From: Halichondria panicea | Lineage: Eukaryota; Porifera; Demospongiae; Suberitida; Halichondriidae | Assembly: GCF_963675165.1 (NCBI RefSeq) | Contig: NC_087377.1 | Coordinates: 10,774,632-10,838,631 of the forward strand | Reading direction: 5' to 3' | Length of the DNA: 64,000 bases | In this document: one piece after another, positions 1-64,000 of the stretch | Layout: each line of letters starts with the position of its first letter | Position numbering within the stretch: the stretch's first letter is position 1 | The notes under the pieces: model-generated | Told to the model about the DNA's origin: nothing | Databases searched by the model: none | What the model saw: only the letters and a program-made list of their open reading frames with translations | Made by a program: the position numbers and the translations under genes

Positions 1-565
1 ATGAGCCCCATGCATGCATGCACAGATTGATTGTAGATAGATCTAATACTTTTTTTAAAATTGTGATCATTTTCCTGTTCACAAAATTGACATGCTGAAT
101 TTTTTGTCCGCAAATGATACAGCAAATGTAATTATGGCATGCAGAAAGTTCACCTTTTAGAGGAAGAATAACACCTCTCACCCAAGTGTAAATCATTGCT
201 TTAAGTAATGACAATCACGGAGATTTATTGTTAGCAGTTCAGTATACGATACAACACTTTGCATTGAATAACCCATACTGCACCTATACCCTTTGTCCCC
301 AGGCTAGGACTGTGCCAAATATTCAAATTTGTTCACCTATTATTCAAATTATTTATTCACACTTGATCAGCCTTCAACTTCATCAGCCTATTATTAACAT
401 ACACAGCAGCGAAATAAAACACCTATAAATTATATAGCACCAAAAAATGCTATAATAATTATGCTGCGGCCAAGATTGAGGCTATAAATTTTACTCAGCT
501 AGAGGCAAAAATTACTACTTAAAGCTTTTGCATAAGATTGCCAGACTCTCAGCCAAAGAAGAAAG
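1..565. other. AT-rich intergenic stretch, no gene seen
   Basis: No convincing coding sequence is visible. The short open frames have no start context, domain or codon pattern that suggests a protein. Runs such as TAATTATA and CATGCATG, common across the whole window, are present. This stretch would hold the promoter of the broken gene that begins near 566, but no clear TATA box or initiator could be singled out. Confidence 0.5.
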
Positions 566-1569
566 ATGAATGTAATTTCTCTGCTACCCTTTGTACTGTT
601 GGTATCAGTGGTTCAATCGATAAGAGAACAACCAATTCTTCCGGGTCCAAGGAATGCTGCAAGAATCACAATCCAGACTCTCAATTCAACCAAACTGCAG
701 GCTACCTTTTCTCAGAGAGCCAGGTTCAATTTTGCCTCAGCTGAAACGGTTAAAGAAGGAGTGCGTATCGAGAGCGAAATAAATGAAAACATTTCACATG
801 TCAAGATTCAAAAGTTGAATGGGGAAATGATAATTTCCTACCACCATCTTCTAAATCAAAAAGCCACACTTGTTAACATCATGGGTCAAAGATTTATTTC
901 CATCAAAAATGAGCATGGACACCCCAAACGATCAGATTATCGTGTACCTCACCTTTTCTCGCAAGGAATTGAACGAATTTTCAGTCAAGACAAATTCAAC
1001 TCAAAGTATATTCCGTTATTCGATTCCCATTGAGCTAATGCTAACAGAGTTGCAGCACTTCAAGAGATGTTGGTTGGACAAGAGATACCACTAATGCAGG
1101 CGGCGGTCGAAGCGATTGGTAACCGTGGAATAATTGGCAGAGATAACCCGCCTGCTCTATACCTGTCATGGCGATGGTAATGCGATTTTCTTCCCTGAGA
1201 GAAGTTCAGAAACAATCTGTTCCGTGGTACCTTAAAAAAAGCTAAATATATTTTGAACCCTTACAATTATCATGATCTTATGTTCCCTTATGACCCTGAC
1301 AATTGCGAAGTGAAAACTGCCGAGATAAGATGCTCTACGAACCCAGCCGTCAGTAACGGGGCTTGTTGTAAGAGTCAAAGTTTATGTCCCCCAGGACAGT
1401 TTGATGAATGTAATGGAATGTGTGGTCCCGGCTGCAAATGCTGGTACCATTTGTGCGGAAACTGTTGTTTACATCTGGACATGACGAATGCTGTAGGAAG
1501 AACGGGATGACAGATTTTGACTGCATGTTCCCTATAACGTTTTACTGTGACAAACCCTACACCTGTTAA
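566..1569 (+). pseudogene. Broken gene for a secreted Cys-rich protein with a PLA2-like HDxCC motif
   Basis: The ATG at 566 opens a frame with a clear signal peptide (MNVISLLPFVLLVSVVQS) and an unrecognised N-terminal region. The frame is stopped by TGA at 1031-1033, yet coding resemblance continues: in frame to TAA at 1178, then in the +1 frame from about 1164, then back in the first frame from about 1253. There a Cys-rich block contains GMCGPGCKCWYHLCGNCC. After another shift near 1471-1480 comes HDECCRK, and a final TAA lies at 1567-1569. Cys pairs around an HD-x-CC motif resemble secreted phospholipase A2-like folds, but this is inference from the motif only. A paralogous fragment at 3003-3128 has GGA where this copy has the TGA, which supports reading the stop as a mutation. 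An unrecognised intron between 1177 and 1250 could explain one of the breaks but not all of them. Confidence 0.6.
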
Positions 1570-2244
1570 AGAACTATTATAGATAGCCATGCAGCTTCTT
1601 GCTGTGAAACTTATTAGCTGCATGTAGAGTCTATATTATAGTCTATAGTTTGTAGTGGAATAAATGCATGGTAAACTGCTGTAGTAATGACTGTATAGCG
1701 TAATAATAATTACAAACTATATATATTGCATGCATGTACATGATCAATATACATTTATGATCAGTTAACAAAATAATTATGCTTAATGCTATAGTATGCA
1801 TGATGGTGCACGTAAATACTACAAAGTATAATAATTATGAGCATAATTATAATTATAGCTACTACATAATTATTTTCTTAGCTAGAAATAAGTGTTAATG
1901 AATGCTTTTCCCATTGTCGGATTTGTTCATCACAAAATCTTGTACCATGTACAACAAAGCTAAGGCTGGTACTTAGGCTTGGATATGCCACATTGAAAAT
2001 GTAATATGCAGCCATCAGGTAAACTAATCCTTCTGCAATTGCGTTTGCATGCAGGAACTTCCATCACCAGACAACCATTTTGGCAACATGAACATTTGCA
2101 GGATCAAGTCTTCACTTTCAAAAATGACCAGCTGGGGTTCAACGATTGTTGATTTGAAGTGGTTGTTCATATTTCCGCATGGATTGCCTATAATGCAAGA
2201 ATAAGAGCTAAGGATGAAAGAATTGTACGACCATAATTATATAC
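1570..2244. other. Intergenic DNA without recognised genes
   Basis: AT-rich sequence with many ATAATTAT runs. No coding frame with protein-like content and no clear repeat boundary was found. Confidence 0.4.
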
Positions 2245-2678
2245 TATAGGGCTTGGCAAATTATGCTAGCATAGTTTTTGGGAGACTTCTAGCAACTAGC
2301 ATAATTGAGGGTTGACCCTCATAGTACTCATATAGTAGGTAGACATAATTTCACATCTTATTTAATGTAGCTATACAGACAATAGATCTGTACTGTAAGC
2401 ACTATAGCCACTATAGGCAGGCATGGAGGAGTATTTTCTCTTTTGGCACTATAGAGGATTATATTTCACTTTCTGTAACGCTGGCCGTTTAATATGAAAA
2501 ATACTAGCTAGAGACAACAAGGCTACTTCAGGTCAGTCAGGTGCTATAAATACATTTACAAATAACTCGTCTTTTCATTGATGTTTGAATAATGGATACA
2601 CCAAACTGGGCTGACTTTTTGAGAATAGTCAAAAAGAATAATAGGCAAAATAAAAAGCATAATTTGCCAAGGCCTATA
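2245..2678. mobile_element. MITE with TATAGGCCTTGGCA-type inverted ends
   Basis: The left end reads TATAGGGCTTGGCAAATTAT and the right end AATTTGCCAAGGCCTATA, forming imperfect terminal inverted repeats about 430 bp apart. A second element with the same ends lies at 35387-35818 inside the large receptor gene. Neither contains a transposase frame, so both are non-autonomous. The superfamily is not determined. Confidence 0.7.
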
Positions 2679-3002
2679 CTTATTGCTACATGCATGCAGC
2701 AATAAGTATACTTTTTAATCTGCATAACTCTCGTGCAGTTGATCTAGACTATATTATAATTATGCCGGCAATGTTTACCTGGAGTCACGTACACATCACT
2801 GCATGGCAGTCCATCATGCATGCATTCATGCACATCTCTAGCTCATTGTCTGCAAGAAAAAAAGACATCAAGTTGATCAGCATGCATGGCCTATGCGTAA
2901 AGAATCATAATAATTATTAAGTTACTTGGATTTCAACACTTGCTCAGTATAATTATATGTGTGAGGTGTAATTATTATAGTCTTGCATGTATAAGCCACG
3001 CT

Positions 3003-3128
3003 CCTTCACACGAAGAACGATCTGGCATTAGTGGTATCTCTTGTCCAACCAGCATCTCTTGAAGTGCTGCAACTCTGCTAGCATTAGCTCCATGGGAATC
3101 GAATAACGGTTTATAACCTTTGACCCAG
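3003..3128 (-). pseudogene. Inverted fragment of the Cys-rich secreted-protein gene
   Basis: The minus strand repeats about 95 bp of the gene at 566-1569 (its positions about 1008-1096) with only a few differences, coding FDSHGANASRVAALQEMLVG. It is open where the first copy has a TGA stop. Similarity ends abruptly after the codons PLM, and the next bases (PDRSS) are unrelated. It may be one exon or a debris fragment of a paralogue; no flanking splice sites could be assigned with confidence. Confidence 0.6.
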
Positions 3129-3150
3129 CGAAGCAGAGGATCAATATACC

Positions 3151-3196
3151 TTAGCCTCGATCCCAGGCCGAAAACTCGGCCTGGGATCGAGGCTAA
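3151..3196. repeat. Perfect 21-bp inverted repeat of the AGCCTCGATCCCAGGCC family
   Basis: TTAGCCTCGATCCCAGGCCG followed by A is repeated perfectly in inverted orientation after a 4-base loop. The same terminal sequence occurs at 3920, 9953, 16614, 37634, 39592, 47131, 48504 and 63110, where it borders longer elements. This copy appears to be two element ends joined back to back, with the interior lost. Confidence 0.8.
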
Positions 3197-3533
3197 TCAA
3201 TACCTTTGCTTAGAAATTCCAACATTATTTTTGCATTTAACTGAGTATACACATAAGTTTGTGATATTAAATTACAGGCACTGCACAGTATATAAGTATT
3301 ACTTCCAGTTTCCTCCTTAATGCCATGCACATTCAGTGTCATTAGCAAGGCACATTAACGGTTACCATCAGTGAGCTATAATTATTATACAGTACGTGTA
3401 TGTTTTGTTGCTCAACCTCCGCATGCATGTATATAGTGTCATTTACTACATTTCCTACTTTCTCAAATGTCAGGGTTATAACATCGAATCACTGTAACAA
3501 ACACATATTTTTCTAATTGTACAAGCTATAGTC

Positions 3534-3770
3534 ATTGGAGGAAAATGGAGGAATGCATTCTAGAGACACTTCGAGTCTGGTACAAATAATCATTATATAG
3601 AGTTTAATTATTACTGCATGCATGCACATGACTTGTATGCTGCAGTTGATATCATAGAGTCCGATATTCTAGACTATAATTATAGTGTATATTAATTAAT
3701 TATTATAGTGAAGATTAATTGGAGGAAAATAGAATAATGCATTCTAGAGACACTTCGAGTCAGGTACAAG
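3534..3770. repeat. Short direct repeat pair (3534-3586 and 3718-3770)
   Basis: Two copies of about 52 bp containing GCATTCTAGAGACACTTCGA are separated by about 130 bp and differ at only a few positions. Confidence 0.75.
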
Positions 3771-3919
3771 CAAAGCAGGGCCCCTTAGACATGCATGCAG
3801 TTGCTTATTGCAGAGTAAAGGTGATGACCCGTAAAATTCAGAGCTCTGCGCCTCTGGGAAGCAGGAGCATCTTCTTTGTACTTGTTTTAGTTGTTGCTCC
3901 ATGAATAGCCACAGCAAGC

Positions 3920-4003
3920 TTAGCCTCGATTCCAGGCCGCGAAGAGAAAGGCGGCCTGGTATACTTTGTATGCGCATGCGCGAAATAATTGACAGCAATT
4001 TAT
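3920..4003 (+). mobile_element. Short hairpin element with an NRF1-like palindrome
   Basis: It begins with TAGCCTCGATTCCAGGCCGC, folds back with GCGGCCTGGTAT, then carries TGCGCATGCGC at 3971 and ends near GACAGCAATT. Near-copies lie at 47131-47195 (same strand) and 48427-48504 (opposite strand). There is no coding capacity. It is a very small MITE or a solo end of the family seen complete at 37634-39592. Confidence 0.7.
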
Positions 4004-4016
4004 AGATATGCATGGC

Positions 4017-4804
4017 TACTGTGTTGACTATATATAAGCAGAGTTTCACTATAAGAAGTGTATACTGTTCACTTTTTAATATTGGTAGTACGCATGCATG
4101 GCTCAGCGGAAGTGACGTTTTTACTAGCAATCATGCAATTATAGCGTTTCCAGAAATCACTATTAAAATGCTGAGTAAAATATACTAATAGGTCAGTATA
4201 ATAATTATGTACCATAATTATAGTTGGTTAAATAATATTTCCTCAGCGTTTTCCCGGCGCTCCTCCTCGTCCTCCACCTCTTCCTCTGTCCCCACGGCCA
4301 CTTCTTTGAAATCCAATGTTAAAGGTGACAGAGTATATAGCGAGATATCTATAGTGAAAGACAAAATGAAATGTAATTATTCAGGAATAATGTCATTGTC
4401 TTACTGTGCATGGTTACAGGTTCCCCGGCCCCGTCTCCTCCTTCTCCTCCTTCTCCTCCTCAGCCTTCCTCTTTGATCTCCATTTCTTTTCATATTCGTC
4501 CTTCTTCCTTTTTACTCTCCACAGCCTCATCTCCTCCTCGTCTTCTTAATTTCTTCTTCTTTTCCACTCTGTTTCTTGTCTTCCCCTCCTCCTCCTCCCT
4601 CTTCTTTTGGGTCATTTTACATGTTCCTCCTTTTCCTCTTCCATCGATAGAAAATGATAATTTTACTGTGTTGACTAAGCAGAGTTTAACTATAAGAAGT
4701 GTACTGTTCACTTTCTTTGTTTATCAACAATATTGGGAGTACGCATGGCATGGTTCAGCGGAAGTGACGTTTTTACTAGCAATCATGTAATTATAGCGTT
4801 TCCA
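4017..4804. repeat. Direct repeat of about 130 bp (4017-4151 and 4674-4804) around a CT-rich tract
   Basis: Both copies run from TACTGTGTTGACTA to ATAGCGTTTCC and share GCGGAAGTGACGTTTTTAC; they differ by small indels. Between them, 4246-4300 and about 4420-4640 are almost pure pyrimidine (TCCTCC/CTTCTT). Open frames through this tract are low-complexity Ser/Pro/Leu translations and are not called as genes. Confidence 0.75.
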
Positions 4805-5293
4805 ATTCCTCTTCCTCTATACTATCTATGAGTAAACGAAGCAATAGGCACTGTTCTAGAAATGACTATTAAACAGGCACGCACATAATAAATGTGACAG
4901 AGTCACAGAACCGAAGTAGCAATTAAGAGTCTCTAACCGATTCGATGTCCTGAGGCATGGCATACGTGGCGTTGCAGAGCTACATGGAGGTCGACGATTT
5001 ACAGCTGACTTCCTTTACACTCCACTCCATCATGGCCTCTAGAATATGCGTGGAGGAACAGGCTTAGGCTAGGCTCAGGCCAGACTTAGCCATGTACGAA
5101 TTGCCTACTGCAAAAAAACGAAAATGAACACTTGAAAGGAATGCGTATAAGTGACTCTATGTGTATAGACGTTATTGTCCGTCCCGTTAACTGTTTAACA
5201 CGTACTCTGTATTATAGTATGTCGAATCTGACTAATGTAGAATATAGATGCAGAGCAGGCTGAGCTGAACAATGCTCCGAGGGAGCCAATAAT

Positions 5294-5607
5294 TATCGTA
5301 TGGCGCAAAATATTCGAGGGGCTTCATTTTCGCTGATTTCGTGGGTTAGCAATCCTACACGAAAATTAAATCCACGAAATTTTTTTTCTAAGTATCTCAA
5401 CTTATTATCCCATTCGACCGGCAGTATTTCTGTCATTAGCAATCCTACACGAACGTTAAGACCACGAAAATTGTTCTTTAATTACTGCTATAACGTGCAA
5501 AGATTAAAAGTGTGGCGCAGTTATTCCACGAACATTGTGCAACAAAATGCTTTTAGAGGCCTTTCCACGAAAGTAAGTGCCTCGAACATTTCGTGCTATA
5601 CGGTATA
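5294..5607. mobile_element. MITE, ACCGTATAGCG...CGCTATACGGT family
   Basis: It starts near CGTATGGCGCAAAATATTCG and ends at TTTCGTGCTATACGGTA, imperfect inverted ends. Inside are repeats of CACGAAAATTAAATCCACGA type. The 113-codon open frame that spans it is just a translation of this repeat. Related elements lie at 35861-36083 and 53980-54217. Confidence 0.6.
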
Positions 5608-6190
5608 TATACACTCTCCGCTCACCATTTGGTTATCTTAATGCTGAGATGCGGAGGACCAGCTGTGCGATATTGTAGGAGCCTTATAGCTTGACCATCA
5701 TGGGTCTGTACTTGATCTCAGACTTGATAGCTGGTGACTTAGATACCTATAAGATAATTAAGATTAACTGGCAATTTTAATCGGCACTGACAAACCTGTG
5801 GAAGTCCACCAAATGCCACAGCTGTGCATGAAGTAAGTGTGGGTGGGTGGAGACTTAACTGTTGAGCAGGTCAATGGCGTCAATGGCTCTCTCTATATAA
5901 CCTCAGGAAGGAAACTCCTGCATGCATGGGGTTTGAAATAATATCATGTTGATTATTACAGCTCAAATAACAGCCACACTTATTTTCTCTGAGTATCTCA
6001 TACTTATTATGCAGACAGTATAACACTTAGATCCCATTTGACCAGCAGTATTTCTGTCAAATTTACTGCAAGAATTTTCCTTCGGATTACTATACCCCAC
6101 TTCACATTACTACTTAATACTTAGCAAGGGGTAAGCTTACTATTAATGTTGTCCCCAAATGTAATAAACACAGAATTCCAACTGCGCAAC
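5608..6190. other. Intergenic DNA, no gene seen
   Basis: No open frame with protein character. Fragments resembling the preceding repeat (GCAGTATTTCTGTCA near 6045, also at 5422) recur, so part of this is probably decayed repeat. Confidence 0.35.
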
Positions 6191-6410
6191 TCACCAGGAG
6201 GAACCGCAACAGTTGCAGAAATTGAGGGGGAGGCCAACACTGGCACCGGAGTGACGCTTGCAGCAGGTAAGGGAGGGGCTGGTAGAGGAGCTGGTACTAT
6301 GGCATCTGCAGGAGTGACAATGGTAGCGACGACTGAAGTCCCAGCGACAGCCAAAGTTGCTAGAATAACTGTGGACATTGTTGAGTTGCAGTCTTTTCAC
6401 CTGTAAACAG
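6191..6410 (-). pseudogene. Possible Ala/Pro/Val-rich exon next to transposon remnants
   Basis: On the minus strand an acceptor-like TTTACAG near 6402 and a donor-like GTGAG near 6199 bracket an open stretch. It can be read as MSTVILATLAVAGTSVV followed by a Pro/Ala/Val-rich segment. The opposite strand is also open, so composition alone explains much of it. It lies just downstream of the transposon-derived fragment on the same strand and might belong to the same decayed gene. No domain recognised. Confidence 0.2.
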
Positions 6411-6509
6411 CAAAATTAGCTTTAGGTGTTAATTGTCAGTTCCTTCGTTAATTACAGTTTGACTTTTGACAGTGTATAAACATCTCACCTAGTCCATGGT
6501 TCTCAAAGA

Positions 6510-7130
6510 AGTTGTGCAGCTGCATGACTTAACCACGATGATTAATTGCCACCTTGACACAGTTTCCTGCCTCGTCACAGATGAAGTTAGCCTGGCAGGA
6601 GATTCCATCAAGTAAAGAGCACTTCCTGGATACCAGAAAGTTGATGCATGGGACCAGGTTGCCGGGATAGTACACCTGTGATACAAAAAACAGTTTCTCA
6701 ATAATCTTCCGGGTACTGTCAAGGTTTAAATTACCCAAAATGACGATTCACTATACTTAATAGATATATACTACTGCATGGATTTAAGACAACTGGACAT
6801 TTGAAATGGTATACACACTACGTATAATCCCTATACCTGTTGAGCGTAATCAAAAGAGTAGTGACTTTCGATCATATCCAAAGAGTTGGGAGTAATGTGT
6901 GAGGACAGTACTAGTGATGGTGGGGTGAATTCACGGTCTTGCTCAGAGTGTGAGCGGATAGTCTCCTGGCCACTGGTCGCATATCGTAAGATAACTCCTT
7001 CTGCCCTTTATCCAGATGATCCATGTACGCTGTCAGAGTTGCCCTCTTCTCAGCGAGTGGCGTGTGTTGATGGCACAAAAGATAGCTGTACTGTTTTGCT
7101 GGAAAGTTCAACACAGGTCCGTCATCGGCT
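6510..7130 (-). pseudogene. Decayed transposon-derived gene, DYAQQ-V-YYP family
   Basis: On the minus strand, 7114 to about 6960 encodes RATLTAYMDHLDKGQKE. About 6930-6839 encodes DMIESHYSFDYAQQ ending at a GTATAG donor. About 6680-6515 continues with VYYPGNLVPCINF, RKCSLL and ANFICDEAGNC to a stop after NHRG. From memory, this matches uncharacterised repetitive proteins of cnidarians and fish that carry a D-(Y/F)-A-Q-Q-V-x-Y-P block followed by RKC and an NF(I/L)xDE block, and that are probably transposase-derived. Frame changes and the lack of the catalytic downstream part point to a dead fragment. A second fragment with the same landmarks lies at 12284-12485. Confidence 0.5.
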
Positions 7131-7479
7131 TTAACACAACGAGGTAGGGATCTATTATAGCTGTCTCCATAGCTTGCAAAATGTGAAGTACCGTAGCCAA
7201 TTGCAATGTCTCTTGCCGCTCCATCTGCCCCTTATACAGCTTCAATACTGACCTCTTAGAAGAGCTTCAGCCTTGAGAGTAGCAGTCGGATGTCAGTTTT
7301 TGGAACCCAATGACGTTATACTGTTTTTCTCTACTACATTGGTGAGTATGATAATGCAGCACAAGTTCTGTTCATCCTCCACAAGTATTCTCAAGGAAGC
7401 CCTGTGCTGTACATCAACAGTACGCATGTGTGTGCATGTCAGTGTGTGGGTTTATGTATAATTTTATATGGATGTGTAC

Positions 7480-8086
7480 GAAAGTCTATTTGCGTTGAGT
7501 TCGACCCCGGAAGTTATGTGGTCAATTATGGCTTCATTTATGCTTTATGAGTATGCTTGGGACTTCTACATGGAAAATGCTAACTGGTTGGAGCTTACCA
7601 GCTCTACAGCATATAGATCGAAGCACTTTTTTAATAAGGAATCCAATGGCATATGTGTGTGGGGGGGAGGGGAGAAGTATCACATGGGTAACAATGTGGG
7701 CCTGTGTGTGTGTGTGAGGAAGTATCACATGGGCAACAGTATGGGCCTGTGTGTGTGTGTGGGGAAGTATCACATGCTTGTGGGTGGGGGGGGGGGTGTT
7801 ATCAACTTTCACTAGTACAGGATACATTGCAAGTCCTGTTCCTGTAGTGTACAATGTAACTGACTCTTCTCCCAAGGAAGGCCTTCCTGACACAACACAG
7901 GGAGGATATGTGAGCTATGGTGGTCAATGGTGGCTCATTAGTGACGAAGGAATACGGAAACTAACATTTAATACTTCCAGAAAAGGATTATTAAGGATGC
8001 AACATCAATAGAGGTATGAAACTTTGAAGTATGACAAAGTTATGACAACTTTATGAAGGTCAAACTCAACACAAATAGACTTTAGT
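7480..8086. mobile_element. MITE with ACTAAAGTCTATTTG ends, interrupted by a 360-bp insertion
   Basis: The left end reads AAAGTCTATTTGCGTTGAGT and the right end ACTCAACACAAATAGACTTT. The element is co-linear with the intact 271-bp copy at 52196-52466, but about 360 bp are inserted between 7655 and 8015, flanked on both sides by TATG. The insert holds a GTATCACATGGG-containing tandem repeat (about 7655-7790, three units with GTGTGT runs) and an unrecognised open stretch (7810-8008). Confidence 0.75.
7806..8011 (+). other. Unrecognised open stretch inside the inserted segment
   Basis: Reads TGYIASPVPVVYNVTDSSPK and continues through GGYVSYGGQWWLISDEGIRK to a stop at about 8009. The composition is protein-like, unlike the surrounding repeats, and an AG at the 5' side (TTCACTAG) could be a splice acceptor. 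No family was recognised. It may be an exon fragment carried into the MITE. Confidence 0.3.
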
Positions 8087-8410
8087 CTGTGTAAGCATAA
8101 TTATGGGGTAAATTGACCTATTGCCTCAGTGGATGCGTCAAAACCTTACTAGCTTTTAAATATACACCAGTGACGAATCCAGAAATTAGAAAAGGGTGGT
8201 TCCTAAAGAAAACTGTGTGAAAGTGAAATTTGGGAGTTACGCCACTTTTGGTTCAATCTCCGCCTACAGATCTAGAAATCCCGATTTCTGTGCAGAGTTT
8301 GCAACGCGATAAGTATATAAACTGCCACTGCTTTTAGCTAGCTTCTGTTCGTCTAGAGTGATTTTACATGCAGGTATTGACATTACTAAATCGGTGGAAC
8401 ATCACTGTAA

Positions 8411-8786
8411 GCAGGAGCGTAGCCCGGATTTTTTGGAAGAGGGGGCAAAACTTATCAACCGTGCAGCGCCGAAATTGTGACCGGAGGCCACGCCTCTTAA
8501 TTGTGACGTCATAATTGACTTCTCTATTTAGTTGGGTGTGGCCTGATGTTTTAGTAGTTTAGCAAAGAACAACTCATTTATTTACTGTCTATAGATTTAG
8601 ACCAGAATAGCTCACAGTTTAAAGACTAAATCGTTTTGCTTGCCTACTAACTAGCTAACTGCAGCAAGATTCGGAAGAAAGGGAGTGCTCAGCAAGATAA
8701 TCAGCTTCACTAACCTGAGCTGAGTAGTAGAGATCCAGAAAAAGGGGGGGCATTTGCCCCCTTTGCCACCCCCTGGCTACGCCACT
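8411..8786. mobile_element. MITE with CAGTGGCGTAG-type ends
   Basis: The left end GCAGGAGCGTAGCCCGGATT and right end CCTGGCTACGCCACTGG form degenerate inverted repeats followed by G-rich and C-rich stretches. Elements with such ends are found in many animal genomes. Related copies lie at 15281-15566, 20208-20526 and 21884-22163. No coding capacity. Confidence 0.7.
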
Positions 8787-9054
8787 GGACTAAGTGACTG
8801 TATAGATTGCTAAAAATCAATTCTAACACTCTGAGCAAAAGGGGTTCTTTTAATTGCTTCTTTGGATCTACCTTCCCCTGGATCTGCCATCGCATGTACA
8901 CACACGATATAATGATGTACACTTTTATATTTGCTGCAGGCCGGCTAGCCTCCTTCACCAACCTCCTCTAGTGCATAATCACGGGAATCTCAAAGAGTGG
9001 GAAAAATGATCGACCATAATTGTTGCTAAAAAGGATGCTAAAACTTCAAAGTCT

Positions 9055-9388
9055 ATTGAACATTAATGGCTGCATCAGCAGAGCTTTGCAACTCTTTTCT
9101 CGCTACCAATAGCTAGCGTTCTATAGTGCAGAATAGAACTAACTACTAAGAAACACTGCATGAACAATTTCTGAAAAGGCTGCAATGGCATTTCAAGTAA
9201 GCAAAACTAGGCATAACTCTACTATTTTGCAAATACACGAATTAAAATCCAAGAAAACGTGACTAGAAGCCTACATAGAAACTCTTACTTGCACTTCATT
9301 GATCCTTGAGCAGCTGTAGCGGTCTATACAGACAGACAGACACACACTACCGTATACCTCGCTGCGCATGCGCAACCGAGGCATAAAA
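9055..9388 (-). repeat. Dispersed repeat with TGCGCATGCGC head (copy 1)
   Basis: On the minus strand it runs from TGCCTCGGTTGCGCATGCGC through ACTGCTACAGCTGCTCAAGG-like sequence, the TTCGTGTATTTGCAAAAT block and the AGTTAGTTCTATTCTGCACT block. Other copies lie near 23505, 37020, 37495, 58375, 61610 and 62275. It has no open frame of note. Confidence 0.7.
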
Positions 9389-9392
9389 ATAG

Positions 9393-10500
9393 CGCACAAA
9401 TTTGGAAGGTTATATATACAGTAAATTCCCCCACTCACAGTGAGAGTAATCTTCCTCCTGGCCTGTTGGAGGGGCCTGCTGGAGCATACACGCCTCACCC
9501 ACAGGCTCACTCACATGGAGGCCTCTTCCTCCTCTTCTCCATCCATGCCTCTGGAATTGAGATATCCCCATCTCCACAAACGTCAATTCCAAAATTTGTT
9601 TGAACCATTTCTGGGATCGGCAACATGCCTTCTCCCATGTAGCCACCTTGGGTTCACCAACTGCCACCACCGACCCTGCATTGTCCAGTGTCTTCCTCAA
9701 CCACGATACTGACCCTAGTTACAACATGCCTTCTCCCATGTAGCCACCAGCCGGAAGTGCCATGCAGAACAATCACGTGCCTGGGTCTGCCACTCTGGAC
9801 TCACCAACTGCGACCCTCAGCACCTTCACTGTCCAGTGTCCTCCTCAACCACAATACTGACCCTAGAGGAGGGTAACACACATCACCACCTGAATTGAGG
9901 ATAATACACCCATTACAACACACAAGGTGTAACTGTGCCTCCCCTAGCCTCGATCCCAGACCGCACTTCCTCGAATAGTGGGCCTGGTATCGACTGCTTA
10001 ACCATTAGCCAGATACCGGCTAACGCAGGATAACAATAATTATGTATATGCTCAAACGTCACAACGAACGGAAGTGGATTGAAGGAAATAGATAGAGTTC
10101 GTGGAGTCCTGGTATAGTCATAGACTCTCTAATTATGGCTAAACACCAAGCACGCAGTTAAAAATAGGCTCTTTCTTATTTTGTTGGTTATAGTCTATAT
10201 AGGCACTTCAATAATTTCAGCTACAGGAGTCAGGAAATGGTAAGCAAACAATAACCCACGTGATCGTGATCGTGATGACGGTACTGTCCTTTCAGTTATC
10301 TATTCTGAGGATGCCGCCTTGCAGATTCTTGTAGCTCTTTACAGTTTTACCATGTGGTGTTTGGTCCCTACATGAGGATCATGTGATTCCTCTATCTGGA
10401 TTTCATCTTACATTTACATGTAGACTTAGTGTTTGTGGCTTGCACATGTACATGTAGCATTGCAGAAGTAGATTCAGACTGTAGCTATAGATCTAATTAA
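9393..10500. repeat. Segmental duplication, copy A
   Basis: From ACAAATTTGGAAGGT to the GTAGCTATAGATCTAATT area, this stretch is repeated in the same orientation at 14692-16464. Shared landmarks in order are GCCTGCTGGAGCATACAC, AACATGCCTTCTCCCATGTA, CACTTCAATAATTTCAGCTA, ATACCCACGTGATCGT-like, and GACTTAGTGTTTGTGGCTTG. An AGCCTCGATCCCAGACCG element end lies at about 9953. Open frames in both copies are divergent from each other, so no conserved protein is claimed. Confidence 0.75.
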
Positions 10501-12280
10501 TCAACAAATTGAATGTGGTTCGCCATTAACAAACAAATGTGCGTGTGCGTGTGTGATTGGACACGTTCACATTTGCTTTAATTACTAACACGAACAATAT
10601 CATATTTATTACGATAATTAATTATACATTATGCACACGTGTGTGTGGTCTTACTTTAATCTGTTGGGCAGTTGGTCACTGGTAGTGGTAGCCGCGAATG
10701 AAGACAGTCGCTGTTAATCCTTCCTTTTTGTTCTTACCGGCCCCTTCACGGTTCACCCCCTCAGTCTGACCATCTGCAAGTTTTGATAACAGTTACACGG
10801 CCAAGTTTAACTGTGTATATTGATAACCTTGTGTGTATGACTTCTGTTGATCGCTAATTGACACTCTGCTACGCCTGGTGAATTAGAGTCAACTTCATTA
10901 AACATGTACAAACGTGGTCGGTATACTAACCACCTCTAGACCAAAATAACAACCCTTAGGCCTAGTTTACCATAATTATGTTAGACAAATTCTGCACTAA
11001 TAAAGCAGCTTTTGGTTTCAAGGGGAAATTAGAAGGCCCCCTTGGATTTTAAACTCAACCATGGTATAAATAAACTATAGCTAGATCTATCACATTGCCC
11101 CCGTAAATTTGGGGCTTAAACATTTTCCTCCCTCTTGGAAATATCCTGCCATGTTTTTAGTGTCCCTCAGAACTAAAAGCCTAGCTGTCATTAAAGGGGG
11201 AAATACTATCACTCAAAATAGCTAGGTTTTAAGTAAAAGGAGATTTGTGCAGTAAATATTATTAATTTAAGCACATGCATCATGGGTATAATAAATATAT
11301 ATTGTTGGAGGTAATTCTTAATGTCCTAGGACTGACCACACCGACCTAGTCGGTAATAGCCTGTAGAACTTCCCCTCCACCACAAATACAATCACAACAA
11401 ACTCACTGATTTATCAACTACAGAGTCTTCGTTACTTTAATATCGCAGCCATGCAGCATATCTTGATTTGCTGTGTCCATGTTTGCTGTCATTTGTGCTA
11501 AAGTTTTCAATCAAAAAATCAAAAATGCATTTTAGTCAGTACAATACCTTGATTGAAGTCTCCCACTTGCCTATATACTCTCAGGCATCAAGAAAAACTT
11601 GGCCAATTAGGAACCCAAGGATACCTGCAATTGTAAAATTGATGCACAAGTTATGATAATGCTGTCCATCTTACACCCCACGATGTGTTCTCAACTTAAA
11701 AAACGTGTTCTTATCAATTATTATTCTTCAAGTATCGATAGCTTGTTTTTGTTCTTCTCGAATTACAGTGAGGATAGGAATGAGTGCATGAGTGCTGTTT
11801 TGCAGGGTGTGCTTCAGTGGACAGTTTCATTCTCAAGTGGTACATTCCGTCATTGACTACTGCTGCTCTCGGAGGCAGCACTCTCTGAACACACAAATAC
11901 CGCCACTTACATAATTATAATTAATTTGAACAAGTACTTTCTTTCTGTCTTATTGAAGCACTTTAATTAGTATAGAAGCATCAAAATGCAACTTTTTACT
12001 GAAGTGCTTTCTCAAGAAGTTGGTGATGTTGACAGGTTCCGAATCTCCAAGGTAAATTAATACTATCCTTTTCCTACAATTAACGTGTAGTATGTGTATA
12101 CGTGTGCGATTGCATGGAAGCATAATGACTTTGTAAGTTTGTTTTGGCCAGTGTATGTTTTTAACGCACTAATATAGAACTTACTATCTTCTTTGTTTTT
12201 GACTACAGGTAAACTGGATATCTTAAAGGGAGCGTTGAAGACCTGGCGATAATTAATTAGTTGGTGTTTTTCTGTGAAGC
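10501..12280. other. Intergenic DNA with few recognisable features
   Basis: No recognised protein. The segment near 11310-11360 (TCCTAGGACTGACCACACC) resembles 14012-14070 (CACTAGCACTGACCACACCC), which suggests that the segmental duplication once extended further or that another repeat family is present. Confidence 0.4.
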
Positions 12281-12283
12281 CGG

Positions 12284-12485
12284 CTAATGACTGACTCTTT
12301 TCCCACAATTATCAGATTCGTCGCACAGAAAGTTGACCTGTTTGGGAGAATGGTACAGAGTACACACATGCACACACAAGACACTCATGGGTACGCGTGC
12401 ATGCACACCCACACATCCACACATAATTATACATACACATACCTGTTGCGCGTCAAAGTCCCAACAGGCCTTGATTGGCACTGAG
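12284..12485 (-). pseudogene. Second fragment of the DxAQQ / VNFLCDE transposon-derived family
   Basis: On the minus strand, about 12485-12442 encodes KACWDFDAQQ followed by a GTATGTG donor. After a GT-rich intron-like gap, about 12350-12287 encodes VNFLCDESDNC followed by a stop. These correspond to SFDYAQQ and ANFICDEAGNC in the fragment at 6510-7130, in the same order and strand. The segment between the two motifs (YYP...RKC) is missing here. It is too short to be functional. Confidence 0.45.
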
Positions 12486-12784
12486 TTGACAAGGAGGTAG
12501 AGAAGAGAGGGAGTGGCTGGAGCTCGGCAGCTGTAGTGTGAAATGAGGGGGTGGAGAAGGAGGCAGATGCAACAGGTGTTCCCTTTATAACTCCTTGCAC
12601 TGGTCCATATCATCCGATAATAATAGAATCTCTCGAGTTGTGCCAATGGAAGGTGAAGGTGGAGGTGGATCTGCATGCAGGAGCCAGAAGACGCAGGAGA
12701 ACCAGGAGTTGCCATTCTGTATCAGAGTTGTTCAAAATGGGTCAGGATAATGTCACTAAATGAAAAAAGTGCCCCAAGTATATA

Positions 12785-13080
12785 TGAGAGCCCGTCGGCA
12801 CTAAATCTCTCCTATACTAGGAGGTATTATTATAATGCATGTGCAATTAAACAATTTCCCCAGGTATATAGGAGAGCTTTAATGCCAATGGACTCTCCTA
12901 TATTAGTTCAGGGAACATTTAATGCTCAGCACTAGATCTCTCCTATATTACTTTAGATGCTCGGCACTGAATCTCTCCTATAATAATACGGACAATGCGT
13001 AATGACTGCATGAGGGCACAAAGTCTCTCTTATTATTATGGGATATGCTTAATGTCTGAGGGCACTAAATTTGCACTGAA
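12785..13080. repeat. Degenerate tandem repeat (CACTAAATCTCTCCTATA units)
   Basis: Four to five units of about 60-70 bp share GGCACTRAATCTCTCCTATA and a following ATTTAATGC-like stretch. Unit lengths vary and the last units are eroded. Confidence 0.65.
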
Positions 13081-14691
13081 ATAATAATAATAATTATGCT
13101 AACGTTCTCTTTTGGGTTGTACCAAGTAAAGCCCAAAATCCTGTCGTATTTAATCAACCATGACGCTGATGCATGGTTGGCAAATTACTAGTACAGTTTT
13201 GTTTCTAATGGAACAGTCAACCATGCAAGCCAAGGGCACCCCAATGGCTTATTGCTGAGTGCGAGGTCAGTTTGTTCCCCTGCCCATATAAAAATAATAT
13301 CTGTGTATATGTACAAGCTAGTATTCTGTTCCAATAAATGATGTAGTAATAGTGTTATAGTTACCTTGTAGAAAGAATACTGATCAGGGCCCTATATGGC
13401 TCTGAGTCTTCCTCTCCATTTTCTTCCTGCCTCTAGCAAGTAAAGATAACATTGTAAAATCTATACCATATTTTGCTCAAAAGTTATTCTATCGTTGTGC
13501 AGTTGGTGTTACCTTATAATTATGGTCAGACGCTGAGGGTCAGTTGCAGTTTTCGTATGGTTGCAAGTGGAGGGACTGGGGGCTCTAAATCAGGTGGTGA
13601 GAAGGGTACGCCAGGTGATGAGAAGGGTACGTCAGGTGGTGAGAAGGTAAAATCTGGTGTTGAGAATTAGATTGTAAGAGGGTAGGGACTGTGAGGAGTG
13701 TGCCTGTGTGCAAATTCATATCTTTTAAAAACAACTTTTTGCTCATTATAAATATTGTACATACTCGCTAGTAACTGCTTGCAATAAAGAGCAAACAACA
13801 CAGATAATTATCATAAATATGCATTGCAATCACCACAAGATTATCCCATAAGCAACACGTATAAATAATTAATGAACAGCTGGATAACACTGTCACATTT
13901 TTCTTGAAATCAGAACTAAACGCTTGTAATTTGCCAGCTTCAAACTGGGACGGCATAAAGATCCTCTACGAAAGAAATAGTATCACTCAAACAATTATGG
14001 TCTCCCTATGTAGTAATTCCTAATGCACACTAGCACTGACCACACCCACCTCTTCGGTAATGGCAACTGTATCTTTCCCATTGGCAGCTCAGAATGATTG
14101 GCTCACAATATCCAGAGTGCACTGGCAGCGAGGTGGTTCATTTTGGAGGGATCGACAGCTAGTAAAGTGAAAGGTACAGAGTTGGTTGTCAGGTGCTGGT
14201 AGGCGGGGGAATATAAAAGTTGTCAAGTTTTCGAAGTAACAGAGATATGCACTGACTGCTGTCTATGACTACGTTACAAGCATAACTTCTAATCATGAAA
14301 ACCACAGCTATATACTACAGTGTATAACTGTGTACAATACTTCTGGTATGATATTACATACATTACTTGAATACTCATATACAATCTCATCACTGCTGAA
14401 TCAGAAACTTCTGTGGGGACTTTATGCTCAATCGTAAGAATGCACTATTTATTTAATAATTAAGGCATGCATGTGCACTGCATGTATGGTGATCATGAGG
14501 TCCCTATATGTGGACCATATCTTGATCCGAGGGACAGGAAAGACCACCACCTGTCTATACCTGTACCTTCAAGTGAGTGCTAACTCATGACACCCACCCA
14601 TATAGGACGAAATTATTACACACAAATACGTCTCATGTATAACATATTACTGTATCATACGTAATGTGCTTAAAACAGTTGAAAAATAGAG
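13081..14691. other. Intergenic DNA; short Gly/Lys-rich minisatellite at 13575-13668
   Basis: An 18-bp unit (GGTGATGAGAAGGGTACG) is repeated about four times and can be translated as GGEKGTPGDEKGTSGGEK in a 65-codon frame. There is no flanking conserved sequence, so it is not called as a gene. The rest shows no gene. Confidence 0.4.
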
Positions 14692-16464
14692 TACAAATTT
14701 GGAAGGTATGTACAAGTAAATCCACCCACTCATAGTGAGAGTAAACTTCCTCCCGTTAGAGACGGCCTGCTGGAGCATACACTCCTCACATCCACTCACT
14801 CACATCGAGGCCTCTTCCTCCTCCCTCATCCACGCCTCTGCCTGGAAGATCCCCATCTTCGCAAACACCAATTCCAAAATTGTTTGACTACCTTTTCTGG
14901 GATCGGTAACATGCCTTCTCCCATGTATAGCCAACAGCCAGAAGTGCCAGAACATCACATGCCTGCCTGGGTCTGCCACCTTGCGCTCACCAACTTCCAC
15001 CCTCGGCACCTTCACTGACCAGTGTCTTCCCCAACCACAATACGGACCCTGGAGGGAGGGTTAACACACCCATTACAACACACACGTTATCCAACTGAAG
15101 GTGTAACTGTGCCTCTCCCAATGACAATTCAGCCCCTTCTTTGGCTTTGACTGTATTACTTAGAAGTTCTCGTCTTTTTCTTACACCACTTTCAGCGTTG
15201 TAATTAGACGATACGAACGTACTAAAAATATACTAAAACAGTACAGGAACTTTTTATTAATAGCTTTTTATTAATAGCTAGCAGTGGCGGATCCTGAATT
15301 TTTTTCTAAACAAAAGGTTATCACTTTTCATACTGAGCATGCAGTCTGCATGCACTACACTGGAGAGTTTTTAGCCTTCATAGTCACTGAAATTGCACAG
15401 ATAAAGCTTCGCAGGACTAACAAGGACTAAAGGTAAGTGAGAAGTGCATGTGAAAGCTAGTAAGAAAGGATCAACTTGCTAACAAGTTGCTTGAGCCTCC
15501 CACTCACATCTTTCTCAAAGGGGGGTTCAATTGAACCCAAAGAACCCACTCTGGATCCGCCACTGGCTAGTGTATGCTAGACAACTCACTATCAGTATGT
15601 CAGAGTAGTTCATCTCCTGGTGTAGTGTAAGTCGGTCATGGCAGTACTGTGTCCAAAACTAGAGGTGTGGTCAACACCGGTACCCACTGATGGTACTATA
15701 CCTGACCTAGCAGCTGCATGGTGAGGGTGGGGACACGAGAGGAGAACAGGTAGCTCCATCTTGTAGATCTGCACGTCTGTAGCGTGATTATGTGAGTGTG
15801 TGTGTGGAAGGGAGGTATAGTATAAAACACAAAGCTTATTAGATTGGATGGAACCACGAGGCCGCTGAAGCATACCATTTTGACTTAAAAGGAATGCTAA
15901 TTTATTAATGGACATATGAAGGACATTTAATTGAACGATCATTAGAGGAGCACCAATTTAATCGTTGCTAGTCCACAAGTTTTGGTCCCTTTAATTTCCT
16001 GACTTGTGTGTAGCTCGAGGAGAGGCCAGCGGGACCACTCCCATTTGTGTGGAGTCCAGGTGTGATTGTCATATTTATATGGCTAAACATCACAAGGCAA
16101 CAGTTAAAAAACAGGAAAATTAACTTTCAAGTATTTTTTGGGTTAGTTTGGTCTAGTAGGTACTTCAATAATTTCAGCTACAGTAATCAGGAAATGGTAA
16201 AGCATGCACAATACCCACGTGATCGTACTGTGATGATGGTACTGTCCCTTGAGTTCTCCATACTGCACTGAGGATGCTTGCAGCTTTTAATATTACAGTT
16301 TTACCATGTGTTTGGTCCTTGAGAATCATGTGATTTCCCTATCTAGGTTTCATCTCATTTACATGACTATAGACTTAGTGTTTGTGGCTTGTACATGTAC
16401 ATATCTAGCATGCAGAAGCAGATTGCAGAAACTGCTTCTGTAGCTATATAATAGACCTAATTAT
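14692..16464. repeat. Segmental duplication, copy B
   Basis: Direct-orientation partner of 9393-10500. It is longer because of extra DNA between about 15130 and 16060, which includes the MITE at 15281-15566. The flanking repeat sequence resumes at ATATGGCTAAACATCAC (16077), matching ATTATGGCTAAACACCAAGC (10131). Confidence 0.75.
15281..15566. mobile_element. MITE with CAGTGGCGGATCC ends, inserted in duplication copy B
   Basis: The left end GCAGTGGCGGATCCTGAATT and right end CTGGATCCGCCACTGG are clear inverted repeats. It is absent from copy A at the equivalent place, so it inserted after the duplication or was lost from copy A. Confidence 0.8.
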
Positions 16465-16613
16465 GACACTCTACTTCTCCGGCCAACCCTCTCTTCTCTG
16501 TCACCCCAGCAACGCCAGTCGTATACGTGAGTGCCGAACTCAGTTCAGACAAATACAGGACAGCGGGCTGGGTGTGGAGTGAAAGGAGTTTGATGATTCT
16601 CAGGGCAACGAGT

Positions 16614-16667
16614 ATAGCCTCGGCCAATTTCCGTTCTTTAGAGAAAAATCGGCTGGGATCGAGGCTA
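16614..16667. mobile_element. Short AGCCTCG...CGAGGCTA hairpin
   Basis: TAGCCTCGGCC and GGCTGGGATCGAGGCTA face each other 54 bp apart. It is a minimal copy of the same family as 3151-3196. It interrupts an otherwise open minus-strand frame of unknown nature (16457-16613). Confidence 0.6.
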
Positions 16668-17147
16668 GGTGACAAGCAGCTGCTTAGATAGGGACGAGTC
16701 TACTTGGCTGCTGAATGGGAGTAGACACATAATATTATATTAGGGAACGCACAGTACATGATATGTATGTACATAATTTATTGTACACTGGGTGTGTGCA
16801 CTGAGTGACTCATGAAACACAACATTGTAGTAGAATACATAAACAGTAACATGTAGCTGTATATCGAGGAGTGCTTACCCTATATGAAACATAATCTACC
16901 AACTCCTAGCCCTTGGCCTTGATCTGACCAAAAAGACACTCGACTCAAAAAGATTTCAGGTTTTTCTTTGGGTCAAAAGTTAGATAAATTCTGTTCTTGA
17001 GAGACCAGGATTCACACCAAAATTTGTCAGTTGATCATGTAGTCTCGAATTCCAGCCTCTTTGCTAGACTATTGATCATGCATCAAGAGTAACTCAGCAG
17101 GTACATACCTACACGCTACTAGCAGGAGGAGAAAATAACACTAAGCT

Positions 17148-17222
17148 TGCGCATGCGCAAAGAGGCTTACTTCTGCGGCCTAAATTGGAGGATATAAGAG
17201 CCAGCACAACCTTAGCTCTTTG
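17148..17222 (+). promoter_or_regulatory. Promoter: NRF1-like palindrome plus TATA box
   Basis: TTGCGCATGCGCAA at 17147-17160 is a full match to the NRF1-type palindrome TGCGCATGCGCA. GGATATAAGAG at about 17191-17201 is a TATA-like box, about 75 bp upstream of the ATG at 17271. The spacing fits transcription starting around 17220-17230. Function is inferred from motifs and position only. Confidence 0.5.
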
Positions 17223-17270
17223 TGGAACTCCATGCTGCTCTGAAAAACTGTACTACCAAGTTGTGCAAAG

Positions 17271-17361
17271 ATGGCTTGTTTTATATTAAGCCTGGTTCTC
17301 CTCCTTATCTTCACTATTTCCGTACCTCAAATTGTAGAAGCGCAAGCTTTAGGAAGAACAT
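17271..17361 (+). CDS. First exon encoding a signal peptide, rest of gene not found
   Basis: ATG at 17271 starts MACFILSLVLLLIFTISVPQ and continues IVEAQALGRT, a textbook signal peptide with a cleavage site probably after VEA or AQA. The exon ends in phase 1 at a consensus donor, GTAAGTG, at 17362. A TATA box and an NRF1-like site lie just upstream, so this looks like a real transcription unit for a secreted protein. No plausible second exon was recognised downstream; MITEs begin at 17718. Either the remaining exons are short and Cys-rich and were missed, or the gene has been truncated by transposon insertion. Confidence 0.55.
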
Positions 17362-17717
17362 GTAAGTGATAAACAGTATAGTTTTTTGATTATTCTCAAC
17401 CTCAAAGTACTGCATATCAATTTTAAGGTCTAGTTTATAGCTAAATGTTGGGAATGTGTATATCTAGTGTGTGTATACTTATATATAGTTTAGTGTAATG
17501 CTTATAGACATTGGAAAATAATCATGGAACTGTATATACATACCAGTTTCAGTATACTGACATCATTCCTCTATAAAATTATAGAAGGTGATCAGGGTTA
17601 GGGTTGTGATTTTCTCACGGTGTTGTGATATTAAAAACATTTCTCGCTTATTTGGTGCTTCTTTGACCAATCTGTAAATACTGCGGCAGCTATACAGTTA
17701 TATATATATAGGGGTTG

Positions 17718-18147
17718 GTATATGTGACAGGCTCTGGGAAAACCAGACTATTGGAGCAGACTAAAATATGTGTGATTAATGTACCAAATAATAGAGCAGA
17801 GCATTGCCTACACAATGATATGCTTAGTGTTCACATACCTAGTTTCATACCCGAGTCATGCGCGTTGGAAACTCGAAGCCGTAAAATGTAGTATCGAGAA
17901 AAACGACTCTCAAAGATTGCTTAATTAGGAAAAATAAGGTAATAGCGAAACTTTGGACGAAGCGTTTCGATGGAAAGAGTTGGATTTAGAGCATCAGATT
18001 TTACAGAGAGGTAGTAGAAGGACTGTAGATACTTATACATCAATAACATTTTATTTGAGATTTTATACTGTAGGCATAAATTTAGCTGTAGCTCAATACT
18101 AAATTCTGCTCCAATAGTCTGGTTTTCCCAGAGCCTGTCACATATAC
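17718..18147. mobile_element. MITE with about 45-bp inverted ends (GTATATGTGACAGGCTCTGG)
   Basis: GTGACAGGCTCTGGGAAAAC plus CAGACTATTGGAGCAGA at the left is mirrored by TCTGCTCCAATAGTCTGG and GTTTTCCCAGAGCCTGTCAC at the right, near-perfectly. It contains no transposase. It directly abuts the next MITE. Confidence 0.85.
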
Positions 18148-18603
18148 AGTGTATCCTCCATAAAACGGACACCATTGGGGAACAGCCTTTTGGCCATTAT
18201 AGAGAGGTGGTCTTACTTGGGAGGTTTCGATTGCCAGCTATGTATGCTCTCTGAGTCATTTCTTGCTGCAAATGAATCTTGGGGCTTTGCTAACTGCTTT
18301 TTTAGCTCATACAAGGTTTGAAAAGGCTGTAGAGACAAGCTACAGCTAGGTTTTCATGATTGTGCAAAATAATGCTATCTCAGCAATAATTTCCTGCTAA
18401 TTCTGGATGTGGCTGTCCGTTCTGGGAGGTTATTTTCCATTGCTAAAGTTGATTGGGGGACTAGAAAGCTGCTCTTATACGGAGTAGAGAGGTGGTCGCT
18501 CCTGAGAGGTTGAATTAAAGTCATTGCAGTTTCAATCCGGACCTGAGCTCTTGGCCGTTATATAGCGTGTGGTTGCTCTTTGGAGGTGGTTGTTAATGGA
18601 CTC
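18147..18603 (-). mobile_element. MITE with ACAGTGGAACCTCTAT-type ends (older copy)
   Basis: It matches, in inverse orientation, the better preserved element at 48520-48998. Shared interior landmarks are ACACGCTATATAACGG, GAGCGACCACCTCTCTACTC and CAATGGTGTCCGTTTTAT (given here as in the other copy). Its ends have diverged (ACAGTGTATCCTCCATAAAA). Confidence 0.8.
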
Positions 18604-18618
18604 CAATTGTATTATTAT

Positions 18619-19060
18619 CAGAGCCTCCAAGTATACGGTTTTTTCCGGATTTATACGGATTTCTGTCTTATAATACGGTTATACGGAATTAACTGCAAAA
18701 ATACGGATATACATGTAGATCTAGAAGACTAGAAGTGGCCTTTTGTCAGCTTACAGAATAAGTTAACTGGCCTTATAGTTGACAGTAAAGGATCTAGTAG
18801 CATCCCTACAGCTGTAGTAGCTCTATGCCCTATACTGGTAGTGAGTCTGATACTGAAAGACAGCTATAAATTTATCTTGTAAAGCCAAGTCTCGCTTGCC
18901 ACGCCCTTTTATTGAAGGGGCGGGGCAATTACAAAGCCACTAAACAGCATTTCATATCATTTCCATGTTTTGTACATCGTTTTATACTGAAAATCATCAT
19001 TAAATACAGAAAAATGAGCTGATTAATACTGAAAAGAAAAGTCTCTACTTGGAGGCTCTG
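18619..19060. mobile_element. MITE with CAGAGCCTCCAAGTA ends, copy 1
   Basis: CAGAGCCTCCAAGTATACGG at the left and TACTTGGAGGCTCTG at the right. Copies lie at 28313-28757 and, truncated and interrupting another repeat, at 39709-39930. Confidence 0.8.
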
Positions 19061-20207
19061 TTGTTATGGTGCAAGGGATTTATAGCAGTAAACCCACCAA
19101 GCCCAGCAAGTGGGCAGCCTGAGGGCAAGTTGGTTTATGTTGCCATACATCCCTATAGTAACCATAATATAAGTGTTATCCTGATTGGTTGGCTATAACT
19201 ATGCTACCATGATAACTCACTTTCAAACTTCAGTAAGAAAATAAAATTGATATCAAGCTTGCCCTAACTCCGCCAACCCCTACTGTCTCGTAATGTGTTT
19301 GTGGACAGCCTGTCCAGGAAATGCAGACCTTACAGACTCTGAGCCCCACCCCAAACACAGCTACTCCCATGCACCTGACCCGCCTATACCACACAGAACG
19401 AGCTCCGCCCTGCTGAAAGCAGCAAGCGCTTTGCTACATTCATTGAAAAGCAAGGAATGGCACGAGGAAACACTAACAAAAGCACCAAATGCATGGGCTC
19501 TTGCCTTTGATGCTTGGAAAGTAACTTGAAACATAATGCGTGCACTCGGTTGACAAAGTTCCAGAAAACCTGTTTTTGCAACTACTGATTATGAGTCTAT
19601 AGTCCCAAGGTTTGCATGCTCTTGAAACTAGAAATACCGATGTTAAAGTCAATCCATCAACTCCTCTGTGGTCTACTGCCACTTGGCAAACTGAACTTGA
19701 TGCATGATTAGATCCAGAGGAAGTGCAATTAAAGCAATTAGCAAGCAAGTGCAAAGCACTTATTGTGGCTATAGTTAGTCTGAACTGAACAAGAATCGTT
19801 AGTTAGGTCAAAGTCCAGTCCAGTGGTCTAGTCCAGTGGGGCCAGTCCACCAATTACAGACATCCTGGGGAAATATAATTATCACAGTTATACAGTGGGC
19901 ATATCCTAGCAACTGCATGCATTAAAGTAGGCTGGCTTAATTTTGAGCATAATTATATTTTTTGGGTGAGAACTATGCTGACATAATAGGTACCTTTTTA
20001 TAACAGTATAGTGAGAATAATACGCAGGATTTTGAAAGTAAACATTAGTGCCGACTACCAGTCACCATTTGTAGGAGTACTATACTATAGTCGGTTTCCA
20101 GAGCACTGCAACCACAATGTAGTGATTATACCATGTGTTATTATTTTTAGTCTACCCACACATTACTAGAATGTATACTGAAACACCATTGCAGTCAGAA
20201 CGCAATG
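19061..20207. other. Intergenic DNA with a possible decayed coding remnant at 19280-19580
   Basis: Around 19290-19580 all three forward frames contain protein-like pieces (for example ESSKRFATFIEKQGMARGNT) broken by stops, with elevated GC. This suggests an old gene or transposon fragment. No family was recognised. The rest is featureless. Confidence 0.3.
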
Positions 20208-20526
20208 CAGTGGCGTAGGAAGTGGGGTGGCTCCAGGGGCTGGAGCCCCCCCTTGTTGGAGAGCAATGTTTAGCTTGAACTGTTGAGCTAGCTTAGCTAG
20301 CTACAGCATGCTGGCTACATGTACGTGATTATTTCAATGATGAGCTAAGTTTCAAAAGTCTAAAGTGCAAAGTGATAGATCTACCACAGAGATAATGATT
20401 GATCTATGAGCCTATAGTCTTGAATTCCAGCCTCTTTCGGTCTTTGCAAGAATATGAAGTTGGGGAGGGCGGCGTGGCCAGACTACTATGAGCCCCCCTT
20501 GCAAAAAAATCTTCCTACACCATTGC
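20208..20526. mobile_element. MITE with CAGTGGCGTAGGAAG ends
   Basis: CAGTGGCGTAGGAAGTGGGG at the left and CTTCCTACACCATTG at the right, with GAGCCCCCC blocks just inside both ends. Non-coding. Confidence 0.75.
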
Positions 20527-21059
20527 AATGGTTCCAGGCAGCAGATGCTCCTACGTAGAGACGTATAGAGATTTGAATATTAATGATCAGTTGGCAATTG
20601 TTTGCGATTTAGCCAAATTTGCGATTGCTATCTGGCAAGGATTGTGATATCATATATAATAGATAGGTTTTGTGATTTTATTTATCAAAGCGATCAACAC
20701 ACGGAAAAATTACATAATGATTATGTTTGATGCTTGCAGTAAGATATGGTCCAGATTTGTAGTTTGTATAGTGTACATGTATTTATGTGTGGGACTCAGA
20801 TACCGCAGACAGGTAATCAATACGTTGTGGTTGCAGTGCCCTTTGATACAGTGGGGGTTGCAGTGCCCTTTGGTACAGTGGGGGTTGCAGTGCACTTAGC
20901 AGAAAACCACAATTAGATTGTCAATAATACTTTAATTCTAGCCTAAGCTTGAGGCCAAACTAAAAGAGGAAATTATATTTAGCATAGTTGAATATTTTGG
21001 CCATTTCTAATAAAGACAGAACCTAATCTACTTAATTGGGGCAAGTTGGGTATTTAAGA

Positions 21060-21180
21060 AGGGGTGATGTATTTATTGATTTGCAAAGAAATAAAGAAAA
21101 ATCCCCAGGAGGGAATCGAACCCATGCCTTATCTATCATGTGACCTACTAAGCCACCACCCTAACCACTATAAGCCCCTA
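21060..21180 (-). repeat. tRNA-derived SINE head (or tRNA pseudogene)
   Basis: On the minus strand the sequence contains TATAGTGGTTAGGGTGGTGG (box A-like, about 21153-21172) and GGGTTCGATTCCC (box B, 21111-21123), about 40 bp apart, as in a tRNA gene. The 5' AGGGGCTTA and the 3' CTCCTGGGGA do not pair as an acceptor stem, and there is no consistent anticodon arm, so it is not called as a functional tRNA. The downstream T-rich segment fits a SINE tail. Confidence 0.65.
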
Positions 21181-21883
21181 AGTCATCACATCTATTATAT
21201 GCCCTCTACCCAGAGATCTTGTCTTTAAAGTGGATTGCAGACTTGCAGTGCATGCACTTGCAATAAAAAAATTGCCAACACCAACATCATGCATAATTCA
21301 ATTCATTCTATAGCCTATACATGCATCATTATATTAAAGCTTGCACTTTTAGTCCACCCAATAACTCAATTGATCCGTTTTATAGGCTCCTTCGATTCCT
21401 AGTTATGGGAAGCAAAACTAAGAATTTACTATGGAATTCAGCAAAACTAATGAATTCACTCAAAACACATGTCTGTTATTTATAGAGTTTGGACATCATT
21501 GGGCAACAAGTTAGTTATTGCAGGCGCCCTCGTGCAACATGCAAATAACTCGTGCTGGGCAATAACTAATACATGTATTACATTTAAAGAATGTTTTAAG
21601 AATGCTTATGTAACGATTTGACTGAATATATATATACATGTACATTATTAGGTTATTTTTGAAGAGGGGGGGGGGGGGGCAGGCCCATGTTTAGAGAGGT
21701 TCAAACAGAGTTTGTTGAAAAAATTTAATGGTTGATATTTCTATTCTTTCTATGCAAGAAAGAGTACTGCTTGCACGGTGCAAGTTTAGAGTTTAGGCTA
21801 AGAAATTATTATCTAGCAATCTAATTGCAGTTTTGCTGTTTGGCAATTCACTGTTACAAGTGCACCGCACTGTACCTCATTGT

Positions 21884-22163
21884 CAGTGGCGTAGGCAGAG
21901 GGGGGCTGAGGGGCTAGAGCCCCCCCTTTTGTGCTTTATCAACTCCAACTCAGCTTGAATCACCGCGATCTGTCCATGTATTCTGCACTGTACTGCATGC
22001 ATAGTTACTAGAATGATGTCAATTGAATGGAAATGTGGGCAGGGCCATCTAATGCGCATGCTGACTGCTGAGGAAAAGTGATGACCTTTTTTTAGGTGTT
22101 ATGCTCTGACCCTACTCAGCTGATTTGAGCCCTGCCCTTCCCAAAATCCTGGCTACGCCACTG
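21884..22163. mobile_element. MITE with CAGTGGCGTAGGCAG / GGCTACGCCACTG ends
   Basis: Inverted ends CAGTGGCGTAG and CTACGCCACTG, with GAGCCCCCCCTTTT next to the left end. Non-coding. Same family as 20208-20526. Confidence 0.8.
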
Positions 22164-22379
22164 ATTGTGATGGTGCATGGATAATAATCTCCTTGGCTAA
22201 TGGGATATGTGTTTACACTAGGCAATTTTAAAAGAAAATTAGCTGTTTTCTTGAGCATATATAATAGGCAATGGCTTGAGCAATCTACCAACCCCTGATG
22301 GGCCGCCCACGATGTATATGTATGTAGTCATGATGAACTTATAGACTACATTACATCATCTGTAATTGATCTGATTAGC

Positions 22380-22510
22380 GAAAAACAGTAGATTACATGG
22401 AAGCGTAATCTACAGGAAGCGCAATCTACAGGAAGCGCACTTATTCTACAGAAAGTGGGCTCATATTTTACAGGAAGTGACAAATAATTTACAGGAAGTT
22501 TTCAAAGTGA
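22380..22510. repeat. Degenerate tandem repeat of CTACAGGAAGCG
   Basis: Six to seven imperfect units (ATCTACAGGAAGCGCA and similar) follow one another before a conserved-looking AAGTGACAAGAAG segment. Confidence 0.6.
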
Positions 22511-23504
22511 AAGTGACAAGAAGACACTATAAAAAACACAAAATACAATAAGTTGTTCATTCAATATTCATTTCCACTGTTGCTCTGTGTTCCTTTCTTC
22601 TGGTTGGGCATGGGCGGGGAGCCAGGAAACATCGAATACACTTCAGCAGTCGCTTGACACTTTCTGTTGAGTTTTCAAGCAGTCCGCCGTACTACAATCT
22701 ACGCCTCCACTCCACCATCACAAAGCATTCTTCTTGTATAGTGTTGCAGTCAGTTTTTTAGCCTTGTCTGTTCTTTCCAGTATCTTCAAGAAGTGTTCCA
22801 CAAGCTCTACTAAGTTTCTACTGTCGTCTTTCATTGGGTTGAAGTTGTCTTTTTGTCAACTGCATGGTGTCTCTCGTCGCTCAGCTCACACAAATTCAAT
22901 TCTGTTGCAACGCATCCATAACTGCAGTGGCTTTTTTGTAACCACGTCTCGTGCATGCGCAAGTTAGATAGACCACACCCACTCGTAGAATATGCGTCTT
23001 AGTAACCAAGGTATTTACTAAGACGCATATAGGTGTATATATATATATATATATAATTTATAGCTTCTTTTGTCTTGAAAATCATTTGCTGCATATAGAA
23101 ACCAGCTTAAAACCACTTGCTGCATAGAAAAAATAATTATTTGGTACTTTTGTTTACTGTTGTGATGGCTGGAATTACAATATTGTAATAACTGCATGGA
23201 AACCATGCATATGCTGCATAACAAACTTCCCACAGGAACCACAAAACGATTTAGATATAGAGTGTCCCTATAAAAAAAGTTTTTGGTGAAGGGTGGGCTC
23301 AGGTCTTAAAAGGTCCCTTTCCTAGTGCAATATGGCACTGCATTTCCTTTAATCTCAGAGGTCAAAAGGCAACAATAATGAATAAGGCAGATGAAGTGCG
23401 AGTAAATAGTTTGAATATTTAAGCACAGTCAGGCCTATTGTCAAGTGTATTCACTATAATTATACCTCGAGGCTATAAATTATAGCTGCACAAGGATTAG
23501 GGTA
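22511..23504. other. Intergenic DNA, one short inverted repeat at 22990-23030
   Basis: AATATGCGTCTTAGTAAC and TTACTAAGACGCATAT form a hairpin around 22989-23030, followed by an AT dinucleotide run. A 77-codon forward frame (22734-22967) has no recognisable features and is not called. Confidence 0.4.
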
Positions 23505-23830
23505 AAGCTGTCTATGTCTGCATGTGTATTACAGTTGAAACTGCTCAACGGTTGCAATGCGACGAAAACTAACAGTTTCTACAGGCTTCTAGCTACGTTT
23601 TCTTGGATTTTTACTCGTGGATTTGCAAACAAAAGCTTTTTTCTTATGGCTAATTTTATTCACAGTGAAGGCTATTGTAGTCTCTTTAGCATCTTTCATA
23701 GCATCATCTGTTCGCACAAACTTTCTATTCAACTTATGAGTTAGCCTTGCACTAAAGCACTAGCTGTTTGTTAGCTACAACAGTCAGAAAAGAGCTACTG
23801 CAAAGCTGCATGCCAGAAAAACAGCAGCCA
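23505..23830 (+). repeat. Dispersed repeat (TTCGTGGATTTGCAAA family), copy
   Basis: Contains CTGCTCAACGGTTGCAATGC, CTCGTGGATTTGCAAACAAA and TTAGCCTTGCACTAAAGCAC in the order seen in the other copies (58375, 62275). Non-coding. Confidence 0.65.
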
Positions 23831-23929
23831 TTGTGAACTCTGATCTATTTGCAGATCCACCCCTTTTTTTTATTGACAGAAAATAATTAACTACGTACAT
23901 TAATTGTAGATCTCTATAATTATTATATC

Positions 23930-24480
23930 AGTGTTCCTAGCTGGTTGTATATATGCTATGGTTAGCCGTTTATCAAGATTGTTAATCGTTAATCCAACTG
24001 CAGGCGTATTTTATCGAGCGATGTATTATAATCATTAAGCGATATATTATTATTACAATGATTGAGCGATGTAACTCTACACATTAGCAATATTGTTAGC
24101 CATTCATGGAAAGATGTAACTCTATATATATATTTATCGAGCAATGGTTACATATTTATCTATATGCAACTCTATACATCCAGCGATGGTAGGTCATTCA
24201 TCGAGCGATGAATAGATCTACGAGTTATGCGCGACTATTGTATATAATTATTATATGGGACTGCCATGTATAATTATTATATATGACTGCTGCAATTATA
24301 TAACGAGGTACATACATCGTATATAAATGATGTATATAAATCGTAATGCAATCACTTCATTTGTAAGGGACTGCATGTTATAATTATATGCACATGCTGC
24401 ATAAATACATATGGAGCATCTGCATATGATGCACCACCTGCATATGATGTACCACCTGCGTAATTATGTGTATTCCTTTA
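23930..24480. repeat. AT-rich region with GAGCGATG-type tandem motifs
   Basis: TCGAGCGATG / TTAAGCGATA / TTGAGCGATGTAAC motifs recur from 24015 to 24215, then ATAATTATTATATGGGACTG-type repeats and CACCTGCATATGATG repeats up to 24460. It lies immediately upstream of the large receptor gene, so the proximal promoter must be within or just after it. No TATA box could be singled out. Confidence 0.5.
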
Positions 24481-24567
24481 TGATGTATACGTGCAATTTG
24501 TATTAATTTTGACACAAATGGCACCCCATATTAATCCAGGTGCACAAGGCCATATAGGCAAGGATGT

Positions 24568-25915
24568 ATGGTATTTATTATTATTATTACTCTGGCAGCC
24601 ACTTCAAATGGCAAAGATTTCTACATTGGATTCATGCAGAATCTTGGCGGAACAGAATTTACATCTTTGCGACTGCTGCTTAGTACTGCTGCTGACGAAG
24701 CTATGTTCGTAGTTGAAACTAGAAGTGAAACTATTCAACAAGGAACTGTCACATCTGGGAGTTCAATTTCAATTGAAATTGATCACTCTTTCCAAGTAGC
24801 ACAAAGTGATTTTCGTGATAGAGAGAAAGGGATCCACGTTTATACTACAAACAATGAGAGTATTCTTGTCATTGCGGAAAATTTTGTTTCTCCCTTTAAC
24901 TATGGAGTTTTTCTGGCTTATCCCTGCTTAATATTTGAAACTGAAAGTGGCTACGAGTACTACATCATCTCAACTGAAGCATCTGACAACTTTCGAAGTC
25001 AAGTCTTGATAGTTGGTTGTGAAAATGATACTTTAATCTCAATTATACCCTCTCAATCTGTTTCCTTACCAACAGACATTCATTCTCAAACTGAGAGTGC
25101 AACCATTTCTGTTGATCCTGGTGCATCTCACAATGGAACTTTCAACCAAATGCAAACCCTCCTTTTGATCAGTACGGAAGATCTCACAGGGACAAGGATA
25201 ATATCCAATAAACCTTTGACTGTGATTGCTGGTCATGAGTGTGCGAGTGTACCGCTTTCTGCTACTGGCTGTGAGCCATTTGCTATTCAGGTTCCCCCTG
25301 CCATCACTTGGGGATCAAGTTTCCTTCTAGCTAGTTTTGCTGGAAGAGAAACTCAGTCGGCGTATAAGCTAGTTGTTACCGAAGAGACTACTTTTGTAGT
25401 TACTTGTGGCGATAATTCTCAGGGAAGTACAGTTACTGATAGTTTTCAGTTTAGTTCAGATATGTTTTGCTTCTTGCACTCTTCAAATCCAATACTCTTG
25501 GTACAGAAAGCTACTGGTGGAAGTATCGATGGTATTGGTGATCCTGCCATAGCTTTAGTTTCACCTATCGACCAGTACATCAACAATGTTGCATTTCTTT
25601 CTTTACCATTTGAGTCGAACTACATCAGTGTAACTGTCTCAGCTGAGCACTTTAATGCTTCGAGTATCTTGTTTAATGGTGAAGTAATTAACTGCGAATG
25701 GATTCCAATCTTTAATAACTCAAATTCAGAAGTCCCAGAAGGATATGGATGCAATACAACAGTAGTCTGTGGAAGTGACATGCCCACACAACATGTTGTA
25801 TCTCATTCGGATCCAGACGGACGTCTCTCTGTACTGGTGTATGGATTCACTGTAGATGAAGGATATGGTTACGCCTATCTTGCTGGTCAGGATATTTCCG
25901 TTACAACTGATGATA
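24568..25915 (+). other. Exon 1: signal peptide and IgGFc-binding-like N-terminal domain
   Basis: Residues 1-449. After the signal peptide comes [11 protein letters not shown], then a beta-rich region with the family landmarks [20 protein letters not shown] (about residues 209-228) and [13 protein letters not shown] (about 243-255). These correspond to the DltGt-i-s-kPv-vfsGh and pPv-twG-f blocks of IgGFc-binding protein N-termini. Many N-x-S/T sites suggest glycosylation. The domain is encoded by a single long exon without introns, unlike the rest of the gene. The forward frame runs on 56 bp past the donor at 25916 into the intron. Confidence 0.8.
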
Positions 25916-28900
25916 GTAAGTGTGCTGCGTATTTATGCTACAATGTGTACTTATGCTACAATGTAATTTAAAGGTGGTGATGTTGTCTTCACGACACCTG
26001 GGTCTGTCCCTTATTTTTCCATTGATGGAGCTCCTGGGGTTATTGATCTGGGCAGAGTTTCAGACACCTCTTCTGGTCCAATCTATATTCCAAATGGTTT
26101 AATTTTTGGAAACCATCTGTTCACAGCTGCTTTTGTGAGTGGATATAACTTAACATACTATTTGTGTGACATTGTAAATTATATAGGTGAATGAAAATGG
26201 AGTCATTTCTTTCAATGAACCATGGATGTTTTCGTACCCTAATGATTTCCCCACAAGATCTATTTGGACAAGGCAAAGAAATGTCATAGCACCATTTTGG
26301 AGTGATAATGACATTCGTCTAGAAGGGGTGGTAAGGTACACTTCGTACTGTAATATCTCCAACCATCCAGAGTGCAATCACAATACCGACACATATCAAC
26401 CCCTCCTTGATGTTGTAAATCGGTATATTCAGAATGATGTTGTAGCTGAAGGCAATTTTTTTGTTGGAAATTGGATGCTAATAGCTCAATGGGATCATGT
26501 ACACCCTAGTCCCCATGGCAATGAGACTCAGAATATGGGCTTCTCCAATTTAGAACTAAACAAGGTATGTGGTTTACTTAATTTACAAACGTTTGAGACA
26601 CTTACATTGTCTTACTCCAGACAAACACCTATCAAGCTGTTGTGGTTACCAACATCACTCATTCTTTTGCACTCTTCACCTACATCTGCGGGGAGATCCA
26701 ATGGAGTACATCAGGGACAAAACAGGAGGCTGTCATTGGCTATAATTCTGAGGGACAGTTTTTTTTCAACTATCGCTTATCAGGATACCCATCTGTTGGT
26801 AATGATGTTTCATGTTCAACTAGTTCGGTGAAAAGAAGAAAACGACAAAGTTCCAACGAAAATACAGCAGGGTTTGAGATGCCTACTCAAATGGAGTTGC
26901 AAAATCTTTTTGATTTATGCACTAAGATTTATAAAAAGGATGTATTAGAATACACAGGATCTAGTCCAAGTGCGTCTGCTGATATGTTAGAGCCATGCCC
27001 TCCGACACGAAGCCAAGCTGATGAGGATGGTGCTCGTTTCCGACTTCAAATCGACCGCCCTGATTGCTATGTGTCCATGAAGCCTGTTACACAACGGCTA
27101 TCAACTGTTGGCCCGATTTCACCCACTCAACAGTGCTGCTTCAACAGTGATGGGTGAGCGTGTTTGCTATAATAATGTATAGCTACACATGCATGTATAT
27201 TGTACGATAATGATGGTCACATTGTGGTCTGTGGTCTGTTCTGTGGAATTTATAAAGACCATGCATGCATGTATGCAGGCTTTATGCAGGCTTTTAACTG
27301 GAGTCCTTACATAAGATTGTACATAATTGATTCATATATAAATTTCGATGATGTGCATGCATACTAATTGTATACACAATTCTAGATAAGGGCGGCCTAT
27401 CATATATCCTTCCTAGTGCTGAGTAGTAAAGTGTACTTATCATTTACTATACAGGGCTTTAATAACAAGTGGTGTTGGAGCTGGAACGTTATTAATTCAA
27501 CATCCTTTAAGAGATCCTGATGGCTATATTGAAAATAATGCAGCAGATTCAACTTTTGGTGACAAGACATTCCGAGACACTTGTTGCGATGAGAGGTTAA
27601 ATGGTACTCAGTGTAATCAATTCATGAATAGAAGACCAAGTGACAACTCAAGTGGCTATACACCACCTAGTATAGGTATGCAACTTGCATCAAGTACACG
27701 AGTGCCTAATCCCTATAATCCATATCACACATGTACCACTGCATGGCACACACGTTATATGATTAAGAGTGCAATATGGGATTATAATGGCACCCATAAA
27801 CAGGGCCGTAGATTAATTGCTTAGGTTTGCAGGGGTGGCAAAATAGCAGCTGAAAATGTGTACTAAAAAAAGATCATTCATATCCTCTGAGTATATATGG
27901 CAGCTTCCAACTTGCTGTGGCACCAACTTAGAGCAACTAAAACAAGGTAGCTTGAACTATAGGAAGGTGCTCCTGCTTCCTATAGAGGCACAGTGAAGCT
28001 CAGAATTTTACCTAAAAAAAGTCATAGCTTATTCTCAGCAGTCAGCATGCGCATCAGATAGCCCTGCCCACATCTCAATTTCGTGACATCATTCTAATCA
28101 CTATAGCATTGATCATGTGCAGATCGGCAGATCTGGAATGCCAGGGGGGCCAACTGCCCCCCCCCCCCCGCTGCCTACGGCCCTGCATAACAAGCATCAT
28201 TGGCTTAACACTCAGCTATATATATACGCCGAGTGCTATTATAACCTTGCTATTGCTTGTTGTACTCGTGCTATTAATCCCTTATTGCACAAGAAAATCC
28301 TAATCGTTATGACAGAGCAGCCTCCAAGTATATGGTTTTTTCCAGATTTACACGGATTTTTCTCTTCTAATAATTATGGTTATACGGAATTAAGTGCAAA
28401 ACAGATATAGACATGTACTGCCTGTACTTGTGACCTTTTTATCAGCTTAAAGAATAACTGGCCTTAGTTTTGTGAAATGGACAGTGAAAAGCGTCTATAG
28501 ATCTAGTACCATGCATCACTACAGCTGTAGTAACTCTATATGTCCTATGCTGGTGGTAAGTCTGATACAGAAACACATGCTCTAAATTCAGCTCTAAATT
28601 TATTTAGTCTTGCTTGCCCCGCCATTTAGTGAAGGGGCGGGACAAATTATAAAGCCATTCGCAGCATTTCATCTCATTTCCATGTTTTTGATTGAAAATC
28701 AGTATTAAATACGTAGCTTCCCTAAAAACACAAGTTTCTACTTGCATGGAGGTTCTATTATGAGGAAGTTCTCTGAGCAAAAACTAAGAAGCTTGAATTT
28801 GCACTTTGGTACACGCGGCCTTTATTCGAGATACGTGTTTACACCGAAGTGATCCTAAAAAAAGTAGAATTGTATGATTGTGGTAGCTGCAAGAGTGAGA

Positions 28901-31900
28901 GAGTGCTGCAAGGCTCTACTGATGCAGCAGCCACACTTTTTAACAACAATCGGTTAATCATTTCGCACTCCTTCAGTTTCCCTGTAATTCTGCCTGCATG
29001 CATGAGCAAAATCATAAGTTAGGATTTATTAGGTGTTGAAAATGTACAATTTTTAACATTATACGGTATAGTTCCTTGCATGAAGCCTCTATATGCTTCT
29101 TTGTTTTTAAACAATGTGACATTATTATACCAACATTTACCTTATTATATACCTCCTGAAAAAAATGTAACTGTGGTGTGTATAGAGAACCTTGCATGGT
29201 TGCCATTTTTGAGTGCCCGGATCGAAAATTGGGCCCCAGGTAGCAATTATGCTAGTAGAATAATAGGCACTCAATTAAGCTCAATTAGCATTGAGCATTA
29301 TTCTAGAATAATAGGCATAGATTTTGACATAGTGGTGTGGTTTAGAACAAATGGGCGTAGTTATTGTGTTACCATAATTATAGCTAGAAATTTCTGCGGC
29401 CCAACAATTCTGCAAATTCTGCAAATGAATGAGTAAACGCAGAAATATTATCCGCGAATGCTTATTAACCACGCTTAATTTAACAGTTGAAAGTTCAATT
29501 CGCAGAAATATTATCCGCAGAAGGTATTTTTATAGCTATTCGCAGAATTTTTAGACCACAGAAATTTCTAGCTATACAGTAGTTAGAAAAATACACTACC
29601 ACATGGCCTGTGCTAATGGCATCACCAAGTGTTAGAGTGACTCACTGTTCTTAGAATTCATTTAATGACAGACGAACTCTCGCTTTTCGCGATTACATTA
29701 ATTGAGGCCTCAGTTATGTTATAGTACAATAGTAGACTCATTTGTTGATCGTCATAAAACTGAATTTATTTCGAGAATAATGGGTGACAACAAAAGAATA
29801 ATAGGTAGACTCTCTTGGCATAAAAGAATAGTAATTTTTCTAGCATAATTGGGAAAAGCCTAGCCCCAGGGCCGTTTTTAATGATATTATAGTGACATGC
29901 AGTTCTCTATAATTATAATAGTTAGACACTGTTTAGGAAGTTTCTACATGATTTAGAAGCCCAAAGGGCTGGTTGTAGTATCCCGAACGCAGTGAGGGTT
30001 CTACTAGCCCCGAGGACTTCTAAATCATGTGGAAACTTCCTAAACAGTGTCTAAGCATTTTAGATCATAGCAACCATGAGTATTTAGCCAATCAGATTTG
30101 AATGTTCTTATCTAATCTTTGCTACATGATTTTCTAAGTGAAGTACATAAGTAAGTACATGATTTTCTAAGTAAGTAAGTACATGATTTTCTAAGTTGGA
30201 TAGAACACTTCCTTTAGCCAATCAGATTGCAGTATTAATGGCAAACATGATCTAAAATTTATTATGTATGGTAACGTGAATAAAAAATGTAAGGAATGTC
30301 ACATGAATAATTGTTAGTGTATGTACACTTAGTTAATATAATAATGTCTTATATCTATGTTTAGACTTGCTAGAACATTCTAGAACTGTCTTGTGTTCAT
30401 TGTGACCATGTGCTTAGTCAGTCCATGATATCTTTCTTATTTGTCAATCTGAGAACTTGCTCTATCTAGCTAAGTCATATTGCAAGCTTTGCACAATAAT
30501 GACCCGTGTCCAATTTCCTCTGATATACCATTCTTTAATTTCATGCAGGTATCGGCTGGGGAGATCCACATTATACAACATTTGATGGTCTATTTTATGA
30601 TTTTCAAGGACAAGGAGATTTTCACTTGTTGCAAGTTATACCCGAAGGGCATGATGATTCAATATTTTCTATTCAAGGCCGTTTATCGACTGAACCATTT
30701 GAATCAGAGAGTGTTGGATGGACATTGCATGTTGGACTAGCATTTGGAGCATCAGATAATGCTTTTGAGGTATAGGTAGATCCTGTATTAGGTATAATTA
30801 TGTTACGATAATTATGGTGCTGACGTATTGGTATAGACAAGTGTATAATTATATATGGATGTCTAAATTTGATCTCATTATCTTGAAATGTGGTGGTTGC
30901 AGGTTGGTAAGGCACCAGGATTCAGACTAATTCAAACCAGGCCGGGAACTTTTGCAATGGAGATCAATGTGACAAGCCATAATTCAATATGGAAATCGCC
31001 TAATGGAGACGTGGAAATACAATACACGCAGCCACAAAATAATCAACCCGTTATACTGAATGCTTACTTCTTCAATACTGGAATTCATCTTTTGGTGAGG
31101 CGCTATCCATTAAATAATTGGATTCCGGGACTTGATCCGTTATTGTATGACTGGATAAACTTTGAAGTTCGAGTGCCTTGTAGTTATTCCATGAGGACCT
31201 TTGGCCTTTTGGGCAACTTGGATGGAGACTCAACAAATGATCTTTATAGACGTGGAAATACAATACCTTTAAATTTTCCAGGAAGTCTAACTGAAGAGCA
31301 GCTGCGAGAAATTCTTCAAGACTCATGTAAGTTTGGTTGTTTGTATCCTCTAGTACTTAAAATTATATGATTTTCAGGGATAGTACAACAAGGTGAAAGC
31401 CTTTTTTCTGTTCCTGCTCGTCGTCGTAGACGCCAAGCGTCAGAATTTCAGCCTGTTTTCTTCGAGAATTTAAACTTTACAGATGAGCAAAGACTGATTT
31501 GTGACAATAATCGCCAATGCCTGTTTGATTTAGTTGCTTCTGGACAGCTGGACCTTGCTATGACCACTCTTGACCATGAAAAACAAGCTAATATGACAAA
31601 CGAGCTCTTAAGTGAGTGTAAATATGCTATGTATATGTAATATAGTTGTACACCATAATTATAGAGTGATCGTATCTATATAATTATATGAGTGTGCAGT
31701 TATAAAAAAATATGTGTTCACAATGGTTTATTAACCATACTCCCTATTATTAAATTATCTGTGTGTGCATGGTCTTACTAATTTTAGGAGACAATTTAGA
31801 AAACCAATGATGCATGGAATTCATTTTTCTGTATAGTCCTATAGCATCTATTCATGCACCTTATAGTGATCTATTCATCGCATCAATAGTGACTATTGCT

Positions 31901-34900
31901 GGCCATGCAGTGGGTATGTATATGTGATTTGTACTTGATGTTCATATAATTATATATACACATCAGTGCATGTACAAGGTTAACTGTATATACTATAATA
32001 ATACCATTCTCTCACAGACAATTTCCCACCTATTATAACATCAGAGAATACAAGTTACAAGGCTATTTTGGGCCAAGAATTGGTGATTTATCTGAATGTT
32101 GAAGATTCTGCTGATAATTTTACCGTGGTTGTACAAGGAGGCCTACCTGATAACTCTGTTTTGGAAAAGCTGTCAGAAGGAAAATATGTATTTCAATGGA
32201 CCATGAATAAAATCGTAGCTGAGCCACTAAAGTTTTTGGCTAATGACTCAAAAGGTGCTGCCTCGATACTTGCTGTAACTCTAGAAATCTGTGCTTGTGC
32301 CAATGGAGGGAATTGTACTCTAGATGGCTTACTGAGTTCTAACAACGAGGTCATTATTCTAAATTGCTTATGCATGAAAGGTAATATGTAATTATAATAA
32401 CAGCTTAGGTGTATATAATTATATATATAGAGTGTGTGTGATTCTAGGTCGTTTGCTATAGTTAGCTTTCGTGTTAATTGCATGTCTGCATGCATGACTG
32501 TGTATATAATTATAGCTTGAAAATATTCACTCTTCCTGGCTGTACGTATAATTATGTTTATCTGGCTTTCCATATAGCATTTTCTGGAACTTTCTGTGAG
32601 GAGGATCGCAATGGGTGCTCAGAGATACAATGTTTTGAGGGGGTTGAGTGTATGGACGTTCCTGCTCCTGGAGTTGGGGCGGTTTGTGGGGATTGTCCTC
32701 CAGGCTATACTGGAGACTCACTCAAGTGTTATGGTAATATATAATGCATCGTTATACTGATCTAAAGGAGTATTATATAATATAATAATATGTAATGAGA
32801 AACAGTAATAAGTTGATTTGCAAATCAACGGAGTAAGTGTTGTGTTCTCAGATATTGACGAGTGTTTCCTTGATGCAACTCTATGTGAGCAAGTATGCAC
32901 AAATACTGATGGGGGGTTTGTGTGCTCTTGCATGGAGGGTTATCAGCTACTTGATGGGAACCAGTGTGAAGGTATAGAAAGAACCAAAAAAGTGGTGCAG
33001 CTATATATAATTATATGATTATTCTTTGTGCAGATATTGATGAGTGTACGACAATTAATAATTGTCAACAGGTGTGCACGAACACTGAGGGCTCATACTC
33101 TTGTAGCTGCAGTGAAGGGTTTACATTGGCAACAGATGATAGAAACTGCACTGGTGCGCATTCATGAGTGTGTATCTTAGAGTTAAATCTATTAATACAA
33201 TTATTAAGACTATATTATTATACATTACATCTGTAATTAATGTCCACAGCGGATGTGTCATGTGATGGAGCCTGTTCTTTCGCATGTGCTGTCATAGATG
33301 AACAAGAATTATGCTATTGTCCTGCTGGATTCCACCTTGAAGAAGTGACAAGAACTCAATGCAACGGTTAGCTGAGTATAATAATTATATATATACACAC
33401 ATTAGGCCATGCAAAGTCAATTTGTAGTTTCTCAGGCCCTCACGCAAGGAATTTGGCAGCTTTCCAAATATCACGTGACCTCAAATTAAAGGCACTAAAA
33501 AAAAAGTAAAGGACAAATTTGTATGGTTTTTATCATGAATATAAATATGAACTTTAAATTATGCTTATTGAGAAGTCGGGGGTGTGTTTTCAATTGAATA
33601 TTATTAGGCCAGGCAAAGTAGATTAGTAGTTTCTCATCACTGAAAATTGATGAGGCCATGAGATCATTATTCATTATTTATTATGCTGACAGTGCAATAT
33701 TTTATTACACAAACAAACATTATGCCATCAGTAATTGAACTTTTCGGTTTCTACTATAATAATTTTGCCTGTGGTTGAGTGTAACTCATTAATTATAGAC
33801 CACTCCCTGATATACAATGGGTGTAGACCACACCCCAAAAATAATGAATAATGAACTTTTGGGGGGGGGGGAAGTGATGAGGGGCTGATGAGAAACTACT
33901 AATCTAGTTTGCCTGGCCTATCATTAATATTAAATTTTATCAATTGCCTCAATCCGCTTGCTATTTTGGAATAATAGCGAATTACAAATTGATTGTGTGA
34001 CCTTAATTCTATAAACAGATCGAGATGAATGCCTAATAGAGAGCAATCCTTGTGAGCATGTGTGCACCAACAACGAGGGCTCATTCAGCTGCTCCTGTAG
34101 AACTGGCTATCAGCTCCTCAATAATGGCAAAACATGTGAAGGTAGATTGTGATGGTTCAGTAGCAAAGTTCAAGCTTGCATGTATGAGGTATAGTTTTGA
34201 AATTTGAGATTGTAGTGTTACTGTATTTAGTGCTGATCACATGATCTCCAGCCAATCAGCTTATCTGAAAGTAGTCAGGTGACCATGGATTAAATAACTT
34301 AATCCACACTTAAGTGTGCTTTAAGTTGGTTTGTTAATGCACACTTTTATCAAACAATCATAATACAAGCAGATTGAATCTGAATCTCATCATAATTATA
34401 ATAATAATACAAGCAGATTGAATACGTACACAAGCAAAGCTGAAAAGTATTAGAAAGTTGAATGTTATTGTTTCGACTTGTTTCATGTGTACTGAATTGC
34501 TGACTTGACCATAGCATCACTTTTTTGTCTGGAGAAATAGGCTCAGCTTGCTTCAAAGATGTACGTACCTGTACCTAAGCAAGATCCATATAATCGTTTC
34601 ATCAAAGGTGCTTTGAATATCATAGCGTTCCAAAAGAGCAAACCAGATACTCATTGCCATATAGTTTGCGCACAAAGTTTCCCATCCAGTAAGCCAGATC
34701 AACTGGAGGCATATCGATCCAGTAGTGGGATCGGGACTGTTGGTCAGCAGGAGAAATAAGTCGAGAACATGCCCAGTCAGTCCAGATAGCTTTAGATCGT
34801 ATCTCCTTTTCCTTTGCATCAGTTACTGGATCTACAAACCTACTAAAACTTGCTATTACGTCTAGCTAGCTAGCTAGCCACCAGCAACTGATTTAAAATG

Positions 34901-37900
34901 TAGCTAGATCTAGCTGCCACGAGGCTAGAGCTCACGTGACAGCACTAAATCCTTTAGAACACACCTAGCCAAGTCACGTGTTTTAATGCTGGTGCACTCG
35001 GATGGCCTCTCGGTTACGTAATGCACTCGGCTGCGCCTCGAGCACCACGTTAACCTCGAGGCCATCCTCGGCACGCAGATTAAAACACTTAATCTTGGCT
35101 AGGTGTGTTCTCATATAGTATAGCGACTAAGCAAAGGTTTTTATTGTATAGCTATTATTATATCCTTTCAATTGGTGATTTATATTATGTGTGCAGACAT
35201 TAATGAATGTTTTCAAGCTGCTCTCATTTTGACTGATCTCTGTGAGAATGACCCAAATTCCCAATGTATCAACACTGAAGGATCTTTTACTTGCACTTGT
35301 GCGCCAGGATACACTCTACAAAATGAATCCTGTCAACGTGAGTAATTTTTATCACACATTGATGAATAAAAAATTGTTGTCAGGGGTATAGGCCTTGGTA
35401 GATTTTGCTAGCATAATTTTAGAAAAAATAGTACTACTGAGCATAAAGAATAATGGTGGGAAAAATAGTCTGACTTTGAAAAGAAAAATAGATATAAACG
35501 AAAAGATTTGTAAGCAAAACATGCTTCTGTTTTGTTTCATTCAACAGCTTTATACACGCATGTAGAAGGCTAGCTACAGCTGGCTGTTAATATGATATGT
35601 TATACGATTCAATGTATAATACAACTTGGTTCTATGTACATGACGTCATCCCTTTACTGATTTTATATTACTGTGACTCAAACACTCACTCACTCAGACT
35701 CCCAGAAATCAGTGTGAATAACATATTTTAGAATCAAAGTAGCAGCATAACTGAGAAAAATAGGCGGATGAAAAATAAAAATAGGTAAACAATCGAGCAA
35801 AATCTGCCAAGGCCTATATATCAGGGGGACGAATTTTGTGGTCAGTGAAGGCCATGGATATACTGTATATATATAGTGTGTATATTTCGAGGGTATAAAT
35901 GTTTGCGGTTTTTGCTGATCAAGCATGTACCGCGAACATTTATACTCACGAATTTAATATCGCATGCATGCATGCATGCTGCAGAAAGGCTGCTATTCCG
36001 TGAAAATTAAATCTGCGAAAACCTTTCTAACAGTCAATCCGCGAAAGTGTGTTATACCCTTGAAATATACCCGCTATACGGTACTCTATAAAGAATTATG
36101 GCAATAATACATGTCTCAATAATTATATTGATCGATCTGAATGGAGTCTATAATTATAATTATATAGCTGTATAGCTATACATTCTTCTTGAATGTATTA
36201 TATCACAGCAAATGTATTCTCAGGTACCAGTGAGTGTTTCCTTGATGCAACTCTATGTGAGCAAGTATGCACAGATACTGATAGGGGATTTGTGTGCTCT
36301 TGCATGGAGGGCTATCAGCTACTTGATGGGAACCAGTGTGAAGGTAAAAATACTGAGAAGAAAGTAATTATGCCTCGGGTGCGCATGCGAGGTATACGGT
36401 AATGTGTTTTGTCAGTCTGTCTGCCCAGGTGCATTATAAGGCATGCATGTCCAGAAACAAAAAGAGCTAACGTTATACACAGTGAATAGTATTCAATAAT
36501 CCAACACAATAATTGTATATCAGTTCGGACTATAGAAACCACTCCCTTTCTTTTGGGAAAGGGATTGGCCAGTTGCTGTGTTGAGAGTTGTCCCAGTGTG
36601 TGAAGACTGAATCTCACGCTTCCACAAGAATACAAACGTCACAAATGCTCGCCCACCTGCTATAACTATTACTGCACACATTATTATAAGCCTCGAGTAT
36701 AAACACATCACTGGTGGTCTGTTACGTATTTTGTGGTTTATATACAAATTGTATTCCAACAGGACAACTCTTAATTAATTAACACGGCAGTTCTTTTCCC
36801 AAAAGAAAGGGAGTGGTAGTGGTTTCTAGTCTATAGCTACGATCAACTTCAAGAAGTGTAAGTACAGTGTCATGTGACTGGATCTCCACCCTCACCTATA
36901 GTAATTGCAGAATTTACCACCCACACGTGATAAAACATTCCAATGCATGCGATGACGTCAGGTATAACAAATTAATTCCATGTTACTTTAATTTGGACAG
37001 TCCTTAATGGCCCTATAGGTCCCTAAGTGTCTGTCTGTCTGCATGTGTAGACTGCTACAGCTGCTCAATGATAAATGAAGTACAAGTAAGAGCTTCTATA
37101 TAGGCTTCTAGTCACGTTTCCTTGGATAGATTTGCAAAATAATGCTTCGTTCTCAACTTACGGCTAGGTTTGCTTACTTTATCAGATTGGGTCTTCAAAC
37201 TCGTGTGTAACAAAATCTGTTGATATAACTTAGCCATTCTACTTAGTAGTCAGCTCTGCACTATAGAACGCTATATCTATTATAGTATATATATAGCTGC
37301 AACAGAGAGAAAAAAGCTGCAAAGCCGCACTGTTTCATGGCTTATACTTTCGGCATCTTTTTAACAACAATAATGGTCATCATTTCCCACTCTTTTTCAC
37401 CATTCCCTGCATGCAAAGTAATATTCAATTGAATTGTAACTGTACATTGTACATTGTGTATATATATCAACATTTCTGTAGCTGCTTGGCATTTACTATT
37501 GAAGTACATGCATGTAAGAGCTTCTATAGGCTTTTAGCAAGGTTTTATTGGATTTCGATTCGTGGATTTGCAAAATAAAGCTTTGTTCTTGAGTTATGGC
37601 TAGTTGTGCTGACCTTGGCAGTCTCTTCAAACTTTAGCCTCGGTCCCAGGCCGATTTTTTTTTAATAGAACGAAGTTGAAAAATACGGCCTGGTATTGAT
37701 TGTATCTGGGCGTGGCAGGAACCGGAAACCAAAGCAGAGAGTCTTCACACTTTGTTTCCTGTCATATTTCACCGTATAAGTTTAATACTGTAATTTAGCT
37801 CCGTGTATGCTCTTAAGTAACTGAAATCTAGCCATAGATTATCTAGCTAGCTAGCTACTGCAAGTTTAAGTTGTTCAGATTAACGTATACATTGTATGCT

Positions 37901-40900
37901 TCACAAGAAGGCCCCACTCTCATTGCAAAACAGGCCCAGCTCTTGTCAGAAGGAAGAAACGTCTTTGCCATGGTTTTCAACATGGTATGGCAAGTCTCTT
38001 GCTTTCACTCACTGCCCTTTGTGATGGACTACAAACTAGTAGGTAGGACCAACACTGCCGGTGTCACAGCAGATACAGTCCGGGCCAAAAATGTGTCCGG
38101 CCGGACCCTAAACACTAGCGGAAATGGTCCAAACTGATTACTTTTTAGCAGAAACTGTCCGTCTATCAATAGGAAGTAATACACTGCCAAACCACCCATT
38201 GGCTAACTTCACTTTACAGCAAGGAAGTGAAAAGTCAGAGTCAGAGTCAGATATTAAAGCAATACAATCTGAATAAAATATAAGTCTAGTTACAAATCAT
38301 GAAGATTGCAGATTCATGAATACTTAATGACTTGTTATCATCAGTCTTGTCAGGGGGAAAAATTATCACAAGACCACGCATCACTCTAGGCACCGTCGAG
38401 AACTGTGATACAGGTCTTGTGGTACCACTCTTCGCATTTTGCACATTCTATCAGCTACACTCCCTGCTTCTTTGGTCTTGAGTGGAAGAGCTTCTGCCCA
38501 TTTGGAGTGGTAGTCAGTACATGTAATGATGTACTTATTCCCACAGAGTGGGCCAATGAAATCATTACTAATTCTGTGCCAGACACTGCTGACAGGCACA
38601 CAGTTTTTTTAAGAGTGAGATTGGCTCGTTGGCAGCTATCACAAGTCTTGACATAGTTGTCTTGACATCATTGATCATTTAATTCCAGTAGTAGTCTAGA
38701 TCTACCTGTATAATATGCATGCATTTCATTATGAGCTTTTTCATACAACTGAGAGTGTAATCACAACCTTAATTAAATAATGCCTGAGCTTAAATTATCT
38801 TCTCCCTGGTTTTACTTTTCCCAAAATGCCCAGCTAGCTTGTCTGAATGACAAGCAGTTATGATCCTCTTCTTTGTACTACCCCTGATCCACTACCTCTC
38901 TCTGCCACCATGAGTACATGTATAGTAAAGAGCTTAAATTATCTTCTCCCTGGTTTTACTTTTCCCAAAATGCCCAGCTAGCTTGTCTGAATGACAAGCA
39001 GTTATGATCCTCTTCTTTGTACTACCCCTGATCCACTACCTCTCTCTGCCACCATGAGTACGTGTAGTAAAGAAGGCCATCATGAATTCTGAACTTCTCC
39101 TTATGCTTCTCTTGGCCCCTTCACTTGCATTATGCTACTGTTCTATCTACGGTTTATTCCAGACAATATACGCCACACCAGACAGGAAATGCGACGCGAT
39201 CCCTGTCCGGCACGGACCGTTTCTGCGCGCAAAATTAGTCCCCCGGACCAAATTCTGGCCGGACTTTATTTCCTGTGACACCGGCCCTTGTCGACAGGTG
39301 TGTTGTTTTGGCAAATCTCTCTGCTTATTGTTTTTTGGTTCCTAACCACGCCCAGATACAATCAACACCAGGCCTACACAGTAAAAACAGATTCGTTATA
39401 ATAACATAAAACATCTCAAATAAAATGCATCATTTGAAATTTAATGTAGAAATGACAGAAATTTATATCATTTCTACATTAAATTTCAAATGATGCATTT
39501 TATTTGAGATGTTTTATGTTATTATAACGAATCTGTTTTTACTGTGTAGTTGTCAGCCTAGCTAGAAACAACTCGGCCTGGAATCGAGGCTATTCAAACT
39601 CGTGCATATAGTAGTTATTCTACGTAGTAGCTAGCTCTGCACTAGAGCGCTATATATATAGCGCTAGCTATTAGTGGGCTGCAAGAGTGAAGAAAGAGCT
39701 GTAAAGCTCAGAGCCTCCAAGTAAAAACTTTTCTTTTCAGTTTAATAAGCTCATTATTCTGTATTTAATCAGTATAAACAATGTAAAAGAAAAGGAGTAA
39801 AAAACATGGAAATGAGATGAAATGCTGTTTAGTGGCTTATGATAGTCTCATTTGCCCTGCCCCTTTAATAAAGGGGTGTGGTGAGTGAGACTTAGCTTTA
39901 CAAGATATTTATAGCTCAATATAGAACAGCCATGATAATTTTACTTTAAGCATCATTTTTAAAACAGTTATAATCGATCATGTCCCACTCTTTTGCACCG
40001 TTCCTGCTATATAATGCACTGTGCTCCCAGACTCTTGCAAGCATTTTCATTCCACCGAAGCATCAGCACTCACGGTACTTTCATTTATTTAGTCCAGCTA
40101 GCTTGATCAATGAATCATACATGTATGCAGATGTTAACGAGTGTATGGGGATCAACAATTGTCAGCAGGTGTGTACAAACACTGAGGGTTTATCATTATT
40201 CTTGTAGTTGCATGCAGTGAAGGGTTTTATATATGGTGGAACCTGTATAGTAGTATATGTGTGCAACTGCATGCATGCTATTTATGCACATTATTGCAAT
40301 TCGGCCGGTCAGTATAATTTTGCATGTATAATTCGTACACTCATTAGGCCTTGAATCCTTGATCGAATATGTACGCCGGCATAATAATTTAGAGCATATA
40401 GGTGCTCTCGAGCATCAAGAATTATGCTAGCATAATAGGCTGATTTTCAAGCATTAAAATTAATAAGCAAAATAGGAGGATTTTCAATAGTTGGGCGTGG
40501 CTATATAAGTAAAGTTTTGAATGCACTGTGAAAATAGTTCATTGAGTTGCATGCGCAGTAGCTCAGAACATGCCCACATTCACACCTGGCAGTAATAAAT
40601 CTAGTTTTTATGATAGCTAAATAAAGTCCAATCAATGTTGAAAATTGACTAAGCCCACTTTTGGTGTTACTAACCCGAGGTGCGCCGTGGCGCCACGGGT
40701 TATATATTAGTCAGTCAGTCAGTCTGTCTGTCGTTCTGTGTATTCTGAGTCTACTCACCTAGATGATATAGCACTGTGTTTGTACCATGCCTCACCTCAA
40801 CACAACAAGTAGTAGTTTTAAATTAGGCAGATTTTGATGTTAACTTCGTTGTTGAATAAAAGCGAGCAAAAGCTAAGAAGCTAAAAAGCTCAAATCTGCA

Positions 40901-43900
40901 CTTTGGCCTAGATGAAATCTACACGCGGCTTTGACTCGAGACTATAGACTCACTATACCTCAAATAAACGCCGAGGGTTTACACTTTAGTGCTCTAGTCA
41001 GGGGCGTATAGCTACCATTGTTTCCTGGTTGCCCAGGAGCTTGTTGATAAAAATGGGCAGGGCTCCTATAATTGAAATCAAGCAGCCCTACCCATCTTTT
41101 CTGCAATATCCACATGGCTGCAATATTAGTCTTCAAACACCATGAAGCTGTTTATTTGGCTTTGTCTCAGCTAGCTATAGTGTCTTCTTTAGATTTACCT
41201 CAAACGTTCTAGCAATCAATCCTGCTCCAGTATTTCTCAGACTTAGCTCTAAGAACGAATTTATTCAGGAAGTACAAGTTTAGATCACAATGCAATCCCA
41301 GCCACATAAAACCTCAGGTAAATGACATTTAATTGTGCTCGGCTAGACAATACATAATTAACACCTGCCTTTTAGTACTATAGCTAAGTACGTTAGAACA
41401 GAGATTGAAGAGAGAGGGATATGAAACTTGATGACGTGTACATACAATCCGTGTTGCCTAAAATGGGCGTGGCACATTGTCTTTACTGCAAGTTCTATGT
41501 AAAATCATGTAAAATACTTTGTGGGACTGTATCTCTGGACTTGCTGCTACATATAGAACAAAGTTGATATTAAATGCAAGAGTGGACCTTTGGGAAGTGT
41601 AACAGCTCATCAGCTAAGAGCCAAGAGACAGCTTGTTCGATCACTTCAACTTTTTTGACCTCTTGCACTTGTCCTGGAGCAAAATTTTGCAAAATTGTAC
41701 ACTAAAAATCGATTATACTTTCAGCATCAGGGCGATCTAGCCTTTGAGACAGGCACAAGTACGTAGAATACATAGCTAACATTAAAACTCATCACTGAAC
41801 CATCTTATGAAAACCAACTTGCTTTCTGCTACAGTCCCACAAAGGCTAGTATAGCCAATAAACCAGGGAATCTGGCGTTCTGGATTTTATTGCCACCAAA
41901 TATATTTTAAAACAATCTGTGGCTAGTCAGTTATATGATCATAATTCTTCAAGTGAGTCATCCAGCTTCCCATGGGCCTGTTTTTTTTTATTTACAAATT
42001 AATCCGCCATTTTTATAGCAACACGGAGTGCCTAAACTTTTTACTCTGATTTACATTGAGCACATAAGCTCACGTGACTAGTTTCATATCCCCTTCTCTT
42101 CAATCTCTGGTTAGAACATGTAACTTTTTTTGTATGAATGAACAATGAGCAGTAGGTGTGCCCCAATTAAAAGAGTGTGGTACCTGAAAGTGGGCGTGGC
42201 TTCAACAATTTCGCGGCGCTGCCAATTTTTCTTTGGAAACCTCTGTCTCAAAAGTCAAAAGTCTGGCTCTACACCTCTGCTAGTATATAATAGGTGACAC
42301 TAGTACTTAATAATAGGTGTTGAATAATAGGATGATTATTTTGGTACACTAGCTGTTAGGCCATAGATACTATATAAACTACTACAGTTGTAATTTATAG
42401 TATCTATGGTTAGGCCATGCAAAGTCAATTAATTTTGTTTTCTCAGGCCCTCACGCCTGGAATTTGGCAGCTTTTTTAAATATCACGTTACCCAAAATTA
42501 AAGGCACTAAAAGAAAAGAATTTGTATGGTTCGTTTGTCATGAATATAATTATTTATGCACTTCCGCTTATTGAGAAAGTTAGGGGTGTGTTTTCAATTA
42601 AAATTCTATATCATTAAATTATTATCATTAATATTTATCATTCTGCTTGCAAATAATAGTACAAATTGACTTTGTGTGTAAATCATTTTATGTTTTACAG
42701 ACACTGATGAATGTATTCAAGCAGCTCACATTTTGATTGACCTCTGTGAGAGTGAACCAAATTCTCAATGTATCAATACTGAAGGATCTTTTACATGTAC
42801 TTGTGCACCTGGATATGTCTTGCAAAATGAGTCTTGCATTATACGTGAGTACAGCTATCGAATACATTGTGCAAGAATGATATTCATATCAATATTATAG
42901 TGATCAGGAATGAACCCAAGCCCAATGTTGATGTAATTATTGTGGACAGTCAAGCAACACTGACACCTGACACAGTACGTATAAGCTTGACAATTGTGCT
43001 ATTATAATTATAAAATAGTCAAGAAAAACGTTTGCAATGTGAAAGTTGCTATAGTTAGCCAGGGGGAAGCACCAAAAAACATGGAAAGCTGTACGTCAAT
43101 CCATCACAAAGTCCTTCACATGCACATTTTCTGCACAGGCTAATTAACAATGCTAATGATAATTCTTGACATACACAGTCCAATGTTTACCACGTACAGA
43201 ATGTAATTAACTATTAAGTGGACTATGTTTGTTGAAGTACATAATTATTTATAATGTTGTTAACATACATGCATAATTATAAGGTAATTGTCCTTAAAAT
43301 GTTCATAGATTGTTCTTTATGACGTTGTGATGGATTGACGTATAGCTCTCTTTCACTTTCTTGTTTCCATGCTTTTTGGTGCTTCTCCCTATCCAATCCT
43401 AGCCACTATCATTATAGCGAATGTTTTTCCCAGACTAGTCCCCTCTTTTATTTGTAGAGGAGTAAGTACAACTTCAAGAAGCAATGAATTAGTGGAAGTT
43501 CAAAAAGAGAAGACAGGGCAGGAATGAGCATAGCCACGTATAGCACAACATATTTGAGGCACCCAAATTTCGTGGAATGGCCTCTAAAAACATTTTGTTG
43601 AATAAATGTTTGGGTTGACTGCATGCTTACCGGAAACACTCTCAGGTCACGCCTTTAATTTTTGTACGTTATAGCAGATAATTCTAATTAACAAACAATT
43701 TTCGGGGGCTTAATTTTTGCTATTTTCTAGAATTAAAAATCCTCTACGAAATCCTCCACGAAAATTGTTTCACAAAAATAATAACCATAAATAGTAAAAC
43801 GACCACTAATTGCATTTGCGAAACAATCGATAGGAAGCTACAGGCTGGAACACCCACAAACATGACACAATTGGCCATTTGGTGTTTACTCACAGCTAAA

Positions 43901-45508
43901 CTACATGCTTCTTACCCAATCTGAACCACCTCTAGAGTGGGTTGGCTAATTCAGATTAGAAACCGAATTAAGCTTATTTACACAAATGCAGAACCGGATT
44001 CTAACCCGGATTAAAGACCTCGTGTAAATGTACAAAAACTAAATGTGCAGCCAGTTTCAAAATTTGGTCTGGTCTTTTCCTGTAAAGATTTTAATATAAG
44101 TGAACATACGTGAAACATTACTAAAAATCAACAAACGCTCTGCCAACCCTAATTTAATTACCCAGTATATAGGTTGTATAATACTTATTGTGGTCACGCA
44201 CACAATAGATTGTGCACGGTACTGTGTATATCGGCAGCCGAGGGTGATAATCATCATGCACTCAGATATCAGCCTTAGAAACACTCAGTCTGGCAGAAAT
44301 GAAGCAAGTTAAGCTTGATAAAGCAATGCTCAGAAACAGCCTCAGTGCTTAATTTTAGCACTATACTGCATGCAGGCTTCACTAGAAAAACTAATCATAA
44401 TTATACGTTTTGATTTCATAATAATAATTATAGCAGCTATAACTTTTGATCTCGTTGTAACTATGAGTTAAGTGCCGTTTCTTAGTTACAGCAACTGCAA
44501 TAAGCTAGTACATTATTACATCATAACGTCCTTATTACTATGTAAGTATTATAGCTTCCACTATAATTATGCGTGTGATCTCATTAAACATTTTGTAGTT
44601 CACACCAAATCGCCAAGAGATATTCAAGACAACAACAGCAGTAGCTGTTAATAATTATTGCAAATCTATATCCTGCAAGTTAATCCTTCCGTCGGGAGAA
44701 GTTCAAAGGTCTGTTAATTATTTATAATTGGCATAATGATGGGTTTCTTTCGATATCCATGGAGGGGCACCATGTAGCAACATTATGATACGCTTTCTAT
44801 AGCTAAGACTAATTGATGTCATACATTGTTCAGATGTCATATATCCTCAGATTCACTAAACTTGTAGATCTGTAATAATTATTTTTTCTGATTCCCTTAT
44901 TGCTATATCAAAATCGTGATGCACTTACTTTAATTAGGATTACTCAACTTGTTATTTCGTCAGCAAATGTTGCCATTCCTACTTCTCTCATCAAGCAAAA
45001 TAATGGAGGGTATTTGGAATTTGTTGTGTATGTCCAAGTGAACGGAACAACCTATCTCTTAAAAGATCACCTGAAGTCGGCAATAATGGTATATTCACTA
45101 ATTAACAATTTTACTACTTCTTTAGTATGTTTTTAATGCTTATATAGAATGCTGTAGAGCTCTATAAAATGAACGGATTCAGTCCGACTTTGGAGGCTGC
45201 ACTCCCTCCAACTGTACTGAACAGTGCAGCAGGACTCATTGGAGTCATAGTCGGAGCTGTGATAACACCTGTCATTTTGGCAGCAGTAATTATTCTAACT
45301 GTCATGTGGTAAGTGAAGCTTTATGTTTATTACTCAACAGCAAATTTTATTGAATCTGGGAATCACTGCATTATAATTATATTCGTTTGCTTTCAGCTGT
45401 AAGCATAAAAAAAACAAGAAGAAGAATCTGTTTGAGATGGACGATGTAAAGGTCGTTGTAAATCCTTTGTATGAAGACATAACTATTGTAGCTAAGCTTA
45501 GGAACTAG
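24568..45508 (+). CDS. Large type I receptor: IgGFc-binding-like, NIDO, AMOP, VWD, EGF repeats, TM
   Basis: I read 22 exons: 24568-25915, 25974-26134, 26187-26564, 26621-27153, 27455-27675, 30549-30769, 30903-31326, 31378-31611, 32018-32380, 32578-32733, 32852-32971, 33034-33153, 33250-33366, 34019-34141, 35197-35337, 36224-36343, 42701-42844, 42901-42974, 44599-44708, 44938-45088, 45148-45308, 45397-45508. All junctions are GT-AG and every phase matches, giving 5,532 nt and 1,843 residues. The NIDO-AMOP-VWD-EGF-TM core is that of MUC4, SUSD2 and Mesh-type adhesion proteins, and the N-terminal IgGFc-binding-like domain is an addition. It probably acts at the cell surface in adhesion or recognition (inference). 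The ATG at 24568 directly precedes a short signal peptide ([14 protein letters not shown]); an upstream first exon spliced at the CAG near 24597 cannot be excluded. There is no AATAAA close by; an ATTAAA lies at 45632. Confidence 0.9.
25974..26842 (+). other. Exons 2-4: nidogen-like (NIDO) domain
   Basis: About residues 465-690. Landmarks are [30 protein letters not shown], the NIDO signature [14 protein letters not shown], and [11 protein letters not shown] followed by FFFNYRLSG. The introns within it are only 52-58 bp (25916-25973, 26135-26186, 26565-26620). The domain is followed directly by a dibasic cluster KRRKR (residues 700-704; 26831-26845) that fits furin cleavage. Confidence 0.9.
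26990..27675 (+). other. Exons 4-5: AMOP domain
   Basis: From [15 protein letters not shown] (Cys at residue 755) through [35 protein letters not shown] and the terminal RRPSDNSS. The Cys pattern (CP...C...CC...CC...C) and the closing RRP are those of AMOP domains, found in MUC4, ISM1 and SUSD2. Intron 4 (27154-27454) falls right after QQCCFNSDG. Confidence 0.9.
28313..28757. mobile_element. MITE with CAGAGCAGCCTCCAAGTA ends, in intron 5
   Basis: Same family as 18619-19060. The interior shares ATACGGAATTAA and GCATTTCATCTCATTTCCAT. The end at about 28750 reads TGCATGGAGGTTCT. Intron 5 (27676-30548) is 2.9 kb because of this and neighbouring repeats, including a partial CAGTGGCGTAG-family end with a C13 run near 28151-28170. 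Confidence 0.75.
29381..29575. mobile_element. Small MITE with TAGCTAGAAATTTCTG ends, in intron 5
   Basis: TAGCTAGAAATTTCTGCGG at the left and CACAGAAATTTCTAGCTA at the right, with the interior repeating CGCAGAAATATTATCCGC. About 195 bp, non-coding. Confidence 0.75.
29922..30250. repeat. Hairpin plus tandem repeat in intron 5
   Basis: TTAGACACTGTTTAGGAAGT...GATTTAGAAG (from 29922) is mirrored by CTTCTAAATCATGTGGAAAC...CTAAACAGTGTCTAA (to 30054), arms of about 45 bp. Just after, TACATGATTTTCTAAGTAAG is repeated three times (30122-30197). TTAGCCAATCAGATT occurs at both 30090 and 30218, suggesting a larger decayed inverted element. Confidence 0.7.
30549..31611 (+). other. Exons 6-8: VWD domain with GDPH site
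   Basis: It begins [20 protein letters not shown], with G-D-P-H at residues 885-888 (30560-30571), the motif at which MUC4 and MUC2-type VWD domains are cleaved autocatalytically. Then follow FHLLQV, the [20 protein letters not shown] strands, and [18 protein letters not shown], the classic G-L-x-G-N-D-G-D motif. Exon 8 carries a five-Arg run (31419-31433, residues 1110-1114) and ends with the [16 protein letters not shown] block typical of this VWD subtype. Confidence 0.92.
32018..32380 (+). other. Exon 9: beta-sandwich-like linker and first Cys-rich motif
   Basis: Residues about 1174-1295. The part starting [20 protein letters not shown] resembles cadherin- or HYR-like strands that often follow VWD in such proteins, but I cannot assign a family. 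It ends with CACANGGNC and CLCMKG, the halves of an EGF-like module completed by exon 10 (32578-32733: [19 protein letters not shown]). Confidence 0.6.
33402..33925. mobile_element. Nested MITEs in intron 13
   Basis: GGCCAGGCAAAGTAGATTAG (33607) and CTAATCTAGTTTGCCTGGCC (33899-33918) are the ends of one element. The left part (33402-33545, TTAGGCCATGCAAAGTCAAT) belongs to a related sequence that recurs in direct orientation at 42410-42600, ahead of exon 17. The shared intronic sequence supports a duplication that included intron DNA. Confidence 0.7.
34957..35111. repeat. Inverted repeat with CACGTG motifs in intron 14
   Basis: GAACACACCTAGCCAAG and CTTGGCTAGGTGTGTTC are perfect inverted ends; the interior has CGAGTGCA-type GC-rich blocks. 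A related half-element is at about 49990-50085 (GCAGCCGAGTGCATTACGT, TTAAAACACGTGACTTGGCT). Confidence 0.75.
35387..35818. mobile_element. MITE with TATAGGCCTTGG ends, in intron 15
   Basis: Partner of the element at 2245-2678: TATAGGCCTTGGTAGATTTT and AAAATCTGCCAAGGCCTATA. Non-coding. Confidence 0.75.
35861..36083. mobile_element. MITE, ATATACCCGCTATACGGTA family, in intron 15
   Basis: TACTGTATAT and ATTTCGAGGGTATAAATG at the left, mirrored by CCTTGAAATATACCCGCTAT and ACGGTA at the right. It ends about 140 bp upstream of exon 16. Confidence 0.65.
36532..36829. mobile_element. MITE with AGAAACCACTCCCTTTC ends, in intron 16
   Basis: TAGAAACCACTCCCTTTCTT and AGAAAGGGAGTGG..GGTTTCTA are inverted ends. 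The interior shares GCTGTGTTGAGAGTTGTCCC and GAGTATAAACACATCACTGG with the element at 49472-49769. Confidence 0.8.
37020..37400 (+). repeat. Dispersed repeat (TTGCAAAATAATGCTTCGTT family), copy
   Basis: Carries ACTGCTACAGCTGCTCAATG, TTTGCAAAATAATGCTTCGT and AGTAGTCAGCTCTGCACTAT in family order. A second copy starts at about 37495, so two lie in tandem. Confidence 0.65.
38380..38665 (-). pseudogene. Retroelement-type integrase fragment
   Basis: On the minus strand, about 38650-38590 encodes [17 protein letters not shown], the second half of an H2C2 zinc finger. After a one-base frame change comes [13 protein letters not shown], then [20 protein letters not shown] and KEAG. This is the start of an integrase core of the Ty3/Gypsy or Ginger type, with the first two Asp of the DDE site visible (DFIGPL and TDYHSKW). 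The core breaks off after about 70 residues. There is no reverse transcriptase nearby. It is non-functional. Confidence 0.75.
38786..39072. repeat. Nearly perfect 144-bp tandem duplication
   Basis: Units 38786-38929 and 38930-39072 both begin GAGCTTAAATTATCTTCTCC and end near ATGAGTAC(A/G)TGTA..GTAAAG; they differ by only a couple of bases plus a two-base indel. Very recent duplication or an assembly artefact. Confidence 0.9.
39374..39549. repeat. Perfect palindrome with about 80-bp arms
   Basis: From CTACACAGTAAAAACAGATT through ATTTAATGTAGAAATGA the sequence is mirrored perfectly, after a 12-base centre (CAGAAATTTATA), to AATCTGTTTTTACTGTGTAG. It sits just inside the right end of the composite element. 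A transcript would form a long hairpin. Confidence 0.92.
40131..40235 (+). pseudogene. Dead EGF exon inside intron 16
   Basis: A good acceptor (GTATGCAG) precedes [20 protein letters not shown], matching exon 12 ([13 protein letters not shown]). After that, insertions shift the frame into TAG at 40205, while the sequence CTTGTAGTTGC..AGTGAAGGGTTT of the old exon is still visible out of frame to about 40235. No usable donor follows. Since exon 16 and the exon at 42701 share phase 1, splicing can skip it and keep the protein intact. Confidence 0.85.
40240..42409. other. Rest of intron 16, repeat debris including an inverted pair
   Basis: GTTAGAACAGAGATTGAAGA and GGGATATGAAACT (41390-41432) are mirrored at 42066-42120 by AGTTTCATATCCCC and TCTTCAATCTCTGGTTAGAA, bounding an element of about 720 bp. 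A small hairpin (CCATAGATACTAT / ATAGTATCTATGG) lies at 42361-42409. No coding exon was recognised here. Confidence 0.55.
42701..42844 (+). other. Exon 17: last EGF module, copy of exon 15
   Basis: [20 protein letters not shown] and onward differs from exon 15 at only a handful of residues. It has an intact D-x-D-E calcium motif and phase-1 boundaries. It closes the second EGF cassette. Confidence 0.9.
42901..45508 (+). other. Exons 18-22: juxtamembrane region, TM helix, cytoplasmic tail
   Basis: Residues 1642-1843. Exons 18-20 encode an extracellular segment of no recognised family ([51 protein letters not shown]), possibly SEA-like by position only. Exon 21 contains the transmembrane helix [20 protein letters not shown] followed by LTVM. 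Exon 22 is a 37-residue tail: [11 protein letters not shown] stop-transfer, then [18 protein letters not shown], in which NPLY (45461-45472) fits an NPxY endocytic or PTB-binding signal. Stop TAG at 45506-45508. Confidence 0.85.
43015..43438. mobile_element. MITE, GACTAGAAAAACATTTGCAA family (older copy), in intron 18
   Basis: TAGTCAAGAAAAACGTTTGC and the right end AATGTTTTTCCCAGACTAG are inverted, with subterminal GTCAATCCATCACAA / TTGTGATGGATTGAC. Same family as the perfect copy at 55913-56470, but diverged. Confidence 0.8.
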
Positions 45509-45820
45509 CTAGCAATTTTAACTAAAAACCACACGATAAAATATTTGCAGTAGCTCAATCTTTTAGTGATAGTGTTAATAATTTTTGTTTAATTGTGTTA
45601 ATTAACCCGATATTTATCAGTTTTGAAATTGATTAAATGCAGCAAAACACGTATTGCTATTACTATAGGGGGATATGATATAATGATATAATTATTACTT
45701 GTGGTCATGCAGTTCTATATATATATAGTTGGTATCCATGCATGGGGAACAAGATGCTCAGAAGAGCACTCACCCCGTGCACGTTGGCGTAATTAGTATG
45801 GATTGAGGCACGTGACAAGT

Positions 45821-46213
45821 ATAGGCCTGAGCTAATTATTCAATCAATTTTGCCTATTACTTTCATTCTCACTGTCCTTCCCTATTATTCAAGAAACTCT
45901 CACCTATTATTCAAGTTTTTCAGTCAATAATTTCTAACACTTAGAAAAATTGGATTGTAATAGCATGAACAGTATAAATTTGTCTTCTATAGATCTCTTT
46001 CTTCCTACAGTGGATTGCAACCTTTCTCTTTCTTGTGAGATTTAATGCTTGAGGAGCTTTGAAGACTTCAAATTAAATGATCTTGCTGTTATATTTGTAT
46101 TTAGAGCCATTCTGTGCATGCGCAATAGTGTTTTGTGGTTAATTTTGCCTATTATTCCAAGATGCTGCCTATTATTAAAAAAATTATTCAAGTATAATTA
46201 GGCCTAAGCTAAC
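45821..46213. mobile_element. MITE with ATAGGCCTGAGCTAA ends
   Basis: ATAGGCCTGAGCTAATTATT and AATTAGGCCTAAGCTAAC are inverted relative to each other's cores (TAGGCCTNAGCTAA is itself nearly palindromic), with TTTTGCCTATTA and GCCTATTATT repeats just inside. The family assignment is tentative. Confidence 0.45.
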
Positions 46214-46621
46214 AGTCATGCATGCATGTGACCAATGAGGTCAGTGTGATTTCATTGCACATCTGGTTACAGTACCTGCATATACAAAATCGCCAAATTT
46301 ACCTGCTATTCGGTATACCATGCACTCGAGGCCATAGTTTAATCATAGCATAATATAGGTATAATCTATACTCCATAGATATAGGTAGCTATATTCCCAC
46401 GTGTAAAACATAGACCACATCCTATATTGTGATGTCATAATTATAGCATCAAACTATATAATTATGACTCGCATATCAGGCCCATGCATGCATAATTTAT
46501 GCCATGGAGCTCGAGATAATCATTCATGCACCAATCATTTATTGCGATTCAGATGACAATGCCAATAATGGTCAAGTGATCGTCGGGAGTTCTATAGTAT
46601 AATTATATATTTGTTCAGAGT

Positions 46622-47085
46622 CTACAATTCATTGCTGTCAACTGTAACCAGATCAAACTCCAAGTTCTTGCCTGAGAAAGGGATTGTACTGGACCTGTAG
46701 TTGAGAATAAAAAACATGTCACCGTAATTATATTCAACATAACGTATTATAATTATGTAAAAGGTTTGTCGAACGAGGTCTTACAACTTAGTAGTACATT
46801 ATCGACGTGGCTCTGATAGGTGAGCTCAACGATACTGTTTTGAGCTGTGTTGACTCTCAGGTATAGTATCTGTTTCCACTGCATGGCATCCTTCACAAAC
46901 AGTTTCACTCACTGTGGCATAGGCCTTGGAAACAGCCTCCAGCTGGAACATGAGATATCTTCTTGTTGCTGTCACTAAACACTTGCAGTCTGTGAAGAGG
47001 TCCATCGTCATAGAGATGGAAGCTACACTGCCAATTGACATCGTAGTTCAAAGAAATTATTGATGATTTTCCACTGTTGACAGGA
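46622..47085 (-). pseudogene. Possible gene remnant, unrecognised protein
   Basis: On the minus strand, after an acceptor-like TGTCAACAG (47079), an open stretch reads SIISLNYDVNWQCSFHLYDD and VFSDSNKKISHVPAGGCFQG. The frame then has to change near 46910 to read VKDAMQWKQILYLRV and VELTYQSHVDNVLLS, ending at a donor-like GTAAGA (46784). After ACTACAG (46695) another open piece reads PFSGKNLEFDLVTVDSNEL, then stop, but its phase does not match the preceding donor. The amino-acid texture is convincing while the frames are not, so I call it a decayed gene. No family recognised. Confidence 0.35.
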
Positions 47086-47130
47086 TTATTAGTACATGTA
47101 TAATTATGTTGTGCCGTTGTGATTCTGTAT

Positions 47131-47195
47131 AGCCTCAATTCCAGGCCGCTTGAAAAAGGCGGCCTGGTATACCTTGTATATGCGCATGCGCGTAT
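47131..47195 (+). mobile_element. Short hairpin element with NRF1-like palindrome, copy 2
   Basis: AGCCTCAATTCCAGGCCGCT, GCGGCCTGGTATACC, then TGCGCATGCGCG at 47181. Same layout as 3920-4003. Confidence 0.7.
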
Positions 47196-47199
47196 AGAG

Positions 47200-48426
47200 T
47201 AGAAGAGGGTATTATGAGACGGAACCAATTATGAGACAGCTGTTTAAAACAGGAGTGCTTCAGCTATTCTGTCTGCAGTTAGTATAGCACTACCACTCTA
47301 GTATTTTTTCAAAAAAAAATTTGGAGTTGTATGCTTGTGTTGACAGAGATACCACAATAGTTTGTTTAAGAACAGAATTTAATTGGATTTTTAATTGACC
47401 AAATTTAAGTGGGTGCCAAATGTTTGTAGTAAAATTCACTTGGTATCAGTTATAACAGGAGTAACTGTTTTATAGGCAAAATTAATAATCACTATAATAT
47501 TATTTTAATATCAGAAAGTTCCAGATATGTTAGAACAGCCAATTAGCGTTAAAATTAATTAATTGCAATGGTGTCTCGTAAATACCCCCCCGTCTCATAA
47601 TACCCAAACCACTTTGAACACTAAAATGCTAGCATTAACTGCAAACAAAGCACTGTCATTAATTTTTTTGTTTACATGCAAAGTATATTGACCATAAAAG
47701 TTAGTGAACAGGCTATTTAGCTCCCTCAAGATTACTGCAAGACAGGGGGTAATCCGTGTATTTGTGGTAAAATAAACACGTATATACATGTACTATTTTA
47801 TATTCTGAAGTTGTGTCTGTTACATAGAAGTATTGTGCAAAGATAACTGAGTTCTTACGCCCTTTATTGTATCAAGCCAAGTCTCTACTTAACGACACCC
47901 TATACACTGTAAGGCTAGAGATGAAGGCATGACGTGTTCCTGTGAGTCCCCTGATGAGGCTGTGGTAATATGGACCAGGCAAGTCTTCTGCTACCAAATC
48001 TTGCCTTTATGTTCGACAAGAAGTCATTGCTGAAGATAAAGAAGCTAATGATCACTTCTGAAAGCTTTTAATAGGCTTTAACTCGACACTCTGGAAGTTG
48101 TTCACTCAAGATCTGATATTTTAAAGAGTCTACCACTCTTCCTAGCTAGCTGGCAGCTCTATAGCTGTCTGGGAGGCCTTCTTGAACAGCCTCTTTAAGT
48201 TGTGGCCACAAATAAGTGCCTTATAAGGGTATGGAGTGGGTGGTTGTAGGTTTTTAGATTTCACAAAAAGAGACCCGCTTGCATCCGTGAAGCATGTAAT
48301 TAAGTTGGCTTGGCCTTAGTGTCTCTGAAAGCTGCCATTGTGGTCATGAACATTATTTTTACCACATGGTCATGCATATTCTTCCTTTTTGTAACTTTGT
48401 CTGGTTTTTTACAATTTGTATGATGA
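47200..48426. other. Intergenic DNA, nothing recognised
   Basis: No protein-like frame and no clear inverted ends were seen over about 1.2 kb. Confidence 0.4.
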
Positions 48427-48504
48427 ATTGCTGTCAATTATTTTGCACATGCGTATACAAGGTATACCAGGCCGCCTTTTTCAAGCGGCCTGGAATCGAG
48501 GCTA
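48427..48504 (-). mobile_element. Short hairpin element, copy 3 (inverse)
   Basis: AATTGCTGTCAATTATTTTG, then GGTATACCAGGCCGC..GCGGCCTGGAATCGAGGCTA. Inverse copy of the elements at 3920 and 47131; its palindrome has decayed to GCACATGCG. Confidence 0.7.
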
Positions 48505-48519
48505 GATTCTGTACTGTAG

Positions 48520-48998
48520 TACAGTGGAACCTCTATTAACGGCCACCTCCAAATAGCAACCACACGCTATATAACGGCCAAGAGGTCAGGTCCAGATTGA
48601 AACTACAATGACTTCAATGTAAAGCAACCTCTCAGGAGCGACCACCTCTCTACTCCGTATAACGAGCAGCTTTAATTTCTAGTCCCCAACCAGCTTTAGC
48701 AATGAAAAATAACCTCCCAGAATGGACAGCCACACCCAAAATTAGCAAAAAATAATTGTTGAGATAGCATTATTTTGCACAATCGTGAAACCTAGCTGTA
48801 GCTTGTCCATACAGCCTCTTCAAAGCTTGTATGAGCTAAAGAAGCAGTTAGCAAAGCTCCAAGATTCATTTGCAGCAAGAAATGACTCGTAGAGCATACA
48901 TAGCTGGCAATCGAAACCTCCCAAGGAAGACCACCTCTCCATAACGGCCAAAAAAAGCTGTTCCCCAATGGTGTCCGTTTTATAGAGGTTCCACTGTA
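48520..48998 (+). mobile_element. MITE with TACAGTGGAACCTCTAT ends
   Basis: TACAGTGGAACCTCTATTAA and TTATAGAGGTTCCACTGTA are nearly perfect inverted ends, with TA at both borders (mariner/pogo-like target preference). The interior has repeated ACGGCCA blocks. 479 bp, non-coding. The inverse older copy is at 18147-18603. Confidence 0.85.
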
Positions 48999-49471
48999 CC
49001 ATTTTATTTTAAATCATTAAAATCATCACTACAGTAAAATTAAATTGAAGGATAAATGATAAATCTATTTAAACTCAGAGTTACAGTGTTTACTGTACAA
49101 AAATAGCTGGCTGCATTCTGAATATAATTATGCTGCATTATATAACCCTTTACTGGTCAAATTGTGTTAAATACAACAACAAGCTATAGGCAGGGAGCAT
49201 GCTATCAACTTGTCAATGTTGCATGATATTGGATTCTGTGGTAGATTGAATAGTGTCATGAAGCGATTATCCTTTGAAGTTCTGCTGAGCTGTTCAATTA
49301 GGACACTAAAAAAAAATTAAGCTATACAGCACGTAAGACTGAGTATAGTATCCATTGGTATAGACCTTCTGGACTATCTTGGTAGCCATAGAACATTCTC
49401 AAAGACAAAGCAGCAAGCCATTTGTGTACACGTACACAGGCACTTCACAAGTCGACACATGCACTACAATT

Positions 49472-49769
49472 GGAAACCACTCCCCTCCGCTGCGATCTGG
49501 GGACTGGCAAGCTGCTGTGTTGAGAGTTGTCCCGTGCGTGAAAATGTCACACTCCCACAAGAAAGCAAACTTCACAAATACCCGGCCGCACGCGCCAACT
49601 ATTACTGATTATCAGCCTCGAGTATAAACACATCACTGGCGGTCTGTTATCGAGGCTGAAGCAATAATTATGGGAGCAATATCACCCACGCATTACACAT
49701 TTGTGGTTTGTTCTAATTGCATTCCAACAGGACAACTCTCAACACAGCAGCTTGCCAGTCCCCAGAGCA
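49472..49769. mobile_element. MITE with GGGGACTGGCAAGCTGC inner inverted repeats
   Basis: CTGGGGACTGGCAAGCTGCT continuing to GAGTTGTCC (49498-49532) is mirrored by GGACAACTCTCAACACAGCA and GCTTGCCAGTCCCCAG (49731-49767). Same family as 36532-36829. Confidence 0.8.
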
Positions 49770-50152
49770 TGCAGTCTAACAATAGTCTACATGCTTGTTA
49801 AGCAGCTTAGTTGAGCAGAGTGCAGCTTTTAAAGGCCACACATACTTCCATTGAGGCAGCAGCAAGGCATAAAATCGACTGGTTAGTGCATGCACAGCCA
49901 TTGACCCACGCCCATCTCTAAGCCATGGCAATTTTATTGGGGGCGGCAATAATATCAAGCTAATTTGGTGGGTTGGGCTGACCTTTTGAACGTGCATGGT
50001 GCAGCCGAGTGCATTACGTTTATAACCAAGAGACTATCCGATCGATCGAGTGCACTAGCATTAAAACACGTGACTTGGCTATATATATAATTATGTGCAA
50101 TTTAACCATTATATAGACATGCATGTACATTTACATACATGTTCTGATGTCT

Positions 50153-50336
50153 TCAGAGGTGGAAAAACTTGTAATACCTCCATTACAGGTGATCGGTCTC
50201 TTCTTGTCTGCCGGCCTAGCTTGACAGTATTTTTCATCAGCCTCATGCATAAAAAACTAAAGAGGCTAATGAAAAATACTGTCAAGGCCGGCAGATAAGA
50301 ATGGATTAAAAAGAGACTGTAAGTTTTCCACCTCAG
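50153..50336. mobile_element. Hairpin MITE with AGAGGTGGAAAAACTT ends
   Basis: TCAGAGGTGGAAAAACTT and AAGTTTTCCACCTCAGA are near-perfect inverted ends. Subterminal CTGCCGGCC..TTGACAGTATTTTTCAT is also mirrored, so most of the 184 bp can fold back. Non-coding. Confidence 0.85.
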
Positions 50337-50587
50337 AGTACAATGAATAATATTATGTTATAGCAGCATTTAGCGGTTTGACATGATTATAATGGCAATG
50401 GATAGAAGATATGCATTCCAGTGCCTCTAACTTCATATCAGTATAGGGCTTGTAGCTCTCAACGCATGGTTATGTGATTGTGGCCCACATGCAGTATAGG
50501 ACTGCATGCATGCATGGTTTTATAGTTGTCAAATAATTGTGTCAAACTCAAACAATGTATATTGTAATGTATAATATACAAAGAAAG

Positions 50588-51182
50588 TCATTTGAAAGTA
50601 ATAACAAAACGTGGTAAATCATGAGCAGGGTTCTTCATCACTACTATGTCCCCTTTTTTTGTATGATGAGTTCCATTCTGTCCTAGCAACAGTTCATTCA
50701 GCAGCAGCTTCTTTCCACCATTGCAGTAATCAAGAGGAATGATGGGAGATGTTGCAAAGTATTCCCCGGCACCATGGACTTGGCGACTTCTTTTCTTTTG
50801 GTCATAGCCAGTACTACATATGCTGTCGATATTGCTTTCTGATGTTCCATGAAATGCAAGGCAAGTATTTCTTTGGCTGGTCGGTAGGGACATCATTGCG
50901 CTCCTAAATGTATTAAATAGAGCACCTCCAGGCTTAGCGTGATCATTTTCTTTCATTGAGGCAACTTTGAGATCGGAAAATTTCTGGAGAAACTTTTGAA
51001 CTTCCGGCATGCTTGTAAGAATCTTTGCTGATAAAAAAGTATAGTAAAACAATTGTTAGCCAGCTCTGATATTCATTACCATCTCTGTTGGGGGCGTCCT
51101 TCTGTGCATGGTCTAGACAACAGTAGTCATGGACTGTCCCTCCCTCTGTTTTCTTTCTATTGGTGCATCCAGGTAGGCCACA
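50588..51182 (-). CDS. PARP-like ADP-ribosyltransferase, C-terminal exons (5' part not found)
   Basis: Two minus-strand exons. The first (about 51182-51080) reads CGLPGCTNRKKTEGG, VHDYCCLDHAQKD, a small Cys/His module of the kind that precedes the catalytic domain in some PARP-like proteins. It splices in phase (donor GTAATG at 51079, acceptor TTATCAG at 51028) to 51027-50588. That exon encodes a PARP catalytic fold: LAFHGTSESNIDSICSTGYD, VHGAGEYFATSP, KKLLLNELLLG, GDIVVMKNPAHDLPRFVITF, stop. His (HGT) and Tyr (GEYFA) of the NAD site are present; the third triad position, usually Glu, is not obvious. The 48-bp intron is typical of expressed genes here. No upstream exons were recognised, so the gene may be partial, or its 5' exons lie beyond recognition in 51.2-52 kb. 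Confidence 0.75.
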
Positions 51183-52195
51183 CTGCACTGTTAAAAATGA
51201 TGTGTTCTGGAACACACTTTTAGGATGTTGAAATAACTGTTTAAATTTGACCCGCCTAAAGATGTTTAGTAACACATATAGCTGTAGTGTGTTTGTGAAC
51301 ACATTGGCAAGTGTGTTGTCTAGCACATGCATACAGTGCCTTAAAAGCACACTAATAGTAGTTTTGTCTAGCACATCCATATATAAGTACAATAATTACA
51401 TGTAAGCAGACAACTCGGGATGGAAAGGTTATTTTATCGAATGAGAGCACCATGCATGCTGATGCCTCAGTGGAAGTGTCAAAGCTAAAGCAATAGCTTG
51501 CCTTGGTGAACATTTTTGTATAAATTTTGCTGCATGCAGGCAGAATCCAGAATCACAGAGAAAAAAACTCAAAAGAGTGGGTAATGATCGATGATTGGTA
51601 ATGATTAAAGCGGCATTGGTTTGTGGTTAGCAGCTGCTGATGTAATCAAAACAGTAAAATGTGTAGTTTTTCAGTGTTATCTCAGCAATGGAATAAGCAT
51701 AGAGGATGTTCTTGGTATCAAACTGCGTAGCCTATTTATCTGTAAACCTATACATACAGAAATTTGAAACCTAAGCCCTAACCCTACATGTATTAATTTT
51801 TCAGAAGTCATAACCAAAAAAACCAGTAAATCAGTAAATCATGAATGTATTAATTTTTCAGAAGTCCTAACCAAAAATATACCTAAACACCAGTAAATCA
51901 GTAAATCATAAATTATATACACTGTGAACATATATAAGACCCATGCATAAAGGATAGCCAAACCATTCAACAATTATTTTATGAAGTCTGAGACCTTAGC
52001 TGTTTAAGGTTAGTGTTTTATTACTCTAACTGACCCAGTGCTCTTATTAACGTTCTGTCACCGGACAATTTCCGGACAAAAATTGCGATTGTGCATGTAA
52101 CCTCAGATGTGCATGCTCGGTAAAATTGTCCTGCCACGTGGTGAAACATAGTAAGCAGCTGCAAAAATGAAAAGACTCACTAAAAAGTCGACTAT
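51183..52195. other. Intergenic DNA with a 60-bp tandem duplication (51789-51910)
   Basis: TGTATTAATTTTTCAGAAGT...CAGTAAATCAGTAAATCAT occurs twice in tandem. A long minus-strand frame up to 51392 continues past the likely acceptor of the PARP-like exon; it contains repeats of the GTGTGTT / TCTAGCACAT type and is not called as coding. Confidence 0.5.
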
Positions 52196-52466
52196 ACTAA
52201 AGTCTATTTGCATTGAGTTCGACCCCGGAAGTTATGTGGTCAATTATGGCTTCATTTATGCTTTATGTGGTGGACAAGTATGCCTGGGACTTCTACATGG
52301 AAAATGCTAACGTTTAGCTGGTTGGAGCTTACCAGCTCTACAGCATATAGATAGAAGCGCTTTTTAACAAGGAATCCAATGGTATATGAAACTTTGAATT
52401 TCAGTAAAGTATGACAAAGTTATGACAACTTTATGAAGGTCAAACTCAACACAAATAGACTTTAGT
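52196..52466. mobile_element. Intact MITE with ACTAAAGTCTATTTG ends
   Basis: ACTAAAGTCTATTTGCATTG plus AGTTCGACC at the left is mirrored by GGTCAAACT plus CAACACAAATAGACTTTAGT at the right (29-bp inverted repeats with about three mismatches). 271 bp, non-coding. The interrupted copy is at 7480-8086. Confidence 0.9.
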
Positions 52467-52893
52467 GCCAGTCATGCATATGACATGATACATGCATGTA
52501 GCTCTATATACTACTGATAGTATACTAGTGGATCTAGACCTAAAAGAACAGCAGTAAGATGCATGCAAGGTGCGTATACTCTTTGAAGAAAAGCTCAGAA
52601 TCAGATTTATAATTTGTATAGGTTCATCTTTATGACCTTTTATTTTTTTTGTTTCGTCCTCTCAAACACTACACTGTCAGGACATTTTGTCATAATGCTA
52701 TGAAAAGTTAGTAAGAGCACTGCTAACCGATTACCCACTGTAACAATTTGCTGTTGTTGTATTATTCACCATAAACCCACCACCTTATGTTTCCATTTTG
52801 GATATTTTGTAGCTTAGTCATTCACGTACACACTGGTATCAGCACTTTTTCTTAGAAAGGTTCTAATCCAAAGATATCAACATTTAAGTACAA

Positions 52894-53736
52894 CTACTCA
52901 CACATTTGTGGTACTGCCCTTTGCAGCTCACTTGGAAGTTTGAGGCAAATACTAAATTGCAAAAAACCACTTGAGATAAGTGTAATATAGTTTACATAAG
53001 CTAAACCACAGCTTGTTGCCATTATTACTATTGAGTTCGGGTTTTGACCATTGAATGGCAACAGCTGTGGTAGAAGAGATGATTGGACAAAATTGTAAAA
53101 TACATCTCCATCACTTGTTCCCTCTACAATGTAACAATCAAGTAGTGCAGTGGTGGACATTATTCCAATTGCAGAATATCGTTTTCCTTTAATGAGGAGT
53201 TTCGCACTTCTGGCAGGATAGCCACGCATAGAATAACCGTATCTTCTTAGGGCATCCTTGCAATCAGATCCAGTTTTATCTAAAAAAATGAATAGGCTGC
53301 TGTCATACATAGACACCTCAGACTGGTATTCAGCAATCAATACGCTGCATCTTTGCAATGCTACATTTTGTAGCTTCTTCCTTGTAAACCCTAATCGTTT
53401 CAATGTTCGACATATTGTAGATTCTGTAGTAATTACCCCAGTGACCTCATTAAGCTTCCTTTTCATTTCACTAAGGTACATACCCGGATTTTCTGTAAGC
53501 AATTGGACCAGAAGATACTCATCATGTAAGTGTAAAGTATGAGGTCTAGGGGTAGCTTGATTGTGACAAACACTGCCCGTTCGTTCAAAACGATCTAGTA
53601 TTCTTAAAATTGTTGACTGAGCAACATGTAAGTTTTCAGATATTTGCCTGATGCTGAAGCAGTCTCCGATCCTTTGCCACACAATACGCCACCTTAAATC
53701 CTCTTGATACGGATTAGTTCTTCCTGGTTCACCCAT
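52894..53736 (-). pseudogene. Truncated Tc1/IS630-type transposase
   Basis: The minus-strand frame from ATG at 53736 has a helix-turn-helix region (FSIRQISENLHVAQSTILRI), a second HTH-like part (VTGVITTESTICRTLKRLGF), and the start of the DDE core (FIFLDKTGSDCKDALRRYGY, then MRGYPARS). It continues to SDGDVFYNF and PNSIVIM, where the family normally has the second Asp (xDN). Here the sequence jumps instead into the inverted repeat, so the last 45 or so residues are translation of the transposon end. The second Asp and third acidic residue are missing, hence no catalytic activity is expected. About 280 codons versus roughly 340-350 for complete members. Confidence 0.85.
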
Positions 53737-53979
53737 GAGATCAAAACTGTACTTGCTTAATACTGCAGCTATGCTATAGCTATCATCCAGAATCTTCTAT
53801 TTCAAATTTTGGCTCCAAAATTTGAACTTTGTACCTTGAAGTTTGTACCTTGATCTATGTAGCATAGATCTCTATTATCAATGGTTGTGGTTTACTTATG
53901 TAAACTGTTACACTTATCTCAAGTGGTTTTTTGCAATTTACTATTTGCCCTAAACTGCCAAGTGAGCTGCAAAGGGCAG
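52914..53979 (-). mobile_element. Internally deleted Tc1/IS630-type DNA transposon
   Basis: Ends CTGCCCTTTGCAGCTCACTT and AAGTGAGCTGCAAAGGGCAG are each preceded or followed by TA, the expected Tc1/mariner target duplication. The inverted repeats are about 100 bp and well conserved. The only gene is the truncated transposase on the minus strand. The right end abuts the ACCGTATAGCG MITE at 53980. Confidence 0.85.
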
Positions 53980-54217
53980 TACCGTATAGCGGGAAATTTC
54001 GCGGGTGCAGATTTTGCTATTTGACTCCAGAGTCCTCAGCAGAAATTTTCGTGGGTTCTAATATTCACGTTTTAATGCTAGGAAACCACACGCTTTGCAT
54101 GTGAAATTTACCAGTGCATGCATGGGAGTTTATCCCGGTTTTAATTTTCACGTTAACTGCTCTACCCTCGAAAAACGCGAAATTTTGCACCCCACAAAAA
54201 TTTCCTGCTATACGGTA
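53980..54217. mobile_element. MITE with TACCGTATAGCGGGAAATTT ends
   Basis: TACCGTATAGCGGGAAATTT and AAATTTCCTGCTATACGGTA are near-perfect inverted ends. It shares its left TA with the transposon at 52914-53979, so one inserted at the border of the other. Non-coding. Confidence 0.85.
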
Positions 54218-54532
54218 ATCTACTCTCTAAGCTGGATGCACTGTAGGCATCAGCTTAGCTACCTCGCCCCTTACAGATGGCTTGCTAAAGACAGCCTTGA
54301 TTGAACCGCGGGGAAGGGCGGCAAGGGTACTCCCGTTTCCAATCCCTCTCTCCTTTATCTCTGATTGCACACACTTTCTATTCAACTTATGGGTTAGCCT
54401 TGCACTAAAACGCTAGCTGCTATATACAAGAGTAAACAAGCTGCAAAGCTGCATGCCTTGTGAACTCTGACCTCATTGCAGATCCACCCCTTCATTGACA
54501 AGTACTTATAATTAAAACTTCTACATTGCATA

Positions 54533-54844
54533 TACAGTAGAACCTCGATTATCCGGCCCTCGATTATCCGGAACCTCGATTATCCGGCTTGGCAGTTTTC
54601 TTTTTAATCAGATTACATAATTCAGAAAATGGGCGTGTCCCTCAAATGCGCATGCGTGTTGCAGCTGTTACCATGGAGACATGCCTGCTTTTCTTTTGCG
54701 CATGCGCAGACAACATGCGGCACTGCTGTTCATCAATAAAGTGGGTGGATCAAGGCGTGGTTTATCTATTCGATTATCCGGCATATTCACTTATCCGGCC
54801 TGCTTCTGGAACCAAGGTGTCCGGATAATCGAGGTTCTACTGTA
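54533..54844. mobile_element. Pogo/Tigger-like MITE
   Basis: TACAGTAGAACCTCGATTAT and ATAATCGAGGTTCTACTGTA are perfect inverted ends with TA borders, and CGATTATCCGG repeats lie inside both ends, as in pogo/Tigger elements. The interior has two NRF1-like sites (TGCGCATGCG at 54647 and TGCGCATGCGCA at 54697). Confidence 0.85.
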
Positions 54845-55108
54845 GATCTACATGTTTATCAATCATTCATGCATAAGCCATCAGATAGCAAAAGCCATGC
54901 AGCGTTGCAAATATAGTTTGCATATAGAAAAATACGACAAGAGCTCAGTGTGCACTATATATAGTGCTGATATAGTTTGATGGTTGTCTGTGAGGCCAGG
55001 GTGCTCATAAGCCCCACCTCCCCTGTGGACACGCCACTGCTACTTGCAGGCAACATGCAACATTCACCATGCATGCAGGGTTCCTCCATTCTACTACATG
55101 TAACTTAC

Positions 55109-55756
55109 GAGAATTGGGGGCAGGACAGTGAAGCAGAAATCCGTTAGAGTGTTTGGAATGATGGGCGACAAGTTCTGCAAGGTTATTAAACTTTAAGTGT
55201 GGTGCCACAAAGTACATAAATTGAGGGTCGGTGTGGATTCTATAGTGGTAGACATGACCATCGTTGCAGAGGGATATGGAGAATTGCCCTGGTTTGGCAT
55301 TGCTCTCACTCTCGCGAAGAAGGAAGCTTCCGTTGACAGCAGATCCTAAGGATAACTCGGCCTCTGCTCTGGTGACGTTACCATGGAACCACGAGTACTT
55401 CTCCAGATTTTCCACCTTGGTTATGTAGGAGGCAGGCACCCATCCAACATCTCCCTGCACATTGGTAACCTCGCATTCCTGAGTATCGCTGAATCGAGAA
55501 ACTTGCATTTTTTCTCCTTTCTTCATGCTTAGTTGCAAAGAAATAAAATCGTAACAGGCAATGTACAGACCTAAATTTTTATTGGTGTACAGACCTAAAC
55601 CGTTATTGGATGGAGTGGTGCAAACATTCTTAAGCTTGTTTTGTGACAAAATACCTCCTGCAAAGCTGCTGCCCAGCTTACTGTTGACATGAACTCGATT
55701 CTCTGAGATGGTTTCACTTCTTGAAGATACTGTCAAGCCAAGGTCCGTGCCATTCT
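55109..55756 (-). CDS. ABL-like SH3-SH2 exon (kinase part not found)
   Basis: One minus-strand exon, acceptor CACACCAG (55757-55760) to donor GTAAGTTA (55108). It encodes an SH3 domain (LYIACYDFISLQLSMKKGEK, VGWVPASYITKVENLEKYSW) joined to an SH2 domain (WFHGNVTRAEAE, NGSFLLRESES with the phosphotyrosine-binding Arg, FSISLCNDGHVYHYRIHTD, FNNLAELVAHHSKHSNGF, CPAPNSR). Spacing and the YIxxVxxLEKxSWxHGxVxRxxAE linker are those of ABL tyrosine kinases. No kinase exon was recognised on the minus strand between 55,100 and 45,500. It may be a truncated paralogue, or further exons lie outside this window. A 27-bp tandem duplication just before the SH3 (GLGLYTNKNLGLYI) is a local oddity. Confidence 0.8.
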
Positions 55757-55760
55757 CTGG

Positions 55761-55792
55761 TGTGTGTGTGTGTGTGTGTGGGGGGGGGGTTG
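55761..55792. repeat. (TG)n plus G9 microsatellite at the ABL-like acceptor
   Basis: TGTGTGTGTGTGTGTGTG followed by nine to ten G, located immediately upstream (on the minus strand) of the acceptor, so it forms the 3' end of the preceding intron (CA repeats before CCAG). Confidence 0.8.
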
Positions 55793-55912
55793 AAACAAAA
55801 GAATGAAGTGATCTGACCTGCATGAGTATAAGATAACCATCTCTTAAATTAATGTTGCTTTAGTATAATTATGAATGGTTGCAGGAATAACTTCCACTAG
55901 CTGTCTACTGGT

Positions 55913-56470
55913 ATCCGACTAGAAAAACATTTGCAATGTGAAAAATTGCTAGGATTGGCCAGGGGAACCACAAAAAAGCGTGGGAACAAGAAATCAGACG
56001 AGAGCATAACTCCAATCCGTTACAACGTCAATCACATGTATATACTGGTAGTTTTCCCATGTTTTCCCAGCCAATATGCCACGCAATTTTTACTGGTGGA
56101 GTGATGACCAATCCCTATATATATTTATTATACATCCATTTTAGAATGTGGGGCACATAATCATGATGATTTGTGATGAATTGATGTTCCTAATACATGC
56201 AGTGTTGAGCACAGGTACACACAGTCCATCCATGCGTAGTAACATGCACGGACCGTACTGGTGACTGCATGGAATGATGTGGTGGATGGAAGCTGATAGG
56301 TGGATCTGGAACACAGTCTATTATTTAATATACTATGTATTGTACATGTTCATGACGTTGTAACGGATTGGAGTTATGCTCTCGTCTGATTTCTTGTTCC
56401 CACGCTTTTTTGTGGTTCCCCTGGCCAATCCTAGCAATTTTTCACATTGCAAATGTTTTTCTAGTCGGAT
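55913..56470. mobile_element. Young MITE with perfect 118-bp inverted ends
   Basis: From ATCCGACTAGAAAAACATTT to CCGTTACAACGTCA the left 118 bp are mirrored without mismatch at 56353-56470. The interior (about 320 bp) is non-coding. The older relative at 43015-43438 has the same end motif. Confidence 0.95.
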
Positions 56471-58370
56471 TCCCTTTCTTTTTCAGTACAGTTTACGTAT
56501 CATGACATGCATAAAGTGGAACGTCAAGAGGCAGTACAAGAAGAGAAGACAGGACTAATCAGATATCTTCTGGAATATCTCTGGACTAATAATTATAGTA
56601 TAATGAGTAATAATTTATTGCTTGATAATTATGTTGAATTTGCGAATCAGTATTAAATGACAGCCATTTTAAGAGCATGATATCTAGCCAGTGCATATAG
56701 CATGCCTGTCAGAGAAAGGGAGCTAGAGCTGAACAGTGTGAAGAAAAGGAACACCTCAGGCTCTGGAAAAGCACTGCTGCACTGATTTTAGGCGCACGGT
56801 TTATTAGCCACGCCTATCTATTATTCCACAACGCAATTGCTGAGTCATTAAAGATGGCGGAATTGTCTAGGTAAGAGAAATAGAGACTGAGAGGTCATCT
56901 GCCTCGTGGAAGCAATCGCAAATCTGAAGAAGCGCTTTGTAATCCAGGTTGTAGTCGTTTGGAAACCCTGTGCAGAATGTCCTGGAGATGGCTGTACTTG
57001 GAGTAAATGCTGGGCAAGAAACTTACTTACTTACTTACTCACTTACTTACTTAGTCAGTCAGACAAAGAGCGGTGAAACGTCGAAATAGTGCAATTTTTA
57101 AAATGAAAATATTCATTCATTAAAATGTTTATGGATTATGAAATGAGAGATACAAAGAGAGAAAAGGCTAAATAAACTATCTGTTCAGCCAGTTTCTTGA
57201 TGTGGCCTTTCCCTGCAGAGATAGAACAGTTTGAACATGAGTCAAAATAATTGAAATATTGCTAAACACGGGCAAACCCACTGCCAATCCTATGTAAAAC
57301 CTACTGGTTTTACTAATAGGTTTCTATATAATTATATATATATATCTTCTAATTTATATTCAGACAACGCAAAACAGAAAAACAGACAGCAGCAAACAGA
57401 TGCCCCACCTTAATTGAGAGTTGAAAATGGGTTAAATAAAGAGTCTTTTAACCGTGCACCAAGGCAATCGTCCGCATTCAGAGTCACATACAATGATATT
57501 ATACTCTGAATAATTATGCCTCGGTGCGCATGCGCAAGTGAAGTATATGATAGGACGGCTGACTACGGGGATCAGATTTCCTGAGTGGCTACGACACCCT
57601 ACACGTGTTATACCAAGGGCATACAAAAGAATGCAACAAACGTGGGCGGATGAATATGCATGAATATGCACGAATGTGCTAAGCACTTCATGCATGCAAA
57701 TTCACATTCATCTGCCCACATTTTAATTCTGCTCGCTACGAGATAGTGAGTTGCATGCCCTCTCTCAAAGGTATAAATAACACATCTTGATTGTCCTGAC
57801 AAGCATAATACATTTTATTCTGCAATCAGGTGATATTGGTCGGACGCTAAATTACCCATGCAATGTCCTTATAGTAATCTCTATAAAAAAGGAGGCTTTA
57901 TGGAAGATAAGGTAATGCTTTGCACATAACTTACTCTGCTACATAGATATATACGGCCTCCTCTTGTGCAATTAACAAAGATACATGACTGTTATGAGAT
58001 CATTATTTTAGTTCACATGCATGCGCATTACAACTATGACCTTTGGCCTTCAATCTTTGCATGCTAGGACACTATGACCGAGCAAGTAGCTAAACGGCCT
58101 AGGCTAATTGCTCGGAGATTGACTGATGACCAACTGTTATTTATACCTCTGCTCTCTTCTTTTATATGTGCCCTTAATTGTTATACGCAATACAGGGCTG
58201 CGGTTTGCAAGTACTTAGTTGCTTCCATAAAAGTAAATGCGGTTTCACCGGCGATTACGAGATTACGAAACATGATCTCTAAGTATATACATTGAAGTTA
58301 GCTGCTCCTTCTTTTATATTTATGGGCTCCTGACGGTATAGTGTGTGTGTGTGTGTGCGTGTGTGCATGT
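56471..58370. other. Intergenic DNA with an ACTT microsatellite and an NRF1-like site
   Basis: TTACTTACTTACTTACTCAC (57014-57062) is a tetranucleotide repeat. TGCGCATGCGCA occurs at 57535. A 73-codon forward frame at 58074 (MTEQVAKRPRLIARRLTDDQ) has a plausible start, but no conserved feature and no donor could be assigned, so it is not called. Confidence 0.4.
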
Positions 58371-58374
58371 ACAT

Positions 58375-58830
58375 TCCAGCTGTATAACTGCATACTGAAC
58401 GGTTGCAATGCAGCTATGAAAACATGTTTTCATAGCAAACTAAAACTTAATTCTCGAGTTATGGCTATAATTTTACTTACTGAAAGGGCTTGTGTTCGTT
58501 ACCTCTGCAGTAGAGAGCAGCTATTTTTAGAGTCCAGATTGATAAAAGATCAGAAAAAGTTCCTGTCAACATCAATGAGCAGCACATGCCTATACATATA
58601 CTACGTATTGTCATTTTGGACTTTGAACGTTTGGTATCTTTTTTAGTAACTATATCATAGTCGATCATTTCCCACTCTTCGCATGATTCCTGCACTATAG
58701 AATGCTATTGCTATTTAGTCTATTACAGAACTGCAAGATGCAAGAAAGTGAGAAGAGAGCTGCAAGGTTGTATACTGATGCAGCAGCTTAGACTTTGTGC
58801 CTCCTTTAAGTTTATAGCAACCCACTCTTT
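58375..58830 (+). repeat. Dispersed repeat (CTGAACGGTTGCAATGCAGC family), copy
   Basis: Preceded by a GTGTGTGTGTGTGTGTGCG run at 58341-58366. Family blocks CTAAAACTTAATTCTCGAGT, TCGATCATTTCCCACTCTTC and CTGATGCAGCAGCTTAGACT appear in order. Non-coding. Confidence 0.65.
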
Positions 58831-58892
58831 GAGTTTCCCCTGTGGCGTAAAAATGTTTATCATGATATCACGGTGTATATATAATATGTTAT

Positions 58893-58993
58893 AGTTAGAA
58901 CATGGGCATGAGGTATCTATGTGTTATAGTGTCCCAAAGCCCGAGGGATGAGGGACACTATAACCATAGATACCGAATGCACATGTTCTAACT
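58893..58993. repeat. Hairpin of about 45-bp arms
   Basis: AGTTAGAACATGGGCATGAG..TAGTGTCCC is mirrored by GGGACACTATAACCATAGAT..GCACATGTTCTAACT, with a short centre AAAGCCCGAGGGATGA. Confidence 0.85.
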
Positions 58994-59652
58994 GATTTAG
59001 ATCCCAAAACCTATTGGCTACTAGAAATGCACTAGCTTAGCAACAATCAACCTATATAAACAGCCAACCTAGCAACTGCATCATTATTCTTTTGAAAACT
59101 AATATCTGAAGTTGGCATCTCTGTGTCTCTACTAAATCTGTGGTCTCTATTCAAGTCAACCCTGTTCCTCCACCTCAGTTTGATGGACAAAATTAATAGT
59201 CCTAGCTCCACCCACAAAACGGAAACATCCAGCTCCTCCCCCAGTTTTGCAGCAAACAAGCCCAGCACTTCCCAAGAAACGAGCGGCTCGTACTACTTGA
59301 ACAAAGCGAAAGGAAGACACCTAAGCTATAATTTGCAGCAAACAAGCCCAGCAAACGAGCGGCTCCTATACTACTCTTGAACAAAGCGAAAGGAACTTTA
59401 GGAAGAAGCCAAAGCTAAAATCCCAGCACTTCCATACATCAAAACACATCACACTGCCCAAAAAACGAGCGTCTCCTACTAATCTCGAACAAAGCCAAAA
59501 AAAGAAACTAGAGCTTCTCTCTTTCATTCCAGTTCTGTTATTATATTACTAGACAAAGCATCTAGCTACAATAATTTTTATGTTATTACATGTGTATCTT
59601 CTTGTAAATCACAATACAATGTACAATGTTGTAGTTTGTAGCCCAGAGCAAT

Positions 59653-60845
59653 CTATAGTACCGGTGTAGAAGCGATATGGCCCCCCCCCCCTTATTTTGG
59701 GGCCCCTGGCCCTAAAACGCTAGCGATTTGGGGTGTAAGGGGGGACCCCATTGCACTAGCGGTATACGCCCCCTTTAGTGATTATAGGGCCCCCCTAGAG
59801 AAGTCTATTCTGAGCAGTGGAGTCAAGCCAGCACAACAGTAATAGAAGGTTGAGTTGAGAATCAATGGCTATAATGTTTATGTAGATCTAAACTCCAATA
59901 CAGACTAGCCTATAATCTGTGCTGCTTGGTCACTGACGATAACAGTATAAGGCAGCCATAATTATGTGCAAAATAAGGCCTACGTTACAGTGTGGCAGCA
60001 CATAGCCATTGTATACACAGCACATGCATGCATGCATTCATATAGGCTGAGCATATACTACTGAGAATACAAGCAGCAGCCGCAGCCCATGCACTTTGTT
60101 ATCAAGAACTTTTCCTGGCGAAGTTGAGAATAAACTGCAAATCAAAGAGCAAGAAATTGTGGAGGATGCATGGTAGTCAGCCACCTGTGGACACACTTGT
60201 TCTTTTTTCCATGTGTGTTTTATTACCTCTATCTCAGCCCTATGTACGTAGAGCAAGGCTCTATATGGTTTACTGGTGTTGTGAAGAGGCCCTGCTCGTC
60301 TTTGTTCCTATGACAGTAATGAATGTCTCACTCTGCATACATGCATGTTCTGTGTGTGCATGCATGTGTTTTTCTCTATGATCTCTTATTATCTAACGAA
60401 CAGAGCCAGTTAAAGCAACAGTAATTTATTCCGTAACTGATAACAGGGGCATAAAATAACAACTTTCTCGAGTTCAGTTAAAGTATTGAGGATAGATCTA
60501 CATCTTCCTGCTCTGGTATAGCTAGCCTAACATTAGCCAATAGCACCTGCAAGTCATGGTGTTATTAAACTCTGCACTTAGTCAGCAAGAGAGCTAATTA
60601 TGAGTAAGTACTGTGCAATATCTAGTCAGCAAGGGACATCTAGATTTACTTAGACCATGAGGCTGAGGCTACAAGCATAGATACCATCTACTGCAAGTTA
60701 TAAGTGGGGGCCCCATATCGCTGGAGGGGCCTCAAAGCGCTAGTGAAATAGGGCCGTGGGGGGGGCCCCAAATCGCTAGCGTTTTAGGGCCCGGGGGCCC
60801 TGAAATGGGGGGGAGCTCCATATCGCTTCTACACCGGTACTATAG
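59653..60845. mobile_element. 1.2-kb element with long GC-rich inverted ends
   Basis: CTATAGTACCGGTGTAGAAG plus CGATATGG.CCCCCCC..GGCCCTAAAACGCTAGCGAT is mirrored from 60695 to 60845 (ATCGCTAGCGTTTTAGGGCC, CCATATCGCTTCTACACCGG, TACTATAG). The arms are about 130 bp, imperfect, with a GCGCTAGTG..-type repeat inside. The interior has no transposase. Confidence 0.8.
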
Positions 60846-60995
60846 CTCATAGTTCCCTGCTAAATACACTCAACTAATATAAATTAAACACATCCATACA
60901 CCGAGGTATCAGCACCCACAGTGCTTTCATTATTGCTAAGGCCTGAGTCTGGCTCTAAATACCAAAATTTAACCCTATAGGTTCATACTGATGTA

Positions 60996-61408
60996 GTTGG
61001 GCAGAGTCTAACCAACTGTGTAGGGTTGCATGGGCACCACTGCAAATCAGGTTTTGTTCCACTATAGTACTTAGCTTTAGGGTGTGGCTATAAGCATGAA
61101 ATTATTAATCCCAAGTGGGGGGTAACCGCAAAGTTCAGTTAGAATGCTACTCCAAGAGTAACTTTTTCATGCCACTAGCTCTAACTGACCTGACATGTTC
61201 CTGGATCAAGCTGGCTTGTCTACTAGCTATTGTTGCATTTTAATTGGACTAAAGAGAATTACTATAATTACTGAATCGTTCATTAATGAGCCACACCTTC
61301 AGTACTTGAACTCTGCAATCTGATTGGGCTGCAAAATTTCTGCAATGGAACAAAACCTGACATTGCAGTGGTGCCAAACCCTACGCAGAGGGTTGGACTC
61401 CGCCCAAC
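60996..61408. mobile_element. MITE with GTTGGGCAGAGTC ends
   Basis: GTTGGGCAGAGTCTAACCAA..GTAGGGTTGCATGGGCACCA..CAGGTTTTGTTCCA at the left is mirrored by TGGAACAAAACCTG, GTGGTGCCAAACCCTACGCA and GGGTTGGACTCCGCCCAAC at the right, arms of about 70 bp. Non-coding. Confidence 0.85.
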
Positions 61409-61609
61409 TAATACTGCTGTATATTTGCAGCATACAGTTTATGCTACATCAAAATTATCCAATTCAATGTTTTCTTTTTCTAATTAGCTTAATTCAATTA
61501 TGCCAACTCATTGCAGTTTAGAAAGTAAAACTACAAGCTAAGATCAACTTCAAAAATAAGGCATCTCATAGATAAGTACTAGTACCCAGCGGGGGAAGAT
61601 GTAGGAGTT

Positions 61610-61890
61610 ATTATGCCTCGGTGCGCATGCGCAAGATATACAGTAGTGTGTGTGTGTGTAGACTGCTACAGCTGCTCAAGGATCAATGAAGTGCAAGTAA
61701 GAGTTTCTATAGGCTTCTAGTCATGTGTTCTTGGATTTTAATTCGTGGATTTGCAAAATAATGCTTCGTTCTCGAGTTATGCCTAGTTTTGCTTATTTGG
61801 AATGCCATTGCAGCCTTTTCAGAAAAGCACGTAGCCAAACTTGTTTACCAGAGTGTTGCTACTCTACTTAGTAGTTAGCTCTGCACTAGT
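61610..61890 (+). repeat. Dispersed repeat copy starting with GCCTCGGTGCGCATGCGCAA
   Basis: It shows the family head with the full palindrome (61622-61633), then ACTGCTACAGCTGCTCAAGG, TTCGTGGATTTGCAAAATAA and AGTAGTTAGCTCTGCACTAG. It is the most complete copy at the 5' end. Confidence 0.75.
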
Positions 61891-62274
61891 TTTGACTTCC
61901 CCCACTGGAAACATAATCATTACTATCTTTTGAGGGCCTAAACAACTAGTCTTACCTTGTATTTGTTGCTACAGATATTGTATAATAGTTCCAGCATAAA
62001 CTAAAGAGAGAGATATTGGTAATGAAGGCAGTATATGTTCACGTGATGCTTTAAATTTACATCGAGTGAACACAGATGGGCCCGTGAAACCATCCGTGTT
62101 TCGCCCTAAAACTCCTGCGAAAACCCGGCAAACTTATTGTGTCTAATGCATGCTTCTCAAAGACCCCTTCAACACTTAAACAAATGCCCCCTGATGGTGA
62201 GTATCATTTGGAAATGAAGAAAACATATAATCATGCATGATTGCCGTGAAGTAGCTAGAGGTACACGTGTATGT

Positions 62275-62790
62275 GTGTCTTTTCCAGCTGTAACTGTTCA
62301 ACAGTTGCAATGCGACGAAAACTAACAGCTTCCAGGGGCAGATCCAGCAGGTAGCAGAGGGTGCTCAAGCACCCCCCTGACCTTGGACAAATTAATTATC
62401 TCTGTGTCTCACTCATTGGTTGATGGAAGTCACTCAGACTAGGTACTAGCTAGCTGAGTAGCTGTAGACCTATCTAGTACAGTAGTATCTTTATAAGCTG
62501 TGATAAAAGCAGCACTGCAGTGCAGACTAGGCATAGAGTGCAGTACAACACTTGAAAAATTATCTATGTCTTTATTATTGACACCGCACCTACCGGGAAT
62601 GACGTCAAAAGAGTTAGCCTTGCACTAAAGCGCTATAGCTGTTCGTTAGCTACAAGAGTCAGAAAAGAGCTTCAAAAGCTGCATGCATGTGCACTGCTAG
62701 CCTTCAACCTAATCAGCCTGGGAACAGCCCTTGATCCTACCCCTTTTTTTAATTATTCATTGACAGGAAATGCATTATAGATCTACCTAA
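62275..62790 (+). repeat. Dispersed repeat copy interrupted by another element
   Basis: GTTCAACAGTTGCAATGCGA and GACGAAAACTAACAGCTTC stop at 62331. CAGGGGCAGATCCAGCAGGT..CAAGCACCCCCC begins an inserted element. The family resumes at about 62612 (GTTAGCCTTGCACTAAAGCG), matching 23730. The insert is about 275 bp. Confidence 0.65.
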
Positions 62791-63109
62791 TTGCTTCTAT
62801 CCTTGAAGATCCATTCATCAGGCCATCAGATTAGACTTTTGTTTTCTTTTCTATAATGACTGTGTGGTTCAGTGTCAACACAAATATCTCCTTCTATATA
62901 TATACTCTAATACTTTGAGCGAAAAGCAAAACATAGCGAGAGGCATTAGCACAGAGCAGCTTGCAACACTCGTTATTGATGAAGTTACAGAAGGAGGCTT
63001 AGTAAGGCAGATTAGCATCCTGTCTAATGGGCTTCCTGTTGTGATTGAATGTAGGCGTGGCTACTATGTGATGTCATAAAAGGAACAGTACTTTAGCAAC
63101 TACTATGAG

Positions 63110-63242
63110 TAGCCTCGTTCCCAGGCCTTACTTTTTCTTGCTGTTGTCATTGTTCATCGAAGGTAGCAAAAAGAATAAACAAAATGAGGCAGCAAAGAAA
63201 GAAATGGGCGTACAATTAAGAAAAAGTAAGGCCTGGTTTGGG
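63110..63242. mobile_element. Small MITE with AGCCTCGTTCCCAGGCCTTA end
   Basis: TCCCAGGCCTTACTTTTTCT is mirrored by AGAAAAAGTAAGGCCTGG.TTTGGGA. The outermost TAGCCTCG survives only at the left end. Member of the family of 37634-39592. Confidence 0.75.
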
Positions 63243-64000
63243 AAATTGCGCGATCCACAAGGATTTTATGAACGTGGGCGATATGTAGCCCACAATCATG
63301 ACGTAAGATCTCCCACGCATTCAGAGTTAATAAGATGCACTATGCACACTACCAAGCGTGGCCAGCTCTGGTAACAGTAACTACCTTCTACACTAAGCTA
63401 TTACTTTAGATCTAGCATTTAGAAAGACAAAAGAAATATATTAGATGGTATAAATACACAATCTAGACTAGTAGATCTAGCTATATAGGTATAGCTAGCT
63501 AGCTTGCATATATAAATACTTCCAGTTTCAAGTCCATGCATGTCTTGCTGCAGGCAAAGTTTTAATCTCTATCATTGCCAGCAATGACTGGACACCAATT
63601 AAAATATGTCAGTAAATCAGTTAGTAATTTTCTGTATATTACGGTATGATTTTATATGTGTTCTTATGAGACCAAAGGCTATGCTTCCCTTTTTCCCTTG
63701 TAGGGAGCTACTTTCAGTTGATTTGCCGATACAAAGAAGAAGAAATACACCTTAGCTAACCTTGGAATCCCACAAGAAGCTAGCCAGCCAGCTTGTATAA
63801 GTTCCCTAACTGCTTTTGTTGATCAATGTTTCAGCGCTTGTCTCGTGTATTGTATTGTAAAATTTGATTATTTTGTATTTTTGTGTTTGATTTGCGGCAT
63901 TCTTACACATATATTTTCATTTTTGCCGATTGCCAGCAAAAATATACGGCCTACTCTGCTGCTTAAAGCGGCTGCTGCTCGATATAAAGTGGACTAAGCG
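63243..64000. other. Window end, no gene seen
   Basis: AT-rich DNA with GCTAGCTAGC runs at 63475-63505. No protein-like frame was recognised. A terminal CAGCAAAAATATACGGCC motif near 63935 has no partner within the window. Confidence 0.35.

Follow-up and report, generated by a model that had tools for sequence, protein, structure and literature searches.

A predicted MUC4-like membrane protein with an IgGFc-binding head in the sponge Halichondria panicea, and the occurrence of this head before other receptor domains

Introduction

Most of what is known about the IgGFc_binding domain comes from a mucus protein of unclear role. In FCGBP, which is secreted, an N-terminal IgGFc_binding domain is followed by many VWD repeats with GDPH. 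MUC4 has EGF domains and a short tail. In SUSD2 and Mesh, NIDO, AMOP, and VWD form a core that is accompanied by a membrane helix and by a Sushi domain or other parts, and neither protein is known to have an IgGFc head. In Halichondria panicea, a single receptor gene joining an IgGFc-binding-like N-terminus to a MUC4-like core was predicted within a stretch of 64,000 nucleotides (hereafter the window; C1:10774632–10838631 of the 131 Mb assembly). Does this region hold one gene, and is the union of head and core peculiar to it? Here we examined the gene model, its paralogs, and the occurrence of the head throughout the genome.

Results

Gene structure and domain composition

We rebuilt the gene at 24568–45508 (+) by hand from the raw sequence. 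The model has 22 exons and introns of 51 to 6,357 bases, all GT-AG, and the junctions 25915/25974, 27675/30549, and 36343/42701 were all present in this independently rebuilt version. The joined frame of 5,532 nt has phases in agreement and its sole stop at the end, giving 1,843 residues, which bears out the exon number, phases, and length of the original prediction. The features of the gene are as follows.

Table 1 Features of the window gene (positions in the window).
17271–17361 (+): candidate first exon, signal peptide MACFILSLVLLLIFTISVPQIVEAQALGRT; phase-1 donor CAT/GTAAGT
24568–24598 (+): earlier-proposed start segment; more probably intronic (3′ end)
24599–25915 (+): IgGFc_binding head exon (PF17517); Pfam E 9.4e-48 (ORF), 3.3e-46 (full protein); phase 1 at either border, provided that the acceptor at 24597–24598 is used; phase-1 donor ATA/GTAAGT
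25974–26134 (+): exon 2, linker to NIDO; splice model; homologous exon in L001 and L003
26187–26564 (+): exon 3, NIDO half 1; Pfam NIDO 3.5e-13
26621–27153 (+): exon 4, NIDO half 2, RRKRQ (aa 701), and AMOP start; Pfam NIDO 1.6e-9
27455–27675 (+): exon 5, AMOP end; excised AMOP 20.6 bits, aligned paralog L001 34.6 bits
30549–30769 (+): exon 6, VWD start with GDPH (aa 885); Pfam VWD 1.4e-8
30903–31326 (+): exon 7, VWD end; Pfam VWD 0.0031 when the exon is scanned by itself (18.3 bits against a cut-off of 22.9)
31378–31611 (+): exon 8, C8-3_MUC4 and RRRRQ (aa 1111); Pfam C8-3_MUC4 1.3e-8
32018–32380 (+): exon 9, paralog-conserved extracellular segment; identity 52% to L001, 51% to L003
32578–34141 (+): exons 10–14, EGF stalk, five phase 1-1 exons (32578–32733, 32852–32971, 33034–33153, 33250–33366, 34019–34141); splice model, EGF_CA/cEGF
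35197–36343 (+): exons 15–16, EGF stalk (35197–35337, 36224–36343); splice model, Pfam
40126–40227 (+): decayed EGF exon in intron 16, frame broken; 76% identity to the exon 12 region
42701–42844 (+): exon 17, EGF; splice model; 81% copy of the exon 15 region
42901–45088 (+): exons 18–20, juxtamembrane module (42901–42974, 44599–44708, 44938–45088); exons 19–20 kept in L001 and L003
45148–45308 (+): exon 21, transmembrane helix; hydropathy; homologous exon in L001
45397–45508 (+): exon 22, basic 37-residue cytoplasmic tail with NPLYEDI, stop TAG

A Pfam scan of the joined protein confirmed the predicted IgGFc_binding-like N-terminus at residues 127–426 (158.3 bits against a cut-off of 25.6; profile positions 11–297 of 297). 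It also matched NIDO at 502–694 (E 4.7e-27, 95.6 bits, cut-off 25), VWD as a single stretch from 883 (E 2.7e-11, 44.5 bits, cut-off 22.9), C8-3_MUC4 at 1134–1170 (E 1.8e-6, 27.6 bits, cut-off 25), and a run of EGF from about 1387 to 1640, with six stretches of EGF_CA and seven of cEGF. A hydropathy scan showed a single strongly hydrophobic stretch, at residue 1783 (2.94 over 21 aa). Thus, the NIDO, VWD, EGF, and transmembrane parts of the predicted core stood, and its MUC4 layout was upheld, including the C8-3_MUC4 match. The AMOP part stayed below the cut-off: it was absent from the full-length Pfam scan at E up to 0.1, and the excised segment reached 20.6 bits (E 5e-4) against the required 25 bits. 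Because the window protein aligns across this segment with the paralog L001, whose aligned stretch exceeds the cut-off at 34.6 bits, AMOP in the window gene is clear only by homology. A PTS-rich mucin stretch was not found anywhere in the protein (at most 34 P, T, or S per 100 residues), and the protein was therefore filed as MUC4-like by layout and not as a mucin.

GDPH opens the VWD of the window protein at aa 885 and was present in all five paralogs examined. The furin-like RRKRQ at aa 701 has its counterpart at the same site in L001, and none was seen in L003, L004, L007, and L008. A second furin-like site follows the VWD (RRRRQ at aa 1111) and occurs also in L001 and L003, and as RVRR in L004; none was seen in L007 and L008. 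The cytoplasmic tail has NPLY at aa 1829, for which the L001 counterpart, read from the L002 sequence, is DNPFQ. A conserved endocytic or PTB site was ruled out, since NPxY is not kept in L001. Modeling of the window head alone with AlphaFold2 gave a mean pLDDT of 32.4 and was useless, and neither the head alone nor a 15-row head profile matched a solved structure at E up to 1.

Several further elements were observed in the window. Intron 16 contains fragments on the minus strand (38384–38667) that look like a retroelement integrase by eye, with a weak Integrase_H2C2 match (0.028) in one of the two stretches, and a direct repeat of 146 bases that is 98% identical (38786–39073). Beyond the gene, there are an exon for a PARP catalytic domain (50594–51055, minus strand, E 2.6e-9) and an IS630/Tc1-type transposase frame (52900–53796, minus strand; HTH_Tnp_IS630 1.1e-4, DDE_3 9e-5).

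Start of the gene

The start originally placed at 24568, which adds 10 residues up to 24598, is probably wrong. The heads of L001, L003, and L004 lie in an open frame without an upstream Met that begins at a phase-1 AG acceptor, and the homologous AG of the window lies at 24597–24598, within the previously proposed exon 1. Therefore, 24568–24598 is probably intron, and the ATG at 24568 probably intronic. The top-scoring acceptor of the window head is another, phase-2 site; the phase-1 site at 24599 was picked by homology.

A candidate for the true first exon lies at 17271–17361 and encodes a peptide of classical signal-peptide appearance. Its score of 18.5 was the highest of the 20 forward-strand candidates in the window that combine a signal peptide with a phase-1 donor, the best candidate on the reverse strand scored 18.2, and 358 kb of other loci held nine candidates scoring 17 or more, so that the candidate may be due to chance. 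The 12.6 kb upstream of the head contained four signal-peptide candidates versus seven on the reversed control. Joining 17271–17361 to 24599 would give 23 exons and 1,863 aa with a putative 7.2-kb intron; between the two there are five plus-strand ORFs of at least 70 aa, none of which was recognized by eye. A strict signal-peptide scan found none within 6 kb above the window head and none above L001 or L003, and one candidate each above L004 and L027. Signal-peptide exons with a phase-1 donor were present just upstream of the heads in L004 and L012; within 3.2 kb, none was found above L001 and only a weak candidate above L003.

Paralogs and the one-gene model

Paralogs of the same layout were found on C12 (two) and C3 (one), and others lie in a distant array on C1. 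At eight further loci, nine including the window gene, NIDO follows a head on the same strand at a distance of no more than 1.1 kb; five of the eight were traced into the core by alignment. In tblastn, L001, L003, and L004 were collinear with the window protein over the head, NIDO/AMOP, VWD, C8-3, and the EGF stalk, and in L001 the collinearity reached the membrane exon. For L007 and L008, it ran from the head as far as EGF, with one more EGF-like match lying between the head and NIDO. In L003, a Kunitz domain (L003:2752–3000, minus strand, 1.9e-18) was observed beyond the exon 20 homolog, adjoining a PTTEEPTTAKP-like repeat.

Since exon 1 contains the complete head, the region could in principle be two adjacent genes, one for a secreted IgGFc protein (exon 1) and one for a MUC4-like receptor beginning at exon 2 or 3. 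However, the 58-base intron after exon 1 is GT-AG and phase matched, the intervening exon has homologs in L001 and L003, and the head-NIDO pair recurs on one strand at the nine loci. The two-gene model was rejected on the phase-matched junctions and this recurrence, and the collinear paralogs together with the recurrent pair make it very unlikely. We conclude that the region most probably represents one gene for a single-pass membrane protein, as read from its splice structure and homologs.

Divergence of the head and growth of the stalk

We compared nonsynonymous (pN) and synonymous (pS) differences between the window gene and its paralogs. Against L001, most exons are near synonymous saturation (pS 0.6–0.8 or more), the exceptions being exon 14 (0.14) and exons 11, 20, and 21 (about 0.4–0.5). 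The head showed a pN of 0.29 at a pS of 0.74, NIDO exon 3 a pN of 0.24, and the VWD 0.33–0.43, while stalk exons 10–12, 14, and 15 showed only 0.05–0.14 and exon 13 showed 0.23. The contrast between head and stalk was weaker against L003 (head pN 0.32, stalk 0.05–0.27). As judged from these paralog comparisons, the pattern is one of purifying selection with a faster-diverging head, not of positive selection.

The stalk grows by copying of exons: the region of exon 16 is 92% identical to that of exon 11, the region of exon 17 is 81% identical to that of exon 15, and the decayed EGF exon at 40126–40227 is a remnant with a broken frame. A repeat shared by two introns (33402–33598 and 42410–42602, 80% identical) was also observed, perhaps carried along with EGF exon copying.

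IgGFc heads throughout the genome

A profile search of the 131 Mb assembly with the head gave 122 matches, 15 of them with internal stops. Merging pieces less than 600 nt apart left 115 loci, fragments included, of which eight were shorter than 450 nt. We then counted the heads that have a match to NIDO, VWD, 7tm_2, Calx-beta, or kinase in their neighborhood.

Table 2 Heads (of 115) with neighboring domain matches.
Downstream, same strand, within 20 kb and before the next head: NIDO 10; VWD 6; 7tm_2 at least 19; Calx-beta at least 10; kinase at least 1
Downstream, opposite strand: NIDO 0; VWD 1; 7tm_2, Calx-beta, and kinase 0 each among the matches listed
Upstream, same strand: NIDO 4; VWD 3; 7tm_2 at least 10; Calx-beta at least 1; kinase at least 9
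Upstream, opposite strand: NIDO 1; VWD 0; 7tm_2 at least 2; Calx-beta at least 2; kinase at least 1

NIDO is no more than 1.1 kb from the head in nine of the ten cases; in the tenth, L006, the distance is 8 kb and the assignment unsure. The values for 7tm_2, kinase, and Calx-beta are lower bounds because the match lists behind them are incomplete: they cover 150 of 164, 29 of 156, and 111 of 151 matches, respectively, with 150 of 227, 129 of 1,749, and 150 of 645 candidates scored. The upstream same-strand counts are as expected from tandem arrays.

Pfam identified the partners behind individual heads as 7tm_2 (L011, L012, and L065), tyrosine kinase (L015 and L016), SRCR (L005), Calx-beta (L013), Sushi (L009), and fn3 (L065); SRCR is very numerous in the genome, with 213 matches. 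The assignment of head and partner exons to one gene is putative at the 7tm_2, kinase, SRCR, Sushi, and Calx-beta loci. Three of the ten downstream stretches scanned first had no Pfam match (L012:2537–2821, L011:7080–7556, and L014:3156–3611), as had two of nine in a second set (L066:5061–5837 and window exon 20); L015:3562–3756 had sub-threshold matches only. GAIN, the Calx-beta of L014, and the 'Ig-like' appearance of L066 were assigned by eye only. L015 and L016 have the tyrosine-kinase domain further downstream of the head, in L015 with a single hydrophobic helix (3562–3756, by eye) between the two, and are candidate receptor tyrosine kinases.

To describe the borders of the head exon, we used 64 heads, namely that of the window and those of 63 further loci. 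The best donor at the head end was of phase 1 in 53 of the 64, phase 0 in nine, and phase 2 in two. The head start motif was present in 54, of which 38 had a scorable acceptor, with phase 1 in 33 and phase 2 in five, the top-scoring site of the window head among the latter. The other 26 comprise ten heads without the start motif and 16 starting at the edge of the fetched stretch; among them are the kinase-group loci L015 and L016 (no motif) and L022 (edge) and much of the group at C5:6–7.6 Mb (edge). These phase counts are not independent draws, since the copies are related. With varied partners behind it, the IgGFc head looks like a shuffled exon with phase 1 on its 3′ side. The head and core of the window gene had been regarded as the union found in one unusual receptor; this view was not sustained, the head being a widespread module before several receptor types.

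The heads form arrays at C1:14.6–17.7 Mb (51 merged loci, at least ten with a 7tm_2 match downstream), C5:1.96–2.10 Mb (eight), C5:6.0–7.6 Mb (12), and C11:2.15–2.31 Mb (ten), and some array heads have internal stops. NIDO exons form arrays of their own at C1:3.2–3.8 Mb and C5:3.27–3.55 Mb, with no IgGFc match directly in front; these are NIDO cores with other front ends.

Origin of the head-core union

In a quick tree of the 64 heads, those of NIDO genes were split into two groups, one comprising the window, L001, L003, and L004 and the other an array at C1:4.0 Mb. The head of L027 nested in the window group and is more similar to the window head (49% identity) than is that of L004 (43%); the exons downstream of it are fn3 repeats and 7tm_2 (L065). 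A single clade of the nine NIDO-gene heads was rejected in an AU test with 29 of the 64 heads and L027 omitted (p 0.0025). The corresponding test with L027 included (32 of 64 heads, p 1e-5) is unfair, since L027 is nested within the window group. The NIDO halves gave the same split, and one clade was rejected (p 0.0094) with 19 rows sampled from the 110 NIDO matches in the genome, leaving out the nested or long rows L006, L075, L076, L077, and L080; before the nested rows were dropped, p was 0.0018 (24 rows).

These results suggest that the IgGFc-NIDO union arose at least twice in this lineage; since the trees of the heads and those of the cores include potentially misleading long branches, we take this as probable and no more. 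A single union, with the two-group split as a long-branch artefact, is the less likely account, though one to be taken seriously: the stems are long, with about one to two changes per column, which is a warning of long branches meeting. Against it, the head tree and the NIDO tree, built from different sequences, both place the window group apart from that at C1:4.0 Mb, and L007 and L008 have the additional EGF-like match after the head and before NIDO.

Discussion

The window protein resembles MUC4 and the cnidarian mucin4-like proteins (PMC9080433) in having NIDO, VWD with GDPH, and C8-3_MUC4, together with an AMOP that is weak here, and it shares with MUC4-like proteins the EGF domains, one membrane helix, and a short tail. 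It differs from MUC4 in the IgGFc_binding head in front, the missing PTS-rich stretch, and a long stalk of calcium-binding EGF domains. With FCGBP it shares an N-terminal IgGFc_binding domain and a VWD with GDPH; unlike FCGBP, it has one VWD, NIDO and AMOP, an EGF stalk, and a membrane anchor. The NIDO, AMOP, and VWD core and the membrane helix are also those of SUSD2 and Mesh. Variation at the front has been described before, some cnidarian MUC4-like proteins having CUB, ZP, or FN3 there (PMC9080433).

Receptor models of H. panicea have been published in which NIDO, IgGFc-binding, Calx-beta, Sushi, and GAIN appear among the 'other domains' of pattern-recognition receptors (PMC8242945, Figure 1). 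That paper mentions IgGFc once, and the part of its text that describes the figure does not state the domain combinations; IgGFc heads on sponge receptors were thus already hinted at there. The available part of a GPCR study of Amphimedon describes diverse adhesion-GPCR heads and names no IgGFc (PMC4302439). Our search of the open-access literature found no mention of IgGFc with an adhesion GPCR, of the IgGFc-NIDO-AMOP-VWD layout, or of a head shared between receptor classes.

We propose, with a probability of roughly 0.6, that the gene encodes a cleavable, single-pass, MUC4-like protein for recognition or adhesion at the cell surface, belonging to a modular receptor repertoire. In this proposal, a shuffled head exon was joined, probably at least twice in the lineage, to a NIDO-AMOP-VWD-EGF core, and the resulting protein would comprise the IgGFc head, NIDO, AMOP, VWD, C8-3, the EGF stalk, the transmembrane helix, and the 37-residue tail. 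The chain may be cut after synthesis at GDPH in the VWD and at the two furin-like sites, and the pieces would remain associated; for human MUC4 too, PMC8660890 describes GDPH cleavage as putative. The EGF stalk would hold out the head, which may bind a surface or mucus glycoprotein or a microbial ligand. Signalling would fall to relatives in which a head of this kind precedes 7tm_2 or tyrosine-kinase exons. For the window protein, adhesion, capture, or co-reception is most likely, since its tail has no enzyme.

A tail without a signalling domain would also suit a structural adhesive of glycocalyx or matrix, the head of which binds mucus or matrix proteins without specific recognition. For oyster IgGFc-binding proteins, roles in mucus and larval adhesive have been discussed, IgGFc-binding sequences are reported from starfish footprints (both PMC6337334), and a coral matrix protein was already known to have the CUB, ZP, and FN3 segments seen in cnidarian MUC4-like proteins (PMC9080433). 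However, the occurrence of the same head before 7tm_2 and tyrosine-kinase exons suits sensing, and the head has diverged more (pN 0.29) than five of the six stalk exons (0.05–0.14) in the comparison with L001, less clearly so with L003. We therefore regard the structural role as a serious alternative, though distinctly less likely than recognition or adhesion in a receptor repertoire.

The large family of heads in arrays, 15 of 122 matches having internal stops, and the repeated joining of heads to different bodies could also recall a receptor for self/non-self discrimination (allorecognition), one of the roles first suggested for this gene. The paralog comparison speaks for purifying and not positive selection, at synonymous sites that are mostly saturated, and we consider this role improbable.

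Within the proposed surface recognition or adhesion, a combinatorial form may be suggested tentatively, in which one family of symmetric 1-1 head exons is dealt over several bodies: the MUC4-like tether, adhesion-type GPCR, receptor tyrosine kinase, SRCR, Sushi, and Calx-beta. If so, related ligands would be read out as adhesion, G-protein, or kinase signals, and the window gene would be a non-signalling tether or co-receptor.

Here a MUC4 core has acquired a novel N-terminal part, probably on more than one occasion, and a large family of receptors in which the head naturally sits on different bodies offers a setting in which to seek the ligand of IgGFc_binding. A mobile receptor head in a sponge genome, where no antibodies are expected, suggests that the original job of the IgGFc_binding domain may have been the recognition of surfaces or microbes.
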